This document shows, piece by piece, positions 1 through 64,000 of a DNA stretch of 64,000 bases (its first letter is position 1; every line of letters begins with the position of its first letter). Under the pieces are notes generated by a model, which had not been told where the DNA came from, did not search any database, and was given only the letters and a program-made list of their open reading frames with translations. The position numbers and the translations under genes are program-made. Source of the DNA: Halobacteriovorax marinus (GTDB taxonomy: Bacteria; Bdellovibrionota; Bacteriovoracia; Bacteriovoracales; Bacteriovoracaceae); contig MAAO01000006.1 of NCBI GenBank assembly GCA_002163155.1, forward strand, positions 992,001-1,056,000. The letters are read 5' to 3'.

Positions 1-273
1 GTCATCAATACCATGGCAGTGGTCAGCATGGTCATGGGTGATAAAGGCCATATCTACTCGAGTAATATTATTGTTTAAGAACTGAGTTCTCAGATCAACT
101 GAAGTGTCGATGAGAATATGCATATCTTTCTTAGTCTTAATTAAGATGCTGGTTCTTAATCGTCGGTTTTTAACTTCTTGGGATTGACACACAGAGCACT
201 GGCATCCAAGCATGGGAATTCCAGTGCTTGTACCCGATCCTAAAATAGTTATTTCATTCTTCAGATTTGCCAT
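1..273 (-). CDS. Metallo-beta-lactamase-fold hydrolase, N-terminal part
   Basis: This gene runs off the left edge, so only its first 91 codons are seen. It starts at an ATG on the minus strand (271-273). The N-terminus carries a GSGTSTGIPMLGC stretch followed by a CxCxVC cluster, and near the edge comes THDHADHCHG, the HxHxDH metal-binding signature of the metallo-beta-lactamase fold. The glycine-rich start resembles the PhnP-like phosphodiesterase branch, which hydrolyses cyclic phosphate esters. That substrate assignment is family knowledge and not proven here. The gene is divergent from the M16 peptidase operon, with about 95 bases between them. Confidence 0.8.
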   Translation of the reverse strand, partial: MANLKNEITILGSGTSTGIPMLGCQCSVCQSQEVKNRRLRTSILIKTKKDMHILIDTSVDLRTQFLNNNITRVDMAFITHDHADHCHGIDD

Positions 274-368
274 ATTTCTACTGTTGTCATTGCAGTTTCA
301 AGTGTTTAAGCTATATCTTTGATACAATTATATCAATATTTCAGACAATAAAATAGGAAGAAAATTCA

Positions 369-1766
369 ATGACAAAACTATTAGCGCTCATGCTTATTTT
401 AGCTACAGGAACCATGCTTTCGTGCTCCTCAAGTTCAACAAGTGATTCACAGAATCATGGTATTTCTAAGAATGGAACACTTAAGCTCGATGTAAAAAAG
501 TACACTCTCTCCAATGGATTAAGACTACTCGTTGTCGAAAACCCACAACTGCCTATTTATACCTACAACACTTTCTTTGATGTAGGCGGAAGATACGAAG
601 AGGCGGGAACTACTGGTGCTACTCACTTCTTAGAACATATGATGTTTAAAGGGGCCAAGAAGTATGGACCTCATAAGTTTGATACGTTCATTGAAAGCAA
701 TGGTGGATCAACAAATGCTTATACAACTTTTGATTCAACTGTTTACTACCAAAATATGCCAAGTCATACCCTTGCAACAATTATCGATATGGAAGCAGAT
801 CGATTACAACATATTCTCTTAGATCCTAAAGCTTTTGAAAAAGAAAGAGCGGTGGTTTTAGAAGAGAGAAAGTATCGCTATGAAAATAGTCCAAAGGGTC
901 AACTCTTCTTGGCCATGATGCAATCAGTTTTTGATAAGACTCCCTACGGAGGATCAGTTATTGGTGACGAAAAGGATGTTAAAAATCTTGATAGGGCCAG
1001 AATGAGGAAATTCTTTGATCGCTTCTACACACCTGACAATGCCATCGTGGTAGTTGTCGGTGATGTTAAGGCTTCAGAAGTTTATTCTATGGTTAAAGAA
1101 AAATATGGAAATATACCTTCTTCAAAAGGACTTAAGGCCTTTAAAGAAAAAATGGACTCAAAAGAGCGTTATGCTTTTAAGGGAAAGTTTAAGAGAGAAA
1201 TTAAAATTAAGGGACAGAGTCCTAGTCCTATTTTCACAATCGGTTATAAAGGTATTAAAATCGGTGAGGAAGAGTCTTTTGTTTTAGATATTTTAAGTTC
1301 AGTTCTTGGAGATGGAGACAGCTCTTACTTTAATCAACTCTATGTGAAAAATAAGAAACCTCTGCTTAGTGGAATTTCTGTCGCAAATTACACTCTCAAA
1401 AATAATGGAGTTTTCTTTTTCTCAGGAGACCTTTTAAAGAGAACTAACTTAAAGAGATTTAAGAGGAAAATTCTAAGAGATATTAAGAAATCTTGTGATA
1501 TCGGAATTACCGATAGAAGTGTTCAGAAAACTAAGAATCAGTATATGATTCAGTACTTTCATGAATTGCAGTCAAATAGTGGAGTGGCCAGCTTCCTAGG
1601 TCTTAGAGAAAACTTCTTTAATGATTATGCTTACTACAAAAAAGAATTAGAAATTTATAAATCTATTACAACTGATCAAGTAAAGACTGCATGTAAGAAA
1701 TTATTTGCTAAAAATGATTACATTTTTCTCTCTGTATGGGGAAAACATCCTAAAGGAAAGAAATAA
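369..1766 (+). CDS. M16 family zinc peptidase, lipoprotein (catalytic subunit)
   Basis: Zinc-dependent endopeptidase of the pitrilysin/M16 family, probably anchored in the envelope. A lipoprotein signal with lipobox LSC puts the lipidated cysteine at residue 19. The inverted zinc motif HFLEH lies at residues 86-90, with the distal glutamate in the VVLEE segment near 165-166, so the catalytic site is complete. The length (465 residues) is usual for a single M16B subunit. The stop codon overlaps the ATG of the next gene by one base. That gene encodes an M16 protein without the zinc motif, and such active/inactive pairs form heterodimers in bacteria and mitochondria. AGGAAG precedes the ATG. The substrate is unknown. 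In a predator, periplasmic proteolysis of prey or self peptides is a reasonable inference. Confidence 0.9.
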   Translation: MTKLLALMLILATGTMLSCSSSSTSDSQNHGISKNGTLKLDVKKYTLSNGLRLLVVENPQLPIYTYNTFFDVGGRYEEAGTTGATHFLEHMMFKGAKKYGPHKFDTFIESNGGSTNAYTTFDSTVYYQNMPSHTLATIIDMEADRLQHILLDPKAFEKERAVVLEERKYRYENSPKGQLFLAMMQSVFDKTPYGGSVIGDEKDVKNLDRARMRKFFDRFYTPDNAIVVVVGDVKASEVYSMVKEKYGNIPSSKGLKAFKEKMDSKERYAFKGKFKREIKIKGQSPSPIFTIGYKGIKIGEEESFVLDILSSVLGDGDSSYFNQLYVKNKKPLLSGISVANYTLKNNGVFFFSGDLLKRTNLKRFKRKILRDIKKSCDIGITDRSVQKTKNQYMIQYFHELQSNSGVASFLGLRENFFNDYAYYKKELEIYKSITTDQVKTACKKLFAKNDYIFLSVWGKHPKGKK

Positions 1767-3145
1767 TGAATTTTAAATCAGTAAAATTATTTTCACTTGC
1801 CCTTATCATTGGCCTACAAACAAATGTCTTTGGTTTTGGAAAAGACAGGATCAAGAAGTTTGATTGGAATGGAATTGAAGTTACTTATTTAGAGGACAAT
1901 AGATTTCCTATTTATCAGGCAATGATTCATTTTTCCGATGGTTCTCTTTCGGATCATCCTAAAAGACGTGGTGAAACATCTATGATGTTTGATCTTATTG
2001 ATAGTGGAACGAGAAGATATTCACAAAAAGACATTTCAGATAACCTCGAATTTTTTGGAACGAGTTGGGGAGCTTATGTCACTCATGAGTCGACTGTTTT
2101 TGAAGTAAGTGGTTTAGCTAAAGACTTGACTCCTACTATGAAGAAGATTTGTCATCTCTTTAAGGATGCAACCTTTACTAAGAAGGAAATGAATAAATAC
2201 AAGAGATTATTTAGAAACTCAGCTAGAAGTGCTGTAAATAATCACTCTCTTGTTGCCTCTAAGGCCTTTAGAGAAATTTCACTAGGAAACACTCCATACA
2301 GTTATCCAGTTGCAGGGAAAGTGAAGGATATAAAGAAAATTCATACTAAAGATTTAAAGAGAAAACTTCGTTACTTTAATGAAAATGTTAAGAAGAAGAT
2401 ATATTTAACTGGACCTAGTTCAATTCTGAGTCTTAAGAATATTATTACTAAGGATTGTCTGTGGAAGGGAAGTAGCGACAACTACGCGAGAATTCTCACA
2501 TACAAACCAAAGAAGGTTCTAAAGAAGCCCGAAATCTTTATTGTCACTGTACCTAAGGCAAATCAAGCTCAAATTAGATTTGGTCGCTTTTTAAATCAAG
2601 GAGAGTATGAGAATCAAGAGCTAAATTCTCTTAGTTCTGAATTTCTTGGAGGTGGTTTCACTTCAAAACTCATGAGAGAAATCAGAGTGAAAAGAGGTCT
2701 TTCTTATACTGTTAGTGCATACGCTGGTGGCCAGAGACAGTATGGGCGCTCTGTTATTTCGACTTTCACAAAGATGAAGACTGTTGAGGAACTACTAGAT
2801 GTGGTTAAAAATGTCTTAAATGAAGTGAAAGATAAAGGAGTAGATGAAAGTGAAATTAAAAGAGCAAAAGGAGCTCTTTCTGGAAGTTTTCCCTTTAGGT
2901 TTGAAAAAGGATCAGCTTATCTCCAACAGCTCATGCACTTAGATGATATTAATAAGAGCTATGATACTCTTTATAAATTTCCAAAAATAGTAAACGCATT
3001 TAGCAATAAAGATGTACAAGCAAATATTTCTTCTCTCTTTAATTGGAATAATCAAACGATTGTTATCGTTGGTCCTAAATCCCTAGCAAAGAGATTAAAA
3101 AAGTATGGCAAAGTGAAAGTTAAGAGTTACAAGCAGTTCTTTTAG
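1766..3145 (+). CDS. M16 family peptidase-like protein (non-catalytic partner)
   Basis: Second M16 subunit of 459 residues with a cleavable-looking signal peptide (about residues 1-24, ending NVFGFG). The position where the zinc motif should lie reads GETSMMFDLIDSG, so HxxEH is absent and the subunit cannot hold catalytic zinc. The C-terminal half keeps the REIRVKRGLSYTVSA segment, the Arg/Tyr region that M16 non-catalytic subunits use to bind substrate. It is translationally coupled to the upstream catalytic lipoprotein by a one-base overlap. The likely product is a heterodimer in which this chain helps form the substrate chamber. A hairpin terminator follows about 30 bases after the stop. 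Confidence 0.88.
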   Translation: MNFKSVKLFSLALIIGLQTNVFGFGKDRIKKFDWNGIEVTYLEDNRFPIYQAMIHFSDGSLSDHPKRRGETSMMFDLIDSGTRRYSQKDISDNLEFFGTSWGAYVTHESTVFEVSGLAKDLTPTMKKICHLFKDATFTKKEMNKYKRLFRNSARSAVNNHSLVASKAFREISLGNTPYSYPVAGKVKDIKKIHTKDLKRKLRYFNENVKKKIYLTGPSSILSLKNIITKDCLWKGSSDNYARILTYKPKKVLKKPEIFIVTVPKANQAQIRFGRFLNQGEYENQELNSLSSEFLGGGFTSKLMREIRVKRGLSYTVSAYAGGQRQYGRSVISTFTKMKTVEELLDVVKNVLNEVKDKGVDESEIKRAKGALSGSFPFRFEKGSAYLQQLMHLDDINKSYDTLYKFPKIVNAFSNKDVQANISSLFNWNNQTIVIVGPKSLAKRLKKYGKVKVKSYKQFF

Positions 3146-3172
3146 AAAGAAAGAAAGAAATTACATATGACT

Positions 3173-3195
3173 AAAACCCCATTTTATGGGGTTTT
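3173..3195. terminator. Bidirectional rho-independent terminator
   Basis: AAAACCCC and GGGGTTTT form an 8-bp stem around a 7-base loop. T-rich sequence follows on the plus strand and pyrimidine-rich sequence on the minus strand. It lies between the converging M16 operon and the bactofilin operon and can serve both. Confidence 0.8.
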
Positions 3196-3198
3196 CTT

Positions 3199-3549
3199 TT
3201 ATAGACCAGTAGAGTGACCATCAATATTAATAATGGCACCTGGGTGTACAATAAAGTTCTTAGAATTGATTAGACCTTTGATATTTCCCGTAGGGAAGAT
3301 TTCAACTAGGCCTGTCGCAAAAATTTCGCCTTCAATTTTACCAAAGACTTTTATATTTTCGCAAAATACTTTACCGTTTATTTTGGCAGTGGACTCAATA
3401 GTGAGAGGGGAGTTGTCTTTTAGATGAACCTCTCCTTCTAAGTATCCCGCTAGATGAGTTGCCCCAGTAAACTTAAAGACCCCTTCGAGTCGACAGTTCT
3501 TACCGATGAGCGTGAAATCTTGTTCTTCAATTGAAATTATATTATCCAT
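3199..3549 (-). CDS. Bactofilin
   Basis: Small polymer-forming cytoskeletal protein of 116 residues. The core (about residues 15-105) is a run of short beta strands with regular glycine and hydrophobic spacing (INGKVFCENIKVFGKIEGEI), typical of the bactofilin beta-helix (DUF583). Flanking tails are short, as usual. Bactofilins form filaments at the inner membrane and position cell-wall enzymes. Here the gene is last in a three-gene minus-strand operon after an L,D-transpeptidase and a single-span membrane protein, with gaps of 3 bases. That context supports a role in cell shape or local peptidoglycan remodelling. Confidence is high for the family, lower for the specific role. Confidence 0.9.
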   Translation of the reverse strand: MDNIISIEEQDFTLIGKNCRLEGVFKFTGATHLAGYLEGEVHLKDNSPLTIESTAKINGKVFCENIKVFGKIEGEIFATGLVEIFPTGNIKGLINSKNFIVHPGAIINIDGHSTGL

Positions 3550-3552
3550 AAC

Positions 3553-4281
3553 TTATTTAAGATCTTTGGCCACTAACTTTTTAAAGAGTAAGTCGCCTGT
3601 TCTGGAAAAGATTAATATTTTAAATAGTGCTTTTGGTGCGTTGAGGTCTTTTGTATTAAAAGAAGCAATTACATGGCGTAGCCTTGAGAAGGCAAACGAT
3701 TCTCCCTGGTTATAGGAAAGTAACATATCCTCGGAACCTATTTCATTTTGCGGGTAGAAGTTCATCTTGTTTGGAGTACTCATGATGACGTGTATGTAGC
3801 CAGCAAGTTTTCTGGCATCCTTTGTCTGATTGAGAATATCAAACTTCATTGTAAGAGTAGAGTCTGTTTTAAAAAGCTTTGGCTCATCTATAGAGAGGAC
3901 TGGTGTAGAACTTAGGTCTGTTTGTCCTGAGGTAGGTCTAAAGAGCGAGAGGATGGCAAATTTAGACCCTCCAGTAGTACCGGCAGATAGCTTCTTTTCA
4001 AATTTCGCATTTAAACTTTCTAGATCAGAGACCTTTGCTGTTAACTCAATATTTTTAAGTTTGAGCGTTTTAATTGTCGCTGGCTCTTTTCTTCGTGCCA
4101 TTTCACGGATCTGTTTGAAGTAGACACTACCCGCTAAGATGATAAGCATCGAAACAATAGTAACGATTGGAAGGAAATAAAGAATAAACTTTAGCTTCCT
4201 CTTATCTGTTCTAATAAAAATAGGACCTTTCTTTTCATCGTAGAGAAGAAAAGAGAGTTTCTTTGATGATTTAGTAGACAT
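3553..4281 (-). CDS. Single-span membrane protein with coiled coil, bactofilin partner candidate
   Basis: Unknown protein of 242 residues. A basic cytoplasmic N-terminus (about 1-30) is followed by one hydrophobic segment (about 31-52), a predicted coiled coil rich in Lys/Glu/Leu (about 60-100), and a C-terminal domain of about 130 residues with beta-strand character. This layout resembles the membrane-anchored proteins that often sit beside bactofilins, but I see no M23/LytM peptidase domain, which such neighbours usually carry. It lies between the L,D-transpeptidase and bactofilin genes with 3-base gaps, so the three are surely co-transcribed. A scaffold linking bactofilin to periplasmic wall enzymes is an inference. 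Confidence 0.7.
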   Translation of the reverse strand: MSTKSSKKLSFLLYDEKKGPIFIRTDKRKLKFILYFLPIVTIVSMLIILAGSVYFKQIREMARRKEPATIKTLKLKNIELTAKVSDLESLNAKFEKKLSAGTTGGSKFAILSLFRPTSGQTDLSSTPVLSIDEPKLFKTDSTLTMKFDILNQTKDARKLAGYIHVIMSTPNKMNFYPQNEIGSEDMLLSYNQGESFAFSRLRHVIASFNTKDLNAPKALFKILIFSRTGDLLFKKLVAKDLK

Positions 4282-4284
4282 ATA

Positions 4285-5325
4285 TTAGTTGTTTTCTCTT
4301 TTTACAAAGTCTGCACCTAAGATAGAAGCAGGATCGTTATTCTTAAAAAATCTCATTGAAGGTTGAAAAGCTATTTTGTCTTCATCTTCTTTCTTAATTC
4401 CACTCTTAGTCCAAGTTTCATTAACGATTTTCCAATTATAGTAAGTATCTTTCTTTAAATAGAGAAACTTACGTCCAATATCACTAATTGTATTAGATTT
4501 GTAAATTTGCTTGAAGCTTATAACAGCATAATCTTTGGATTTTAAAATTGAAACGTCTTCTATATCAACATTAGGTTTTCCTGGATTTGCAAAGACTGCT
4601 CTTTTGTAGGCCTTAAATTGAGTGTGATTACCTCTGAATTTATCGAAGAATTCTGTTTTGTGGTAACTCTCAAAGTAGAGTTCTGTATTTTCATTTTGCC
4701 AGCCCGTTAACCACTGCTCAAGAGTATCATTAAGTGATGATCTTTCTTTTAACCAAGTTTCTTTTTCTAAGAAACGAAGGTTTTGCACAACAATCATTGG
4801 TGATCTATTGAGTTCTAAAAATTTTGAAACTTCAATTAAATTAGAATTTGTGGCAACAACACAACCTCTAGAATCAAGACCTTTGTCGATTCGAGTTTCA
4901 TCATTTGTAGAGTGTAGCCAGATCCCGCCACCTGTTTTTCCATTTCTTCTGTCAATGGGGTTTGGGTAGTTTAAGACAAATGCACCAACTCCATAGATTT
5001 TCCCACGTTTTCCATGTCTATCAAGAAGATCTTGATGCGTGAGAAAGTCGGTAAAGAAATATACGCCTTCTGGAGTTCTATGGTCTCCTTGAAATATTTT
5101 GTCACCTTGTTTCTTACCAGTTGCCATAGGAAATTTCTTCATAAGAACTGGAAGTCCATTTTCACTTTTATAGAGGTAGAGAGAGTGGGTAGACTTTTCG
5201 GCTATGATTACGTGATGTGAAAAGTTCTTATCAAGCATCAAAAGTGCTGATGGATAGTATTCATTTGAAAAAACATTACATGTAGTCAAAATCAGAATTA
5301 AAAGAGTTAAGTTAAATTTTTTCAT
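4285..5325 (-). CDS. L,D-transpeptidase (YkuD family) with C-terminal NTF2-like domain
   Basis: Exported cell-wall enzyme of 346 residues. A signal peptide (about 1-20) is followed by a YkuD catalytic domain (about 38-175). The catalytic His138 lies in GIWLHST and the nucleophile Cys155 in DSRGCVV. The Ser-Arg-Gly-Cys spacing matches the family. L,D-transpeptidases make 3-3 crosslinks or exchange D-amino acids. The region about 200-320 (WLTGWQNENTELYFESYH to the end) looks like the NTF2-like Cds6 domain often fused to this group. First gene of the minus-strand operon with the membrane protein and bactofilin. In Bdellovibrio, relatives of this enzyme class modify predator and prey wall, so a predatory role is possible but unproven. 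Confidence 0.88.
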   Translation of the reverse strand: MKKFNLTLLILILTTCNVFSNEYYPSALLMLDKNFSHHVIIAEKSTHSLYLYKSENGLPVLMKKFPMATGKKQGDKIFQGDHRTPEGVYFFTDFLTHQDLLDRHGKRGKIYGVGAFVLNYPNPIDRRNGKTGGGIWLHSTNDETRIDKGLDSRGCVVATNSNLIEVSKFLELNRSPMIVVQNLRFLEKETWLKERSSLNDTLEQWLTGWQNENTELYFESYHKTEFFDKFRGNHTQFKAYKRAVFANPGKPNVDIEDVSILKSKDYAVISFKQIYKSNTISDIGRKFLYLKKDTYYNWKIVNETWTKSGIKKEDEDKIAFQPSMRFFKNNDPASILGADFVKRENN

Positions 5326-5459
5326 GAAATTCCTATCAAAATGGTCTGTTAAGTTTCAATTTTAGTGAACTTTAATATTTTAGTCTATTTTTACCCTGTT
5401 TTACAACTTATCTAGAACATGATTTCATATAGTTGGAGATTTTTTATTCAATAAGTTAT

Positions 5460-5486
5460 TAAAATTATAAATAAAAGTGCCGATAA
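5460..5486 (+). promoter_or_regulatory. Sigma-28 (FliA)-type promoter
   Basis: TAAA, exactly 15 bases, then GCCGATAA. This matches the flagellar sigma factor FliA consensus (TAAA-N15-GCCGATAA) at every defined position. Its 3' end is 8 bases before the ATG at 5495, so transcription would start almost at the start codon. Confidence 0.75.
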
Positions 5487-5494
5487 AGAGTTAA

Positions 5495-8299
5495 ATGACA
5501 CCTAACATGAAAACAGTCTTTTATACGACTGACCCCATTATCCAGAAATTTTGTTCAACTCTAGAGTTGAAAGGGATTGAAGTTTGTTCAAATCCCTCTG
5601 AAATTATAGCTCTTTTGGAGCAAGATGATCAATGTGTGGTCTTTTTGGACTTTGACTGTCCAGAGCTCGATTGCCTAAACTTTGTTCAAAAAATCAAAGA
5701 GTTAGAGTCTGTCCATACTGTTCTTTTAACAGGTTCGATGGAAGTTAAAGAAATCATTGAGCTTCAAAATACGCAGAATTCTTGTGATGCATACATCACC
5801 AAGCCATTAACAGTCGATATTCTAACTGGCGTGATAAATGATTTCGAACTAGCTCTCTCCTCAGTGAATGATAATGGTACTTCTACGGAAAGCCCTGCGG
5901 AAAATGTTGATCTAACTTTTGTAGGAATAAAGAAAAGTGTACTCCAAGAGAAACTAGATCAAATAGAAGTTGAAGAAGAGCAGGAATCTACCCAAGTCAA
6001 CTTTGATGCGGGAGTAATGAAAGTTGCTAATGAAGTTCGTGATGTTATTGATCAGCATAATCAGGGAGATGGTGATTTTGATAATGACGTTAATAAAGAA
6101 ATTCAAAGAAAGTTTGATGTAGTTTTTGGAAAAGTTCAAATAGAGGAACAAGTTGATGAAGCTTCATTTAATATAACTCCACAAGGTTTTGAAAAACCTG
6201 TAGAGGCAGAGTCTGAAGGAATTAGTTTTGATATGAACTCTGAGCCTGAAGAAACTAAAGAAGAAATCAAAGAAGAAATCAAAGAAGAAATTAAAGAAGA
6301 AAATAAAAGTATACTCGAAGAAGAAACTTCGACTGAGGTAGTTATGTCTGAAGACAATAATGATGAAGGTGGTTTAGAGTTTAACCTACCTGAGGAAGAT
6401 TCAACTGAAGATGAAAGTGATTTATCTTTTGAAGTCAATGAGACTGAAGAATCTGAACCAATTAAAGAGTCTGAAGAAGATGAGCAACCAAAAGAAGAGG
6501 GTGGCCTTGAGTTCAATCTAGGATCTGATGAAGAAGATGGGATAGAGAGCGACGAAGCAACTAATTTTGAGCAAACAGATTCAGGTATTGATTTGTCTGC
6601 AAATAGTGAAGATGAAGGCGGACTTGAGTTTGGAGAAGACGAGGGCCCTGAATTAGACCTTTCTGGTGAAGGTGACGAGGTTGAATCAACACCAACTGAA
6701 GAAACAAATGAAGAGGGTGGTCTTGAGTTTGATAGCACCGATGGTGTTGGTCTGGATCTTTCTGGTGAAGGTGACGTCGCTGAATCAACTCCTATTGAAG
6801 AAACAAATGATGAAGGTGGACTTGAATTTGATAGTACCGATGGTGCTGAACTAGATCTTTCTGGTGAAGATGACGCTGTTGAATCAACGCCTGTTGAAGA
6901 AACAAATGATGAAGGTGGGCTTGAATTTGATAGTACCGATGGTGCTGAACTAGATCTTTCTGGTGAAGATGACGTTGTTGAATCAACTCCTGTTGAAGAA
7001 ACAAATGATGAAGGTGGCCTTGAGTTTGATAGTTCCGATAGTGGGAGCTTAGACCTCTCTGGTAAAGACGATGAAATAGATAATTTAGAAGCCGGAGCAG
7101 ATAGTTCATCTGATTTAGATTTTAGCGCTACAGAAAGTGAGCCAGAAGGCTCGCAAGCTGAAGATTCAATGAGTTTTGATGAATCTGGGGATGTAGGAGA
7201 AACTATTAATTCAATTGTTTCCTCTCCTGAGGATTCAACAGGTGAGTTTGATATGTCTGAGGTGGAGAATGATCCCGCCCCTGAGCCTGTTGTAGCTAGT
7301 GATGAAGATGAAAATGCAATGCAGGAGTTTGATTATAAAACGGAAACAGGATTTACTCCTCCTGAAGAGTTCAGAACTGATACTAGCTCAGAGGCTGAAG
7401 TTGGAGAAGATACAAACCCAACAATAATTGCTCAAACAAAGACTCTGCATGAAGGTGATATCTTTACTGGGAAATTAGAAGCGACCGAGACAATTGCCCA
7501 TGTTGAAGAAGTAACTTCAACGGGAACTTTAGAGTCGGATGAAATTGATATGTCTGAAGTAGGGGAAAGTACTGGAGAGACAGTTGTCGCTACTGGTCTA
7601 AATTTCTCCTCGGCAGAAACTAAGACCCATGCGGTAGAGAAAGTTTCAGTGCAATCAGCAAATGTTTCAGATAACCTCGCTGTAAGAAGTTATGACGAAG
7701 ATGAAATGTTAAGACTTCAAGGAACTATCAGGCAATTACGAGAAGAACGTGAAGAATTAATGAATCAAATGAATCATGTCAAAAGTGAGAAACAACTTCT
7801 AGAGCAAGACAATCTTGGTTTAAAAGCTGAACTTGATGAGATTAAAATCGAATTGGGAATTATTAAGAAAAGAAGCCACGATGAAGTAAATGAATTAAAG
7901 TATCAACTTAATCTAAGTGAAGATAAGAGAGATGTTTACGAAACTAAAGTCAAAACAATGCAAAAAGATTTTGATCGTTTGAATCAAAGGGTACGCATTG
8001 ACTTTAACCAAGTTAAACAAAAAGAAAAAGATCTCGAAAGTAAACTTGAACTTGCTGTTATGGATTCTGAATCACAGGTTCAAACTCGTGATATGAAAAT
8101 ATTAGAATTGAAGAGAAAGATTGATTCTCTTGAATTTAATATGGAAAATACTTCAATACGCGAACATAAGCATAGAGACGATAAATTTAAGCTTGAAGAA
8201 AGATTGAACAAAATTATGAAGACACTCAGAGGGTCTATTCAATTAATTGAAGACGACTTAGATGTTATTGAAAATGATAAGACTAAAAATTTGGATTAA
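5495..8299 (+). CDS. FrzS/AglZ-like protein: pseudo-receiver, acidic repeats, coiled coil
   Basis: Protein of 934 residues in three parts. Residues about 5-120 form a receiver-like domain with an Asp in VVFLDFDCPE and a Lys in AYITKPL, but the N-terminal acidic pair is missing (FYTTDP), so phosphorylation is doubtful. Residues about 140-720 are extremely acidic, disordered and repetitive, including 33-residue units around GGLEFDSTDG. Residues about 735-925 form a long coiled coil. Receiver plus coiled coil is the layout of Myxococcus FrzS and AglZ, polar proteins that direct motility. The acidic linker is reminiscent of RomR. A polarity or motility scaffold is inference. The gene sits behind a sigma-28-type promoter and is followed after 2 bases by a diguanylate cyclase. 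A second ATG at 5507 (MKTVFYTTD) is an alternative start. Confidence 0.7.
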   Translation: MTPNMKTVFYTTDPIIQKFCSTLELKGIEVCSNPSEIIALLEQDDQCVVFLDFDCPELDCLNFVQKIKELESVHTVLLTGSMEVKEIIELQNTQNSCDAYITKPLTVDILTGVINDFELALSSVNDNGTSTESPAENVDLTFVGIKKSVLQEKLDQIEVEEEQESTQVNFDAGVMKVANEVRDVIDQHNQGDGDFDNDVNKEIQRKFDVVFGKVQIEEQVDEASFNITPQGFEKPVEAESEGISFDMNSEPEETKEEIKEEIKEEIKEENKSILEEETSTEVVMSEDNNDEGGLEFNLPEEDSTEDESDLSFEVNETEESEPIKESEEDEQPKEEGGLEFNLGSDEEDGIESDEATNFEQTDSGIDLSANSEDEGGLEFGEDEGPELDLSGEGDEVESTPTEETNEEGGLEFDSTDGVGLDLSGEGDVAESTPIEETNDEGGLEFDSTDGAELDLSGEDDAVESTPVEETNDEGGLEFDSTDGAELDLSGEDDVVESTPVEETNDEGGLEFDSSDSGSLDLSGKDDEIDNLEAGADSSSDLDFSATESEPEGSQAEDSMSFDESGDVGETINSIVSSPEDSTGEFDMSEVENDPAPEPVVASDEDENAMQEFDYKTETGFTPPEEFRTDTSSEAEVGEDTNPTIIAQTKTLHEGDIFTGKLEATETIAHVEEVTSTGTLESDEIDMSEVGESTGETVVATGLNFSSAETKTHAVEKVSVQSANVSDNLAVRSYDEDEMLRLQGTIRQLREEREELMNQMNHVKSEKQLLEQDNLGLKAELDEIKIELGIIKKRSHDEVNELKYQLNLSEDKRDVYETKVKTMQKDFDRLNQRVRIDFNQVKQKEKDLESKLELAVMDSESQVQTRDMKILELKRKIDSLEFNMENTSIREHKHRDDKFKLEERLNKIMKTLRGSIQLIEDDLDVIENDKTKNLD
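6698..7093 (+). repeat. 99-bp in-frame tandem repeat (33 residues)
   Basis: Units begin at 6698, 6797, 6896 and 6995, exactly 99 bases apart, each opening with the codons for EETN(D/E)EGGLEF. A more diverged copy precedes them from about 6605, and the last unit decays at its end. The middle copies differ by only a few bases, so they expanded recently. The repeat lies in the acidic linker of the receiver/coiled-coil protein. Confidence 0.9.
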
Positions 8300-8301
8300 A
8301 A

Positions 8302-9315
8302 TTGAGCGATGAACTACTAGGAAAACATTACAAAAATCTTCTCGATTTCATTTTTAAATGTGATCAGTTGGATAGCCTTAAAAAAGTCTATGAACTTTTA
8401 AATGAATTTTGGATGAAAGAGTTTAACTCTTCTTCTATTATTATTTATAGTGTTTTTAAGGAAGCTTCTAAAAGTCGAAACTGTCGTCAAGTATGGCAAT
8501 CGAAAAATGAAACTAAACCTCTACTGCAGAAAGAATTAAATAGCATAAGAGAATGTTTAAGAGGCAATGAAAAAATTATTCAATCTTGGGCCCATGTAGA
8601 TGCTGATGTAGGTAACCTCTATGTTTTTGCCTGTGGTGAATCTTTTGATCAGGCTTTCTATGCTGGACTTAGAACTGATGATGTGGTACAGACTCAAATA
8701 TTTGATTATCTCGTTACATATCTTTCCAATGCTTCGCAGAAGTACAAGAAGTTTAGTGAAGCAGATAAGCTAAAGTCGCTTGTACATATAGATGATGTAA
8801 CAGGTCTCTATAATCAACGAAAATTTTTAAAAGATATTGACGATCAAATTCTTAAATTCTCAGAAACAGGAGAAGTTTTTTCTGTTGTTTTTATCGATAT
8901 AGATCATTTTAAAAGTGTAAATGATGGTCATGGTCACCTTGTTGGAACGCAGTTGTTATCAGACGTTGCAAAGGTTCTTAAAAGAGTCATAAGGGAAACG
9001 GATCTTTGTTATCGATATGGGGGAGATGAATTTGTTATTGTTGTTCCCACTTGTGATAGCAAGAATGCAAAAGAAGTAGGTCTTCGAATTCTTAGAGGAA
9101 TTACAAAAGAAAGCTTCTATGTCTCAGAAGAAAAAGGACTTAATGGTTCTCATACCTTCAGTCTCTCTGTCTCGGTAGGAGTCGCGACTTATCCAGTTGA
9201 TGCTAAAACTCAGATTGAGATTATTAGTTTTGCTGATAAAATGATGTACAAAGCAAAACAGTCTGGACGAGGAAAGGTCTGCTGTGCAGGAGAAATGTTT
9301 ACTGAGGATGAATAA
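8302..9315 (+). CDS. Diguanylate cyclase (GGDEF)
   Basis: Makes c-di-GMP from two GTP. The start is TTG, two bases after the previous stop, so it is co-transcribed with the receiver/coiled-coil gene. The N-terminal 150 residues look like a GAF-type sensory domain, poorly conserved and without membrane segments, so the enzyme is cytoplasmic. The catalytic domain (about 160-330) begins with DDVTGLYNQRKF and has an intact GGDEF at 240-244. An RETD motif at 231-234, five residues before it, is the RxxD inhibitory site for product feedback. Bdellovibrio uses separate GGDEF proteins for separate life-cycle decisions. This one probably feeds the motility or polarity function of its operon partner (inference). 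Confidence 0.93.
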   Translation: MSDELLGKHYKNLLDFIFKCDQLDSLKKVYELLNEFWMKEFNSSSIIIYSVFKEASKSRNCRQVWQSKNETKPLLQKELNSIRECLRGNEKIIQSWAHVDADVGNLYVFACGESFDQAFYAGLRTDDVVQTQIFDYLVTYLSNASQKYKKFSEADKLKSLVHIDDVTGLYNQRKFLKDIDDQILKFSETGEVFSVVFIDIDHFKSVNDGHGHLVGTQLLSDVAKVLKRVIRETDLCYRYGGDEFVIVVPTCDSKNAKEVGLRILRGITKESFYVSEEKGLNGSHTFSLSVSVGVATYPVDAKTQIEIISFADKMMYKAKQSGRGKVCCAGEMFTEDE

Positions 9316-10395
9316 GTGTTAATTCTTTCAATTAGTGATCTTCATATCGGTAAAGGGAAATTCTTAAAAAATGGTCAACTGAATATCTTAGAAGACTTTT
9401 TTGAAGATCAGCGTTTCTTCGAATTTTGTGAATATTATTCAACTAAAGATAATTATTCAAAAGAAGTTCACCTTGTCCTTAATGGTGATATTTTAAACCT
9501 AATTCAAATTGATTATGAAGGTGTTTTTACTCATATTATCGATGAGATTAATGCGCAATCTGCTATTGAAAGTATTATAAAAGGGCACCCCGTATTTTTC
9601 GATGCATTGAAAAAATTCTTACAAGCACCAAACAAAAAAATCTCCTATGTCATTGGAAATCACGATGCAGCAATGGATTTTAACTTAGCTCAAGTCGTTT
9701 TAAATAAACGTGTCGAGGGAGAAGTAGAATATTGTCATGACCTACAAACATATGGGGTTCATATAGAGCATGGTCATCGATTTGAAGCTATCAACTCTGT
9801 TCCTAAGAATAAGTTCTATGCTGAAGGACCAAATGGGAAGAAAATTTTAAATCTACCTTGGGGAAGCTTATTCTGTATTTCTGTTTTACCAAGACTAAAA
9901 AAAGAGAGACCTTATTTAGATAAAGTCAGGCCAATGAGTTCATACATAAAGTGGTGCTTATTTCACGACTTAGCATTTTTCCTAAAGATGTCAGTTATAG
10001 TCAGTAAATATTTAATAGAATCGAATTTTGATATTTATGTAAGAGAAAATAGAAATTTTAAAACAACTTTAAAAATTTTAAAACAAATTACTATTTATCC
10101 AAGATACGAAAAAAAAGCGAAGAGTATATTGAAAAAAGATATCACACTCCACACTGTTGTTATGGGTCATACTCATTTACAAGAATGGAGAAGATTTCCT
10201 GAGGGGAAGTATTATTTCAATACGGGAACTTGGAATCCAATTCCCTCAATAGATGCAGGACTTCATCAAGACTCAACTTGTTTAACTTATTGCTTACTAG
10301 ATATTCATAAGGAGACTTCAAGCTTACGTGAAGGCTCCTTAAATGTATGGCAAGGTCGCTGGAGACCATTTAAATCAGAGACATCCACCAATTAA
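9316..10395 (+). CDS. Calcineurin-like metallophosphoesterase
   Basis: Cytoplasmic phosphoesterase of 359 residues, with no signal peptide. All metal-ligand blocks are present: DLH at residues 8-10, GD at 57-58, GNHD at 114-117, and GHTH near 284. The start is GTG directly after the stop of the GGDEF gene, so the two are translationally coupled. The family hydrolyses diverse phosphodiesters and monoesters. UDP-diacylglucosamine hydrolase (LpxH)-type and nucleotide-type relatives exist, but the substrate cannot be told from sequence. Linkage to a c-di-GMP enzyme suggests, without proof, a signalling or envelope substrate. Its last 4 bases overlap the convergent permease gene. Confidence 0.87.
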   Translation: MLILSISDLHIGKGKFLKNGQLNILEDFFEDQRFFEFCEYYSTKDNYSKEVHLVLNGDILNLIQIDYEGVFTHIIDEINAQSAIESIIKGHPVFFDALKKFLQAPNKKISYVIGNHDAAMDFNLAQVVLNKRVEGEVEYCHDLQTYGVHIEHGHRFEAINSVPKNKFYAEGPNGKKILNLPWGSLFCISVLPRLKKERPYLDKVRPMSSYIKWCLFHDLAFFLKMSVIVSKYLIESNFDIYVRENRNFKTTLKILKQITIYPRYEKKAKSILKKDITLHTVVMGHTHLQEWRRFPEGKYYFNTGTWNPIPSIDAGLHQDSTCLTYCLLDIHKETSSLREGSLNVWQGRWRPFKSETSTN

Positions 10396-12554
10396 TTACT
10401 ATTTTGTGCTGATTGTACTGAAATTACTGAACATAATGCGGAAGAAATTAAGTAATCGTCATCAGTTCCTAGAATATCTCTAAACCATGAATGCTCAGAT
10501 GCTCCAAAAACTAAGAGATCAAAATCTCCACTTAGTTGTACAATTGATTCGACAATCTCACTGGATTGAAAAACTTTATACTTTGAATTAGATTTCGTAT
10601 CTTCACTAAGTTTCTTTAGTATTTTTTCTTCATTTGAAACATCTTCACTTGAAAGTGATTTATCTAAAACTTTTACAAGTGTAAGTTCTGCTTTATTTGT
10701 TGTGGCAAAGTGATCAGCAGTATCTATAACAATATGTCGATCAGACTCATTATTTATGACGACTAGAACCTTTCTAACGTATCTAACTCCAGCATCTCTG
10801 AAGATGGCGAGGTTTGATTGTAGATGATTTCTAAGCCAACCTACAGGATTGTGAATAGTGAATGTTCCTCTTTTCTTTCCTCCCCATTCTTTGAAAAGCC
10901 ATTTACAGTGCAGTCTCTGACTAATCTCAAAAACACTTCTTGAGAGGTCATGGCAGACAATGGGATCAAAAGTAATGGGAACATTTTGTTCAACAGACAT
11001 GGCTATAATTCTTCTTCTCAAGGATCTTAGATGTACGGGCTCATCACTCATATCTTTAAGATCTGTCTGCTCTGGAACTTCGGTAAAGTGAGCAACCTCA
11101 AGGTTTTCTCCTTCACTCATGGCCGTTGCCATTTCAACTAACATTTCTGGACTTCTTTCATTTCCAAATAAGGCGACCACAACTTTTGCATCTTTAGAGA
11201 GATCTATACTTTTATAAAAATGAGATAGGTCATTACTTTCTACAATAAGATCTGTTCGCTTACCTCTCATTCCAATTACACCTCTTCTTGTAGTTCTCTT
11301 TCTCGAATAGAGTAGATAAAGTAGAATTCCAGGAATTGAAATAAAGAGAATTGCACTTACTATTATAAATCCCATGGCAAAGAGTAGGGTCAGTCCACTG
11401 ACGATTCCTAATATTTGTAAAAATGGATAGAGAGGACTTTTGAACTGAGGCTTGTACCATTGAACTTGTGTTTCTCTAAGTACAATGACGGCTATATTTT
11501 CGAAAACGAAGATAAATAACATAAACCCTGAAGCTAGTTTTGCAATTTTAAAAACATCCATAAAGAGTATTGCTAGGGCAACGATTATACTCGATAGTAA
11601 AATACTCCAAACTGGCGTTAAGTACTTCTTGTGAAGTCTTCCAATGGCCCTAGGAAGTAAGTTATCTCGTCCCATTGCAAAGGGAAATCTGGAAGAAGCC
11701 AAAATTCCTGCATTTGCCATTGAGATCATGGTGAGAACACCAACGCTAGAGATAAAAATAGCAAAACCACTTCCTCCAACAAGTTGAGCAAATGTGTAAA
11801 GAGGCTTGAAGTTACCGATGAGTTCTTCCTTCGGAACACTACCAACCAGTGTAAAAGTTGTTACAACATAGATCAGGGTAACTATTGCCAATGAAAATAA
11901 GATACCTCGGGGAAGATTCCTCTCTGGGTCTTTAATTTCTTCAGCAATGGCCGCAACTTTAGTAACACCAGCATAAGAAACAAAAACAAGAGCGGTAGAA
12001 GATAAGAGTCCACCAAACCCGTTTGTCATAAAGGGGGTTGTGAGTGTTGCGTCATAGTGAGCTATTCCTGCTCCACTAAGTACAAAGAGTGAACCTATAG
12101 CAAGTGCTACAACAAACATGAGGGCACTACTTACTTTACCAACTCCAAATATATTTAATATCGTAATAAGAATTAAAGAAACAATTGCCGTAGGAATAAG
12201 TGGAACATTGGCCAAGATGGATAGGTAAGCCCCGAATCCAATAAGTGCAAAAGCTGCCTTTAAAAGAAGAGATAACCAAAGGCCTAGACCAGCTACTGTA
12301 CCTACAAGTGGACCGAATGTTCTTTCAAGATAAACATACGTACCACCTGAAGTTGGCATTGCTGTAGCTAGCTCTGATTTTGACATTGAAGCTGGGAGAA
12401 CACATAGAGCAGCAAGAAGGTAGGCTAACCATACTGAAGGACCTGTTTGTGCTATGGCTAAACTTGGAAGAACAAAAATTCCACTTCCTAACATTGCGCT
12501 TATACTAATTGCTACAACTGAACTTAAACCTAATCTTCTCTCAAGAGTTTTCAC
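10392..12554 (-). CDS. APC-family amino acid permease with universal-stress-protein-like tail
   Basis: Inner-membrane transporter of 720 residues. Residues about 1-420 hold roughly 12 hydrophobic segments with the APC motifs GSGIFVLPS in helix 1 and SGGTYVYLERTFGP in the helix 2-3 region. The C-terminal 300 residues are soluble, with two stretches resembling universal stress protein domains (KVVVALFGNERSPEMLVEMA and RKVLVVINNESDRHIVIDTA starts). Such fusions occur in cationic or branched amino-acid and metabolite transporters, where the tail may bind nucleotide. The exact substrate is unknown. For a predator that takes up prey-derived amino acids a broad importer is plausible. Convergent 4-base overlap with the phosphoesterase gene. 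Confidence 0.88.
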   Translation of the reverse strand: MKTLERRLGLSSVVAISISAMLGSGIFVLPSLAIAQTGPSVWLAYLLAALCVLPASMSKSELATAMPTSGGTYVYLERTFGPLVGTVAGLGLWLSLLLKAAFALIGFGAYLSILANVPLIPTAIVSLILITILNIFGVGKVSSALMFVVALAIGSLFVLSGAGIAHYDATLTTPFMTNGFGGLLSSTALVFVSYAGVTKVAAIAEEIKDPERNLPRGILFSLAIVTLIYVVTTFTLVGSVPKEELIGNFKPLYTFAQLVGGSGFAIFISSVGVLTMISMANAGILASSRFPFAMGRDNLLPRAIGRLHKKYLTPVWSILLSSIIVALAILFMDVFKIAKLASGFMLFIFVFENIAVIVLRETQVQWYKPQFKSPLYPFLQILGIVSGLTLLFAMGFIIVSAILFISIPGILLYLLYSRKRTTRRGVIGMRGKRTDLIVESNDLSHFYKSIDLSKDAKVVVALFGNERSPEMLVEMATAMSEGENLEVAHFTEVPEQTDLKDMSDEPVHLRSLRRRIIAMSVEQNVPITFDPIVCHDLSRSVFEISQRLHCKWLFKEWGGKKRGTFTIHNPVGWLRNHLQSNLAIFRDAGVRYVRKVLVVINNESDRHIVIDTADHFATTNKAELTLVKVLDKSLSSEDVSNEEKILKKLSEDTKSNSKYKVFQSSEIVESIVQLSGDFDLLVFGASEHSWFRDILGTDDDYLISSALCSVISVQSAQNSN

Positions 12555-12635
12555 AAAGCCTCACTTAATTATTAGTAATTATTTTGTCATACTTTAGAAA
12601 ATAAGTCATGTGATTGAGAAAAGATGTCTACGAAA

Positions 12636-13496
12636 TTACTGCCAAATACTTACTTGGACAAAGAATTTGCCTTTATTGCTATCAAAAGTTGTATAAAATT
12701 CTAAAATGGACTCTCTAGAGCTTAATAATTCAGTGTGACCAACGCCAAAAATGCTATTAATCTCATGAACTTTATCACCAGAACTATTGAGCATTTTCTT
12801 AGTTTTAGTTACTAAAGTTTGAATGAAAGTTTCAAAGATTTCATCAGTACTTTGAATTGAAGTATTATCTATGTTTTCTAAAATATATTCTTCAAAAGTA
12901 CTACTCGGAAATGCAACAGTTATAATTCCATTAAATAATTCTGAATGTATAATAATACATCCATAATAGTCATACTCCTGATGAACTTCTGGGTTTAACT
13001 TCTGTGTTGTTTCTTTTTTTATGTCTTTAAAGTTCCCAATTGTTTGAAGAATATCTTTAAAATTCATAATAACTTTGTTTACAAAAGTAGTATCTATCAT
13101 TTTCTTAGTTTTTAAACAAACCAATGGGGATTTATTTAAGGCCAATCGCAGACTACTCACAGTAACAGGTTTCTCTAACGAGTAAATATGATCAAAGTGC
13201 TGCTTTGTTTTTTCAAGTAAGTTCGTTGAGGAGCTCACGATTATAATAGGAGTTTCTTGATTGTAATGACTCCTTCTAATGGTTGAGATGAATTCATCTC
13301 CATTCACTTTAGGCATATTATAGTCTGTAAAAATATATTCAAATTTCTGATTTCTAGATTTTAAAATACCTTCCATGCCATCCTTTGCTACAACGACATT
13401 GACCTCTCTTATTTTAGAAATAAGCTTAGCGAATAAAACTAGAAAGTCTGGGTCATCATCCACAACAAGAATGGATTGAATAATATTAGATTTCAT
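12636..13496 (-). CDS. Receiver domain fused to CheX-like phosphatase domain
   Basis: Signalling protein of 286 residues. The receiver domain (about 8-122) has acidic pair VVDDD, phosphoacceptor Asp58 in FTDYNMP and Lys109 in YSLEKP. The second half (about 130-285) matches the CheX/CheC-type fold: TTFVNKVIMNFKDIL at the start, then a beta-rich region with GIITVAFPS, and a helix with IFETFIQTLVTKTKKML. CheX-type proteins dephosphorylate CheY. The classic ExxN catalytic pair is not obvious here. A receiver with a phosphatase-like tail may act as phosphate sink or regulated phosphatase for the neighbouring island (inference). TTATCGGT just upstream reads ACCGATAA on the coding strand, 6 bases before the ATG. 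Confidence 0.8.
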   Translation of the reverse strand: MKSNIIQSILVVDDDPDFLVLFAKLISKIREVNVVVAKDGMEGILKSRNQKFEYIFTDYNMPKVNGDEFISTIRRSHYNQETPIIIVSSSTNLLEKTKQHFDHIYSLEKPVTVSSLRLALNKSPLVCLKTKKMIDTTFVNKVIMNFKDILQTIGNFKDIKKETTQKLNPEVHQEYDYYGCIIIHSELFNGIITVAFPSSTFEEYILENIDNTSIQSTDEIFETFIQTLVTKTKKMLNSSGDKVHEINSIFGVGHTELLSSRESILEFYTTFDSNKGKFFVQVSIWQ

Positions 13497-13593
13497 AGAT
13501 ATTTATCGGTTGAGTAGGCTAATTAATGCTCCGATTTAATATATATTGAGATTAAATTATGGCCAAAGAAATGTTTAATATTTGAATTTGCTC

Positions 13594-13620
13594 TAAAAAA
13601 GTATATTGAAAAACCGAAAT
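13594..13620 (+). promoter_or_regulatory. Possible sigma-28-like promoter (weak)
   Basis: TAAA, 15 bases, then ACCGAAAT. The -35 part is exact, and the -10 part matches GCCGATAA at 5 of 8 positions. It ends 6 bases before the ATG at 13627, the same geometry as the strong site at 5460. On its own this is weak evidence. Confidence 0.3.
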
Positions 13621-13626
13621 AATAGT

Positions 13627-15537
13627 ATGGAGAATATTCTAGTCGTAGATGACGACAAAGACATTCATTCACTTATAGAGCTTGAATTTATCAAGTCTTC
13701 TTATCAAGTATATTGCGCTAAAAGCGTTGAAGAGGCCATTGAGCTCTTAAACGAAGAAGAATTCATATGTATCTTTTTAGATATTATTCTTGGCGAAAAT
13801 GAAACTAGTGAATCTGTAATTAAACATGGAAAAGAAACCCCCATATTTCTGATTAGTGCTCATATTACAGATAAGTATAAAAATAATATTTTACACAAAG
13901 AAACTAATATTGTTGATTGCATTAAAAAGCCTTTTATTAAAGGGGACTTAGTAAATAGAATAGATGAACTAAAAAAGACGATGAAACTTTCTGATGAACT
14001 TGGAAATATGAAAAAAAACTTAGAATCCTCTAAAACTGAAACAGAGAATCAGTTGGTGAAGGGAAATATGAGTAAAGAGGAAAGAGAGGTCTTACAGGGA
14101 GAGGCTGAAGAGCTTAAAGAAGAATTGCAAAGAATTTCTGACTTTTCAGGAAAACTAACTGATGAAAGTCAAATTATTCCAGGCTCGAAAGAAGATTTAG
14201 TGGGAGAGGGGCAACGGATTAAGGGCTCTAAAGAGGACCTTACCGATGAGAGTCAACTTGTAAAAGGTAGTAAAGAAGATTTAGCAGAAGAAGCTCAACG
14301 AATCAAAGGAATTGGTGAAGATTCAGCTGAAGAAGTTCACCTTATAAAAGGCGATAAACAAGATCTCGCAGAAAAAGGTCAACTTATAAAAGGTGAAAAG
14401 AAAGATCTCGCAGAAAAAGGCCAACATATAAAAGGTGATAAACAAGATCTCGCAGAAAAAGGTCAACTTATAAAAGGTGAAAAGAAAGATCTCGCAGAAA
14501 AGGGCCAACATATAAAAGGTGATAAACAAGATCTCGCAGAAAAAGGCCAACTTATAAAAGGTGAAAAGAAAGATCTCGCAGAAAAGGGCCAACATATAAA
14601 AGGCGATAAACAAGATCTCGCAGAAAAAGGCCAACTTATAAAAGGTGAAAAGAAAGATCTCGCAGAAAAGGGCCAACATATAAAAGGTGATAAACAAGAT
14701 CTCGCAGAAAAAGGCCAACATATAAAAGGTGATAAACAAGATCTCGCAGAAAAAGGTCAACTTATAAAAGGTGAAAAGAAAGATCTCGCAGAAAAGGGCC
14801 AACATATAAAAGGCGATAAACAAGACCTCGCAGAAAAAAATAAGCTTATAGCAGGTAATAAAGAAGAGTTAGAAAATGTTAACGGAGATAAATCATTAAA
14901 AAAAATAGAGAGTCATGAAGTTGAGGTAAATATTTTCTCTGATGAAGATGAGAATGAATTTGATAAAGATGCCCTCTCCATCGAAAAAGATGCAAAGAAA
15001 GTAACTGAGCAAGAGCATAAACAAAGAAAGGAAATAGCCTATCTTAAGAAGAAAGGTGCAGGAGCTAGGAATCTCACGGGCTACACTAGACTTATGGTTG
15101 CAGTATTACTTGGAACGAAAGTAGAAATAGAATTAGCCCTTGATGAAGGCGAAAGGTTAGAGGATAAGTGCAAAGGAGGGTATACATCTCTTCATCTCGC
15201 TGTGATGAAAGGTAATTTAGACGTTGCTGAGTATTTAATTTCCAAAGGTGCAAAAATAACTGCAAAAGATAATGAAAACAGGGAACCGCTATATTTTGCT
15301 ATTCAAAAAAACGATTTTGAATTAACTAAGTTCTTAGTTGATAACGGCGCCCCTACCAATAGACGGATAAAGGGGAGAACATATTTAGTTTTAGCTACTT
15401 TGAAGAAAAATGAAGAAATGTTTAACTTTTTTATTTCAAAAGGAATTCCAATTGAGGCCCGTGATGATCATGGATTTAATGTGAATTACTATTTAAGGAA
15501 ACTGAAAATAGAACACTTTTTAACTAAAGCAGCTTAA
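13627..15537 (+). CDS. Receiver - 14-residue repeat - ankyrin protein
   Basis: Protein of about 636 residues with a layout I do not recognise. The start chosen is the ATG giving MENILVVDDD; a TTG at 13606 would add 7 residues. The receiver domain (about 1-120) has Asp52 in IFLDIILG and a Lys in CIKKPF. Residues about 186-409 are sixteen or more 14-residue repeats of the type GDKQDLAEKGQLIK, highly charged, alternating GDKQD and GEKKD forms. The C-terminus (about 470-630) holds about four to five ankyrin repeats, the clearest being GGYTSLHLAVMKGNLDVAEY. Ankyrin repeats bind proteins, so the molecule looks like a phosphorylation-controlled adaptor with a long spacer. Ten bases later comes a stand-alone receiver gene. 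Confidence 0.8.
   Translation: MENILVVDDDKDIHSLIELEFIKSSYQVYCAKSVEEAIELLNEEEFICIFLDIILGENETSESVIKHGKETPIFLISAHITDKYKNNILHKETNIVDCIKKPFIKGDLVNRIDELKKTMKLSDELGNMKKNLESSKTETENQLVKGNMSKEEREVLQGEAEELKEELQRISDFSGKLTDESQIIPGSKEDLVGEGQRIKGSKEDLTDESQLVKGSKEDLAEEAQRIKGIGEDSAEEVHLIKGDKQDLAEKGQLIKGEKKDLAEKGQHIKGDKQDLAEKGQLIKGEKKDLAEKGQHIKGDKQDLAEKGQLIKGEKKDLAEKGQHIKGDKQDLAEKGQLIKGEKKDLAEKGQHIKGDKQDLAEKGQHIKGDKQDLAEKGQLIKGEKKDLAEKGQHIKGDKQDLAEKNKLIAGNKEELENVNGDKSLKKIESHEVEVNIFSDEDENEFDKDALSIEKDAKKVTEQEHKQRKEIAYLKKKGAGARNLTGYTRLMVAVLLGTKVEIELALDEGERLEDKCKGGYTSLHLAVMKGNLDVAEYLISKGAKITAKDNENREPLYFAIQKNDFELTKFLVDNGAPTNRRIKGRTYLVLATLKKNEEMFNFFISKGIPIEARDDHGFNVNYYLRKLKIEHFLTKAA
14182..14853 (+). repeat. 42-bp in-frame tandem repeat array (16 units)
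   Basis: Sixteen consecutive 42-base units in frame. The first four (14182-14349) are diverged. The next eleven (14350-14811) are nearly identical at DNA level and mostly alternate in two forms, giving an 84-base higher-order period; one place has two GDKQD units in a row. The sixteenth decays. Each contains GATCTCGCAGAAAA or a close variant. The near-identity indicates recent expansion, and copy number may vary between strains. Confidence 0.93.
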
Positions 15538-15547
15538 GGGAGAGGTA

Positions 15548-15934
15548 ATGAATTTAGAATTTTTAGTTATAGACGATTCTTTAGAAATGGTTGATTTACT
15601 TGAGAATTTTATTGAAAACGGAAAACTTGGACATGGTCACTCATTTGAAAATGAATTTGCTGCCATGGATTATATCTCTGAAAATAAAGCTGATGTATTA
15701 ATCATTGATGTAAATTTAAATCATATTAATGGTTTCAAGTTGGGAAGTATGATTAGGGCGATGCTTAAGTTAGAAATACCAATTATATACATTTCCTCGA
15801 ACGATCTTTATTTGAAGGATTTCTACAAAGCAGATCAAAGAAATACTTATTTTATGAATAAACCTTTTGATAAGAGAACTTTTGAAAGTGTTATTTCGAA
15901 GATGACTGGAGGTCAAGAAGCATTTACCGGATAA
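15548..15934 (+). CDS. Stand-alone receiver (CheY-like) protein
   Basis: 128 residues forming only a receiver domain: acidic residues at VIDDS (8-11), phosphoacceptor Asp54 in LIIDVNLN, conserved Ser/Thr in IYISSND, and Lys in FMNKPFD. No output domain, so it must act by protein contact or as a phosphorelay intermediate. AGGGAGAGG precedes the ATG as a good ribosome binding site. It lies 10 bases after the receiver-ankyrin gene on the same strand, so the two are likely co-transcribed and may share a kinase. The next gene converges with 6 bases between. Confidence 0.88.
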   Translation: MNLEFLVIDDSLEMVDLLENFIENGKLGHGHSFENEFAAMDYISENKADVLIIDVNLNHINGFKLGSMIRAMLKLEIPIIYISSNDLYLKDFYKADQRNTYFMNKPFDKRTFESVISKMTGGQEAFTG

Positions 15935-15940
15935 TTGATA

Positions 15941-16636
15941 TTAGAGACCTACTAACATTTGTCTTACACATTTCAAAGTTTCTTCGTCTTCAACATTAAA
16001 TGAGACGTGTATTTGATATCCTAAAGGTTCATTAGTTCGTTCTACATCTGTAACTACCCCTCGTATAAATTTTTCTTTAGAAAGATCTTTGATTAAATCT
16101 CCTGCTAAGTGAACTGTATTTCCTTTGGCAATTAAATTTTTTGAGAAGAGTAAAATTCCTTCTTCATTAAGTGAAATTACATTCATCTCCAAATCCAACA
16201 TTGCTTCACTAGTTGCTGCAGGAGCTGCAAAATAAGGCAGGTAGGTCGAGTCTTTGAACATATCGTCGAAGGCTGAATTCACCTTCGCTGAGACGGTGGT
16301 TCTATCAAGGGGTTTCGTGATAAAGTCGTCTGCTCCAAGCTTTAAGGCCTCTTGTATGTCTTCCTCTGCTGTTCTTCTGGAGATCATGATAATTTTGATT
16401 TCTTTCCCTACAATTTTTCTTAGCGTCTTTAAGATATTATATCCAGCACCTTTAATATCTTGTAGATTAAGGTCAATAAGACACAGGTCTGGTTTTATAT
16501 GTTTAAATTTTTCGAAAAATTCGTTAAATGTTGTGCTTGTTGTAACGATATATCCTTCTTTAGTAAGAATATCATCTAATAATTTATTAATATCATTGTC
16601 ATCATCAATGGTTAATACCCTTTTATATTTCATCAT
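15941..16636 (-). CDS. Response regulator with C-terminal PilZ-like domain (1)
   Basis: 231 residues. The receiver (about 5-122) has VLTIDDDND, Asp55 in CLIDLNL and Lys in FITKPLD. The tail (about 135-230) is beta-rich (LDLEMNVISLNEEGILLFS, YQIHVSFNVED) and looks like a PilZ-type barrel, but the RxxxR and DxSxxG c-di-GMP-binding motifs are not visible. Binding of c-di-GMP is therefore doubtful. Its start codon overlaps the stop of the preceding regulator by one base. It is last in a four-gene minus-strand operon (receiver-HD, HPt, two regulators). Confidence 0.8.
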   Translation of the reverse strand: MMKYKRVLTIDDDNDINKLLDDILTKEGYIVTTSTTFNEFFEKFKHIKPDLCLIDLNLQDIKGAGYNILKTLRKIVGKEIKIIMISRRTAEEDIQEALKLGADDFITKPLDRTTVSAKVNSAFDDMFKDSTYLPYFAAPAATSEAMLDLEMNVISLNEEGILLFSKNLIAKGNTVHLAGDLIKDLSKEKFIRGVVTDVERTNEPLGYQIHVSFNVEDEETLKCVRQMLVGL

Positions 16637-17316
16637 TACACTTTCTTCTTTTGAATCTTTCTAATGGATTGTAGAGTTTTTTCGGGGATTCCAATGATTT
16701 GAACAGTCGTGTCGTAAAGCCCTGGAGTAATATCTCTTGAGGCTTGATAGACTTGCAAATGACCTTTTGGTATATTTAACTTTTCAAAAAAATCACTATG
16801 AATTTCTATGTATTGCTTGCTTGAAAATTTTACTTTTGATCTAATGGAAACAGAAAGTTCATTAAATTTAATAATTTCAGCAGGAATTTGTACCGAAAGC
16901 TTTTGTTGATTTTCTTCAAAAACTATTTCATCAAACTCATGATCTCCAATATTACCTTTAACAGTAGAAACTAAGGTTTGATTATTAAATGGCTTTACGA
17001 GATAACCTTGAACACCATATTCTTTGGATAACATTATTGCTTGTTTGCTACTGTCACTACTAATAATATAAACGTTAATTTTATCTAGTAAGTCTAGTCC
17101 AACCATTTTGTCTAGTAATGTATATCCAAATTCGTCTATAAGGTTTATATCTAGTAAGACTAAGTGTGGTACATATTCTATAATAAGAGAAAGTGCTTCC
17201 TCAGTACTTTTAGAGAGAAGTACATTGTAACCAAAGTTTGTTAGAACTTTATGAATAAAAATTTGAATCTCAGAGTCATCATCGACAACTAGGATATTTT
17301 TTTTAATTTTAAACAA
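16636..17316 (-). CDS. Response regulator with C-terminal PilZ-like domain (2)
   Basis: 226 residues and the same plan as the next gene downstream: receiver (about 7-125) with VVDDD, Asp56 in LVLLDINL and Lys in YLVKPFN, then a beta-rich tail (about 145-215: LSVSIRSKVKFSSKQYIEIH) that may be a divergent PilZ-type barrel without recognisable c-di-GMP motifs. It starts 2 bases after the HPt gene, so it is an obvious candidate acceptor of phosphate from that HPt protein. The two tandem regulators probably arose by duplication, though their tails are now quite different. Confidence 0.78.
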   Translation of the reverse strand: MFKIKKNILVVDDDSEIQIFIHKVLTNFGYNVLLSKSTEEALSLIIEYVPHLVLLDINLIDEFGYTLLDKMVGLDLLDKINVYIISSDSSKQAIMLSKEYGVQGYLVKPFNNQTLVSTVKGNIGDHEFDEIVFEENQQKLSVQIPAEIIKFNELSVSIRSKVKFSSKQYIEIHSDFFEKLNIPKGHLQVYQASRDITPGLYDTTVQIIGIPEKTLQSIRKIQKKKV

Positions 17317-17318
17317 TA

Positions 17319-17627
17319 TTAATCCATGTTTACGTATTCAATGTTTACATTTTCAACATATTCTCTGAATTTCTGTATCAAAGGTCCAATGGCCTCCACA
17401 TCATTGTTCATAGCTAGCTGTTCAATGTTCTTAGCAATTTTGCCAAGTTCTTCAAAGCCATAACCACCAGAACTTCCACTAACCTTATGACCAATTTTTT
17501 CGATTTCTGAAACATTTTTTTGCTCAAAGAAATCAGATAGTGCGGTAATATCTTTTTGTCTATTAGATAGAAATCCTGGAACGATGTCCTTTAGGTCTTC
17601 ATCAATAGTGACAGTGAATTTTTCCAT
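17319..17627 (-). CDS. HPt phosphotransfer protein
   Basis: 102-residue helical protein with the HPt signature GHKVSGSSGGYGFEELG. His47 is the predicted phosphorylation site, close to the family pattern HxxKGSSxxxG. There is no catalytic domain, so it shuttles phosphate between receivers. AAGGAGG directly before the ATG overlaps the stop of the receiver-HD gene and gives a strong ribosome binding site. It is the only HPt protein seen in the island, and ten receiver domains lie within 6 kb, so it is the likely hub of a multi-branch phosphorelay (inference). Confidence 0.9.
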   Translation of the reverse strand: MEKFTVTIDEDLKDIVPGFLSNRQKDITALSDFFEQKNVSEIEKIGHKVSGSSGGYGFEELGKIAKNIEQLAMNNDVEAIGPLIQKFREYVENVNIEYVNMD

Positions 17628-17636
17628 AAATCCTCC

Positions 17637-18953
17637 TTAATTTAATTTGTTACTAAAAACATATTGCATGGTATGCCATATCTTATCGAAATTTTTTCCA
17701 GAATATTTATATTGAGATAATGTTAAGATATCTCCGACTTTTCCAAAGTCAAAATCACATCTATATATTTCACATGATACAAAATGTGATGCCTGAAAAA
17801 TTGCTTGAAGATTATTTAATTGACTGAGATCTTTCTTTCCAGCAAAAGGGTAGTCCTCGTCACCTGAGTGATGAAAACTAATAATGTCAGAAATATCACT
17901 ACCGAACTGATCTAGCTTTTCTAATTCATCATCCAGTATTTGATGATGTTTGATAGATTCTTTTTCTTCAATGTTTAATTGATTTATTTTCTTCGGTTCT
18001 AAATCATGAATATAAGTGATCTTATTATTTAGTAACATAATGTCGTGTAATAATGCTGCTGTAGAAACTTTCGAGAGATTTATACTGTCTATATTCATTT
18101 GCTCACACAAAAAAGATGCTATACAAATAGTCATATAACTATGATCATAAGAAAAATCTTTTGCGTTAAGAGCTTTTGCTAAGAGATTGTAAAGTTTGTC
18201 TTCTTTCTTTATATCATTAATCAAGTTTTCTGTTGTTGCTTGTGCCGTTTTTAATGATTGTTTAGTGAGGCCAAAGGAGGAAATTTGCGCGTTTAAAAAG
18301 AGATGGTTTTTCTTAATGGCTTCATAGCTATCAACTTTCTTACTTTTATTTTGATTAAATAGTGACGATTGATCGTATTCAGTTAAAAAATCATTTTCAT
18401 CTGCTGTTTTTATATAAAGAAATTTCATACCTTTTGCTATGTATTTATTTAATTGCTCTGAGCTGTAAATTTCATTGGAATTAAATATTTTTACATAATG
18501 ATTTGAATTAAGAGAGATGTAGATGGGTATTTTAGTTTCGTTCCATCTTATGAAATGATAAATGGCAATTGGAGTATACTCACTTCGTTCAGGATTAAGT
18601 AATTCAAGTAAGAAATTTTTAAATTCTTTTAGTGAAGTCGGTTTTCTTATATGATGTCTATTCTCATCCAATTTGTAGAATTCTAACTCTGTTGACTCTC
18701 TTGAAGTAAAGAATACAAATTGATTGTTTCTGTTATTAGATATGCTCCAATGACTGTAGACTTCTTCTCCTGTCCCATTTGGAGCCATGTCGAAATCACT
18801 AATGACAAGGTCTAGTCCTTGTTCTTGAATGACTCTCTTAGCATCCTCAGGCGTATAAGAATAGAAAACCCCACCATCCTCAAAAATTGATTCTAAGACA
18901 ATAGAGTAAAGATTAATAATGTTTGGATCGTCATCAACGAATAGTACTTTCAT
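17637..18953 (-). CDS. Receiver domain with HD (degenerate HD-GYP-like) output
   Basis: 438 residues. Receiver at about 1-120 with VDDDP, Asp53 in VISDFDMAP and Lys in HIRKPTS. A middle region of about 100 residues has no match that I know. The C-terminal part (about 255-430) is an HD-type helical domain: DHSYMTICIASFLCEQM, then ALLHDIML with the HD pair, then FHHSGDEDYPF where HD-GYP proteins have HHExxDGxGYP. The GYP signature is broken, so c-di-GMP hydrolysis is uncertain; it could be a binding-only or protein-interaction module. First gene of the operon with HPt and two PilZ-like regulators. Confidence 0.8.
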   Translation of the reverse strand: MKVLFVDDDPNIINLYSIVLESIFEDGGVFYSYTPEDAKRVIQEQGLDLVISDFDMAPNGTGEEVYSHWSISNNRNNQFVFFTSRESTELEFYKLDENRHHIRKPTSLKEFKNFLLELLNPERSEYTPIAIYHFIRWNETKIPIYISLNSNHYVKIFNSNEIYSSEQLNKYIAKGMKFLYIKTADENDFLTEYDQSSLFNQNKSKKVDSYEAIKKNHLFLNAQISSFGLTKQSLKTAQATTENLINDIKKEDKLYNLLAKALNAKDFSYDHSYMTICIASFLCEQMNIDSINLSKVSTAALLHDIMLLNNKITYIHDLEPKKINQLNIEEKESIKHHQILDDELEKLDQFGSDISDIISFHHSGDEDYPFAGKKDLSQLNNLQAIFQASHFVSCEIYRCDFDFGKVGDILTLSQYKYSGKNFDKIWHTMQYVFSNKLN

Positions 18954-19101
18954 ATTTATTTCTCTTTATTATTTTGCCATGTGCTTATAGAAACATTTAA
19001 AATTTTTCCTAAAGATTAAACTTGTTAGACGTGTTTCTGATGAGTTGGAGAAATAGATACTATAATTCTTTTAAAATACGTCGATACTTAGTTTAAGTAC
19101 T

Positions 19102-20574
19102 ATGAATATTTTAATAATTGATAAAATTACCATGTCTAGAAAAGCCATTAAAGAAGAACTTTCTTATGTTGGTTATGACGTAACTGAGGCAACCGATTTA
19201 AACGGTGGGATGAAATCTTTTCGTTCCAAGAAGTATGATTTGGTTATCATTGCTGTAGAAAATGAAGGGTTAAGTACATGTAGGGCCATTCGTGATTTAG
19301 AGAAAAGTAAAAATGCAGACGACATAGTTCCTATCATTTGTATGTCAGTCTGTGATGAATTCTCTATTCGATTAAAAAGTTTTGAAGCCGGAGCAAATGA
19401 GTTCTTACCAAAAGATCACCGTGCTGAAGTTATATTGAAAGTTAATTCTATTTTGAAGCCCGATTTGTTATGGAAGGGGACGGTCATAGCTATAGTTGAA
19501 GATGATAGAACAACGGCAAAATTTCTAACCTACCTTTTAAAAAATAAAGGAGCTGAAGTTTATTGGTTTCAAAGTGCTATTGAGTGTTTTGATTTTTTAA
19601 AAGAGTCTTCTGTTGATTTAGTAGTTACTGATAATTTTATGCCTAATATGACTGGTTGTGAACTCGTCGTTAAAATTCGAAAGGAGCTTGGTCTTAAAGA
19701 ACTTCCTGTCGTTTTTACCTCTGCGACTAAAGAGAAGGAATCAGTTTTGGAGTTTTATAGGAGTGGAGCAAATGATTTTATTTCTAAACCTTTTTTGAAA
19801 GAAGAGGTTTATACAAAGATTAAACTCCTGCTTGATAATAGAAATAAAACTAAAACAATGAATAAATACATTGAAGAGCTTAGTAGCTTAAATGAAGTGA
19901 AGGATCAGTTTCTAGCAGTCTGCTCTCACGATTTACGGGCGCCTCTGAATTCAATAATAGGCTTCTCCGATGTCTTAATACAAGATGATGAAATTGATCA
20001 TGATTCGTTGGATATGGTTAAAGTAATTAACAAGTCAGCATTGTCTCTTCTTGGAATGGTTAATGACTTATTAACGTTAAGTGAAGTTCAGCTAAAAGGC
20101 GACTTTACTATATCAGAAATAGATATTTTTTCACTGGTTAATGACTGCTTCGATCAAATGAAAGGGTCTATGACAAAAGATATTGCATTTACTTTAAACG
20201 ATAATTCTGATCACGCCACAATTCTAGGTAATGATTCTATGCTTAGAAGGACTTTCACAAACCTTTTGTCTAATGCTTATAAATTTACTGCACATGGTGG
20301 AACCATTTTATCTCATATATGGATTGATAGTGATTACCTGTATTGTACTATTCAAGATACGGGAATCGGAATCCCTAAGAAGGATCTAAAGAGTTTGTTT
20401 AGTAGAATGTCTGGAGCAGGTAGACATGGACTAGAAGGACAAAAGAGTACTGGAATTGGATTAAGTATAGTTAAAGAAATTTTGGATAAACACAATGCCA
20501 TCATAGACGTTGACAGCGAAGAAGGTGTTGGAACAATTTTTACGCTTGGTTTTGAATATAAGAAGGGAGCTTAA
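19102..20574 (+). CDS. Hybrid histidine kinase: receiver-receiver-HisKA-HATPase
   Basis: 490 residues, soluble. The first receiver-like domain (1-120) lacks the phosphoacceptor (Ala51 in VIIAVENEG) and one acidic-pocket residue (IIDK), so it is inactive and probably sensory or structural. The second receiver (about 126-245) is intact: IVEDD, Asp177 in VVTDNFMP, Lys229 in ISKPF. HisKA has His276 in CSHDLRAPLNS. The ATPase domain shows NLLSNAYKFT, DTGIGIP and GTGIGLSIV. With no transmembrane or PAS region, it would be controlled by phosphorylation of its own N-terminal receiver. It is the only kinase within the island and its stop abuts the ATG of a stand-alone receiver. Confidence 0.92.
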   Translation: MNILIIDKITMSRKAIKEELSYVGYDVTEATDLNGGMKSFRSKKYDLVIIAVENEGLSTCRAIRDLEKSKNADDIVPIICMSVCDEFSIRLKSFEAGANEFLPKDHRAEVILKVNSILKPDLLWKGTVIAIVEDDRTTAKFLTYLLKNKGAEVYWFQSAIECFDFLKESSVDLVVTDNFMPNMTGCELVVKIRKELGLKELPVVFTSATKEKESVLEFYRSGANDFISKPFLKEEVYTKIKLLLDNRNKTKTMNKYIEELSSLNEVKDQFLAVCSHDLRAPLNSIIGFSDVLIQDDEIDHDSLDMVKVINKSALSLLGMVNDLLTLSEVQLKGDFTISEIDIFSLVNDCFDQMKGSMTKDIAFTLNDNSDHATILGNDSMLRRTFTNLLSNAYKFTAHGGTILSHIWIDSDYLYCTIQDTGIGIPKKDLKSLFSRMSGAGRHGLEGQKSTGIGLSIVKEILDKHNAIIDVDSEEGVGTIFTLGFEYKKGA

Positions 20575-20946
20575 ATGAAAATTCTGGTTTTAGATGATAG
20601 TGAAGATAATTTAAATTTAATAAGGCTTTATACTAAAAAGTCGGATGATGATTTCAGTTTCTCTTCCTCTGGTGATGAAGCTTTAGAGTTGATCGAAAAT
20701 CAACAATTCGACTTACTATTTATGGATATACAAATGCCAGGCATGAGTGGCTTTGAAGTTTTAGAAAAAGTTCGATTTTTAAATTTTGGAAAGGAATTAT
20801 TTGTATGCGCTTTAACAGCATTTTCTTTTGATTCTGAATTAGAGAAAATTAGATCTTCTAGTTTTAATGATTACTTACAAAAACCAATTCTAAGGGACCA
20901 GTTTTTAAAGTATATAGGAGATTTATCACTAAAAGATGCTAGCTGA
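20575..20946 (+). CDS. Stand-alone receiver protein, kinase partner
   Basis: 123 residues, receiver only: VLDDSED, Asp51 in LLFMDIQMPGMSG, Thr in CALTAFS, Lys in YLQKPIL. The ATG immediately follows the TAA of the hybrid kinase with no gap, so the two are translationally coupled and this is the most likely direct target of that kinase. Its last 8 bases overlap the 3' end of a convergent receiver gene, an unusually tight tail-to-tail arrangement. Confidence 0.9.
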   Translation: MKILVLDDSEDNLNLIRLYTKKSDDDFSFSSSGDEALELIENQQFDLLFMDIQMPGMSGFEVLEKVRFLNFGKELFVCALTAFSFDSELEKIRSSSFNDYLQKPILRDQFLKYIGDLSLKDAS

Positions 20947-21310
20947 AAAAACCATCTAGCAGCTCTTTTAGTTTAGCGAAGTCAATTGGCTTTGATATAT
21001 ATCTTGAAGCTCCCATTTCTTTTGCAAGGATTTTTCTTTCATTATCGGTGTAGGCAGAGGCCATGAAAACAGGGATTGTTTCATGATTTTCTATAATATA
21101 CTTTAATAATTCAAATCCATCCATTTCTGGCATATTTATATCAGTTATAACTAAGTCTAGCTTTTCTTGTGTTTTGATTACTTGGATTGCTTCTCTACCA
21201 CTATTTGCATAATAGAGTTTGAACTTTTCATTTTTAGTTTCTTTTTTAAACATTCGACTAAAGAGAAATTGAATTGATTCTTCGTCATCTACTATGAGTA
21301 TATGTTTCAT
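20939..21310 (-). CDS. Stand-alone receiver protein
   Basis: 123 residues, receiver only: IVDDEES, Asp57 in LVITDINMPEMDG, Ser in FMASAY, Lys in YISKPIDF. It is the most canonical receiver in the island. It converges on the kinase operon with an 8-base overlap of coding ends, so reading through either way would produce antisense RNA. A sigma-28-like box (TAAG-N15-ACCGATAC) ends 7 bases before the ATG, and a perfect 14-bp inverted repeat lies upstream of that. Confidence 0.9.
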   Translation of the reverse strand: MKHILIVDDEESIQFLFSRMFKKETKNEKFKLYYANSGREAIQVIKTQEKLDLVITDINMPEMDGFELLKYIIENHETIPVFMASAYTDNERKILAKEMGASRYISKPIDFAKLKELLDGFFS

Positions 21311-21317
21311 AATAAAC

Positions 21318-21344
21318 GTATCGGTGAGTTATAGGATTAACTTA
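21318..21344 (-). promoter_or_regulatory. Possible sigma-28-like promoter
   Basis: On the minus strand: TAAG, 15 bases, ACCGATAC. It matches the FliA consensus at 3 of 4 and 6 of 8 positions with exact spacing. The box ends 7 bases before the start codon of the receiver gene. Confidence 0.4.
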
Positions 21345-21371
21345 TGGTACGAATTGAAATTCGTACCATAA
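21342..21371. repeat. Perfect 14-bp inverted repeat (hairpin or operator)
   Basis: TTATGGTACGAATT, two bases, AATTCGTACCATAA. The arms are fully complementary. It lies between the end of the histone-like gene and the receiver gene, both on the minus strand. On neither strand does a T-run follow the stem, so it is not a standard terminator. It may end transcription weakly, protect an mRNA 3' end, or bind a dimeric regulator. Confidence 0.7.
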
Positions 21372-21376
21372 AAAAA

Positions 21377-21916
21377 TTATTTCTTTTTTGCTGGTGCTTT
21401 TGATGCTTGAGTTTTATTTGCCAAAACTCTCTTCTTTGGTTGGGTCTTTTTTGGAACAGCCGTAGCTTTCTTTGTTGTTTTTTTAGTGACTTTTTTCTTT
21501 GTCGATTTTTTTGCTACTTTCTTAGCCGCTTTTTTCTTCGTTGCTTTTTTTACAGTAGTTGCTTTTTTTGCAGTCTTTTTCGCTGCTTTCTTAGATACTT
21601 TAACGTATTTTTCAACTTGTGATTGAAGCTTACTAAGTTCTTTCATTTGCTCATCAACAAACTTCTTAGCTTTCTTAACTTCTTTTTGAACTGTCTTATC
21701 AACGACCTTTTCGATTCGTTTTTTTTCTTTTTCAAACTTATTTACTAGACCATGTAGGTCCTTATCAACGAGTTTCTTAAAGTCTTTTTCAGCAGTGCTT
21801 ACGAAATTCTTTACTTGCTTTTGAACTTTCTTAAGTTCATCATTTTTTACGATTTCTTCGATTTCTTTTCCAACGTTCTTTAGTTGCTTGATGAAATCTT
21901 GTACTTTAAAATCCAT
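21377..21916 (-). CDS. Histone H1-like Lys/Ala-rich protein
   Basis: 179 residues. The start is set at the ATG at 21914-21916, with AGGAG 7 bases before it; an upstream ATG would overlap nadE and lacks such a site. The N-terminal 100 residues are charged amphipathic helices (VQDFIKQLKNVGKEIEEIV and on). The C-terminal 75 are almost only Lys, Ala, Thr and Val in AAKK/TKK motifs, like eukaryotic linker histones and bacterial Hc1/HctB or AlgP-type tails. It should bind DNA without sequence specificity and compact it. Predatory bacteria have a condensed nucleoid in attack phase, so such a role is attractive but inferred. It follows nadE by 16 bases and is probably co-transcribed. Confidence 0.8.
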   Translation of the reverse strand: MDFKVQDFIKQLKNVGKEIEEIVKNDELKKVQKQVKNFVSTAEKDFKKLVDKDLHGLVNKFEKEKKRIEKVVDKTVQKEVKKAKKFVDEQMKELSKLQSQVEKYVKVSKKAAKKTAKKATTVKKATKKKAAKKVAKKSTKKKVTKKTTKKATAVPKKTQPKKRVLANKTQASKAPAKKK

Positions 21917-21932
21917 TGTATACTCCTGGTTG

Positions 21933-23678
21933 TTAAACGCTTTTACAAATTGGGACTCTATATCCTGTTCCAAAGCTTTTAGCTTTTATTTTTATGATTG
22001 GACAGAACTGTCTTCTCTTATATTCACTTCTTGTATATAGCCTGTAAACTTTACTAACCTCTTCGGCATCAAATCCTTTTTCAATGAGATCTTTTTCACT
22101 TAACTGATAAGAAAGAAGTCCTTCTAATATGGCGTCAAGTCTATCGTAACTTGGAAGTGAATGAGAGTCTTCTTGATCTTCCCTAAGTTCTGCTGTTGGT
22201 GGTCTATCTATAATCCCCGCAGGAATAATATTTGAGTAGTTCTTATTAATATATTTTGCCAGAGCAAAGACCTCTGTCTTATAGAGATCTCCTAGAATAC
22301 TTATTGCGCCAACACTGTCACCGTATAGAGTAGAGTAACCAACTGCTAGTTCTGATTTGTTCGAAGTGTTTAAAACCATTGAGTTTCTCTGATTTGACCT
22401 AGCATATAATAGAGCGCCACGTAGTCTACTTTGAATATTCTCATCACAAAGTCCTTCCATTGGGGAGTGGAAGACATCGTTGTACTGGTTTCTAATAGAG
22501 CTATGAATAAACTTAATAGGTAATGTGTACATTTTAATGTCGATAATCTGGCACATTTCAAAAGAGAGATCATAACTCTTAGAAGCTGAATAAAAACCTG
22601 GCATATAAATAGCTTCTAGATTTTGACCAGGAAGTAGTGAGAGTTTCATGATGGCCAGAACTAGAGCAGAGTCTATTCCCCCTGATAAGGCGACATCAAA
22701 ATTCTTAAAGCCAGACTTCTTGGCATATTCTTGAATTCCAAAACGAAGAGATTGCAATATATGTTCACAATGCTCGTCACTTAGTTCCGGAAGTCTTAAA
22801 TTATTTTCAGAGTTTTTTATAAGATCGCATTTGAAAAGAGATTCCCAAGAATTAAGCTTGTCTTCGAATGCCTTAATAAGGTCTCTATCTCCTGAAAATT
22901 GCTCCAATTTATATTTAATAATGTCTTTTTCGTAGAGTTTCCCTCTAAAAGTCACATTACTACCATTGATACAAAAGCTTGATCCATCAAAAAGAATTTC
23001 GTCTTCTCCACCAACTCGATTTACGTAGAGAAAAGGACAACCAAACAACTTTGATATTTCACTGGCCCTTATGAGCCTTGTATTATCTTTTCCAAGATAG
23101 AAGGGAGAGGCAGAAAGGTTAATAATTGCATCAAGTTCCACCTTTTGTTGCTCACATTCCAGAAATAACTCTCGAACAGGATCTGTGTGGTGCATGCTGC
23201 TGATCCACATATCTTCACATACTAGTAATCCAAGAGATTTTCCCTGGTACTCGTAAATGCAATTTTCTTGACCCGCTGTGAAGTACTTCTCTTCATCAAA
23301 AATGTCATAATTTGGTAGCAGTTTCTTGGTATAGAGTACTCTGAGTCCTGATTTTGGTGTAATTTCATAAATCACATTTTTTATTGTGATGGGAAGATTC
23401 TCTTCGTCGAACTCATATTGAAGGCCACCGACAAGTAGTGTCATATTATTCTTAGTTTTTTGACTAAGTGTGACAATCCTGTCGAGAAGATCGCAATACT
23501 TCTGAATAAAACTTCTTTGTAGGCATAAGTCCTGTAGAGGATATCCCGTTAGAAAAAGTTCAGGGAATATATGTAAAGTGTCACAATTTAACTTATTTGA
23601 TAAGACCTCTTCTAGGTATGAATAAATGGCTTCAAAATCAGAAATTGTATGGTGAGTTTGATGGATGTTTATTTGCAT
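21933..23678 (-). CDS. nadE: Glutamine-dependent NAD+ synthase
   Basis: Last step of NAD+ synthesis: deamido-NAD plus ATP plus glutamine-derived ammonia. The N-terminal nitrilase-type glutaminase domain (about 1-270) has the Glu in IFPELFLTGYP, the Lys in YTKKLLPNYDIF and nucleophile Cys in LLVCEDMW. The C-terminal synthetase domain (about 300-560) has the ATP PP-loop ALSGGIDSALV and the NTSNKSELAVGY segment. At 581 residues the full two-domain form is present. It is divergent from trmFO with about 70 bases between the starts. The product has a clear housekeeping role. Confidence 0.96.
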   Translation of the reverse strand: MQINIHQTHHTISDFEAIYSYLEEVLSNKLNCDTLHIFPELFLTGYPLQDLCLQRSFIQKYCDLLDRIVTLSQKTKNNMTLLVGGLQYEFDEENLPITIKNVIYEITPKSGLRVLYTKKLLPNYDIFDEEKYFTAGQENCIYEYQGKSLGLLVCEDMWISSMHHTDPVRELFLECEQQKVELDAIINLSASPFYLGKDNTRLIRASEISKLFGCPFLYVNRVGGEDEILFDGSSFCINGSNVTFRGKLYEKDIIKYKLEQFSGDRDLIKAFEDKLNSWESLFKCDLIKNSENNLRLPELSDEHCEHILQSLRFGIQEYAKKSGFKNFDVALSGGIDSALVLAIMKLSLLPGQNLEAIYMPGFYSASKSYDLSFEMCQIIDIKMYTLPIKFIHSSIRNQYNDVFHSPMEGLCDENIQSRLRGALLYARSNQRNSMVLNTSNKSELAVGYSTLYGDSVGAISILGDLYKTEVFALAKYINKNYSNIIPAGIIDRPPTAELREDQEDSHSLPSYDRLDAILEGLLSYQLSEKDLIEKGFDAEEVSKVYRLYTRSEYKRRQFCPIIKIKAKSFGTGYRVPICKSV

Positions 23679-23751
23679 GTATGTATCCTAGAAGGTAGAT
23701 TCTCGCATATATATTTAGCATAGTTTATTATAAAAAACAGTAGAGTAGTAA

Positions 23752-25125
23752 ATGAAATTTAAAGGTAAAAAAGTTCTCGTTATTGGTGCTGGGTTAGCCG
23801 GTTGTGATGCCGCTATGTTATTGGCAAACAATGGTGTTGAAGTCGTTCTTGTGGAGTGTAAAACTCTCTTTCTAAATCCTGCACAGAAAATTAAAACTTT
23901 TGCTGAGCTTGTTTGTACAAATTCTTTAAAGAGTGTTGTTCCGTCAACAGGACACGGTTTATTAAAGTATGAAATGAAAGGCCTTGGGTCACATATTTTA
24001 GACATGGGCTTTGCTCATTCTGTTCCAGCCGGAGATGCCCTAGCGGTAGATAGAGATGAGTTCTCTAAAAAAATTACAGAAAATTTAAAGGCCCATGAAC
24101 TTATAGAAGTTGTAGAAGCTGAAGCTGAAAATCCATTGGAGCTTCAAGAGAAGTTTAAATGTGATTACACTATTGTGGCATCTGGTCCGTTAACAACAGA
24201 GAAGTTAGAGAACTGGCTCACAAATGATCTTAGTGGAGAAGACTTCTACTTCTACGATGCAATAGCTCCTGTTGTGGATGCCGATACGCTAGATTATTCT
24301 AAGCTCTATTTCAAAGATAGGCATAAGCCAACAAATGAGGAAGAAGGGGAGCAAGCAGATTATTTAAATGCTCCTATGAATAAAAAAGAATACGAAGAGT
24401 TCATTAAAGAGTTGGTTGAGGCAGAAAAAGTTCCCGCTCAGAAATTTGAAGACTATAAATTCTTTGAGAGTTGTTTACCTGTAGATATAATGGCTGAACG
24501 TGGCGTAGAGACTGCTAGGTTCTCTTGTATGAAGCCCATAGGTCTAGAAATGGCCGATGGCTCTATTCCTTACGCTTGCGTTCAATTAAGAAAAGAAAAC
24601 TTGTTAGGAAGTGCTTTTAACCTTGTTGGATTTCAAACGCGACTTACTTATAAAGAACAAGTTCGGGTTTTTAGAAAAATTCCCGGTTTTTCTGAAGCAA
24701 CATTTATTCACTTAGGTTCAGTTCACAGAAATAGTTTCTTAAACTCCCGCAAACTTTTAAATTTTGATATGAGTTCTAAAAAGTTTCCTACAATTCACTT
24801 TGCGGGACAAATTACAGGAGTAGAAGGTTATACTGAAAGTGCCTCTATAGGACTGTATGTTGCTTGGCAAATCCTTAGGAAATTACAAGATAAAGAGGCA
24901 ATCAAATGGCCAGTGGTTACAGGAATAGGGGCCCTTGTGAATTATATCATGACAGTATCTAAGCCCAGCCCTTCTAATATTAACTTTGGTTTACTTCCTC
25001 CAGTTGAATTGACTAAAGAGGAAAGAAGAGTTCGCAAAGGCAGAAAGAAAATAAAAAAAGAAAAGGCTTCTCTTCGAGCAAGAGAATCATTTGATAAGTT
25101 TATTGAAGACGCTGAAGGTTTGTAG
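23752..25125 (+). CDS. trmFO: tRNA m5U54 methyltransferase, folate/FAD-dependent
   Basis: Methylates uridine 54 in the T-loop of tRNA using methylenetetrahydrofolate and FAD. The dinucleotide-binding motif VIGAGLAGCDAAMLLAN lies at residues 9-25 and is followed by the TrmFO hallmark ELVCTNSLKS and the active-site region. FAGQITGVEGYTESASIG near residue 350 is the typical family block. At 457 residues it is normal length. It leads a plus-strand run of four genes (EamA transporter, epimerase, glycosyltransferase) with gaps of 2-18 bases; functional linkage to them is not obvious. Confidence 0.95.
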   Translation: MKFKGKKVLVIGAGLAGCDAAMLLANNGVEVVLVECKTLFLNPAQKIKTFAELVCTNSLKSVVPSTGHGLLKYEMKGLGSHILDMGFAHSVPAGDALAVDRDEFSKKITENLKAHELIEVVEAEAENPLELQEKFKCDYTIVASGPLTTEKLENWLTNDLSGEDFYFYDAIAPVVDADTLDYSKLYFKDRHKPTNEEEGEQADYLNAPMNKKEYEEFIKELVEAEKVPAQKFEDYKFFESCLPVDIMAERGVETARFSCMKPIGLEMADGSIPYACVQLRKENLLGSAFNLVGFQTRLTYKEQVRVFRKIPGFSEATFIHLGSVHRNSFLNSRKLLNFDMSSKKFPTIHFAGQITGVEGYTESASIGLYVAWQILRKLQDKEAIKWPVVTGIGALVNYIMTVSKPSPSNINFGLLPPVELTKEERRVRKGRKKIKKEKASLRARESFDKFIEDAEGL

Positions 25126-25131
25126 GACGAT

Positions 25132-26031
25132 ATGCAAGGAATCTTATTCATTTTATTTGCCTGTCTTCTATGGGCCATTGATACGCTCATTCGCTATCCT
25201 CTACTAGGTGGAGGTATTTCAGCGGAGAGAATTGTTTTCACTGAACATCTCATACTGACAGTGATTTTCTTTCCTATAATTCTCAAAAAAGTAAAATTAT
25301 TTTGGCAAGCTCGGGTCGCATATGTTTTTTATTTCCTTATTATTGGAGGACTAGGCTCAGCGATTGGTACTCTGGCATTTACGAAGGCATTTTCTCTAGT
25401 GAATCCATCTTTAGTCATTCTCTTACAAAAATTTCAACCTCTCATAGCCATTACACTCGCTCACTTTATTTTGGGTGAAAAAATAACGAAGGGTTTCTTT
25501 AAGTGGGCGGTTGTTTGCTTAGTTGGAGGAGTCTTAATCTCTTATGAAGATATCTACTCAGGGCTTAAGACTTTGGACTTTGGAGCAAATCTCTTGGAAC
25601 AGAAATTTCTCATTGGTTACGGCCTAACTTTCTTAGCAGTTTTTAGCTGGGGAAGTTCTACAGTCTTTGGAAAGAAGCTATCTATGAGTGGCTTTGACGA
25701 AAAAGAAATTATGGCTGGACGATTTACTATGGGTTTTATTTGTTTAATTCCTATTCTACTTACGGGTGAGATTCATTTTGATATGAATGTCATTACCTGG
25801 TCGAAACTTTTTCTAATGGTTCTCGTTTCAGGTATTCTTGGTATGTATTTCTATTACCGCGGATTGAAATTAGTTTCAGCTAGAGTGTGTGCTCTGGCCG
25901 AGATGTTCTTCCCTTTTTGTGCAGTTATGGTTAATTGGATTTTCTTATCTCAAACCATAAGTCCTCAGCAAATGTTGGGGGGATTACTATTACTTATTGG
26001 ATCAACTGTGATACAGTTGCGTCATTATTAG
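25132..26031 (+). CDS. EamA/DMT-family membrane transporter
   Basis: 299 residues with about ten hydrophobic segments in two homologous halves (about 1-140 and 155-299), the classic EamA duplication seen in drug/metabolite exporters. The motif SLVNPSLVILLQKFQPLIAI in the first half and the matching region in the second support the family. Substrate unknown: amino acids, metabolites or lipid-linked sugars are all known in this superfamily. The gene starts 6 bases after trmFO and is followed by sugar-nucleotide genes, so export of a sugar-linked compound is possible but speculative. Confidence 0.85.
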   Translation: MQGILFILFACLLWAIDTLIRYPLLGGGISAERIVFTEHLILTVIFFPIILKKVKLFWQARVAYVFYFLIIGGLGSAIGTLAFTKAFSLVNPSLVILLQKFQPLIAITLAHFILGEKITKGFFKWAVVCLVGGVLISYEDIYSGLKTLDFGANLLEQKFLIGYGLTFLAVFSWGSSTVFGKKLSMSGFDEKEIMAGRFTMGFICLIPILLTGEIHFDMNVITWSKLFLMVLVSGILGMYFYYRGLKLVSARVCALAEMFFPFCAVMVNWIFLSQTISPQQMLGGLLLLIGSTVIQLRHY

Positions 26032-26049
26032 ATTATAAATGGAGATTAT

Positions 26050-27021
26050 ATGACTCAGCGTATTCAATTACCTGAAACACTTGAAGGAAAAACTATTCTT
26101 ATTGCTGGTGCAGCTGGTTTTGTTCCTTCCACAGTTAGTGAATTCTATTTAAAACTTGGGGCTAAAGTTATTGGTCTCGATAATTTTATTACTGGAAGTA
26201 AGTCAAATATTGAACTCCTTAGAAAATACAAAAAATTCGAGTTTCATGAATGTAATATTTATGAAGGTCTTCCTGATTTTACAGATATAGATATTGATTA
26301 CGTATTCTCCCTCGCTTCTCCTGCTTCTCCTATTGATTTTGGACTCATTCCTATGGAAATAATGAGAGTTAATAGTGAAGGAACTAGGCTTTTATTAGAG
26401 TTATCACTAGAAAAAGGAGCTAGGTTTCTTGAAGCTTCAACAAGTGAAGTTTATGGAGACCCTGAAGTTCATCCTCAGACTGAAGATTACGTCGGACACG
26501 TTAGTACTATTGGACCGAGATCTTGTTACGATGAAGCGAAGAGATTTGCTGAGGCCATGACAATGAGCTTTCATAAGAAGTATGGACTTGAGACTAGAAT
26601 CATTAGAATTTTTAATACTTATGGTCCAAGAATGAGACCCAATGATGGAAGAGTTATTCCTAACTTTATTAATCAGGCCATGCGTAATGAAGATATCACT
26701 GTTTACGGTGATGGAAGTCAAACAAGATCATTTTGTTTTGTCACAGACCTTGTTGATGCCATTCATAATGTTATGTTCTCTGATGATCCAACTCCTTTTA
26801 ACTGTGGAAATTCGGATGAATATACAATTTTAGACACGGCAAAATTCATTGTGGATGCCCTTGGAAGTTCTTCCAAAATAGTTTTTCTACCTCTTCCAAA
26901 AGATGATCCAAAGAGAAGAAGACCTGATATGACAAAACTTCAAAGCGTGAGTGACTACAGCCCAAAAATCACTTTTGAGGAAGGCATTAGAAGAACAACA
27001 GAGTTCTTTAAAAGTCTTTAG
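26050..27021 (+). CDS. NAD-dependent sugar epimerase/decarboxylase, UDP-xylose synthase-like
   Basis: Extended short-chain dehydrogenase of 323 residues. The block ASTSEVYGDPEVHPQ, GPRSCYDEAKR (YxxxK catalytic pair) and RIFNTYGPRM followed by DGRVIPNF closely matches UDP-glucuronate decarboxylase (UXS), which makes UDP-xylose. One oddity: the NAD-binding loop reads GAAGFVP, where the family has GxxGxxG; the last glycine is proline. Activity could be altered. GGAGATT before the ATG is a good binding site. The downstream gene is a glycosyltransferase-like protein, so this pair may build a surface glycan. Confidence 0.82.
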   Translation: MTQRIQLPETLEGKTILIAGAAGFVPSTVSEFYLKLGAKVIGLDNFITGSKSNIELLRKYKKFEFHECNIYEGLPDFTDIDIDYVFSLASPASPIDFGLIPMEIMRVNSEGTRLLLELSLEKGARFLEASTSEVYGDPEVHPQTEDYVGHVSTIGPRSCYDEAKRFAEAMTMSFHKKYGLETRIIRIFNTYGPRMRPNDGRVIPNFINQAMRNEDITVYGDGSQTRSFCFVTDLVDAIHNVMFSDDPTPFNCGNSDEYTILDTAKFIVDALGSSSKIVFLPLPKDDPKRRRPDMTKLQSVSDYSPKITFEEGIRRTTEFFKSL

Positions 27022-27023
27022 GA

Positions 27024-28106
27024 GTGTCTGTGAAAGTAGCTATTAGTTGTGATGATTTACTTGTCAGAGATCACTATACAGAACTAGTCGAAACATTGGG
27101 GCTAGTTTTTGAAGATGCTGAGATCTACACTCTTGTTCATAAAGAAAAGGCCTTGTTAGGTACAATTGAACTCAGAAAAATACATTCAACTTATCTATCT
27201 CATAAAATTAAAGATCGAAATCAATTGGCTAAAAATTCTTTTCTTATTCCAAGTGCAGCAAAAAACCTATTCATTCCTTGTTCAGTAGATGTCATTATCA
27301 ATGTCACAAATGGAATGTCACAGGGGATAACTAAGTGTGAAGGGACAAAACTCATCACATATTTCTATGATCATTATTATTTAAATAGAAAGAAGAAGTC
27401 TCTTAGAGAAAAAATATTCAATTCATATATTAGTAAGTGGTCTATGAACACACTTGCACAAAGTGACGAAGTTTGGGTACCAAATGGTGCGACTAAGGAT
27501 TTCTTAAAAGAATTTTACAAGGGACCCATTACAGTTGTTAATCCTCCTTTTAGAATAGATGATTATCCGGTAATGCCACCTACTGAAATGAAGTTTGAAT
27601 ACTTTGCTATCAACGTAGAAGATATGAGTGTTGATATGGCCAAGAACCTTAGTCATTTCTTCTCTAAGTACAGTTTAGAATATAAATTTTTTGGTGATGA
27701 CTCTCACTTAGAAGATATGAAATACCATAAAGATGATGAACGCTTCTTTGGAGTTAAATGTTCCGGTGAGCTTGCGCCTTTTCTTGCAAATTCTAGAGCT
27801 ATCATAGATGTTTCAAATAGAGCATTCCCTGAGAATGCTCTCAAAGGACTCTCTTGTGGTAGACCGCTAATTTGCTTTGAAAGTGAGATGTATAAGAGCT
27901 ATCTAGGTGATTTTGGGGTTTTATGGACAAAGAGCACGACTGAGTCCCTAATAGAATCGATTAAAGATATGAACAATCTCTTTCATACCTTTGATCGAAA
28001 GAAACTGCATGCCATTGCTGTAAATTATCATGAGACAAAATTTAAGGCCGATGTTAGAAGAAGAATTTTTAACGATGCTTCCAAGCATTCTGAAAGTTGT
28101 TGTTAA
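27024..28106 (+). CDS. Glycosyltransferase-like protein (GT-B fold, tentative)
   Basis: 360 residues, starting at GTG 2 bases after the epimerase gene. No signal peptide or membrane span. Features of GT-B transferases: DEVWVPNGATKDFLKEFY in the middle and a late segment PENALKGLSCGRPLICFES, which resembles the nucleotide-sugar-binding EALxxGxPVI region. Overall similarity to a named family is low. The likely job is transfer of a sugar, perhaps from UDP-xylose made next door, to an envelope glycan or protein (inference). Its 3' end overlaps a convergent kinase gene by 4 bases. Confidence 0.65.
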   Translation: MSVKVAISCDDLLVRDHYTELVETLGLVFEDAEIYTLVHKEKALLGTIELRKIHSTYLSHKIKDRNQLAKNSFLIPSAAKNLFIPCSVDVIINVTNGMSQGITKCEGTKLITYFYDHYYLNRKKKSLREKIFNSYISKWSMNTLAQSDEVWVPNGATKDFLKEFYKGPITVVNPPFRIDDYPVMPPTEMKFEYFAINVEDMSVDMAKNLSHFFSKYSLEYKFFGDDSHLEDMKYHKDDERFFGVKCSGELAPFLANSRAIIDVSNRAFPENALKGLSCGRPLICFESEMYKSYLGDFGVLWTKSTTESLIESIKDMNNLFHTFDRKKLHAIAVNYHETKFKADVRRRIFNDASKHSESCC

Positions 28107-29386
28107 GCACAGTTTAAAACAAGATGAAAATTGGTTCCATGAACATCAGATGAATTTACGCTGACAATGCTTTCTACATGTATCTCTCCCTTGTAAAGTT
28201 CTATATATTTCTTTACAAGTGGTAGTCCAAAACCAGTTCCCCTTTCTCCATTTGTCCCATTTCTCGATGTCACGGTATCAAACCTAAATAGTGACGAAAT
28301 TAAATTCTCTGGAATCCCTATTCCCGTATCTTGAATATTTATATGAACTTGTTTGCTTTTTAAATACGCATGAATAATTATCTCTCCATTCTCTGGAGTG
28401 AATTTTATGGCATTTGAAACAAGGTTGTTAAGAACTTGATGTGAGAAACTGACGGGTTCAGCCAGAACTTTAGTGTCTTTGGATATTTCATTTTTTACAA
28501 TTAAGTTTATACTTTTTTGTTCTATTTTATCTTTAAACACAAATGAAATATTTTCTAGTGCCGAAGTTAGATTAATGGGAATCAGAGTGAAGTTTTTCTT
28601 ACCTGTTTCAAGCGCCTGCATCTCTTTGACATGATTGATAATCTCTTTTATCTGGTGAGCCGCTCTTAGTATTCCATCTGCTAATTCCTTTTCCTGGGTA
28701 TCTTCTTTAATTAATTCTCCGAAGCCTAAAATGAGATTAAGAGGATTAATTATATCATGGGAGAGAATTTGAATAAGTGAGCCTACTTGTTCGTTACCAT
28801 CATTAAGCCACTTTATTCTATTATGTGTCTTGGTAAGGAGAATCAAGACAAGCGCTAATATGAAAATAAATAATTGAAGAAAAGCATGTCTTTGTAGTCC
28901 TTGAAGTATATTTAGATCTGATATGGAATCCAAACTCTTACTAAAAATTTCTTGATATAGAAAATAGGTGAAAATGACTAAGCTCAAAGTTGACCAGAAG
29001 ATGACTATTTTGAATCTAAAAAGTATTGCAGATAGAACAACAGGGGCCATTAGCCAGAAAATTAAGGGAGAATTTATTCCGTTGGAATGTATTACACAGT
29101 AAGTAATCGCGGCAAGTGAGTAGGATAGAATTAAATTCCCAACTAGTTTGTAACCCTGTGTGAATTTATATAAAAATGGAGAGAGTAAGCACACTGCTAT
29201 ATTTGTTAGGTAGAAGAACTTTAACATCATTAACTTATCTTCACCTACGCTTAACAGAAGACTTATTCCGGACTGTAGAAGAACGGTGAAACAAATGATG
29301 AGAACAATACAAGTTTTATCAAAACTCTTATGATAAGTGTCTCGATTTGACATGAAATTGTGAACAATTGCTTTTAAAAAATTCAT
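28103..29386 (-). CDS. Membrane sensor histidine kinase
   Basis: About 427 residues from the ATG at 29384-29386, which has a GAGAG purine stretch upstream; an upstream ATG would add 36 residues with no clear function. About six hydrophobic segments (residues about 20-190) form a membrane sensor with hardly any periplasmic loop, similar to MASE-type sensors. HisKA follows with the phosphorylated His in ILSHDIINPLNL. The ATPase domain shows LVSNAIKFTPENGEI, DTGIGIP and GTGFGLPLV. No response regulator is adjacent, so it is an orphan kinase and could feed the receiver island 7 kb away (inference). Confidence 0.88.
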   Translation of the reverse strand: MNFLKAIVHNFMSNRDTYHKSFDKTCIVLIICFTVLLQSGISLLLSVGEDKLMMLKFFYLTNIAVCLLSPFLYKFTQGYKLVGNLILSYSLAAITYCVIHSNGINSPLIFWLMAPVVLSAILFRFKIVIFWSTLSLVIFTYFLYQEIFSKSLDSISDLNILQGLQRHAFLQLFIFILALVLILLTKTHNRIKWLNDGNEQVGSLIQILSHDIINPLNLILGFGELIKEDTQEKELADGILRAAHQIKEIINHVKEMQALETGKKNFTLIPINLTSALENISFVFKDKIEQKSINLIVKNEISKDTKVLAEPVSFSHQVLNNLVSNAIKFTPENGEIIIHAYLKSKQVHINIQDTGIGIPENLISSLFRFDTVTSRNGTNGERGTGFGLPLVKKYIELYKGEIHVESIVSVNSSDVHGTNFHLVLNCA

Positions 29387-29573
29387 TATTATTTCTCTCT
29401 CAAACTCTTTACGGTATATAAAATTATTGTTGTGAATTAAGATATGGTTAATTCTATATAATTCGATAAAAAATCTATGAAGATATCTTAACAATTATTA
29501 GCTTCAAGTGATTTAGATAAGGTATAAGATTAGGTTAAGTTTCTAACTTTAAAGAAATATAAAGAGAATAAAG

Positions 29574-30170
29574 ATGAATCAAAAAAGTCTCAATTTTGGT
29601 GAAGAAGAACTCATTAGTTTCGATGGGGAAGTGTCTTACTTTTCTAATTTCTTTGAAAAAGACTATTTTTTCGAATTGTATAATAAAATTGAATGGCAAG
29701 AGGATGAGATAACAATCTTTGGTAAAACTCACCCCATTCCTAGACTGCAGGCCTGGTACGCTGATGACCGCTTAAATTACTCTTATTCTGGAATAATTCT
29801 TAAGCACCATCATTGGACGAAAATCCTTCTAGAAATAAAAAATAAGGTAGAGAGTGAAACGGGATTTAAATTTAATGGCTGTTTGATTAATCTCTATAGA
29901 GATGGGAGAGATTACGTCTCTTGGCATAGCGATGATGAAGTTGAGTTAGGAGAAGCTCCAGATATTGCTTCTGTAAGTTTTGGGGAGACTAGGACTTTAT
30001 CTTTTAGGCATAGGGAAACTAAGAAGGTAGTTAAATGCCAGTTAGATTCAGGTAGTCTCATCGTTATGAAAAGCCCATTGCAAAAGTTTTGGGAGCACCA
30101 GCTTAATAAGTCATCTAAAGACATTGGAGCTAGGATAAACTTAACTTTTCGTTATCTTCAAAACACATGA
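29574..30170 (+). CDS. AlkB-like 2-oxoglutarate/Fe(II) dioxygenase
   Basis: 198 residues with the full iron and 2-oxoglutarate set: H118 and D120 in SWHSDDE, H175 in FWEHQL, and the Arg187/Arg193 pair in ARINLTFR. The PRLQAWYADDRLNYSYSG block, near residues 57-72, matches the ALKBH2/3-type subgroup that repairs 1-methyladenine and 3-methylcytosine in DNA or RNA. Oxidative demethylation of alkylated bases is the expected reaction. It is tail-to-tail with bpt, one base apart. The ATG has only a weak purine stretch upstream. Confidence 0.9.
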   Translation: MNQKSLNFGEEELISFDGEVSYFSNFFEKDYFFELYNKIEWQEDEITIFGKTHPIPRLQAWYADDRLNYSYSGIILKHHHWTKILLEIKNKVESETGFKFNGCLINLYRDGRDYVSWHSDDEVELGEAPDIASVSFGETRTLSFRHRETKKVVKCQLDSGSLIVMKSPLQKFWEHQLNKSSKDIGARINLTFRYLQNT

Positions 30171-30171
30171 G

Positions 30172-30876
30172 TTATTCTTCTAAGTTCCACGTTTTATTTT
30201 TCCAACTAAAAATTTCATGAGGTGTATATTTACTCTTGTACTCCATCGATTTATTTCCTGGAACGTAATATCCTAAATAGTAATATTTTAATTTGTGTTC
30301 TCTTGCATACTCTATTTCTTTAAGCACACTGAAATGTCCTAGACTTCGATTTTCAAAGTCTGGATCAAAAACGAAGTAAACACTACTTAATGAATTTTGT
30401 CCGTAATCCAATATTCCCCAAGCAATTACTTTTTCGTTAAGCTTGTAAGTTAAGATAAAACTAGGGCAAGAAGAAATAAAGAAGGTATCTATAAATTGTT
30501 CTTCATTTCCAATTTCACTTTCATTTTGATTAAACCTTTTCTTGGAATGTTTCTCGAAAAGATCATAATAGGTTTGATTGAACTCTAGGGCATGTCTTTC
30601 AATGACTATATCTTCATTCTTTCTAAGTATTCTTCTTTGCTTTTTATTTAGAGTAAAGTCAGTTACTGGAACTCTAAGGGGCAAACAACTTTCACATGTT
30701 GGACAGTTAGGCCTAAAGTAATAAGCACCGAACTTTCTCCATCCAGTACTTAAGAATAGGTCAATTTCCTCAATATTTAGTTCTGTGGCAAAGAAATATT
30801 CTTGAGCTGAGTCTCTATTGCTGAGATAGGGACAGGGAGTAAGAGGGGATAATTTAGGGGCACTTAATAACTTCAT
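30172..30876 (-). CDS. bpt: Aspartate/glutamate leucyltransferase
   Basis: Adds leucine from Leu-tRNA to N-terminal Asp or Glu, making proteins substrates of ClpS/ClpAP (N-end rule). 234 residues with the Cys-rich N-terminal block YYFRPNCPTCESCLPLRVPV followed by KKQRRILRKNEDI, which is diagnostic of the ATE1/Bpt family. The C-terminal GNAT-like fold shows KYYYLGYYVPGNKSMEYK. Eukaryotic homologues use arginine; by length and organism the bacterial leucyl form is expected, but specificity is not proven from sequence. Confidence 0.92.
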   Translation of the reverse strand: MKLLSAPKLSPLTPCPYLSNRDSAQEYFFATELNIEEIDLFLSTGWRKFGAYYFRPNCPTCESCLPLRVPVTDFTLNKKQRRILRKNEDIVIERHALEFNQTYYDLFEKHSKKRFNQNESEIGNEEQFIDTFFISSCPSFILTYKLNEKVIAWGILDYGQNSLSSVYFVFDPDFENRSLGHFSVLKEIEYAREHKLKYYYLGYYVPGNKSMEYKSKYTPHEIFSWKNKTWNLEE

Positions 30877-31022
30877 TTAAGACAGTATATAAATAGCGAG
30901 TAGGCTTTGTCTTTTTCTATATTTGTTTGAAGACTCAAACTAAATCTCCATTAAAAAGTGATCAAAATATGTACTGTACCCGACAACTTTGGTAGACTAA
31001 GGTTGATAAGAAAGGAGAAATA

Positions 31023-31376
31023 ATGAATACAACTAGTAGTAGTAGAAGAAGTTTTTTCAAAAAAGCATTTGCAACAATGGCCGTAGTCCCATTTATGGGT
31101 GAGGCATTCGCTAAGGCCTGTGTCGCTGCAGCAGCACCTGTAGGTAAGAAAGTTTTAAAGCTAACAGATAAAGCTGCCAAGAGACTAAAATATGTCTTAG
31201 ATGCAACTATGAGCAAGCATAAGAAATATAAACAAGGTGCAATTTGTGGAAATTGTAAGTTCTATAAACTTAAAAAAGAAGCTAGTGGCCATGCTCCATG
31301 TTCAATGATGGGGAACAAATATGTAACTACTTGTGGATGGTGTAAGTCATATAGATTGGATAAGAAAAAAGTATAA
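31023..31376 (+). CDS. High-potential iron-sulfur protein (HiPIP), Tat-exported
   Basis: 117 residues. A twin-arginine signal (SRRSFFKKAFATMAVVPF, ending near GEAFA) directs folded export to the periplasm. The mature C-terminus has the Cys pattern CGNC, a Cys in HAPC, and CGWC near the end, matching the HiPIP [4Fe-4S] arrangement. It is a small soluble electron carrier, usually serving the cytochrome bc1 to oxidase step. The strong AAGGAGAAATA site precedes the ATG. It stands alone between bpt and a small lipoprotein gene and is followed by a GC-rich hairpin. Confidence 0.85.
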   Translation: MNTTSSSRRSFFKKAFATMAVVPFMGEAFAKACVAAAAPVGKKVLKLTDKAAKRLKYVLDATMSKHKKYKQGAICGNCKFYKLKKEASGHAPCSMMGNKYVTTCGWCKSYRLDKKKV

Positions 31377-31381
31377 TTTTC

Positions 31382-31410
31382 TTAGGCCCTTATTTACTAA
31401 AAGGGCCTAA
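31382..31410 (+). terminator. Hairpin after HiPIP gene
   Basis: TTAGGCCCTT and AAGGGCCTAA pair perfectly around a short loop, 6 bases after the stop. There is no clear T-run, so termination may be weak or factor-dependent. Confidence 0.55.
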
Positions 31411-31537
31411 ACCGCTAACTCTTTGAGATACTTCACATTCTAATAGTTTCTAATATTTTTCCTAAACTCCCTCTCGGTTTGTTCCGAAATATTACTCACC
31501 CTGTGACCCAGTAAACTTTAAACTAAGAAACTTATTT

Positions 31538-31882
31538 ATGAAGAAAGTTAAATCGTTATTCGTTTCGGTCCTCTTAGTTACGTCTTATGGATGTAAAAAT
31601 AGTGGCCATAAATCTAGGTTTAGTCCTGGGCAATGTGTTGTTGAGAAACAAAATAATTACGCTAGTTACGTAAAACAATCGGGACCTATTTATAAGATTG
31701 ATTCTGACCAAGGTAAAAACTTTAAAGTTTCAATTTGGCATAACCATTCGTGGTTATATCAAGGACTTAAAAGAAAGAATTATTTTAAGGATCGAAAAAC
31801 TCTCGTTTACAATGGAATTAACTGTCCCGACGGCCGTTCTAAGGCAAGTATAACTGATAAGCTTAAAGGGATTGACCTTTAA
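31538..31882 (+). CDS. Small lipoprotein of unknown function
   Basis: 114 residues with a lipoprotein signal; the lipobox TSYGC puts the lipidated Cys at residue 19. The mature part has two more Cys residues (GQCVVEK and INCPDG) that could form a disulfide, and is basic and Tyr/Asn-rich. I do not recognise the family. It ends 4 bases inside the convergent DTW-domain gene. Confidence 0.6.
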   Translation: MKKVKSLFVSVLLVTSYGCKNSGHKSRFSPGQCVVEKQNNYASYVKQSGPIYKIDSDQGKNFKVSIWHNHSWLYQGLKRKNYFKDRKTLVYNGINCPDGRSKASITDKLKGIDL

Positions 31883-32448
31883 TGCGTAAATGATTTTAAC
31901 TTTTTAATAAATTCATTAAAGTTCAAAAGAAGAGGTTCATATAAGCTCTTCTTATTCTCTAGTGTGCCTAGTGTTTCGCATATGGCCTCAAGTGAACTGA
32001 GTCCAAATTCCTTTTGTTTTCTAATATCACTATAGGGAGATAACTGCTCCAACCTTATTGTTATTGAAGGTATTGTTTGTAAGAATGAATTGAGTTTAAA
32101 AATTTTATAGGCCTTCTTCCAAGTGCCATCGATAAAAATAAAATGATACTTCTTAGAAGCCGTGATTTTCATTTCTTCAAGTTCAATCGCCGAAGAGTTT
32201 GGAAAGACGACGATATTTTCATGGCCTTCTTTTAATATTTTACTGCTTTCAAACTCTTCTCCATCAAAAACTTGGCAATTAGAAAAGGAGAGTGAGACAA
32301 GATCAATGGTTCCCTTTACATTTTTTATTTCACTAGGGTGTCTAAGAATAGTGATGGGAATAAGATTATCAATAGGAGTAGTAAAAGAACAAATACATCC
32401 TCGTAATGGTCTTTGACAATTGGTACAGAGAACTCTTTTTGATTTCAG
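31879..32448 (-). CDS. DTW-domain protein (tRNA aminocarboxypropyltransferase-like) with CTG start
   Basis: The complete protein is about 189 residues. The DTW family (Tap/TapT) transfers the aminocarboxypropyl group of S-adenosylmethionine to uridine in tRNA. The sequence shows CTNCQRPLRGCIC (zinc cysteines), LRHPSE (the HPxE block) and IDGTWKKAYK (the DTW block, here with Gly for Asp-flanking variation). The in-frame stop upstream is at about codon -14, and between it and the cysteine motif there is no ATG, GTG or TTG. GAGGAAG followed 5 bases later by CTG at 32446-32448 is the best start. A start at the later ATG (32172) would delete the conserved N-terminal half. Confidence 0.8.
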   Translation of the reverse strand: MKSKRVLCTNCQRPLRGCICSFTTPIDNLIPITILRHPSEIKNVKGTIDLVSLSFSNCQVFDGEEFESSKILKEGHENIVVFPNSSAIELEEMKITASKKYHFIFIDGTWKKAYKIFKLNSFLQTIPSITIRLEQLSPYSDIRKQKEFGLSSLEAICETLGTLENKKSLYEPLLLNFNEFIKKLKSFTH

Positions 32449-32592
32449 AGTGACTTCCTCGATTCCTTGTATAGCTAAAAGTGTATTTGTCTAAAGCAAT
32501 TACAAAACTAAATAACTTTCAAATTATAGTAATATTAATAATTTAAGTCTCTATAAAAGCTACAATTGTAAGGTTCTTTATGATTACTTAAA

Positions 32593-32621
32593 TTGACTAG
32601 TATATGCCTAGTTGATAAACT
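32593..32621 (+). promoter_or_regulatory. Sigma-70-type promoter candidate
   Basis: TTGACT, 17 bases, TAAACT. Good -35, ideal spacing and a 4-of-6 -10. It lies about 105 bases before the small gene at 32726, in the 277-base gap between it and the DTW gene. The rest of that gap is AT-rich with no other signal that I see. Confidence 0.4.
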
Positions 32622-32725
32622 AAATCAGTTTGATTGAGTTAAATCAGAAATAAGTTTCGATTGAGAACTCACAAGCTTTTCAATTCTCGTATGAATTACA
32701 TTCGAGTGCATAACAGGGAGGAATT

Positions 32726-32875
32726 ATGAGCTTAAAGGAAAGATTAATGCTAGAGCGACTTGAGGGAGACAATCTACTCGCTAGGCAAAACTGGTTAGAA
32801 AGAAGAGAAGCTGACGCTACAAGTGAATGCGAATCAGTATTATCGGTTGATGAAGAAGAGGTCGATCACGATTAA
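32726..32875 (+). CDS. Small acidic protein (49 residues)
   Basis: Short gene with a very strong ribosome binding site, AGGGAGGA, 5 bases before the ATG. The product starts MSLKERLMLERLEGDNLLAR and ends with an acidic tail VDEEEVDHD; the first 30 residues look like an amphipathic helix, and there is one Cys. I do not recognise it. The strong site, a plausible promoter upstream and clean stop support real expression. It ends 12 bases before a convergent lipoprotein gene. Confidence 0.55.
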   Translation: MSLKERLMLERLEGDNLLARQNWLERREADATSECESVLSVDEEEVDHD

Positions 32876-32886
32876 ATTCTCTAGAG

Positions 32887-33321
32887 CTATCTTAATTTAG
32901 ATTTTACACACTGAGTTAGTGCTCTATCATTCCAATCATAACTAATATGACATTTATCTAGAACACTTTTAGTATAAGACTCACAGCTTTTATTTTTAAC
33001 AAAGCGTGAGTCTTTTCTTTTTTCCATACAAAAGAATTTAAGATTTTGGTCGACTTCAACTTTTTGATCCTCTGGATCAGTAAAATAAATTTTGCGTTTC
33101 TTGGGCGCACGTTTCTTTCTAGCGTATTTCTTAGGTTTAATAGTCTTAAGGCGACTTGGCCGTTCACGAAGCTTCTTATAGCGTTCAATGGCGTTGATTC
33201 GTTCAATTTCCTCAAAGCTCTTAGAAGTTTCTCTTGAATAAGTTTTTCTTCTCTTTGTTGAAGGGACTGAGCATGAGGTGAGAGAAATAAGTAGTACTAG
33301 TAATAACCATTTAGAAGTCAC
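32887..33321 (-). CDS. Small basic lipoprotein of unknown function
   Basis: 144 residues with a lipoprotein signal, lipobox LTSC, lipidated Cys near 17. The mature part is very basic (many Lys and Arg, with KKYARKKRAPKKRK) and carries four further Cys residues in the C-terminal 55 residues (FCMEK, KSCESY, DKCHI, TQCVK), suggesting two disulfides. Its start overlaps the end of the endonuclease I gene by 11 bases, so the two form an operon. A basic, envelope-anchored partner of a secreted nuclease could bind DNA or cell wall (speculation). Confidence 0.6.
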   Translation of the reverse strand: MTSKWLLLVLLISLTSCSVPSTKRRKTYSRETSKSFEEIERINAIERYKKLRERPSRLKTIKPKKYARKKRAPKKRKIYFTDPEDQKVEVDQNLKFFCMEKRKDSRFVKNKSCESYTKSVLDKCHISYDWNDRALTQCVKSKLR

Positions 33322-34153
33322 GAATAGAATCCACTAAATTTGGAGCATCAATAAAAGGATTACGATTTTTTTGAAATTCAAATATTTTTTGATTTCTAGT
33401 TCTCTCTTCTTGATCAACTGGATCTTCTTCATGCCATATTCTTAAATATTTTTCTTCTAGTGGATCAATATTTATTTTAAATCTAACTGAAAAGTAGAAG
33501 AGTGCTCTTGCCACATTTCCCTTATGGGTTGTAGGTGGTTCAAATGCAGTGATGCTTGATCCATAGGCCATCCCTCTGCTGGAAGACTTGCACTTACTAT
33601 TAATAGGTGAACCGTTTACTTCAGCAAAAATATGATTACTTCTAGAACTATTGGCCCTGTTATTTACAGGATACAAGTGGTGCAGGTCAGTTTTTTGAAG
33701 TGACTTACTCATCAGTGGATTGAATCTACTTTGTGGCCAGGAGTGCTCACAGTTAATTACTGAGCCTGAGGGAATCTTCCCAGGTCCAACGCCATTTGCT
33801 TCTCCGTAGTTTTTTTCACAATAGAGATCTTTTACCGTATATTTTCCACGAGATGACTTTTTGATATGAAGGTTTCCAAAAAGTTCAATTCTTGCGGCTT
33901 TATAAGAAATACCTTTTCTTTGAACAAAGCAGTTTTCTTTGCATTTCTCAACAATAAGATCTCTTGTTTTCGTTTTCTTATGATATTGACTTAGAACTTT
34001 GAATAGTTCGGATTTAATTGTTTTATCTGTTGAATGGGTGTCGTTCACGATTTCAATGAAAGACTCTGGATAGTAATTAAAATCTTCAAGTGAAGACCAG
34101 GAATGTGAGCTTAATAGGGCAAATGATAATAGAGCAAGCAATTTTAGTTTCAT
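33311..34153 (-). CDS. Secreted endonuclease I family nuclease (1)
   Basis: Non-specific DNA/RNA nuclease of the EndA/NucM type. Start chosen at the ATG at 34151-34153, since the AAGGATGGA stretch before it makes a good binding site; an ATG 9 bases upstream is the alternative. A signal peptide (MKLKLLALLSFALLSSHSWS) leads to the mature enzyme of about 260 residues. The catalytic block INCEHSWPQSRF, then TDLHHLYPVNNRANSSRSNHIF, is intact, including His and Asn metal ligands. KNRNPFIDAP at the end is typical. A second family member lies at 56991-58049. For a predator, degradation of prey DNA is the natural role. Confidence 0.93.
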   Translation of the reverse strand: MKLKLLALLSFALLSSHSWSSLEDFNYYPESFIEIVNDTHSTDKTIKSELFKVLSQYHKKTKTRDLIVEKCKENCFVQRKGISYKAARIELFGNLHIKKSSRGKYTVKDLYCEKNYGEANGVGPGKIPSGSVINCEHSWPQSRFNPLMSKSLQKTDLHHLYPVNNRANSSRSNHIFAEVNGSPINSKCKSSSRGMAYGSSITAFEPPTTHKGNVARALFYFSVRFKINIDPLEEKYLRIWHEEDPVDQEERTRNQKIFEFQKNRNPFIDAPNLVDSIRDF

Positions 34154-34315
34154 TTTTTCCATCCTTGGAATTTAACACTACAATAATCATAGCAAAGCTT
34201 TCTTTTATGGCCAAGAAATTTACTAGAGTTTTTTCATATTTTCTTCCTATTGCGGATTCATTAACACCTGTTATTATTAAATTGAATAATTTATTTATAG
34301 TTAGAGGAAATATGT

Positions 34316-35329
34316 ATGGTATTTAATAGTAGAATCACTGGTGTCGGCTCATTCGTTCCACCAAAAATCTATACAAATTATGATCTTGAAGAAATGTTAG
34401 ATACATCTAATGAATGGATAGTTCAAAGAACTGGAATAGAAGAGAGACATTGGGTTGATGACCATACATCAACTTCTGACCTCGCACTAGAGGCGAGTAA
34501 GCAGGCAATTGCTGATGCAGGTCTAACGCCTAGTGATATAGATATGATTGTATTTGCAACCTTAAGTCCAGACCATGAATTTCCTGGAACAGGTTGTTTT
34601 CTCCAAGAGAAACTTGGTATTCCTGAAATCGCTGTTTTTGATATTCGTCAACAATGTACGGGTTTCATTTATGGACTAAGCTTAGCCGACAAGTTTATTG
34701 CTTCTGGAAGTCATAAAAATGTTTTATTAGTAGGGGCCGAAGTTCATTCAAAGGGCTTAGATAAAACTCCACGAGGTAGAGGTGTATCTGTACTGTTCGG
34801 AGATGGAGCGGGAGCTGTTATTCTTTCAAGAACAACCGTAAAAGATGCGACTAAAGATCCACATATTATGACAACTCATCTTCATGCTGATGGTAAATTT
34901 GCTAAAGAGTTATGGATTTCTGCACCGGGCAATGGTCTGGGAAAGGACAGAGTGAATAAAGATATGTTGGACGAAGGATTACAATATCCTTATATGAATG
35001 GGAAAACTGTTTTTGTACATGCGATTAAAAGAATGTCAGAAACTATATTACTTTCTTGTAAAGAGCAGGGAGTTTCATTAGACGACGTGGATCTCTTTTT
35101 ATTTCATCAAGCCAATCTTAGAATAAATTCGAAAGTTGCTGAAGTATTAAATATTCCAGAAGAAAAGATTTTCAATACTATTCAAAAATATGGAAATACT
35201 ACTGCTGCTACAATTCCTCTTGGAATGCATGATGCTATTAAAGAAGGGAAGTTAAAACCTGGGATGTTAGTAGCAAGTGCAGCTTTTGGAAGTGGATTTA
35301 CTTGGGGATCTGCACTTTGGCGATATTAA
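34316..35329 (+). CDS. fabH: 3-oxoacyl-ACP synthase III
   Basis: Starts fatty acid synthesis by condensing acetyl-CoA with malonyl-ACP. 337 residues with the complete KAS III triad: Cys114 in RQQCTGF, His264 in LFHQANLR and Asn294 in YGNTTAATIP. The N-terminal DTSNEWIVQRTGIEERHW is characteristic. It is alone and not in a fab cluster, so a specialised KAS III (branched or longer starter, or head-to-head condensation) cannot be ruled out. AGAGGA lies upstream of the ATG, and a bidirectional hairpin follows the stop. Confidence 0.88.
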   Translation: MVFNSRITGVGSFVPPKIYTNYDLEEMLDTSNEWIVQRTGIEERHWVDDHTSTSDLALEASKQAIADAGLTPSDIDMIVFATLSPDHEFPGTGCFLQEKLGIPEIAVFDIRQQCTGFIYGLSLADKFIASGSHKNVLLVGAEVHSKGLDKTPRGRGVSVLFGDGAGAVILSRTTVKDATKDPHIMTTHLHADGKFAKELWISAPGNGLGKDRVNKDMLDEGLQYPYMNGKTVFVHAIKRMSETILLSCKEQGVSLDDVDLFLFHQANLRINSKVAEVLNIPEEKIFNTIQKYGNTTAATIPLGMHDAIKEGKLKPGMLVASAAFGSGFTWGSALWRY

Positions 35330-35334
35330 TTTAA

Positions 35335-35354
35335 AACTCCCCAGAAGGGGAGTT
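35335..35354. terminator. Bidirectional rho-independent terminator
   Basis: AACTCCCC, AGAA loop, GGGGAGTT, followed by CGTTTT on the plus strand, with AATTAATA-type sequence on the other side. It lies between the converging fabH and the CPGCPSC protein gene. Confidence 0.75.
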
Positions 35355-35358
35355 CGTT

Positions 35359-36003
35359 TTATAGATTTCTTTCTTCAGAATAATCAAATATATATTGTCT
35401 GAATTCTAGTACATTTTTATGAGTTAGAATTTCTGAAATATTAGTTGCTCCTGGAATGACATCGTAAATAAGATGCTCCATAGAGAATTGAATGGTTTGC
35501 ATTCCAATATAGAGGTTTGTAAAGAAGTCTATATCACCTTTTTGCCAAAATTGAATAAGTTCTGCTACATCTTGATGGTTGTCGCAACTAGGGCAACCAG
35601 GACATAGTCCTTTATTTTCAATAAAACTTAAGTGGTATTGAGTCTGCTCAGCAATAACTCTTTCTCTTTCAGAAGAGTCATCCGCAAAGCGATTGATGAG
35701 AGGAACTTTTACTTGTGAATTCATTCGTATAGCAAGAAGGAGTTCTTCATAGAATGTTGCATACAGGGAAGTGAAAATACAATCTTCCATCAAGAAGTAA
35801 AACAGCTCTTCTTCAGTTGAAGCAGTTTCTTTCAAGTTATTGTAGGCCTGTATAGCTAAGTTGTAGGGAAAGTCAGGTCCACCTTCTAAATCATGAAAAA
35901 ATTTAGCGAGAGGAACTTTAGTGATTTCCTGTTCTTTAATCTTAGGTTCTTTAAAAAATCTATTAATCATTGACATGAGTACGATCCTTGTTTTCACATC
36001 CAA
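35359..36003 (-). CDS. Unknown cytoplasmic protein with CPGCPSC motif
   Basis: 214 residues, no signal peptide or membrane span, mostly helical. A cluster GLCPGCPSCDNH near residue 134 offers three Cys plus a His, a possible metal site or redox motif. The rest is acidic and rich in Phe, Tyr and Leu, with FFHDLEGGPDFPY near the N-terminus. I do not recognise a family. The gene stands alone, downstream of a converging fabH, and its upstream region (182 bases) is AT-rich. Confidence 0.6.
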   Translation of the reverse strand: MDVKTRIVLMSMINRFFKEPKIKEQEITKVPLAKFFHDLEGGPDFPYNLAIQAYNNLKETASTEEELFYFLMEDCIFTSLYATFYEELLLAIRMNSQVKVPLINRFADDSSERERVIAEQTQYHLSFIENKGLCPGCPSCDNHQDVAELIQFWQKGDIDFFTNLYIGMQTIQFSMEHLIYDVIPGATNISEILTHKNVLEFRQYIFDYSEERNL

Positions 36004-36108
36004 TAAACTTATTTTACCAGCTTTTGGAAGTTTTTGCGGAAAATTATTTCCTCACTTAAAAACATATCGGAATATTATAGTTTTTAAGTAGTCGACTGAA
36101 GAGGTTGG

Positions 36109-36135
36109 GAAAAAAAGACCTTTCTAGGAAAGGTC
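36109..36135 (-). terminator. Rho-independent terminator for membrane protein gene
   Basis: On the minus strand GACCTTTCC loop then AAAGGTC-type pairing (GACCTTT with AAAGGTC) followed by a run of seven to eight T. It is about 50 bases after the stop of the gene at 36186. Confidence 0.75.
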
Positions 36136-36185
36136 ATGGAGAAAAATGATAGTAGCTGAGTAATTGGGTTGGGTTTAGTCCAAGC

Positions 36186-36881
36186 TTACTGCTTGAATAT
36201 AGACTCAATTTCGAGATTTGAATTTTTCTTAATAGTCATAATGAGATATCCGATTATGACTCCAACCATTATAACCATAGGGATTGAGATGACAGGAAAG
36301 CTTAGAGCTGTCATTTTTCCTAAACTCTCGTTGAACTCAACTGTTCCAGGAGATCCTACTAAGATTTCCACCGCCAGAATATAATTCAATAGGGCAGATA
36401 TGAAGAAAGTACCAGCAAGGAGAAAGGAAGCAACCCTCAGGTTTTTTTCAAATAGCCCATCATGTCCTTGTTCAGTAAAAGTCTTATCTATGAGCTCAAG
36501 ATCTATCATTTGCCCTAGAAATGTACGGACTAGGGGAGTTTTGGTAAACTGGCTTAGTATTACCGCGATACCCATCAGAAAAGGGATTCCGGTCTCTTTG
36601 GCCACCATCCAATTCTTATCTAGGTTAAATAAGCCAATTCCCCCTGTCATAATAACTGAGAAGAGTCCAAGACCTGAGAAAAAATTGATCTTCTTAGTTT
36701 TAATATAGTCCCAAAGGCCATATCCAATTGGAAAACTAAGAGCGAGAATTAAGCTGTAGAGTTGTCCTAAGTATTCATCCGAACTTAATTTGGTCAGTAT
36801 AACGGAGGGTAAAACTACGTTGAGTGTTATATTTAAAAAAGCATTTTCCTGCTTTTTCTGTGGTGCTGTTTCTTCGTTCAT
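36186..36881 (-). CDS. Polytopic membrane protein (VC0807-like, tentative)
   Basis: 231 residues with about six hydrophobic segments (about 15-35, 40-58, 68-84, 95-112, 148-170, 190-215). The layout and the FPIGYGLWDYIKTKKINFFS segment resemble the VC0807-type family of unknown membrane proteins, sometimes called intracellular-septation or transporter-like. Function unknown. No obvious partner gene: flanked by a divergent subtilase gene 131 bases away and its own terminator. Confidence 0.6.
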   Translation of the reverse strand: MNEETAPQKKQENAFLNITLNVVLPSVILTKLSSDEYLGQLYSLILALSFPIGYGLWDYIKTKKINFFSGLGLFSVIMTGGIGLFNLDKNWMVAKETGIPFLMGIAVILSQFTKTPLVRTFLGQMIDLELIDKTFTEQGHDGLFEKNLRVASFLLAGTFFISALLNYILAVEILVGSPGTVEFNESLGKMTALSFPVISIPMVIMVGVIIGYLIMTIKKNSNLEIESIFKQ

Positions 36882-37012
36882 GTTCTTCCTTTTTGTAAAG
36901 ATAACAAAATCTTACATGTTTTCATTTATCTTGTCAGATGATTTCCTCTTTGAAAAAATTTAATTGCTATAAATTTAGAAATAAATTCTATCTAACAATC
37001 AAGGATGATGTT

Positions 37013-38287
37013 ATGAAAAAAGTATTATTATCGTGCGCACTCGCGTTCTCTTTCAATTCAATTGCCACAGACTTCAACGGTTACATTGTTAAATTCAAGA
37101 ATGGATCTAATGCAATAAACCAAAAATCACTCAAAACATTTGGTGATTTCAAAGCATTAAATTTTTCTTTTGGAAATTTTGCTGCATTGAGTGGGGCGAA
37201 TCTTTCAAATAAGAATATGAAAACTTTAGCCAATCATCCTGAGGTTGAATATGTAGAACCAAACTGGGTGATCAAGGTCGAAGCAAAAGTTGAAACAGCT
37301 ACAATAACTGATCCTAATTTCTCTCAGCAATGGGGACTTCAAAATACAGGAAAGAATTCTGGAGGATGGTTTTCTCCAGGTAAAAAAGGTGAAGATGTTA
37401 ATGCCACTAGAGCATGGACAGTAACCAAAGGGAATAAAGATATAATTGTTGCTGTTATCGATACAGGAATTGATTATCGACATCCTGACTTAAAAGAGAA
37501 CCTTTGGGTTAATGAAGCTGAACTAAATGGAACAGCAGGTATTGACGATGATGGTAATGGTTATGTTGACGATACTTATGGATATGACTTTGCAAATAGT
37601 GATGGAGATCCACTAGATGGTCATGGTCACGGAACTCATTGTTCTGGAGTTATTGGCGCGGCTCATAACTACAAAGGTGTACGTGGAGTAATGGCAAATG
37701 TTAAATTGATGGGAATTAAGTTCTTAACTGATAGTGGATCAGGCGAAACTATTGGTGCGATTAAGGCCATTGAATATGCGGTTAAGAATGGTGCTCATAT
37801 TACTTCAAACTCTTGGGGTGGTGGTGAAAAATCTGAAGCGTTAAAAGAAGCAATCCAAGCAGCTTATGATGCTGGAACTATGTTTGTTGCTGCTGCAGGA
37901 AATTCTAGAGGAAACAATGATACGAAACCAACATACCCAGCTGCTTATAAAGTAGATGGTATTATTACTGTTGGTGCAATGGATGGGAAAGGGAATAAAG
38001 CGAGTTTTTCTAACTACGGAAAGAAAAGTGTTCACGTGTTTGCTCCCGGAACAAATATTTTATCAACTGTAAAAAATGGTAAGTATCAAAAAATGTCAGG
38101 AACTTCTATGGCCACTCCTTTTGTTTCTGGAGTTTTAGGTCTACTCCTTTCTCATGAAGAGGGGATTTCAATTGATGAAGCAAAAGAGAGACTGATGGAC
38201 TCAACTGTCCTAAATAGATCTCTTGGTAACTATACTGTCACTGGTAGAGTAGATGCTTATAGAATGTTAAAAGATCAAAGAAATTAA
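37013..38287 (+). CDS. Secreted subtilisin-like serine protease with propeptide
   Basis: Start set at the ATG (37013) with AAGGATG before it; this gives a clean signal peptide MKKVLLSCALAFSFNSIAT. 424 residues: inhibitor I9-type propeptide (about 20-88), then peptidase S8 domain (about 130-415). Catalytic triad Asp150 (VIDTGIDYRHPDL), His206 (GHGHGTHCSG) and Ser365 (SGTSMATP), oxyanion Asn297 (AAAGNSRG). The fold is activated by self-cleavage of the propeptide. Export through Sec to periplasm or outside is expected. Predatory bacteria encode many such proteases; substrate specificity is not deducible. A strong terminator follows. Confidence 0.95.
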   Translation: MKKVLLSCALAFSFNSIATDFNGYIVKFKNGSNAINQKSLKTFGDFKALNFSFGNFAALSGANLSNKNMKTLANHPEVEYVEPNWVIKVEAKVETATITDPNFSQQWGLQNTGKNSGGWFSPGKKGEDVNATRAWTVTKGNKDIIVAVIDTGIDYRHPDLKENLWVNEAELNGTAGIDDDGNGYVDDTYGYDFANSDGDPLDGHGHGTHCSGVIGAAHNYKGVRGVMANVKLMGIKFLTDSGSGETIGAIKAIEYAVKNGAHITSNSWGGGEKSEALKEAIQAAYDAGTMFVAAAGNSRGNNDTKPTYPAAYKVDGIITVGAMDGKGNKASFSNYGKKSVHVFAPGTNILSTVKNGKYQKMSGTSMATPFVSGVLGLLLSHEEGISIDEAKERLMDSTVLNRSLGNYTVTGRVDAYRMLKDQRN

Positions 38288-38294
38288 TACTGTA

Positions 38295-38325
38295 CTTGGT
38301 CCACTTAGGTGGACCAAGGTTTTTT
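38295..38325 (+). terminator. Rho-independent terminator
   Basis: CTTGGTCCAC, TTAG loop, GTGGACCAAG, then GTTTTTT. It ends the subtilase transcript. The T-run reaches the end of the convergent RDD gene. Confidence 0.9.
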
Positions 38326-38950
38326 AAAGGGCGATGACTCTAGTTCTTGCCATATTATCGTGCCAAGCTTTCTTTCCAAATAAGACTACCAAATATCCGG
38401 CCATAAAGATTATTGAGGAAACTAATTTTCCTACGAACTCTCTATATATGATTTTCTTCTTATCTAGAACTTCTCCAGGTTCAGTTGTGACTATTTTTAT
38501 TTTCATTACTTGTTTACCGATTGTCTGACCTGTCTTTTCAATAGGGATGACATAGTAAATATAGGGACAGATGAAGAAAGAAGTAATAATCATAACTGCT
38601 ATGCCCGCGACTAATCCAGCTTCACTGGCAGCTCCTAGAAGCATGGTTGCACCGAAGGATAGTACAGTGGTTAATATCTGTGAAAAAACTCCAATCAAAG
38701 TTGTGTCTATAACTATTGCTACAGCTCTTTGTACAAAGGTTGCATCCTTTTCCTGTGAAGTGTCTTCATTTGAGCTGTGGAATTTTTCTACTTCTACTGA
38801 TGTATTAGATGAAAGTTGTTTTTTTCTCTTAAGTAGAGAATTGTATTTTCTAAGTAGAGTTTCGTTCTCCGAATCTAATTCAATTTTTGACAGGTATTTT
38901 GTTATAAGCGCTTCGACTTGTTCTAAGTTCATTTCACTTAGCTTTGCCAT
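38324..38950 (-). CDS. RDD-family membrane protein
   Basis: Start set at the ATG at 38948-38950 (AAGAAGG lies 5-6 bases before it), giving about 208 residues and a 17-base overlap with the rhomboid gene; an ATG 27 bases upstream would deepen that overlap. A cytoplasmic Lys/Glu-rich N-terminus (about 1-70) precedes three hydrophobic segments in the C-terminal half. The RDD signature is present: AVAIVIDTT at the first span and TIGKQVMKIKIVT plus DNMARTRVI at the end. RDD proteins are poorly understood; some act as ion or solute carriers. Overlap with the rhomboid gene means joint expression. Confidence 0.78.
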   Translation of the reverse strand: MAKLSEMNLEQVEALITKYLSKIELDSENETLLRKYNSLLKRKKQLSSNTSVEVEKFHSSNEDTSQEKDATFVQRAVAIVIDTTLIGVFSQILTTVLSFGATMLLGAASEAGLVAGIAVMIITSFFICPYIYYVIPIEKTGQTIGKQVMKIKIVTTEPGEVLDKKKIIYREFVGKLVSSIIFMAGYLVVLFGKKAWHDNMARTRVIAL

Positions 38951-40568
38951 GTTGACCTTCTTTGTTAAAATATTCATTTATAAAATTTGTTATATTTAAT
39001 TTAAAAATGGAAGTTTTAGAATAGCTTTCTAAAAAAACCATGTCTTTAAGATTATTTTCTTCAATTTTGTAGACATGTAAAACTGACTTCATTGTTTTTA
39101 GCATAGGCTTTACGTTCTTAGACCTTGGGTACTTTGTCATATATGAGTTCATAGCAAGTAAAGTCATAAAGAAGTATTTTTGATCAATAGACTTATCTAC
39201 GATAATAAGTAGCTCTTTTTGAGTTAAGTTCTGAAATAGTGGGTAGGGAAGAATTGGTCTTGGGCATATGGAAATTAGTTTATTCACCTTATCGACATCT
39301 CTTTTTTTCATAAGCTGATCAATTGTTTCTACAAATGTTCTCTTAAAAAGAGCACTCTCACTTGATAATATACTTTGATTCTTGTGATAGCTTTCTATAA
39401 CAGTTTTTAAGATATAGTTCTTAACTGTAAAGTTGTCAGAGTTGTATTTTAGTATCTGTTCACATTGAACTAAATCATCATCAGGTCCATTCTTCTTTAT
39501 ATGGGTCCAATTCTTATATTCTTCATTGTAAAGAAAATGTCTTGGAATTTTATTCTTTCTTGACCATACAAGTCCATAGAGTCCTCCGAAGATGAAACCA
39601 TAGGCGTGAGCACCGTGGGCGACACCATCGCTATTAGAGGCCAAGAGAGTAAATTCACTAATCACAAAGAACAAGATAAAATAAGACTTAACAGGAAGTT
39701 GAACTTTCATATTCTTAAAGAAGAAAATAAAAAGCATTTTCATTTTATGGTGAAAGAAAAGAGCATAGAAAACTCCCATTGTTGCGTAGACATTAGCAGA
39801 AGCTCCAAGGATAAACCCCTCAATCATGCTCTTACTTGTTAAAACATAGAGAATAATCCCTAGAGTTCCTGAAATTAAATAGGAAAGAAAGTAGTGTGCT
39901 TTTCCCATTCTAGCTTCTGCATAAATTCCAAATACAATTAAACCTAGTAAATTCGCAAAAAGATGACTTAAGTTCGCATGGGAGAAGATAGCGTTTAGAA
40001 CTGATTTAAAGTTAATATTACTTAGTGTTAAATGATTAAAGGTTTTATGAATACTTGTTAATTTACTTAAGCGCTGGTTTTTTAATACTAAGAAATTATC
40101 ATAGCTTTTAAGATGAGAAAAATTTTCATGATCATCTTTTAATCTCTTCTTAAAATTTAGAACTTTAGCAATATTTCTAAATGAGAATTCTCTTTTTTTC
40201 TTTTTATTTTCTTTGCCCTTAATGTCTTTTCTATGTTTAATTGAATTTAACAACTTTGCTTCTTTTAATTTTATATCCTTCTTACTTTTTTTATCCTTCT
40301 TAGTATTCTTCTCTTTAGTAAAGTAGGCGGTACGTTCTTTATTACACTTCTTAGAGTTATCGAACTCTTCAATACAGTAATCGAAGTACAAGTCTCCTAT
40401 GGCCCTTTGGAAACTTAAATCAGATTCAACTTTACTAAATTGAGTAGCTTTAAGCTCTACTTCGAAAACCTGCAGAGAGAAATTAATAATACAACTTAGA
40501 CAAATTAATATTGTGACGATGGGAAATTTAAATAGTTTTTGACCAAGGCCTATTGGAATAAAGAACAT
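38934..40568 (-). CDS. Rhomboid intramembrane serine protease with large basic insertion
   Basis: 544 residues. First membrane span about 15-33, then a soluble, strongly basic insertion of about 140 residues (about 45-185, with KKDKKSKKDIKLKE and KGKENKKKKREF). The rhomboid core is at about 190-345: NLSHLFANLLGLIVFG, nucleophile Ser257 in ILGASANV, and His321 in VAHGAHAYGFIFG. Dyad and fold motifs are complete, so it should cleave membrane-spanning substrates. A C-terminal 200-residue helical domain follows. The long basic loop is unusual for rhomboids and may sit in cytoplasm or periplasm. A CCGATAA box lies 7 bases before the ATG. Confidence 0.88.
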   Translation of the reverse strand: MFFIPIGLGQKLFKFPIVTILICLSCIINFSLQVFEVELKATQFSKVESDLSFQRAIGDLYFDYCIEEFDNSKKCNKERTAYFTKEKNTKKDKKSKKDIKLKEAKLLNSIKHRKDIKGKENKKKKREFSFRNIAKVLNFKKRLKDDHENFSHLKSYDNFLVLKNQRLSKLTSIHKTFNHLTLSNINFKSVLNAIFSHANLSHLFANLLGLIVFGIYAEARMGKAHYFLSYLISGTLGIILYVLTSKSMIEGFILGASANVYATMGVFYALFFHHKMKMLFIFFFKNMKVQLPVKSYFILFFVISEFTLLASNSDGVAHGAHAYGFIFGGLYGLVWSRKNKIPRHFLYNEEYKNWTHIKKNGPDDDLVQCEQILKYNSDNFTVKNYILKTVIESYHKNQSILSSESALFKRTFVETIDQLMKKRDVDKVNKLISICPRPILPYPLFQNLTQKELLIIVDKSIDQKYFFMTLLAMNSYMTKYPRSKNVKPMLKTMKSVLHVYKIEENNLKDMVFLESYSKTSIFKLNITNFINEYFNKEGQHGKAK

Positions 40569-40575
40569 AAATAAA

Positions 40576-40602
40576 TTATCGGTATATTAAGCTTTTTCTT
40601 AA
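40576..40602 (-). promoter_or_regulatory. Sigma-28-like promoter upstream of the rhomboid gene
   Basis: On the minus strand: TTAA, 15 bases, ACCGATAA. Against the FliA consensus the -10 matches at 7 of 8 positions and the -35 at 3 of 4, with exact spacing. The box ends 7 bases before the rhomboid ATG. Confidence 0.5.
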
Positions 40603-40661
40603 TGATTTCTAAAGCTTAACTTTTCTTTATGATTTTCTAGCGAGAGTTGTCTCGGAGCCTT

Positions 40662-41813
40662 TTACTCGGACTCTTGCTCTTCGTGAAGATGGCTTAAAGT
40701 TTCATTCAAAATCCAATAAATACATTCCCTCTTGGTGTATACCGCATGACCAAAAATAGTCAGTAGGGAATTTGGAAGTTTAGAGTTGTCTTTGAAGTCT
40801 GTTAGAAAATGATGACCCACATTATGTAATCTCTTTTTAAATTTAATATTTTTCCTGAGTAGGCTAAGTTCATTACCTGTTCCCAGAATTAAATCTAACT
40901 CATCATTGAACCCTTGTTCCATTTTTACAGGACTCTTTATATCACTTCCAGCTACAGCCCACTGTTGTATGTAGTCACCACTCTTTGTAGTAAATGAACT
41001 GGTGACACTACCTCCTTGTGGAATATTTCCTCGGTGGTTGATAAAGTGGGTGAGGGTCATCTTTTCACTTAGCTTCCACTCATATCTAATGGGAGTTCCA
41101 AGAGTTACAAAGTTAAAAACGAGGCTTTTGCAGAACTTTATTAAATCATTTATTTCAGACTTTTCATATCCGGCCTGAACTAAGACAATTTGCAATTGAC
41201 TAGAAATAGTTTTTTGATGGCAGAGCTGAGTTATGAGGGAAAATACTTGTCCTGCGTGAGAGTGACCAAAGAGTAATAGATGATCTCCTGGACTTTGATT
41301 GGCGCGCAGCCCCCTCATGAGCTCAAAGGCTCCTTTAAGTCTTGCGTAGTGATGATTTGATGAAGACCATGTGAAGTTATTCACAGGTATAGTATTTTTT
41401 AAAGTTTCATTTAGTTCGTCTATTAAATTTGGATGAAAATTTCCAAAGTCACCAATGACTAAGTTTTGTCCCTTTCTTGTTTGTTTCTTTATTGTCGCAA
41501 TGACGCTGGTTCTTAAATTTGGAAAAGCTTTTTCAATAAGTGAAGTCAAATCAAAGGGATCATCACCAACGAAGGTACCGTGAACTAAGTAGATACCTTT
41601 TATTTGTAATTGGTTCATTCGGCTCAGTGTATTTAGTTCTCTCTGCTCTATGGGGGAAAATTCTTTTAAGCAATAGGTCGCATCTGCAGGTATGAGTGTT
41701 TCATAATGTTGAAAACAAGTGGCAGTGAGTTTCTTCCTTCTGTGTCTTACATAGAAAAATATGATCAGTAGAAGGAGTAATATAATGGGTAATAAAATGA
41801 AATAAATTGGCAT
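40662..41813 (-). CDS. Membrane-anchored alpha/beta hydrolase-like protein
   Basis: 383 residues. One N-terminal hydrophobic segment (about 3-22) followed by a basic stretch (RHRRKK) indicates an anchor with the bulk in the cytoplasm or periplasm. GIYLVHGTFVGDDPF is the oxyanion-loop type start of the fold, and HLLLFGHSHAGQVFSL holds the nucleophile elbow GHSHAG (Gly-x-Ser-x-Gly). A final His around VGHH could complete a triad. Lipase or esterase activity is expected from the fold, but the substrate is unknown. It is divergent from the globin gene. Confidence 0.7.
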   Translation of the reverse strand: MPIYFILLPIILLLLLIIFFYVRHRRKKLTATCFQHYETLIPADATYCLKEFSPIEQRELNTLSRMNQLQIKGIYLVHGTFVGDDPFDLTSLIEKAFPNLRTSVIATIKKQTRKGQNLVIGDFGNFHPNLIDELNETLKNTIPVNNFTWSSSNHHYARLKGAFELMRGLRANQSPGDHLLLFGHSHAGQVFSLITQLCHQKTISSQLQIVLVQAGYEKSEINDLIKFCKSLVFNFVTLGTPIRYEWKLSEKMTLTHFINHRGNIPQGGSVTSSFTTKSGDYIQQWAVAGSDIKSPVKMEQGFNDELDLILGTGNELSLLRKNIKFKKRLHNVGHHFLTDFKDNSKLPNSLLTIFGHAVYTKRECIYWILNETLSHLHEEQESE

Positions 41814-41858
41814 AGGACAATTATAGCGAATCTCCTAAGCTTATGATAGAAGAAGTGC

Positions 41859-42296
41859 ATGTTAGAAAAAATGTTTAGTAAAATTCTCTCTATTTTTCCG
41901 AAAAAGCTTAAAGAGGAGGATATTACTCCTTACTTATTAATCGGTGAAGAAAAGGGCATAAGAAAGTTGGTGGATCGTTTCTATCACTATATGGGAACTC
42001 TCAGTGAGGCCAAGAGGTGTCGCGACTTACATATCGGTGATATTGAACCAATTAAAGAGAAATTATTCATGTTCCTCTCAGGTTGGCTAGGTGGACCTTC
42101 ACTCTATATAGAGAAATTCGGTCACCCTAAAATGCGCAGAAGGCACTTTCCTTTTGAGATTGGTATTATTGAAAAAGATGAGTGGCTTCTCTGTATGAGA
42201 AAGGCCATGGATGATATGAAATTAATTGCTGAATTTGACCAATATCTATGGAAAAGTTTTACTGATTTTTCTGAACATATGAGAAATAAAGACTAA
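41859..42296 (+). CDS. Truncated hemoglobin (group II type)
   Basis: 145 residues, single globin domain. ITPYLLIGEEKGIRKLVDRFYHYM starts the helical core, and FLSGWLGGPSLYIEKFGHPKM and RRRHFPF give the family pattern, with the proximal heme-iron His in RRHFP and the distal side in the first part. Group II truncated globins bind O2 or NO and protect against nitrosative or oxidative stress. The ATG has only a weak purine stretch before it. The stop codon is inside the stem of a terminator. Confidence 0.85.
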   Translation: MLEKMFSKILSIFPKKLKEEDITPYLLIGEEKGIRKLVDRFYHYMGTLSEAKRCRDLHIGDIEPIKEKLFMFLSGWLGGPSLYIEKFGHPKMRRRHFPFEIGIIEKDEWLLCMRKAMDDMKLIAEFDQYLWKSFTDFSEHMRNKD

Positions 42297-42321
42297 GGCA
42301 GATACCTTAGTCTAAATTTTT
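42291..42321 (+). terminator. Rho-independent terminator overlapping globin stop
   Basis: GACTAAGG, CAGATA loop, CCTTAGTC, then TAAATTTTT. The globin stop codon TAA (42294-42296) is part of the left arm. Confidence 0.8.
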
Positions 42322-42334
42322 CGTGAGTTATGAA

Positions 42335-43105
42335 TTAATCTTCGTACCACTCAAAGTCGTAAGTAAGATTTCCTTCGTCAATTAAGAGCTTATGTACCAT
42401 CTTACTCCAGGTTTTATTTCCTGGATTCCAAGAGAATCTCGCTCTTGAGACTTTGCTTTTTATTTTATTAAAACTATCAACATCTTTTTGACTCTTCCAA
42501 TTCGGTGCCGTTAGTTCTGCAATGATTCTAACCTTTGGAGAAGATGCAAGTGCAGCGATACGATCGAAGTCGTAGTGTGCTGAAACTTTAAGCATTGAAA
42601 GAACATCAGTTACAGCTCTATGCGGAAATGGATTGATAAAACCATGGGCATGTTCTAGTGCCGCAAGTGAATTTGAAATTATTCTTCTAGGAAATTCAAT
42701 GTCAGTCTTAGAATCAATCCAAGTCATATCTGGAAATTGAACTTTAAATCTTTCGTAAAGAGCACGTAACATTGGAATATCGTAATTAGGTCCGTTATGG
42801 GCCATGATAAAGTCAGCTTTCTTCATAATTATGGCCAGTCTCTCGAGGGCCATCTTTATCTCTTCATCTCTAAGACCATATTTTTCAAGCATCTTGTCAG
42901 TGATTCCTGTCAATTCCTCGATCTCTTCAGAGATGGGAATTCTATCCTGCTCATCAATGAGTTCTGAATAAATTCTGATAGGTTGATTGAATTCAGTGTC
43001 CCATAGAACGGCACCAATTTCAGTGACTCTGTCCTTGGCTAAGTTGACTCCGTTTTCAACGAGGTTTTCATTCATTCCTTCTAGGTCTATTCCAAGAATT
43101 AGCAT
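42335..43105 (-). CDS. DEDDh-type 3'-5' exonuclease (DnaQ-like)
   Basis: 256 residues. Exonuclease motifs in order: ILGIDLEG (Asp and Glu of motif I), AHNGPNYDIPML (motif II, with Asp), and PHRAVTDVLSML (motif III with His and Asp). Metal-dependent hydrolysis of single-stranded 3' ends is expected, as in DnaQ or RNase T relatives. There is no polymerase domain, so it is a stand-alone exonuclease. The C-terminal 80 residues are unassigned. It faces a divergent sensor kinase gene across 217 bases. Confidence 0.85.
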   Translation of the reverse strand: MLILGIDLEGMNENLVENGVNLAKDRVTEIGAVLWDTEFNQPIRIYSELIDEQDRIPISEEIEELTGITDKMLEKYGLRDEEIKMALERLAIIMKKADFIMAHNGPNYDIPMLRALYERFKVQFPDMTWIDSKTDIEFPRRIISNSLAALEHAHGFINPFPHRAVTDVLSMLKVSAHYDFDRIAALASSPKVRIIAELTAPNWKSQKDVDSFNKIKSKVSRARFSWNPGNKTWSKMVHKLLIDEGNLTYDFEWYED

Positions 43106-43269
43106 TAAGCTTCCTTTAATTTAGTAATAACAATGAGTTGAATTTATAGCGGCCAGGGGCCTTCTTTTCAATTGCCTTTTAAAAAAGAAGAGGAAATTCT
43201 GGCTAAAAATGGTACATTTTCCAATAAGTTTGTAAAAATACGTTACTTTTGTCCATATATGACCAAAAA

Positions 43270-43296
43270 TTGACATATGTCTGACAACTCTAAATA
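43270..43296 (+). promoter_or_regulatory. Promoter candidate with palindromic operator
   Basis: TTGACA (exact -35) followed 15-18 bases later by TAAATAAAT, with a palindrome GACATATGTC overlapping the -35. It lies upstream of the kinase/regulator operon at 43323. The region between exonuclease and kinase (43106-43322) holds nothing else I can see. Confidence 0.45.
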
Positions 43297-43322
43297 AATG
43301 TTGAGCTAATTTAATAGGCGAT

Positions 43323-44921
43323 ATGAGATTATATTTAATACTAATATTTACAGCAATTTCCATGGCATTTGCCACTGGTTACGTCTCTTTATTATTGAAG
43401 GGAACTTACTCTTCAACTCCAGAAGACGTAGAAAATATCACAAAACTTAAAATAAAGTTTCAAAAATCTGTGGCACCTAAGAGTATTATTAATTTTAACT
43501 CTCTCTACTATTCTCCAGAACAATTTCAACTCATTGACCCCATTTATACTTTGCCTGAACCAGGTTCTAATAAAAATGTTCAGTACTTTTCAAGTAAGGG
43601 TTGTTTTAAAGGCATGAAGTCTCTTCTGAGTAGAATGAACTTTGAAAAAGTTTGGATTTGGGAAGAATACCGTTGTGGAAAAATAAACTCTCTTACTAGT
43701 GACTTCTTTAAACAAGCACCCTATGTACATCCAAGTGGAAAGAGTTATGCCTACCTTGCTGTTCTATTAAATAAGAATAATTATAAAAGAAGAAGTTGGG
43801 TTCTAGAGCATCTACAATTTTTTCATGTGACTGAACTTGCTTCGCTTGAAAAAACGGTTGGTCATCTTGGTGGAAAGTTTTCAGTACTGGCCCATATGGA
43901 TGTGGAGAGTTTAAGAAAGATAGCCACAGGGCAAGGAACAATTTTGACAGAAGATTTTCTACTGGCAAGAATAAAGTATCCTTCATTTTTTTCAATTCTT
44001 GAATACCGTTTCTATTCTCGTGATGACCTTGAAGGATTCATGAAAGATTCTCCTTATTTTCTCCATAATTACAGATTCGGAAGAAGTTGTTTTTATAGAG
44101 ATGGTCAACTTTGTTGGGAATATCGAGTTAAACACATTCTCACCATTGCCAATAAGGGAACAATTATATTTCTCTTTGGCGTTGTTTTTATCTGCGTGCT
44201 CGTTGTTAGACTCCTTATAACTAAACTGCGCAGCCAGAAACATGAAGATGAAAAGAGAAGACTCGCGCTTCGAATTTTAGGACATGAATTCAGAACGCCC
44301 ATTACAAGTATGCTCTTACTTATTGAAAAGTTAAACAAGTCCTATGATTCAATGGAAGAAGACGTGCAGGATAGCTTTCTAAGACTCTCAGGGGAAGTTT
44401 ATCGTCTGCAAAGACTTACTGAGACTTCAAGGCACTACTTGAAGGCGAATAAAGGAAAGAAACTGATTCATTTAAATCACGAGTCTATTAGCTCAATGAA
44501 CGATTTTCTCTACGATATAATGGTTCCCTTTAGTGACACTCATGGTGATAAATTTATTGTCAATTTACCTGAAGAAGATACTGCGTTTTGCCTAGATTCT
44601 TATTGGGTACAAATTGTTTTAAAAAATCTGCTGAATAATGCTTTCTTCCACGGGAAACCTCCTGTGGAATTCAGAGCGCAGTACTTTAAGGACTCTGTAG
44701 AGTTTAAAATTATTGATCAGGGGAGTTGTCAGTTTTGTTCTTGGTCAGAGATGTCTGAAGAATTTGCAAAAGGAAATAAGAGTTCTGGTACAGGACTAGG
44801 GTTAAATATTGTTAAACAAGTCGTTTCTGAAATGGGTGGTGAAATTCACTACAGTACTAACCCTACAGTTTTTACATTTAAACTAAAGAAGAGAAAATCC
44901 ATTAAGGGAGAAGAGGCATGA
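43323..44921 (+). CDS. Sensor histidine kinase with periplasmic domain
   Basis: 532 residues. One N-terminal span (about 3-24), a large periplasmic domain (about 28-275) of unknown fold, a second span (about 278-299), then HisKA with His321 in ILGHEFRTPITS and the ATPase domain with LLNNAFFHG and GTGLGLNIV. It phosphorylates the OmpR-type regulator that overlaps it by 4 bases (ATGA). The periplasmic domain has the Cys pairs SKGCFKG and YRCGK and later GRSCFYRDGQLCWEY, hinting at disulfides and perhaps redox or envelope-stress sensing. That fits the DsbA-like gene right downstream (inference). Confidence 0.92.
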   Translation: MRLYLILIFTAISMAFATGYVSLLLKGTYSSTPEDVENITKLKIKFQKSVAPKSIINFNSLYYSPEQFQLIDPIYTLPEPGSNKNVQYFSSKGCFKGMKSLLSRMNFEKVWIWEEYRCGKINSLTSDFFKQAPYVHPSGKSYAYLAVLLNKNNYKRRSWVLEHLQFFHVTELASLEKTVGHLGGKFSVLAHMDVESLRKIATGQGTILTEDFLLARIKYPSFFSILEYRFYSRDDLEGFMKDSPYFLHNYRFGRSCFYRDGQLCWEYRVKHILTIANKGTIIFLFGVVFICVLVVRLLITKLRSQKHEDEKRRLALRILGHEFRTPITSMLLLIEKLNKSYDSMEEDVQDSFLRLSGEVYRLQRLTETSRHYLKANKGKKLIHLNHESISSMNDFLYDIMVPFSDTHGDKFIVNLPEEDTAFCLDSYWVQIVLKNLLNNAFFHGKPPVEFRAQYFKDSVEFKIIDQGSCQFCSWSEMSEEFAKGNKSSGTGLGLNIVKQVVSEMGGEIHYSTNPTVFTFKLKKRKSIKGEEA

Positions 44922-45592
44922 GTAAAATTTTATTAGTAGAAGATGATGATAGCTTAGGAACTTCTTTAAAGGGATATTTAACAGATGAAGGGCACACAGT
45001 TACTTGGGCACAGTCTCTTGCAAGTGCACGTGAACTTCAAAGTGATGAAGAAATTGTTATTCTTGATTGGATGTTACCTGATGGGCAGGGAATAGATTTC
45101 TTAAAAGAAATTAGAAACGATGGAAAGAGTATTCCTGTTATTATGCTTACAGCTAGAAATGACTTAATTGATAAAGTCATAGGTCTCGAGTCTGGTGCTA
45201 ATGATTATATGACAAAGCCCTTTGAACCCAGAGAATTAATTGCAAGAATTCGAGTACAACTTAGAGATCATAACTCTAAAGACGATAAAATGATTGATGA
45301 AGTCCTTGTGAGAGGGGAGTTATTAATTGATCATAACCAAAGAATAGTTAAGTGGTTTGGTAATCAAGTTGAATTTACAAAAATGGAGTTTGATTTCTTA
45401 TCTCTGCTAGCTGAGACTCCTAATAGGGCCTTTTCTAGGGAAGAAATTCTTAACAAAGTCTGGGGATTTGAAAACTATCCTTCAACTCGAACAGTAGATA
45501 CTCATGTCTTACAGATTAGACAAAAATTAAGTGATGAACTTATAGAAACAGTAAGAGGAATCGGATACCGCTTCAAGTTTCTGGAAAGTTAA
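44918..45592 (+). CDS. OmpR/PhoB-family response regulator
   Basis: 224 residues. Receiver with VEDDD, phosphoacceptor Asp50 in VILDWMLPDG, Thr in IMLTARN and Lys in YMTKPFE, then a winged-helix DNA-binding domain (about 130-220, ending RTVDTHVLQIRQKL and GIGYRF). It is the cognate partner of the upstream kinase. Two copies of AAAGTTAAC, 11 bases apart, overlap its stop codon and lie before the next gene, a layout typical for binding by this family. Confidence 0.95.
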   Translation: MSKILLVEDDDSLGTSLKGYLTDEGHTVTWAQSLASARELQSDEEIVILDWMLPDGQGIDFLKEIRNDGKSIPVIMLTARNDLIDKVIGLESGANDYMTKPFEPRELIARIRVQLRDHNSKDDKMIDEVLVRGELLIDHNQRIVKWFGNQVEFTKMEFDFLSLLAETPNRAFSREEILNKVWGFENYPSTRTVDTHVLQIRQKLSDELIETVRGIGYRFKFLES

Positions 45593-45604
45593 CTTAAAGT
45601 TAAC
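45585..45604 (+). promoter_or_regulatory. Direct repeat, candidate OmpR-family binding site
   Basis: AAAGTTAAC at 45585-45593 and 45596-45604, an exact repeat with 11-base period. Members of the OmpR/PhoB family bind tandem direct repeats at 11 bp spacing. It overlaps the regulator stop codon and lies about 65 bases before the DsbA-like gene. Confidence 0.5.
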
Positions 45605-45627
45605 ACTTATATGACCAAGATGAAATG

Positions 45628-45661
45628 CTCCTGTGGTTAAATAGCTTTAACCTTACAGGAG
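45628..45661 (+). promoter_or_regulatory. Hairpin that buries the ribosome binding site of the DsbA-like gene
   Basis: CTCCTGT-GGTTAAA, TAGC loop, TTTAACC-TT-ACAGGAG. The arms pair over 14 bp with one two-base bulge. The right arm ends in AGGAG, the ribosome binding site that lies 5 bases before the ATG at 45667. In the folded RNA the site is paired, so translation would need opening of the stem (by heat, a small RNA, or a protein). Confidence 0.65.
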
Positions 45662-45666
45662 TAAAG

Positions 45667-46461
45667 ATGAAAAAATCATTAATAGCAATCAGTTCAATTC
45701 TTATATTAGGAGTTTCTTGTACAACCCAGGAAAAGTTTGAAAAGAGACTAACTGATACCTTAGAAAGCAATCCCGAGATTCTCACTAAACTCATTGAAAA
45801 TAATCCAGACAAATTTATTATTGCCTTTCAAAATGCTGCAAGAAATGGGCAGCAAAAGCTTGCGCAAAGAAAGAAGTTAGAAGAGCAAAAGAAACTTGAA
45901 GCATCTTTTAATAAACCTCTGATTCCTGTTCTTAGAAAGGATGAACTCATAAGAGGAACAAGAAATGCACCTATTACAATTGTAGAATATAGCGATTTTG
46001 AATGCCCATTTTGCAGTAGAGGTTTTTCTACTGTAAAGACACTCCTGAAAAAGTATGAGGGGAAGGTTCAGTTTGTGTACAAACACCTTCCTCTCAGTTT
46101 TCACCCTAGTGCAATGATAGCTGCCAAATACTACGAAGCTTTAAGGATACAGAATGATGATTTAGCGATTAAGTTTCATGACGAGATATTCAAAAATCAA
46201 AGAAAGCTAAAGAGTGGGGAAAAGTTTCTCTCAGCGCTCGCTAAGAAACTTGGTGCAGATATGAAAAAGCTTACCAAGGATATTAATTCAAAAGCAGTAA
46301 GTGATCGAATTGCTGCAGATATGAAAGAAGCTGCAAAGTTTGGAATGTCAGGAACTCCAGGGTTTTTGTTAAATGGAGTGCCAATTAGAGGAGCTTACCC
46401 TGCGAGTAAATTCGAGGAAATCATTTCTGAATTGAAAAACAGGGGAAAACTCAAAATCTAG
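45667..46461 (+). CDS. DsbA-like thiol oxidoreductase, lipoprotein
   Basis: 264 residues from the ATG 5 bases after AGGAG; an upstream in-frame ATG (45625) would start inside the hairpin and spoil the signal peptide. Lipobox LGVSC places the lipidated Cys at 18. A Gln/Lys-rich helix (about 20-90) comes before a thioredoxin fold with active-site CPFC (Cys113-Cys116) and the cis-Pro loop SGTPGF. It should form or shuffle disulfides in the periplasm. It follows the two-component system and is preceded by a candidate regulator binding site and a ribosome-site hairpin. A strong terminator follows. Confidence 0.9.
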   Translation: MKKSLIAISSILILGVSCTTQEKFEKRLTDTLESNPEILTKLIENNPDKFIIAFQNAARNGQQKLAQRKKLEEQKKLEASFNKPLIPVLRKDELIRGTRNAPITIVEYSDFECPFCSRGFSTVKTLLKKYEGKVQFVYKHLPLSFHPSAMIAAKYYEALRIQNDDLAIKFHDEIFKNQRKLKSGEKFLSALAKKLGADMKKLTKDINSKAVSDRIAADMKEAAKFGMSGTPGFLLNGVPIRGAYPASKFEEIISELKNRGKLKI

Positions 46462-46484
46462 CCCAAGGCTAAACATTTCAAACT

Positions 46485-46509
46485 AAAAAGGGCCCTTTGG
46501 GCCCTTTTT
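46485..46509 (+). terminator. Rho-independent terminator
   Basis: AAAAAGGGCCC, TTT loop, GGGCCCTTTTT. It is 24 bases after the DsbA-like stop and has both a G/C stem and a T-run. Confidence 0.9.
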
Positions 46510-46617
46510 CAAACCTATTTTTATAAAGTTACACCTTCTTGACGCATTACGTGTGACAACTTCCAATAGTCAGGGAATAATTTCGCTTCAAAAATTACAC
46601 CTTAATAAGGATATTAA

Positions 46618-47874
46618 ATGAAGCAACTAATAGCACTCGTTCTCTGTCTTACTGTCTTTACAGTAAACGCTAATGTAAGAGACTTTCAAAAAGGACATGT
46701 TCTTCTTGATTTAAATTTCGATGAATACCAGGCTTGGTATCAAGAAATGTCAGAAAGAAAAGATGAGAGTTTGGTAGATTTACAACCTGAAACTCAAATG
46801 GCCATCAATGGTGGTGAAAAAATGAGTGGTTGGTTAAAGCTCATTAACTCCAAGAGATCTTCTGAGAATCAAGTGCGCCTTACTTCTTCGACTAGCCGAG
46901 GAGGAGGAATCCCCATTGATCGTGCTAATAAATATGGTCCAAGCACTATAAAAAAACGTTACGAATCTATCTCTTTAGAAATGCCAAAAGTGCTCTTAGA
47001 AGTCATTTATGGATCAAAAAGAATTACTTCTACAATGCCTCTAGAAGAGAAAGAGCTGGTAAAGTGGTTTAGAAAAGTTTCTCACCTCTATCAAACATCA
47101 GTTCGCTGGTCAGGAATGAGAAAGTGGCTTAGTTACTACGCTAAGAGAAGAGAGAGAGATGTTCGTGGATATTACTTTCTTAATAAGATGGAATCACTAG
47201 ATGGAAAGCTTAGATCATATAGTGAACTAACAAATGAAAAACAATTGGAATTAAAAGGTCATCTGTTAGGTATTTGCTACAACACTCTTAAAAATGACAA
47301 AAAGTGTGAAGCGACTTTTAAGCAATATCTTTCATCAGCTAAATTAGTTTCTTTTAAGAATAAGTATATGAGTAATGCCCGTAAAGTATGGAACTCATAC
47401 TATGTTATTTCAAACCCAAGAACTGATGTTGTTTGGACAAGAAGTAATCCTAAATTAATGAGTGTTATTTTCAAAGATCCAAGAAATACTGAGGTTGCTC
47501 ACTGGCTTAAGACAAATGTAGAAGAGGAATTTAAGAGAGACCTCTTGGGCTGGAATCTTGAAATGAATTATGTGGAAAGAGGGGCAGGACTTGCACATTT
47601 AGAGTTTAAACCTAATGTCACTCCCCATGTTTCTGGTGGGAATACTCTTGTTATGGATGCGAATACGCCGCTAGGAGAGTGGGACAGTATGTGGACGATT
47701 CGCCACGAGTATGGTCATATTTTAAGGCTACCTGATTGTTATTTCGAGTTCTATGACTCGAAAGAGAATTTAATGGTTAATTATCAATTAGATGTTACAG
47801 ATCTTATGTGTTCACGTTCAGGTGATATGAATGATCGAATATATGAAGAATTAAAACGCGTATATTTTAGATAG
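46618..47874 (+). CDS. Secreted zinc metalloprotease-like protein of unknown family
   Basis: 418 residues with signal peptide (MKQLIALVLCLTVFTVNA). The only strong motif is at the C-terminus: RHEYGHILRLPDC, with His363, Glu364, His367 and Asp373. It matches HExxHxxxxxD, the snapalysin-type zincin pattern, and a Met-turn candidate DLMCS follows 28 residues later. The N-terminal 300 residues are basic and Ser/Tyr-rich with no known domain. Overall I cannot name a family. A secreted peptidase acting on prey or self proteins is the likely function. Confidence 0.72.
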   Translation: MKQLIALVLCLTVFTVNANVRDFQKGHVLLDLNFDEYQAWYQEMSERKDESLVDLQPETQMAINGGEKMSGWLKLINSKRSSENQVRLTSSTSRGGGIPIDRANKYGPSTIKKRYESISLEMPKVLLEVIYGSKRITSTMPLEEKELVKWFRKVSHLYQTSVRWSGMRKWLSYYAKRRERDVRGYYFLNKMESLDGKLRSYSELTNEKQLELKGHLLGICYNTLKNDKKCEATFKQYLSSAKLVSFKNKYMSNARKVWNSYYVISNPRTDVVWTRSNPKLMSVIFKDPRNTEVAHWLKTNVEEEFKRDLLGWNLEMNYVERGAGLAHLEFKPNVTPHVSGGNTLVMDANTPLGEWDSMWTIRHEYGHILRLPDCYFEFYDSKENLMVNYQLDVTDLMCSRSGDMNDRIYEELKRVYFR

Positions 47875-47881
47875 TTAATAA

Positions 47882-47908
47882 AGGTGCACTTCTGGTGCAC
47901 CTCTTTTT
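47882..47908 (+). terminator. Rho-independent terminator
   Basis: AGGTGCAC, TTCTG loop, GTGCACCT, then CTTTTTA. It ends the zincin transcript just before the converging flavoprotein gene. Confidence 0.85.
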
Positions 47909-48953
47909 ATTTTATTAGTTTTACCAATTGTTTTACATCACTACGAATCCCTCTTAAAAATCTACTTCTAAAATTTGTTTGTCCTGGAAACCCAACATAA
48001 AAGAGGCATGGACATGATGTAGATTCAAAATTATTATTTAACTTTGGAAATGAATCGTTTAAATTTAAATTCTCTAGAGGTTTTATATGAGGGTTGAACC
48101 CAGTGGCGAATATCACTAGATCATAACTTTTACTCTTGCCGCCTTGGAAGTAAATAGTACCGTCTTTTGCGCCATCTATATCTCTTTGCACCAAAACTTT
48201 TTGAGACTCTATGTACTTCCTTTCAAGTCCTGATTCCATTTTTACATCTACAGGGTTCTTAGAAGGTGTCATAAACTTAAATAGTAAGTTTTCTATTTCA
48301 TCAACAAACTTTAAGAAGAAATTAAATATAAAAGGTCTTGCACCAAATTCAAGTTTCGATCTTATAGAAATGTCACAAGCGATACCCTCATTAGATAATT
48401 CGACTATAAGCTGCCCAGCGGATAATCGCTTACCCACGATGAGAACACTTCTTATGCCTTGTTCTTTTAATTCTCGAGCACTTTTAAAGTCTTTAAAATG
48501 TATGCACTTGATTTCATCTTTAATCTTATTAAAATAACTTGGATAGGATGGATTGTTAAAATGTCCCCCAGCATAGATGAGATTATTACAGGTGAATAAA
48601 CCTTTAGAAGTCTCTATTAAAAAGAGCTCATCATCCTTGGTGACTCTAATTACTGTAGTATTGTTTGAGATTGGAAATTTTCTTAATTTCGTAAATTCCG
48701 AAAGGTAGTTTGCGTAATCAGCAGACTCTTGTCTAACACTTCTCTCTATTCGGTGATCTTTTGAATCTTCTAGGTGATTTGCTTGCCAAGGACTAATGAG
48801 ACAGAGATGTTCAGGCATGTTGCGCCATGATTCTCCTGGCAGGCCTTTCTCTATAATAATGAAATCTTCATTCCTATATTGAAGTTCTCTTGCAGAGGCT
48901 AGTCCTGCGGCGCCTGCACCTATGATAATTGTTTTTTTGAAAGTAGTGCTCAT
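47907..48953 (-). CDS. FAD-dependent monooxygenase-like flavoprotein
   Basis: 348 residues. The FAD-binding motif IIIGAGAAGLASARELQ opens the protein, and LPGESWRNMPEH shows the flavin-monooxygenase-type continuation, though shortened. A second dinucleotide-binding region is near SVLIVGKRLSAGQLIVEL (about 165-182), which should bind NADPH. ATGFNPHI near the end fits the family. Substrate is unknown. It is the last gene of a four-gene operon, with a flippase-like membrane protein and two unknown proteins upstream, so modification of a lipid is a fair guess. Confidence 0.8.
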   Translation of the reverse strand: MSTTFKKTIIIGAGAAGLASARELQYRNEDFIIIEKGLPGESWRNMPEHLCLISPWQANHLEDSKDHRIERSVRQESADYANYLSEFTKLRKFPISNNTTVIRVTKDDELFLIETSKGLFTCNNLIYAGGHFNNPSYPSYFNKIKDEIKCIHFKDFKSARELKEQGIRSVLIVGKRLSAGQLIVELSNEGIACDISIRSKLEFGARPFIFNFFLKFVDEIENLLFKFMTPSKNPVDVKMESGLERKYIESQKVLVQRDIDGAKDGTIYFQGGKSKSYDLVIFATGFNPHIKPLENLNLNDSFPKLNNNFESTSCPCLFYVGFPGQTNFRSRFLRGIRSDVKQLVKLIK

Positions 48954-48954
48954 C

Positions 48955-49890
48955 TTAATTCATCGTTCTGATTGTTTTTATATGCTTTGAGATAATCTCT
49001 CCTAATGAGTTTGTACTCTTTACTTTGAGAAACTCACTCAAGTAAGAAATAAATCCTACAGGGAAAACAAAGCTCCAAAGACTTACCCTTTCAATTAAAA
49101 TGGCGAGAACTGCAACTTCAGAACTGATTCCATAGTTGGTTGAAAGTTGAGCCATGATAATTTCTTTTAGTCCCATATTTCCTGGAATAATAGGAATTAA
49201 ACCTAATATTAACATCCAAGTACTTATTTCCATAGTACTAATCAAACTTAATTCTACTCCTAGTGCTTTAAAACAAAGGTATGTTTTAATTGGGTAGAGC
49301 AGCGCTATGAGAAAGAATAATATGAAAACTTTCATTGCTACTTTAAAGCTGTAAAATTTCTTTTCAGTAAGTCGCATTGGATTTAATTTTGTTAAGAATG
49401 CTAATCCAACTAAAGTCATGAGAATAAAGATTCCTAGGAAGTAATGACTTTGGCTAACTTTTTCCATATTAAAAATAGAAACAGTAATCAGACCATAAAC
49501 TCCCATGGCAATCATTCCAACAAATGTTGTGAACGTATTTTTTAAAAGAAAAGTTTTAGTATCAATTTTAAAAATATTTAATAGGTAGAACCATCTCAAG
49601 GCCATACCGGCCTTAGCAGGAAGTATGAGATTAAATAAATTAGAAAATGATGTCATTCCAAACCATTCTCTAAATTCTAGCTTAACTCCCATTTGTTCTA
49701 GGGGAGATTTATAGACAAGCCCTAGAAAAATGTAGTTTATAAAGTGTACTGCAATAAGTGCCATGAAAACAAAAATATTTATATTCAAGATTTTATCAAT
49801 AGAGTCTTGGTTTCCTAGATAAAAACTAGAAACTGCAAAAAGGAGTACGAAGCTTAAAATGAATTTGATTTTCTTTAAATCTAATCTCAT
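48955..49890 (-). CDS. Flippase-like membrane protein (LPG-synthase transmembrane family)
   Basis: 311 residues with about eight hydrophobic segments. The conserved motif NLILPAKAGMALRWFYL and the late LGLIPIIPGNMGLKEI match the transmembrane part of lysylphosphatidylglycerol synthase (UPF0104/AglD-type). There is no catalytic transferase domain. Such stand-alone proteins are thought to flip or export lipids. Its start overlaps the preceding gene by 4 bases and it is followed within 1 base by the flavoprotein gene, so all are co-transcribed. Confidence 0.8.
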   Translation of the reverse strand: MRLDLKKIKFILSFVLLFAVSSFYLGNQDSIDKILNINIFVFMALIAVHFINYIFLGLVYKSPLEQMGVKLEFREWFGMTSFSNLFNLILPAKAGMALRWFYLLNIFKIDTKTFLLKNTFTTFVGMIAMGVYGLITVSIFNMEKVSQSHYFLGIFILMTLVGLAFLTKLNPMRLTEKKFYSFKVAMKVFILFFLIALLYPIKTYLCFKALGVELSLISTMEISTWMLILGLIPIIPGNMGLKEIIMAQLSTNYGISSEVAVLAILIERVSLWSFVFPVGFISYLSEFLKVKSTNSLGEIISKHIKTIRTMN

Positions 49891-50549
49891 TTTATAACCT
49901 TATTCTTGGCAAAAAGTTTAATGAATATATAGAAAAAACTACTTAGTATAAAAAATAATCCATAACGTCTTTGATTGAGAATCACATCTTTTAAAATCGC
50001 CTTAAAATCTTTATCGCGAGTAGTAAAACATTCAACATCAAGTTGTCTACCATTATGGGAAAAACCATTGTTTAAGATATCAGTCATCGTTTGTAGGGGA
50101 GTCCCTATATTCATACCTACATTTGTAATCTCTACAGAAGCTCCGTACTTAAGGGCCCTTAGAGCTCCTACATGGCAAGATGGAGATCTCTTGCCAGTAC
50201 TTTTACTTAGATATTTTTGAAAGTTAATAAGATCTTTACGGCTCATTCCTTTTATTCTTATAAATACGGCCGCTCTAATTGACTCTCTTTTAGTTTTTAG
50301 AACTTTTGAGTTGTTGTATGCAAGGCGAGGATGGAATTCATGATCTCCACAAATAAGGAAGGAATGGTAATTTGTTGGACTGAAGGCCATGATAATTTCT
50401 TTGTCATTATCTACACTTCCTCCGTGATGCCAAATACCGTTATTAGTACCATCACTTTTGGTCACTTTTTTTGAAATGTTTATTATCTCAAGAGCGTGGA
50501 TTTCTCTTTCTTTAGCTATTGGGAAAAATGTAGCAGTTATTGTATTCAT
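49887..50549 (-). CDS. Unknown protein with C-terminal membrane anchor
   Basis: 220 residues. The N-terminal 190 residues are soluble with notable residues: WHHGGSVDND, GDHEFHPRL and CHVGALRALKYG with a Cys-His pair. A last hydrophobic segment (about 193-210) suggests tail-anchoring. The many His and the Cys could form a thiol-hydrolase-type site (NlpC/DUF-like), but the family is not recognised. It lies second in the operon, immediately after the gene of the other unknown protein. Confidence 0.55.
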   Translation of the reverse strand: MNTITATFFPIAKEREIHALEIINISKKVTKSDGTNNGIWHHGGSVDNDKEIIMAFSPTNYHSFLICGDHEFHPRLAYNNSKVLKTKRESIRAAVFIRIKGMSRKDLINFQKYLSKSTGKRSPSCHVGALRALKYGASVEITNVGMNIGTPLQTMTDILNNGFSHNGRQLDVECFTTRDKDFKAILKDVILNQRRYGLFFILSSFFYIFIKLFAKNKVIK

Positions 50550-51509
50550 TTATACACCAGCAGTAAGACCTAATTTTTCTTTGATAAGATCAAAGAAGTT
50601 AGGTAGGTTACTTGGATCAAATCTATAGCCTTTAGCAACTTTTCTAAGGTCTACAAAGAATAAGTTCCCTCTTTCTCCACGAGCTAAAACTCTTTCATTT
50701 GTGAATTTTGCCATCATGATTTCTGGAGCTAGTGCTCTTGACCTCTTGCTCTTATAGTGTGAACTTTCTCTAAAGTATTTCGAACTCACTGGTTCTCTTG
50801 GGGCAGTTAAAGCACTTTCTTTTGAATAGAATTTATAAGTGTCTCTTTTCCAGTTCCCAGTGATTGTATTAATAGCAGCATACGGTGCAGGATTACCCCA
50901 GCCGATTCTCTTTCTATTTCCATTGCTATTTGAGAAAAAAGGAAACATTGTTCTCATGAAGCAGGCAAACTCTAATAACTTTTCTCTATCGTAATTTTTA
51001 TTTCTAAAAATTGTTACAGGTTCTCTTTTTTCGATGAGTACAAACTTCCAAAAAGAATTTCTGAACTCTCTATTTGAGAAATGAGCGATGGCATCTTCAC
51101 TGTCATCAAAAATTAAAAATCCACCATTGTAGTGAACTCCTCCATGAATATAGTTAATCGCTGGAGGCATTTTATCTGGTCTTCCGATTGGATTTTCTTG
51201 AGTTGAGATACTTTTTTTGAACATTGTGGACATGAACTTTCCAACAGCTTCAATAATTTCTTCATCGCTCTCATTATATTCAGCTTTTCTAGTAGAACTA
51301 AAAATAATATTTTCAGACCAAATAGTCTTCCCTGTTTTTGGATTGATTCCTGTTGCAAAGGGATGGGACTCGTCTGCCATGCCACCTTTCATAGGTCTTA
51401 GCCAAACAATAAAGAAAACATTGATAATTCCCCAAGTATTATGAAGCGTCATAAGCGCCCAGTTTGGGAGAATTCGCAAGTAGTAGTAGAGTTTCTCTAT
51501 GAAAGACAT
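50550..51509 (-). CDS. Unknown protein, first gene of lipid-linked operon
   Basis: 319 residues. A hydrophobic, aromatic N-terminus (about 8-36) may be a membrane anchor; the rest is soluble, basic, rich in Asn, Arg and Phe. GIWHH-type motifs are absent, but YIHGGVHYNGGFLIFDDSEDAIAHF looks like a conserved block. I do not recognise the family. It opens the four-gene operon, is 119 bases from the divergent-side phosphoesterase terminus, and the gap to the next gene is zero bases. Confidence 0.55.
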   Translation of the reverse strand: MSFIEKLYYYLRILPNWALMTLHNTWGIINVFFIVWLRPMKGGMADESHPFATGINPKTGKTIWSENIIFSSTRKAEYNESDEEIIEAVGKFMSTMFKKSISTQENPIGRPDKMPPAINYIHGGVHYNGGFLIFDDSEDAIAHFSNREFRNSFWKFVLIEKREPVTIFRNKNYDREKLLEFACFMRTMFPFFSNSNGNRKRIGWGNPAPYAAINTITGNWKRDTYKFYSKESALTAPREPVSSKYFRESSHYKSKRSRALAPEIMMAKFTNERVLARGERGNLFFVDLRKVAKGYRFDPSNLPNFFDLIKEKLGLTAGV

Positions 51510-51628
51510 TTCTTCACCTCAATAAAAATAGATTTGTTAAATTTTATCTTATTTAGGTGAGTGATTACTTTTTTTAGAAAAGAATACACGGGGTGTTAGT
51601 ATGGTAACAGTGGGGTAACTTGTTGTAT

Positions 51629-52768
51629 TTATGTACTTTTTATGGTGAGAAGATCAACTCTAGGAGGTATCCCCAGCCTTATGGGAGGTCCCCAATAACC
51701 AGCTCCGGTCGAAACATAGATAAAGAAATCCCGCTCCTTATAAAGGCCCTTGAAGTAGGGCTGAGTTAGAGCGATGAGAAGGTTAAAGGGAAAGGATTGT
51801 CCACCATGAGTGTGACCTGAGAGTTGGAGATGACATCCGTTTTCTCGTGCCTTAAAGGCACTTCTAGGTTGATGGGCCAAGAGGATTTTAAAAACATCTT
51901 GCTGACAAGTTAAGGCCTTTAAGGGATCTGAATAGTGAGACTTATTAAATCTATTGGCTCCGTAATCAGAAACTCCACAGATCCATATCTTTTCATTAGG
52001 AGTATCTAAGTACTTTCCTGAATTTTGCAGAACCTCAATATTCAATTCTTCTTGAATAAACTTTATCCATTCATCCGCTTTCCAGTAGAACTCGTGATTT
52101 CCAGTGACAAAGAATACTCCATACTTGGCCTTAAGTTTCTTTAGAGGAGCTAATTGATCTCTTAGAAAGTCTACTCTGCCATCTATGAGATCTCCAGTTA
52201 TGGCGATAATATCAGGATTTGTGGACATAATGAGTTCAACACATTTATTTAGGTATTCAACTCCAAGAGTAGGACCTATATGAAGATCTGATAATTGGCA
52301 TATAGTTAGTTCTTCATTTTTCTTATTAAATTTTGGATGTTTGATTTCTACTCTTTGAATTTCAATATCTTCAGATTGTTTTAAACCCACTAAAGTTGTA
52401 CCAACACCAACACCACTAAAAAGTCCTAATTTTAAGAAAGACCTTCTCTGTTCATTTGCTGGGACGTTTTCTTTCTTGCACCTAAGCGAGATGAGGTCCC
52501 AAACAATCATGGTGATGATGAGATTTGCTAATAAGCCAAGTAGTAGAAACCCTCCATAGAAAAATAGAGACCAGTACCAATTATGTAACTCTGGTGTTTG
52601 CCACTTATAAGTGTATCGAAAGAAGGCAATAAAGAGCATGAGGGCATCAAATAAGTAGATATATCGCTTTTTTGTCTTAAATGGGACAAAGAAGCGATAG
52701 TTCATACGGTTTCTAAGATAGAACCAGAGAGATAGAAATAATAAGGGTACAAAAATTCTTAGTAGCAT
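51629..52768 (-). CDS. Membrane metallophosphoesterase
   Basis: 379 residues. About four N-terminal hydrophobic segments (about 3-100) precede the phosphoesterase domain: CQLSDLHIG, AITGDLIDGR, FVTGNHEFYW, and LQLSGHTHGGQ, all metal-ligand blocks intact. This YaeI-like arrangement acts on phospholipid- or nucleotide-type substrates at the membrane. No signal peptide is needed. A gap of 49 bases separates its start from the divergent RND exporter gene. Confidence 0.85.
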   Translation of the reverse strand: MLLRIFVPLLFLSLWFYLRNRMNYRFFVPFKTKKRYIYLFDALMLFIAFFRYTYKWQTPELHNWYWSLFFYGGFLLLGLLANLIITMIVWDLISLRCKKENVPANEQRRSFLKLGLFSGVGVGTTLVGLKQSEDIEIQRVEIKHPKFNKKNEELTICQLSDLHIGPTLGVEYLNKCVELIMSTNPDIIAITGDLIDGRVDFLRDQLAPLKKLKAKYGVFFVTGNHEFYWKADEWIKFIQEELNIEVLQNSGKYLDTPNEKIWICGVSDYGANRFNKSHYSDPLKALTCQQDVFKILLAHQPRSAFKARENGCHLQLSGHTHGGQSFPFNLLIALTQPYFKGLYKERDFFIYVSTGAGYWGPPIRLGIPPRVDLLTIKST

Positions 52769-52817
52769 GTCTAAAGTTTTAATTTGAAAGATTTTTAAAT
52801 TATCTTATAATCTTATC

Positions 52818-55070
52818 ATGAAAATAAAAAATTACTCGGTAAAGTTTCCAAAAACGTGTCTCTTAGTGGCATTGTTATTCCTCATTCTATCAGGGCTAGG
52901 AATTAGTAAGATGGGCTCAGAGTCGAGCCATCGAATTTGGTTTCGTTCTAACGATCCTTATTTAAAAGAATTTGACGAATTTAAAAAACGCTTTGGAAAT
53001 GATGAGAATATTCTCCTCATCGTTCATGCAAAAGATGGACTCTTTAATAAAGAGGCAATTAAAGAATTAGAAAGCTTAACTGAGCTCTTGTGGCAAACTC
53101 CTAATATTGTCCGTGTTGATTCACTGACTAATTACTCACTAGTGACTTCAAAGAACGATGATATAAATATTGAAGCCTTTATAGAGGACGCAGCTTCTCT
53201 TACCCAATCCGAATTAGATCAAAAATCAAAAGTCATTCAAGCATTGCCTGATGTAAAGAATTTCTTGATAGATAAAGACAATAAGACAACAGTTATATAC
53301 GGACGACTAAGACCTATAGAAAAAGCTCTCGTATATTACAATCAATCTCTAAAACATATTGATAAGAAATTAGAAGAGCTCGATTTTAAAAAGATTGAAG
53401 TGAAAATAGGAGGAACAGCACCATTAAATGTTGCCTTTAGAAATATTTCAATGAGTGATCTAAATAAAATTCTCCCACTTGTTCTACTCTCAATTGTGGT
53501 TATTTTATTTCTTGTCTTTAAATCCTTTAAAATCATTATTTTTCTAGCCATTGAACTGGCCTTTGCCATTATTTCTACTATGGGAGTCGCTGGCTGGTTA
53601 GGAATTAATTTTAGTATGATTATTTCCATGGTCCCCATTATTATCGCCGCTATAACCTTAGCTGATACTGTTCATATTCTCTCTACTTATAGAGAGGAGA
53701 AGCTAGCTCTAAATAATGAAGAGTCATTAAAATCTTCACTACTCAAAAACTTTAACCCAACTTTTTTAACAACTATTTCTACTATGATTGGCTTTCTAGG
53801 CTTAATGAGTTCTGATCTAAAACCTATAAAAGATCTTGGGGCGATTTCTGCTCTGGGTGTACTCTTTTCTTGGCTGGCAAGTCTTTATATTGTCATTCCT
53901 CTTTGTAAGCTCTTTCCTGTGGCATTCAAATATGATGGAACTAGTTCTAAAAAAATTAATGGAGAGAAATTTGTCTCTTTTCTGTCACATCATAAATTAA
54001 AAGTTCTTTCACTATTTCTAGTTGTTACAGTGTTTAGTGTTTTTATCTCATTAAAGAATGAAGTGAATTCTAATGTGATGAAATATTTTGCAAAGGATGT
54101 ACCTGTGCGAGTGGCCAATGAGTTCCTAAGGGAGAAGATTGGTGGATACAGTGGAGTTCAAATTGTTTTTAAAACTAATATTGATGGAGGAATTAAAGAT
54201 CCAGCATTTCTTAGAAAAGTTGAATCCTTTAGTTCCATAATTCAATCTTGGGATGAAATTTCAAAAGTAAATTCACTGGTTGATATTTTAAAGAAAACAA
54301 ACAAATCTCTACATGGAGACCAGCAGCAGTACTTTGCTATTCCTAAATCTAGAGATCTTGTGGCACAAGAGATTCTTCTCTATGAATTAAGTATTCCTGA
54401 AGGGAAGAATTTAAGTTATTGGTTTAATACAAACTATGAAACACTTAGAATGGATATCATTTGGAAAATTGATGATTCTGTAAAAGCATTAGAGACAATT
54501 AACAAAATAAAAGATGAGATCTCTAAGAGTGGTTTAAATGGTTCCGTTACAGGAAAGGCCGCCATTATCATGGGACTTGATTCTTATATAGTAAGTACTT
54601 TTGCCACTTCTATTCTAACTGCTTTGGTGCTCGTAGCATTTCTCATGATGTATCTGTTTAGGTCGGTGAAGATGGGTCTTCTGTCTATGATTCCTAATCT
54701 TCTTCCTCCTCTGTATGGATTGGCCTTCCTTACTCTGATAGGAGGTAATATAGATGTGGGTGTCATTCTTATTACCGCCATTTGTTTGGGAATTGCCGTG
54801 GATGATACTATTTACTTTTTAACGAATTTTAACAATCACTACAAAAAAACTAAGTGTAAGAATGAGTCTCTAATCATTAGTTTAAATAGTATTGGGACCA
54901 GTTTAATTAATACGACAATCATTCTCGTTCTAAGTTTCATGTGCTTTATTTTTAGTGATTTTGAACCTAATCGCAATTTTGGAATTATCACGGCATTTGT
55001 CTTAACAATGGCGCTTATTACGGATCTCGTTCTCTTACCGGCATTACTTGTAAATAGAAGTCGAGATTAA
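52818..55070 (+). CDS. RND/MMPL-type exporter (HAE3-like) (1)
   Basis: 750 residues with about 12 hydrophobic segments. Two halves, each starting with one span, a large periplasmic loop (about 30-200 and 420-570), and five spans. The first-half segment ITLADTVHILSTYREE and second-half GIAVDDTIYFLTNFNNHYK carry the Asp residues typical of RND helix 4/10. Relatives such as HpnN or MmpL-like proteins export lipids or hydrophobic compounds. It stands alone without membrane-fusion or outer-membrane partner. A paralogue of the same length lies at 59563. Confidence 0.88.
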   Translation: MKIKNYSVKFPKTCLLVALLFLILSGLGISKMGSESSHRIWFRSNDPYLKEFDEFKKRFGNDENILLIVHAKDGLFNKEAIKELESLTELLWQTPNIVRVDSLTNYSLVTSKNDDINIEAFIEDAASLTQSELDQKSKVIQALPDVKNFLIDKDNKTTVIYGRLRPIEKALVYYNQSLKHIDKKLEELDFKKIEVKIGGTAPLNVAFRNISMSDLNKILPLVLLSIVVILFLVFKSFKIIIFLAIELAFAIISTMGVAGWLGINFSMIISMVPIIIAAITLADTVHILSTYREEKLALNNEESLKSSLLKNFNPTFLTTISTMIGFLGLMSSDLKPIKDLGAISALGVLFSWLASLYIVIPLCKLFPVAFKYDGTSSKKINGEKFVSFLSHHKLKVLSLFLVVTVFSVFISLKNEVNSNVMKYFAKDVPVRVANEFLREKIGGYSGVQIVFKTNIDGGIKDPAFLRKVESFSSIIQSWDEISKVNSLVDILKKTNKSLHGDQQQYFAIPKSRDLVAQEILLYELSIPEGKNLSYWFNTNYETLRMDIIWKIDDSVKALETINKIKDEISKSGLNGSVTGKAAIIMGLDSYIVSTFATSILTALVLVAFLMMYLFRSVKMGLLSMIPNLLPPLYGLAFLTLIGGNIDVGVILITAICLGIAVDDTIYFLTNFNNHYKKTKCKNESLIISLNSIGTSLINTTIILVLSFMCFIFSDFEPNRNFGIITAFVLTMALITDLVLLPALLVNRSRD

Positions 55071-55089
55071 TATGAATTTTAATTTCTGT

Positions 55090-55764
55090 TTATTTAGAGA
55101 ATAGACTCTTTAGGCGTTTTAAGAGAAAGTTTTCATTTTCAAACTTCTTGTTCGGAGCTTTTATTACATCTCCATATTTTGAAGCTTGCTTAAAGATTTT
55201 CTTTGAGAAGTAAGTGGTAGACCAAGACATGGGCCATCCTAGATCGTTATAGATATCAGCTATCCAGGTATTGCAGGTGTAGAAGAAGTGATACTTCTTA
55301 AAGGCCTTAAAAAATATCCTAGATTCACTCTTCTTTTCAATTATACTAACTTCTCCATTGTTTCTAATAAAAGAGTTATGAATATGAGTTAAGAGCTTTA
55401 GCTTTTGAGTCTTTGATCCTTTAATTTTTAAGATACTCATTTCTGCGTAATGCTCATCAAAGTTATCTTCAATGGCATCGATTCGCATGATATTTCCGGT
55501 GGGTAGAAAAATAGCGGAAAGAGTATCAGAGAGACTAAGATTTTTCTTTCTAAAATAATTCTCTTCTCCTAAGCTGAACTCAAGATAAGTTGCCCTTGGA
55601 AAGAGATGTTTTTCAGGGAATAGATTCTTTGGTATCTGTGCGACAGGAACTACAAAACCTACATGCATTCCTTTATTAATTAAGAAAATATCAGCTTGAG
55701 TACAAAGGGAGAGCAGAAGTATTAATGATATGATGACCTTTTTTAGATTAAGCAACTTCTTCAC
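55090..55764 (-). CDS. DUF2459 family protein, exported
   Basis: 224 residues with a signal peptide (about 1-24, ending CTQA). The DUF2459 features are HVGFVVPVAQIP with a His early, YLEFSLGEENYF, and YTCNTWIADIYNDLGW with an active-site-like Cys. The family has no established function, though a papain-like thiol site has been suggested by the conserved Cys and His. It overlaps the desaturase gene by 17 bases, so it is co-transcribed with a lipid enzyme. Confidence 0.75.
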   Translation of the reverse strand: MKKLLNLKKVIISLILLLSLCTQADIFLINKGMHVGFVVPVAQIPKNLFPEKHLFPRATYLEFSLGEENYFRKKNLSLSDTLSAIFLPTGNIMRIDAIEDNFDEHYAEMSILKIKGSKTQKLKLLTHIHNSFIRNNGEVSIIEKKSESRIFFKAFKKYHFFYTCNTWIADIYNDLGWPMSWSTTYFSKKIFKQASKYGDVIKAPNKKFENENFLLKRLKSLFSK

Positions 55765-56818
55765 CGTAATACTTTAAAAATTCCACATGACCTTTTACTG
55801 CAGAAAGCATACTTGGGTATTTCTTTTGTGGGATATGCATTTCATTGGCAATTTTATCAATTATTTTAGTTAGGTTTGCGTAATGAGTTTGACTAATATT
55901 TGGAAAGAGGTGGTGAGCCGAGTGTAAATTTAGGCCACCTAGGATAAAAGTTAAGGCCTTATTCTTTTCACTTACCACAACACCATTCTTTAATTGGTTT
56001 ACGGCCCAGTCTTCAAGAATAAGTTTGTTTTCATGATCCACTTTTGCTTCTACTGGTTTGCCTACACAGTGATTTGTTTGCAAAGAAATAGAAAGAATTA
56101 AACTGAAGATTAAAGATCCAATGAGAAAGCCAATTAGTGTATTAATAATTCCAAATGTTAAACTTGGAATAATAATAAGAAAAGTAAGCGCCATGACTTT
56201 TTGTACTAACCACCAAGACTTTACTTTAAGGGAACTTCTCTTTGATTTCACGCCATTAATAGAAGAATTAAAAAATAATTCTAAATCAGCTGCACTAATC
56301 ATATAAAGATGAAGCAGGGGATAAATAAACCAAATATAGATATGTTGATACTTAAAGTGTTTTTGCATGGGTTGGTAGCTCGATAGTCTAGCTAAGCTGC
56401 CTTGAGTGATGTCAGAATCACTTCCATAGACTTGAGTATAAGTATGATGAGCTTTATTATGTTTAAATATCCACCACTGTGAACTGAAGCCTAAGAGAGT
56501 TCCGATATACTTTGAGACTTCGCCAATTACTGAATTCGAGCCAAAAGTTCCATGAAGTGCTCCATGGCCAACACCTGCAATTAAAGAGAGGGAGGCGATT
56601 ATGAAGGATGTGAATGAAACGGTATTTGTAGCGTAATTAATATTTGCATTTAATAATGTGTAAGAACCTAACCACCAAGACATAATGAGTATAGCTTGCA
56701 GCTTAAGCGCTGAATCGCCAGTTCTTGGCACATTGGTTGAATTAAAGTAGTGATCAACTTCTTGATGAAGCCGCTTTCTAAAGGCGGTATTTGTTGATCG
56801 GTATTTTAAAGCTGTCAT
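55748..56818 (-). CDS. Membrane fatty acid desaturase
   Basis: 356 residues with about four to six hydrophobic segments and the three His boxes of the acyl desaturase superfamily: HGALHGTFG, HNKAHHTYTQ and HSAHHLFPN. These bind a di-iron centre that inserts a double bond into an acyl chain, usually membrane phospholipid. The length and box spacing fit front-end or omega type; regiospecificity cannot be read. It precedes the DUF2459 gene with an overlap. For a marine cold-adapted bacterium it would control membrane fluidity (inference). Confidence 0.88.
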   Translation of the reverse strand: MTALKYRSTNTAFRKRLHQEVDHYFNSTNVPRTGDSALKLQAILIMSWWLGSYTLLNANINYATNTVSFTSFIIASLSLIAGVGHGALHGTFGSNSVIGEVSKYIGTLLGFSSQWWIFKHNKAHHTYTQVYGSDSDITQGSLARLSSYQPMQKHFKYQHIYIWFIYPLLHLYMISAADLELFFNSSINGVKSKRSSLKVKSWWLVQKVMALTFLIIIPSLTFGIINTLIGFLIGSLIFSLILSISLQTNHCVGKPVEAKVDHENKLILEDWAVNQLKNGVVVSEKNKALTFILGGLNLHSAHHLFPNISQTHYANLTKIIDKIANEMHIPQKKYPSMLSAVKGHVEFLKYYGEEVA

Positions 56819-56938
56819 GCTCTTAATTTATCAGTTTGAGGGCATTGAAAGGGGAGGGGTGAAACTCTTACAGAGGGTGTCAGATCTTTAGGCACTAACA
56901 ATTTACCCTAATTTTAATAACTTAGGTAGTCATTGAAT

Positions 56939-56967
56939 AAAAAAAGGGAGCGCAAAAGCACTCCCTT
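56939..56967 (-). terminator. Rho-independent terminator
   Basis: On the minus strand AAGGGAG, loop about 10 bases, CTCCCTT followed by a T-run. It is about 24 bases beyond the endonuclease I stop. Confidence 0.85.
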
Positions 56968-56990
56968 ATCGTATCTATTTATAGTATTGT

Positions 56991-58049
56991 TTAAAGATCG
57001 TTGATTAGCTCAACCAGTTGTGGATAATCCACAAATGGGTTTCTATTGTGTTGAACAGTAAAGACTTCATTATTTCTACGTCTCTCTTCTGCTGAAACTG
57101 GATCAAGTTTGTGCCATTTTCTTAAAACTGCTTCTTGCTCACTATCGATATTCATAGTCGTTGGTTTCTTATAGTTATAATATCTTGTAGACATGTAGAA
57201 CATGGCCCTTGCGATATCACCTTTAACTTCATCTGGGGCTTCAAAGAACTTTACGGCGCTATTACTTGTCCCTAGTTTCTTGAATACTTTTCCTGTTGAA
57301 CTTGGACAGTATCTAGAGAAGTCTTTAACAACTTCAAAAGTGCTATCTAAATTTCCAAAAGAGTAGTTTGATCTTTCACCGTTTGATTTAACAAATGAAG
57401 GAAAGAGATTGTGAAGATCTGAAAGTTTAATATTGTAGTAGTCGGTATCTTTAATTTCTTCGAATTTACTTCTAGGCCATACATGTTCAGCATTAATTGT
57501 ATTGTAATCAGGCTTTCTCATAGGTCCAATAGCGTATTGTGGCTTAGAGAGGTCATTTGTTGTAAATTGTTTTTGGCAGTAAATAGTATCTAAGTAATAT
57601 TCTCCATCGGCATTAGTCTTTAAATCAATTTTTCCGTAGAGGTATGTTCTGGCTCTGCTGTAATCTTTATAAGTGTCAATGGCATGAGAGTAACAAGAGT
57701 TTGATTGCGCAGAGTTTCTGGCACATCTCTTAGCTGAATCTTTCTTACCTGGAACTCTTGTGTGTTCCCACTTTAAAACTTTATTTAATTCTGACTTTAA
57801 GGATTGTTTATCTTTGTCACTGATTGTTGAAATATCATTTAATTTGTCTAGGTATGTTACTGTGAATTTTTCGTGGTAGTAATCAGAAGCTTCAGTGTGA
57901 GCGTTGATTAAAACAATATCTTTTGAATTTGAATTAGAATTTCTTTGTTGTTGAAAACGTCCATCTTTAGGAACTGGAGTATCGAATGTGTGTTTATCGC
58001 CACATGATGCCAGAACTGCCAGTAAACTTATTAGAACAATTGGTTTCAT
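56991..58049 (-). CDS. Endonuclease I family nuclease (2), lipoprotein
   Basis: 352 residues from the ATG with AGGGGA 5 bases before it (58047-58049); an upstream ATG adds an 18-residue tail without a binding site. Lipobox LASC gives a lipidated Cys at 16, so unlike the first copy it is membrane-anchored. The catalytic part (about 120-350) has NAEHVWPRSKFEEI, DLHNLFPSFVKSNGERSNYSFG and a final QHNRNPFVDYP. A roughly 90-residue N-terminal extension separates anchor and nuclease. It has its own terminator and is isolated. Confidence 0.92.
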   Translation of the reverse strand: MKPIVLISLLAVLASCGDKHTFDTPVPKDGRFQQQRNSNSNSKDIVLINAHTEASDYYHEKFTVTYLDKLNDISTISDKDKQSLKSELNKVLKWEHTRVPGKKDSAKRCARNSAQSNSCYSHAIDTYKDYSRARTYLYGKIDLKTNADGEYYLDTIYCQKQFTTNDLSKPQYAIGPMRKPDYNTINAEHVWPRSKFEEIKDTDYYNIKLSDLHNLFPSFVKSNGERSNYSFGNLDSTFEVVKDFSRYCPSSTGKVFKKLGTSNSAVKFFEAPDEVKGDIARAMFYMSTRYYNYKKPTTMNIDSEQEAVLRKWHKLDPVSAEERRRNNEVFTVQHNRNPFVDYPQLVELINDL

Positions 58050-58137
58050 AATTTCCCCTAAAGTAATCAATTTAGGGAGAAAGTATGTCAAATTGATACA
58101 CATCGTCTAGGGAGTTTGTAAGTGTTACCTACAATTT

Positions 58138-59457
58138 TTAATCAGTAAATTTCTTCTTAACTGACTGATATTTATAATAAAATACCAGGCTAAGTCCTAC
58201 CGACATAATGGTTAATCCCACCGCAAGACCTATCCAGAGTCCAGCAGCTTCCATTCCCTGACTTGTGGCCAACCAATATCCAAAAGGAAGCCCAACGCAC
58301 CAATTAAACGCTAGTGAAAGAATCATGGGATGTTTAGTTTCTCCAAGCCCTCTTAGTACTCCCCAAAGTGTCACTTGTACTCCATCAGGAATTTGAAATA
58401 AACCAACATATAAGAGTAGGGCTGAACTATAAGTTATGAGAGCAGGATCATCCGTTGCGAACCTAACAAGAACTTGTGGAATAAAGAGATACATCAAACA
58501 AGTTATAGACATAATTCCTGCTGCCATCAGTATTGCCGACATGGAGTATCTAAGAACGGCTTCTTTGTCCTTAGCTCCATATTCCTTTCCAACTTTTACA
58601 GCGGCTGCACTTGAAATCGCCAAAGGAATCATAAAGGTAAGTGAAGCTAGGTTTAAGGCTATATTGTGTGAGGCAGAAGCTATAATTGACATCTTTCCAA
58701 TAAGTACAGTTACAACAGTGAACACTAAAACTTCACTAAGAGTTCCTAGTCCAATAGGTATACCTAATTTGTAAACTTTAGAGAAGAGCTCTGGGTGCCA
58801 GTCCCATTCAAATTTAAATTTCTTCTTAGTGTAGAGAAACAGAATGAGAAAGAGTAGCGTACGCGTAATAAGAGTCGCGATGGCCGCTCCCTTTATTCCA
58901 AGCTCCGGAAAGCCAAAGTATCCGAACATGAGAACAAAGTTCATTCCAATATTTATCACATTAAAAATAAGGACTAATGCGTTGGCAAATATTGTTTTAT
59001 CCCACGCCTGTAAATATTCTTTAGAAACCTGAAAGAGCAGAGCAGGGACAATACTTATTCCCCCGATCAATAAGTAATCTTTAATAAGTGGCGTGAGTAC
59101 AGGATTAAAATTAAATAGGTCAATGGTGAAAATTAGGACTCCTAAAAGCATTAGCAGTACTAGGGAGGCCATAAGAACGAGATAGTGAGAATTGGCAAAG
59201 AGATGGGTTTCTTCTTTCTTCTCTCCGCGCATCTGACTCGCAACTGGTCCGATCGCAAAAGTTAACCCAAGACCAAACATGAAGAACGGTGCCAAGAGTC
59301 CATTGGCAACACCAAGTGCCGCCACAACATCATTTGAATATCTTCCCGCAACAACGATATCGCCAATTCCAAAAAGCATTTGGCCCATTTGACCGGCAAT
59401 AAGAGGAATTGAGAAGAGGAATATTTCTTTAATAGTAGATAGGTATTTTTGTTTCAT
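58138..59457 (-). CDS. MATE-family multidrug exporter
   Basis: 439 residues with about 12 hydrophobic segments in two related halves. Typical MATE features: IPLIAGQMGQMLFGIGDIVVAGRY near the N-terminus and the GWP-like region replaced by FGIGDIVV; RVALGLA-type repeat in the second half. It exports cationic drugs or metabolites using Na+ or H+ gradient. It is single, without a nearby regulator, and lies between the endonuclease gene and the divergent RND gene. Confidence 0.9.
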   Translation of the reverse strand: MKQKYLSTIKEIFLFSIPLIAGQMGQMLFGIGDIVVAGRYSNDVVAALGVANGLLAPFFMFGLGLTFAIGPVASQMRGEKKEETHLFANSHYLVLMASLVLLMLLGVLIFTIDLFNFNPVLTPLIKDYLLIGGISIVPALLFQVSKEYLQAWDKTIFANALVLIFNVINIGMNFVLMFGYFGFPELGIKGAAIATLITRTLLFLILFLYTKKKFKFEWDWHPELFSKVYKLGIPIGLGTLSEVLVFTVVTVLIGKMSIIASASHNIALNLASLTFMIPLAISSAAAVKVGKEYGAKDKEAVLRYSMSAILMAAGIMSITCLMYLFIPQVLVRFATDDPALITYSSALLLYVGLFQIPDGVQVTLWGVLRGLGETKHPMILSLAFNWCVGLPFGYWLATSQGMEAAGLWIGLAVGLTIMSVGLSLVFYYKYQSVKKKFTD

Positions 59458-59562
59458 AATAATTGTCTAACAGGTGTTTGAATAATTGGCAATTCAAAGG
59501 GAATTTAAAGAAAATTATACATCATATTTGATTTAGGATAAGCAAATAGTTAGAGTAGTTAG

Positions 59563-61845
59563 GTGTATAAGAAAATAAAAACAGCTCTAGTTAATTTTGC
59601 GGTGTCTCACTATATAATGTGTTTATTCATTGCGGCGGGAATCTTCCTTGGTGCATTGCCATTTCTGTCTGGAATAGATCAGGATTTCTCTGCCAAGACT
59701 TGGTTTAGGGCAGAAGATTCAAATATTCAGACTCTGGAGCTATTTGAAAAAACTTTCGGTAGTGATGAAGTTGCGACTTTAGTGATCGAAGCTGATGAAG
59801 ATGTCTTTAATCCTCGCACCATGAAAATTATTAAGGACCTTACTGAAAGCTTGTGGCAGGCCCCTGAAGTTATAAGAGTTCAATCAATTACTAATTTCTA
59901 TTGGACTAGGGCGATTGATGATGAAATTCTCACAGAGGAATTCCTACTTGAAGATGAGCTAGATAATCAGCAGTACCTAGATAACAAGAGAACCGATGCG
60001 TTGAATCACAGGGTCATTCCCAATTACCTCGTGAGTAAGAATACTAAGAGTGCTGTTATATACGCTTACATTGCACACAATCCCGATAAACAACCTGACT
60101 ACGCTAATATTACTCGTGGTATGAAGGAAATAGCCAAGAAGTATCAAGAGGAACCTGGAATAAAATTTCATTTCATGGGGCAACCACCACTTTCAAGTCG
60201 TTTTCAAAAAGTTTCTTTTGATGATCTATTTACTATGTCTCCGCTTCTCATGTTATTAGTAATACTTTATCTTATATTTTGTTTTAGAACATTTATTGGT
60301 GTGGCCATTCCCACTTTGATTATCATTCTCTCTTTAGTGACAACAGCAGCTTTATTAGGTGTATTTGGTCTGACAATTAATAGTTTAACCTTTGTCCTTC
60401 CTTCTGTGTTGATCGCTATTTCAATTGCTGATTCTGTTCACATCATGGCTACTTTCTATGACGAATTTTCTAAAACGGGTGATAAAGTTCATGCCTGTCG
60501 CTTTGCTCTTTCTAAGAATCTATGGCCTATAGCTTTGACCACTTTTTCAACCATGATTGGATTTTTCTCTCTGACTACAAGTGAGATTAAACCAGTTGCT
60601 GAACTTGGACTTTTGGCCGGTATTGGAACTATGTTGGCCCTAGTCTTTAGTTACTTGACTGTGATTCCATTGCTCATGATATTTAATAATGAAAAGTCTC
60701 ATAAGAATCTTAATTCTAAGATGTTGCCTGAGATTTCAGTGAGAAAGTATCTCTCCTTCATTGAAAGAAATAGAATTATTATTATTGTTACCTCTTTTTT
60801 TACTACAGCTTTATTTGTCTATCTGGCCATACTTTGTGAGATTGATTCTAATCCCTACAAGTACTTTGATGCAAAAGATCCTATCACCAAAGGAAATACC
60901 TATTTGATTGAAAATTATGGGGGAGTCTTTGGTCCTGAAGTTATTATCGACTCTGGAGAAGAGGGCGGAATTAAATCACCTGATTTCTTATATAAAGTAG
61001 AAGCTTTTCAAAAATGGCTTTCTGATCAATCCTATGTAAATAACTCTGTAAGTATCATCAATATATTAAAAGAAATGAATCAATCTTTGAATCAAGGAAA
61101 GAAAGAGTTCTATTCCATTCCTAAGAATAAAGAGTTAGTAGCACAAGAACTCTTTCTCTATACTATGTCACTTCCTGCTGGAATGGATTTAAATAATCGA
61201 ATGGACTTGGCGCAAAGTAAGTTAAGACTCTCTATCCTGTGGTCACTGCAAAGTTCAAAGGATTCTCTACTAGCTGTGAAGTCTTATGAAGAAAAAGCGA
61301 AAGAGCTAGGACTTAATATTACTACGACAGGAAAACCTATACTATTTCACAGAATGAATAGTTATGTGGTTTTCACATTCTTTACTTCAATTGCATTGGC
61401 CCTCTTTATTATTACAATAATAATGATTCTTATTTTTAAAAATGTTAAATTAGGTCTCTTAAGTATAATTCCTAATTTTGTTCCTATCATTTTCGGAGCA
61501 GGTCTTTTGAAGATCCTCGATAAACCTATTGATATTGGGTGTGCCATTGTTGCAAGTGTGACTCTAGGAATTGCTGTAGATGATACTATTCATTTTTTAA
61601 CTCATTATAATACGCTAAAGAAACTCGGAGTCAGCCGGTTTGAAGCGATGGTTAAAGTCTTTACTACAACAGGACTCGCACTGATTGTGACAACAGTTAT
61701 TCTCGTATCCTGTTTTGGTCTTTTTATGTTCGCTAGTCTCATGCCAAATATTAATTTTGGTATCCTGTGTGCTCTTGTCCTCTCTATTGCTCTCATTTGT
61801 GACTTAGTTCTACTTCCAGCAATTATATTTTGTTATAAAGACTAA
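59563..61845 (+). CDS. RND/MMPL-type exporter (HAE3-like) (2)
   Basis: 760 residues with a GTG start. Same plan as the exporter at 52818: 12 spans, two periplasmic domains (about 40-210 and 430-590), helix-4 type ISIADSVHIMATFYDE and helix-10 type GIAVDDTIHFLTHYN with the conserved Asp residues. The two are clearly duplicates but well diverged. No partner genes. Export of a lipid or hydrophobic envelope compound is the usual role. The last 4 bases overlap the convergent PilZ gene. Confidence 0.88.
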   Translation: MYKKIKTALVNFAVSHYIMCLFIAAGIFLGALPFLSGIDQDFSAKTWFRAEDSNIQTLELFEKTFGSDEVATLVIEADEDVFNPRTMKIIKDLTESLWQAPEVIRVQSITNFYWTRAIDDEILTEEFLLEDELDNQQYLDNKRTDALNHRVIPNYLVSKNTKSAVIYAYIAHNPDKQPDYANITRGMKEIAKKYQEEPGIKFHFMGQPPLSSRFQKVSFDDLFTMSPLLMLLVILYLIFCFRTFIGVAIPTLIIILSLVTTAALLGVFGLTINSLTFVLPSVLIAISIADSVHIMATFYDEFSKTGDKVHACRFALSKNLWPIALTTFSTMIGFFSLTTSEIKPVAELGLLAGIGTMLALVFSYLTVIPLLMIFNNEKSHKNLNSKMLPEISVRKYLSFIERNRIIIIVTSFFTTALFVYLAILCEIDSNPYKYFDAKDPITKGNTYLIENYGGVFGPEVIIDSGEEGGIKSPDFLYKVEAFQKWLSDQSYVNNSVSIINILKEMNQSLNQGKKEFYSIPKNKELVAQELFLYTMSLPAGMDLNNRMDLAQSKLRLSILWSLQSSKDSLLAVKSYEEKAKELGLNITTTGKPILFHRMNSYVVFTFFTSIALALFIITIIMILIFKNVKLGLLSIIPNFVPIIFGAGLLKILDKPIDIGCAIVASVTLGIAVDDTIHFLTHYNTLKKLGVSRFEAMVKVFTTTGLALIVTTVILVSCFGLFMFASLMPNINFGILCALVLSIALICDLVLLPAIIFCYKD

Positions 61846-62576
61846 TAGCACTCCTTTTGCTGGAGGAGTTTACTAAGTGCAAATCTTTCTCTTAAGCTGA
61901 CTTTATTGAAATGTAGACCAATGCCACTTGGATACTCGCCACAGGCCTCAGTCTTTCTAATGATCTGTGCCTGACATTGAAACTCTACATGTTCTCTATC
62001 TCCAATAAGAATTTTTACTTTTTCTCCAATATTTAATTTCTTTTCAATGAAGCTTTGTACACCAGCAATGGAAGAAACAAAGGCACCAGATGTGGAAAGA
62101 TCATGGGTTCTAGCGAGTAGACACTTGTCATCACCAATCATAATCCAAATGGGGAGAGTTCGCTTTTGTCTTTTAGGAATTAACCACCATCTCTTATCTT
62201 GGTTTTGAGTAATGTATTTGAGATTCTTATTATTTATTAATAAGAGATACGCTATGGTAGCAGTAATTGAGGCCATTACTGGAGCGAGCCAATGAATATC
62301 TCTAGCATATAAATAAACAAAGTAATTATTTATAAAAATAGATGCGAGAAGAATAGGAAGGGCAAAGAGAAAATTCCTATTCCCAAAGAAAATATAAATA
62401 GCACTAATAGTAGAAAAGAAGATAACCAACCAATTAAAGACTGAAATTTGATTGAGTAGTATATGCCAATTGATGGCAGTGACTTCACTTAAGAGAAGTA
62501 TTTGAGTTGGAATTGAAACTATAATACCAATCAAGAAAACTGCGATGAGGGAGAAAATCATTGGACGTTTTTTCAT
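61842..62576 (-). CDS. Membrane protein with PilZ domain
   Basis: 244 residues. About four to five hydrophobic segments in residues 5-120, then a cytoplasmic PilZ domain (about 140-240) with THDLSTSGAFVS (the DxSxxG loop) and GIGLHF near the end. The RxxxR part may be the KRQKR stretch before it. It should bind c-di-GMP and transmit the signal to the membrane. The gene is followed (upstream in reading order) by a lytic transglycosylase gene 9 bases away, so both are co-transcribed. Confidence 0.82.
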   Translation of the reverse strand: MKKRPMIFSLIAVFLIGIIVSIPTQILLLSEVTAINWHILLNQISVFNWLVIFFSTISAIYIFFGNRNFLFALPILLASIFINNYFVYLYARDIHWLAPVMASITATIAYLLLINNKNLKYITQNQDKRWWLIPKRQKRTLPIWIMIGDDKCLLARTHDLSTSGAFVSSIAGVQSFIEKKLNIGEKVKILIGDREHVEFQCQAQIIRKTEACGEYPSGIGLHFNKVSLRERFALSKLLQQKECY

Positions 62577-62585
62577 TGCTGACTC

Positions 62586-63644
62586 CTAGTCATTTGAAAA
62601 TTCTCGGCAATAACTTTTTACTTTAAATACATATTTCTTTGCTTCTTTTAACTCTCGCGCTTCAAGCCAGTTTGTTCCATTGGTTAAGAGCCTTCTTTTA
62701 ACTCTACTTGGACCTGAGTTATAGCTTGCGAGGATAATGGAAGTTACATCTTCACTATTTCGCATTTCATAGGGAATGGCCTCTTTATTTTGAGGACGTA
62801 ACCAGTAGCTTGTAATATATTTTAAATATTCCACACCGCCTCCTATAGAGGTCGTTGGATTAAGCTTCCAATCATTTTGTGAATTTATTTTTCCACTTCT
62901 TATATAAGTTTTCAGTATGGAAGCAGGAAGTCTTCCCCAGTTGGGATAGGGCTTGAAATTCTTAGTCTCTAGGATTTGCTTCTCAGCTATTGGTGTAATC
63001 TGTGTTAATCCCACGGCCTTGGCCCAGCTTACAGCTTTTGGATTGAAACTCGACTCTTGGGCTATTAGACCTGCCATTAGAGCTGGATTTATATCATTTG
63101 ATAAAGATATTTTTCTTACTGCATCTTCTATTTGAGAACTTATTTTCATCTGACCACTAGTAAGGTTTAATTTTTCTTTAATATTACAACTAGGGAAGGG
63201 ATATTCTTTAACCACTGGGATTGAAATAGATTTCTTCTTGTAGGCTACAAATAATTTATGGGTCTGGGAAGGTGGCAGTGTTAAATTTGAAATTTTATAA
63301 GTAATAGAATGATCTTTGAAGGTCTTACTTGAGATACTTTCTATTAACGACGTTATGTTCAGTCCATTATAGTAAAAATCTACTGAAGACTCACTCTGTT
63401 TAATTTCTGTGTCAGAGATGGTGACTTCAAAAGATCTAGATTCATGTAGAACTTGATATTTTGGTGAGAAAGAGATTTCAGCTTCGCTAAGAAGGTAAGG
63501 GTCAGCGCTCGCAATAGATCTGCTAGTTTGAGTTGTGAGTAGTTTCGACTTTATAGCAGTGAATGAATACTCAGATCCAAAGGGATGATAAGGGCCAGCA
63601 CAACCCATGAGAGAAAAGGACAATAAGCTCAAAAATATCCGCAA
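62586..63644 (-). CDS. Lytic transglycosylase (SLT), lipoprotein
   Basis: 352 residues if TTG at 63642-63644 is used: AAGGAG lies 6 bases before it and it begins a neat lipoprotein signal with lipobox LMGC. An ATG 27 bases upstream is the alternative but lacks a site. The SLT domain (about 185-345) has the catalytic Glu in GLIAQESSFNPKAVS, GLTQITP and ASYNSGPSRVKRR motifs. It cleaves peptidoglycan between MurNAc and GlcNAc. An N-terminal domain of about 160 residues is unassigned. With the PilZ gene next, wall turnover may be under c-di-GMP control. Confidence 0.88.
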   Translation of the reverse strand: MRIFLSLLSFSLMGCAGPYHPFGSEYSFTAIKSKLLTTQTSRSIASADPYLLSEAEISFSPKYQVLHESRSFEVTISDTEIKQSESSVDFYYNGLNITSLIESISSKTFKDHSITYKISNLTLPPSQTHKLFVAYKKKSISIPVVKEYPFPSCNIKEKLNLTSGQMKISSQIEDAVRKISLSNDINPALMAGLIAQESSFNPKAVSWAKAVGLTQITPIAEKQILETKNFKPYPNWGRLPASILKTYIRSGKINSQNDWKLNPTTSIGGGVEYLKYITSYWLRPQNKEAIPYEMRNSEDVTSIILASYNSGPSRVKRRLLTNGTNWLEARELKEAKKYVFKVKSYCREFSND

Positions 63645-63700
63645 AGGAATCTCCTTATAATTTCTGATCAAACGTGCCGCATATGTTAGGAATTTTTCAT

Positions 63701-63706
63701 ATTATA
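63701..63706 (-). promoter_or_regulatory. -10 element for the transglycosylase gene
   Basis: TATAAT on the minus strand, a perfect -10 consensus, placing the start of transcription near 63694, about 40 bases before the AAGGAG site. No good -35 is seen. Confidence 0.4.
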
Positions 63707-63754
63707 CCCATGCTTTACTTAGCTTTTACTCGAATTCTAACGATTCGTTATTTC

Positions 63755-63802
63755 AAATAGTTGCAGCGATATAGCGCCTATAAGAATGGGCAACTATTTT
63801 TT
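63755..63802 (+). terminator. Terminator-like hairpin, possible small RNA or attenuator end
   Basis: AAATAGTTGC pairs perfectly with GCAACTATTT across a 25-base loop, followed by six T on the plus strand. No plus-strand gene ends nearby, as the neighbour is a divergent gene on the minus strand. It may end a short RNA or act as attenuator for the MoxR gene. Confidence 0.45.
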
Positions 63803-63891
63803 AGAATATTTCCTGTTTGCCAGTAAAATATGTCAATTCTCCCTACCGTTAAATCCCTTTCTTCTATAGAATATATGTACATAGGAGATTT

Positions 63892-64000
63892 ATGAGTTCA
63901 ATTACTAATTTACATACTAAGGTTATTTCTGCATTTGAAAAAAGCAATTCCATATTTCTAGGTAAAGAGAAACAAGTAAAACTCTCGTTTATCAGTATGC
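63892..64000 (+). CDS. MoxR-type AAA ATPase, N-terminal fragment
   Basis: Only the first 36 codons fit in the window. AGGAG 6 bases before the ATG supports the start. The visible sequence IFLGKEKQVKLSFISM resembles the start of MoxR ATPases (GQxxxVxLxxxAL segment before the Walker A motif). MoxR proteins act as chaperones for metal insertion or complex assembly, often next to DUF58 and von Willebrand-type genes. The Walker motifs lie beyond the edge, so the call is tentative. Confidence 0.6.
   Translation, partial: MSSITNLHTKVISAFEKSNSIFLGKEKQVKLSFISM

Follow-up and report, generated by a model that had tools for sequence, protein, structure and literature searches.

A conserved five-gene core in a receiver-dense locus of Halobacteriovorax marinus: a likely phosphorelay with divergent PilZ-like outputs

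Positions 12636 to 21310 of a 64,000-nucleotide stretch of the Halobacteriovorax marinus genome (the window) contain ten genes, here named g1–g10, nine of which encode receiver (REC) domains. Do these genes form one phosphorelay and, if so, which of them take part? The first-pass annotation proposed a multi-branch network in which one histidine-phosphotransfer (HPt) protein and one soluble kinase serve several of ten receivers, with CheX-like, ankyrin, PilZ-like, and HD outputs and without a DNA-binding branch.

Composition of the locus

Pfam Response_reg matches fell in g1–g5, g7, g8 (twice), g9, and g10, and the other Pfam domains were Hpt (g6), HisKA and HATPase_c (g8), ankyrin repeats (g2), and HD (g7). 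No DNA-binding domain was found among g1–g10 by Pfam. The g7 REC scored below the Pfam cutoff (E 6e-5), yet it keeps the full active site. A complete site (acidic pair, Asp, T/S, Lys) was present in nine of the ten RECs, including those of g4, g5, and g9. In the first receiver of g8 (REC1), D-K replaces the acidic pair and Ala replaces the phosphoacceptor Asp. Thus, the count of ten receivers in nine genes stands, but only nine look phosphorylatable because g8-REC1 has no phosphoacceptor Asp. Likewise, the absence of a DNA-binding output and the presence of one HPt protein with His47 were borne out, the latter being single only locally, as the genome has 13 HPt matches.

Ten RECs in 8.7 kb make this the densest spot of its contig, compared to 142 REC matches in the 4.55-Mb genome, or about 0.27 per 8.7 kb. 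A second REC/HPt-dense cluster in the same genome, with 8 RECs per 8.7 kb, lies at about 4674–15352 of locus L268 (G000 contig C9, 112001–130000) and contains double-receiver proteins, a stand-alone HPt, a REC-REC-HK-REC-HPt protein, and a 915-aa hybrid kinase. Within the window, positions 5495–8299 encode a protein of 934 aa whose N-terminus gives a weak receiver match; its middle is long, acidic, and repetitive, and its C-terminus resembles a coiled coil. Together with genes for a GGDEF protein and a calcineurin-like phosphoesterase, its gene forms a row immediately upstream of the cluster, an arrangement kept in the genus and in genome G040.

The minus-strand row g7-g6-g5-g4 has gaps of 9, 2, and −1 nt, the g8–g9 gap is 0 nt, the g2–g3 gap is 10 nt, and g8 and g7 are divergently transcribed. 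The operon coupling noted earlier holds for these three closely spaced groups, but the cluster comprises at least five transcription units rather than one because of g1, g10, and the strand changes. Promoter and terminator scans gave no excess over shuffles, and no tRNA or Rfam RNA was found in the window.

The kinase gene g8 (19102–20574, plus strand) encodes a soluble pseudo-REC–REC–HisKA–HATPase_c protein with His276 in the kinase and Asp177 in the second receiver (REC2), and its H, N, G1, and G2 boxes are conserved in 14 homologues. Where the annotation had a kinase with its own receiver, there is indeed one kinase, but it carries two N-terminal receivers, one degenerate and one intact. 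None of seven sequences from the genus and the sister genus has the REC1 phosphoacceptor Asp, the genus labelled g12 (a genus label, not a gene) keeps the Asp and has lost the acidic pair, and the domain is intact in the distant homologues at L105 and L159. Because these features are lost, half-lost, or intact in different relatives, REC1 seems to have degenerated in stages to a pseudo-receiver.

Directly downstream, g9 (20575–20946, plus strand) encodes a stand-alone REC with Asp51. The two genes are separate abutting ORFs and do not form the single polypeptide of a hybrid histidine kinase. At L159, a g8 homologue carries a third, C-terminal receiver, giving REC-REC-HK-REC in one ORF; g8 and g9 therefore look like a split hybrid kinase. 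In a tree of 56 receivers, g9 fell among hybrid-kinase receivers with moderate support (UFboot 90), apart from g4 (92) and g5 (99), and the remaining receivers of the locus lay outside both groups. The FastTree result was in agreement but less well supported, the placement of g9 among hybrid-kinase receivers reaching 0.59. NCBIfam receiver-subtype scans gave many unspecific matches, and for g9 they provided no more than a lead. Intermediate and terminal receivers could not be told apart by the S/T-Y/F criterion (PMC9981736); the g9 protein of the window has Tyr at this position. The stand-alone HPt g6 (17319–17627, minus strand; Pfam Hpt E 7.5e-8) carries the predicted phospho-His47, which is invariant in 20 orthologues.

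The two core output genes, g4 (15941–16636, minus strand; REC with phosphoacceptor Asp55) and g5 (16636–17316, minus strand; Asp56), each add a C-terminal domain to the receiver. That of g4 matched a PilZ profile built from relatives over most of its length (hhalign 70.6%, E 3.9e-5; unrelated controls 0–1%), compared to E 0.17 for the PilZ match in Pfam. The g5 domain had no direct match to the PilZ profile (3.3%) and is linked to it only through g4, with which it aligned at 96.4% (E 1.2e-9). Whole-model structure searches with g4 and g5 (mean pLDDT 90 and 87) returned receiver domains only among the matches listed, and searching PDB sequences with a profile of the g4 C-terminal domain yielded no usable match. 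The c-di-GMP motif, RxxxR plus [DN]xSxxG, was carried in full by 0/20 g4 and 0/20 g5 orthologues, versus 17 of 27 canonical PilZ domains of relatives. Because none of the 20 orthologues of either protein has RxxxR together with DxSxxG, the g4 and g5 domains are probably not c-di-GMP receptors and probably act independently of c-di-GMP; the label 'PilZ-like' is therefore no sign that they sense this messenger.

The five other genes are accessory. The 286-aa g1 (12636–13496, minus strand) joins a Pfam REC to a C-terminal part that matched a CheX profile (hhalign 77.9%, E 1.8e-5, 63 columns, from two sequences only); the match was lost once two g1-like proteins were added, and the catalytic ExxN of CheX is absent at the aligned place in g1 (segment EIFETFIQTLVTK). 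The 643-aa g2 (13606–15537, plus strand; Pfam REC and Ank_2) contains a 42-bp tandem repeat of about 14.6 copies (14254–14867) between receiver and ankyrin repeats, with a 14-aa unit resembling LIKGDKxDLAEKGQ, and its length varies strongly among congeners, which have 378–506 aa. Within the genus, no other protein of the set is as well conserved as the stand-alone REC g3 (15548–15934, plus strand; 73–80% identity). In g7 (17637–18953, minus strand), a REC and a conserved middle domain precede a degenerate HD domain (Pfam HD E 2.5e-7) that keeps HD and three further His residues and has DYP, DYS, or LYP in place of GYP, which puts it outside the HD-GYP class. Last, g10 (20939–21310, minus strand) encodes a stand-alone Pfam REC with Asp57. 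The earlier ankyrin and HD labels were thus confirmed by Pfam, and 'PilZ-like' and 'CheX-like' are, as judged by profile comparison, weak but specific matches, although both domains are devoid of the known functional motifs.

Conservation of the core and its cassette

The annotation had proposed conservation of the neighbourhood in relatives as a check, and this was found: the same genes flank the cluster in all five genomes of the genus and in two further genera. These flanks are an APC-type transporter and nadE/trmFO, detected by tblastn in four congeners and in G013, a genome of another genus; gene maps showed like flanks in G040 and five genomes of genus g12, except that the left neighbour in G040 is a calcineurin-like gene instead of the transporter. 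Among the 12 genomes with a g8 orthologue, g4, g5, g6, g8, and g9 are adjacent in all 12, and the other genes are present less often (g10 in 9, g3 and g7 in 7 each, g2 in 5, and g1 in 2). Within the genus, g1 occurs in two of five genomes, with an orthologue only in G002, and g2, which is genus-specific, in five of five, with none in G013. In six of the 12 genomes, from genus g12 and G040, an extra protein of about 360–395 aa with two C-terminal receivers is encoded between g9 and g10 (L070 14067–15158, L071 13328–14503); for the first ~115 residues of the L070 protein, Pfam gave no match.

Content, order, and orientation are conserved across genera at 30–50% protein identity. The cluster is not random, and the idea that receiver genes simply built up by chance, with no common function, in a receiver-rich genome with 142 REC matches and a second dense cluster is very improbable; it is already contradicted for the core by this conservation and by recurrence of the g6-g5-g4 cassette at other genomic positions, but for the accessories it may still hold.

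Adjacent g6-g5-g4 genes recur in many other genera of the family (L077, L079, L081, L083, L084, L085, L088, and L089), and related arrangements occur in other families (L104 and L110). A profile search of 291 genomes of the phylum found the g4-type domain in 50 at E < 1e-8, about 14 of which trained the profiles, the rest being independent genomes from further genera. In 43 of these 50 genomes, g5 lies in tandem on the same strand, and in 31 a g6-type HPt lies within 8 kb, mostly at the same ~1.4-kb spacing. No match to the HPt-g5 segment was found in plasmids.

Sensor kinases join this cassette in several ways. At L149, L150, and L151, an HK-REC or HK-REC-REC protein ends in an HPt and is followed on the same strand by g5 and g4, with one extra receiver gene between fusion and g5-g4 at L150. 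The phospho-His is present in all three fused HPt domains; that of L151 was recognised by the profile made in this analysis and not by Pfam. At L157, HK-REC, HPt, g5, and g4 stand in a co-oriented row, at L079 HPt, g5, and g4 are followed by CHASE-HK-REC, and at L116 and L117 PAS/GAF hybrid kinases adjoin the g5-g4 pair. Beside the L084 cassette (genome G019), positions 9154–9852 encode a REC-Trans_reg_C (OmpR-type) regulator, and a DNA-binding branch may therefore exist in other genera.

Proposed phosphate route and its alternatives

Because operon linkage, fusions, and the grouping of g9 agree, the kinase, the HPt, and several receivers probably belong to one system. The locus contains an intact histidine kinase, an HPt with a conserved His, and a hybrid-kinase-type receiver, the elements of a four-step phosphorelay, and the reading that we find likely is a relay from g8 to g9 to g6 and from there to g5 and g4. 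The cytoplasmic kinase g8 would autophosphorylate on His276 and phosphorylate g9 at Asp51, g9 being the former C-terminal receiver of a hybrid kinase that became a separate protein; g9 would phosphorylate His47 of g6, which would in turn phosphorylate two terminal regulators, g5 at Asp56 and g4 at Asp55. Through their divergent PilZ-like domains, g5 and g4 may then bind other proteins. The N-terminal receivers of g8 would be inputs that tune the kinase, with REC2 phosphorylatable and REC1 a degenerate protein-contact module. The HPt with g5 and g4 would be an output module, wired in other genera to membrane or PAS/GAF sensor kinases, and g1, g2, g3, g7, and g10 might be lineage-specific additions that act as further outputs or as phosphate sinks and receive their phosphate from this HPt, from this kinase, or from others. 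We infer the phosphotransfer steps, their direction, and the role of the PilZ-like domains from the observed domains, active-site residues, linkage, fusions, and phylogeny.

Individual steps could be filled differently. REC2 of g8 could replace g9 as relay intermediate; published work notes, however, that it is response-regulator profiles, not hybrid-type ones, to which kinases with N-terminal receivers correspond (PMC9981736), a pattern that fits REC2 as a probable input, not an intermediate. Another of the dozen other HPt domains of the genome could also serve these receivers.

A broader alternative makes g6, or g8, the phosphodonor of all nine competent receivers, acting as parallel outputs and phosphate sinks. 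All of these genes form a cluster that has been inherited vertically between constant flanks, g7 shares an operon with g6-g5-g4, other genera have g7-like HD proteins about 2 kb or less from the cassette (L077, L081, L084, L088, and L089), and this topology is known from MrrA of Caulobacter (PMC5964349). However, some or most core-bearing relatives lack g1, g2, g7, and g10, neither fusions nor co-operonic arrangement link g1, g2, g3, and g10 to the HPt, and the receivers besides g4, g5, and g9 fall outside both tree groups, and we regard so wide a network as unlikely. Rated slightly below it is the fuller description of a purely post-translational multi-branch phosphorelay confined to Halobacteriovorax-like bacteria, in which one soluble kinase and one HPt would serve up to nine competent receivers with outputs that act by protein contact, namely twin divergent PilZ-like proteins, ankyrin, HD, and CheX-like domains, and with no transcription factor.

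Ranking lower again is the possibility that the cluster consists of at least two neighbouring systems that work independently, with g8, g9, and REC2 as a two-component unit and HPt-g5-g4 fed by a kinase elsewhere. Several genera have HPt-g5-g4 without a nearby kinase, and g8 and g7 are divergently transcribed. In several genera outside those labelled g1, g10, and g12, a profile scan of the fetched flanks found no kinase beside the cassette, for example at L077, L081, L084, L085, L088, and L089; the HPt must therefore be fed from elsewhere there, and the same may hold in the window, a point that also weighs against the favoured relay. Against such independence, g8 is beside the cassette in 12/12 genomes, and at other loci the HPt upstream of g5-g4 is part of a kinase polypeptide.

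We thus favour the relay from g8 through g9 and g6 to g5 and g4, in which the claim that one HPt and one kinase serve several receivers survives as one system, but with evidence tying the HPt only to g9, g5, and g4. The ten-receiver network of the first-pass annotation is accordingly reduced: the five-gene core is solid, and the five accessories, which have positional linkage to the HPt at most, should count as candidates rather than members of the relay. Some congeners lack g1, g7, and g10. On sequence comparison, several extra receiver genes around the core are additions of this lineage only.

Significance and relation to known systems

The phylum is known for predatory bacteria, and the cluster points to specific proteins that could be tested as regulators of motility, adhesion, or predation. 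Other PilZ proteins act on pili, flagella, or gliding machinery, and motility or attachment would be the first place to look for a role of g4 and g5. The cassette recurs across many genera of the phylum, re-wired to different sensor kinases, and offers a natural series for the study of phosphorelay splitting, fusion, and expansion. The joining of receivers to PilZ-like domains devoid of the c-di-GMP motif suggests that phosphate may replace the second messenger as input. We found no published REC-PilZ/HPt system or Halobacteriovorax phosphorelay in the open literature searched, and as far as these papers go the HPt plus twin REC-PilZ-like cassette is an undescribed output module.

Among the relatives, a Bdellovibrio bacteriovorus-type locus (L099, genome G189, which we take to be strain HD100) has an HPt about 41% identical to g6, beside a 1132-aa hybrid kinase. 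There too the HPt is in an operon with a Cache/PAS-HK-REC protein and a receiver, but no g4/g5 pair lies beside it. The likeness to PilZ c-di-GMP receptors consists of the profile match over most of the g4 C-terminal domain, whereas the window proteins carry no RxxxR plus DxSxxG pair.

Like the four-step relays of hybrid kinases (ArcB, BarA, and TorS type, and CckA-ChpT-CtrA/CpdR), the proposed pathway comprises a histidine kinase, an intermediate receiver, a His-phosphotransfer domain, and terminal receivers. ChpT is a single phosphotransfer protein that feeds two receivers, CtrA and CpdR (PMC9981736), and the proposed feeding of g5 and g4 by g6 resembles this branch. Unlike in those relays, the intermediate receiver in the window is a separate protein, the kinase has two N-terminal receivers, and the outputs are two REC-PilZ-like proteins rather than a DNA-binding regulator. 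In the MrrA hub of Caulobacter, too, a stand-alone receiver connects kinases with a phosphotransfer protein; MrrA is common to at least six kinases, and its phosphotransferases, PhyK and LovK, are kinase-like (PMC5964349). The g9 protein differs from MrrA in that it abuts a single kinase and is followed by a true HPt.
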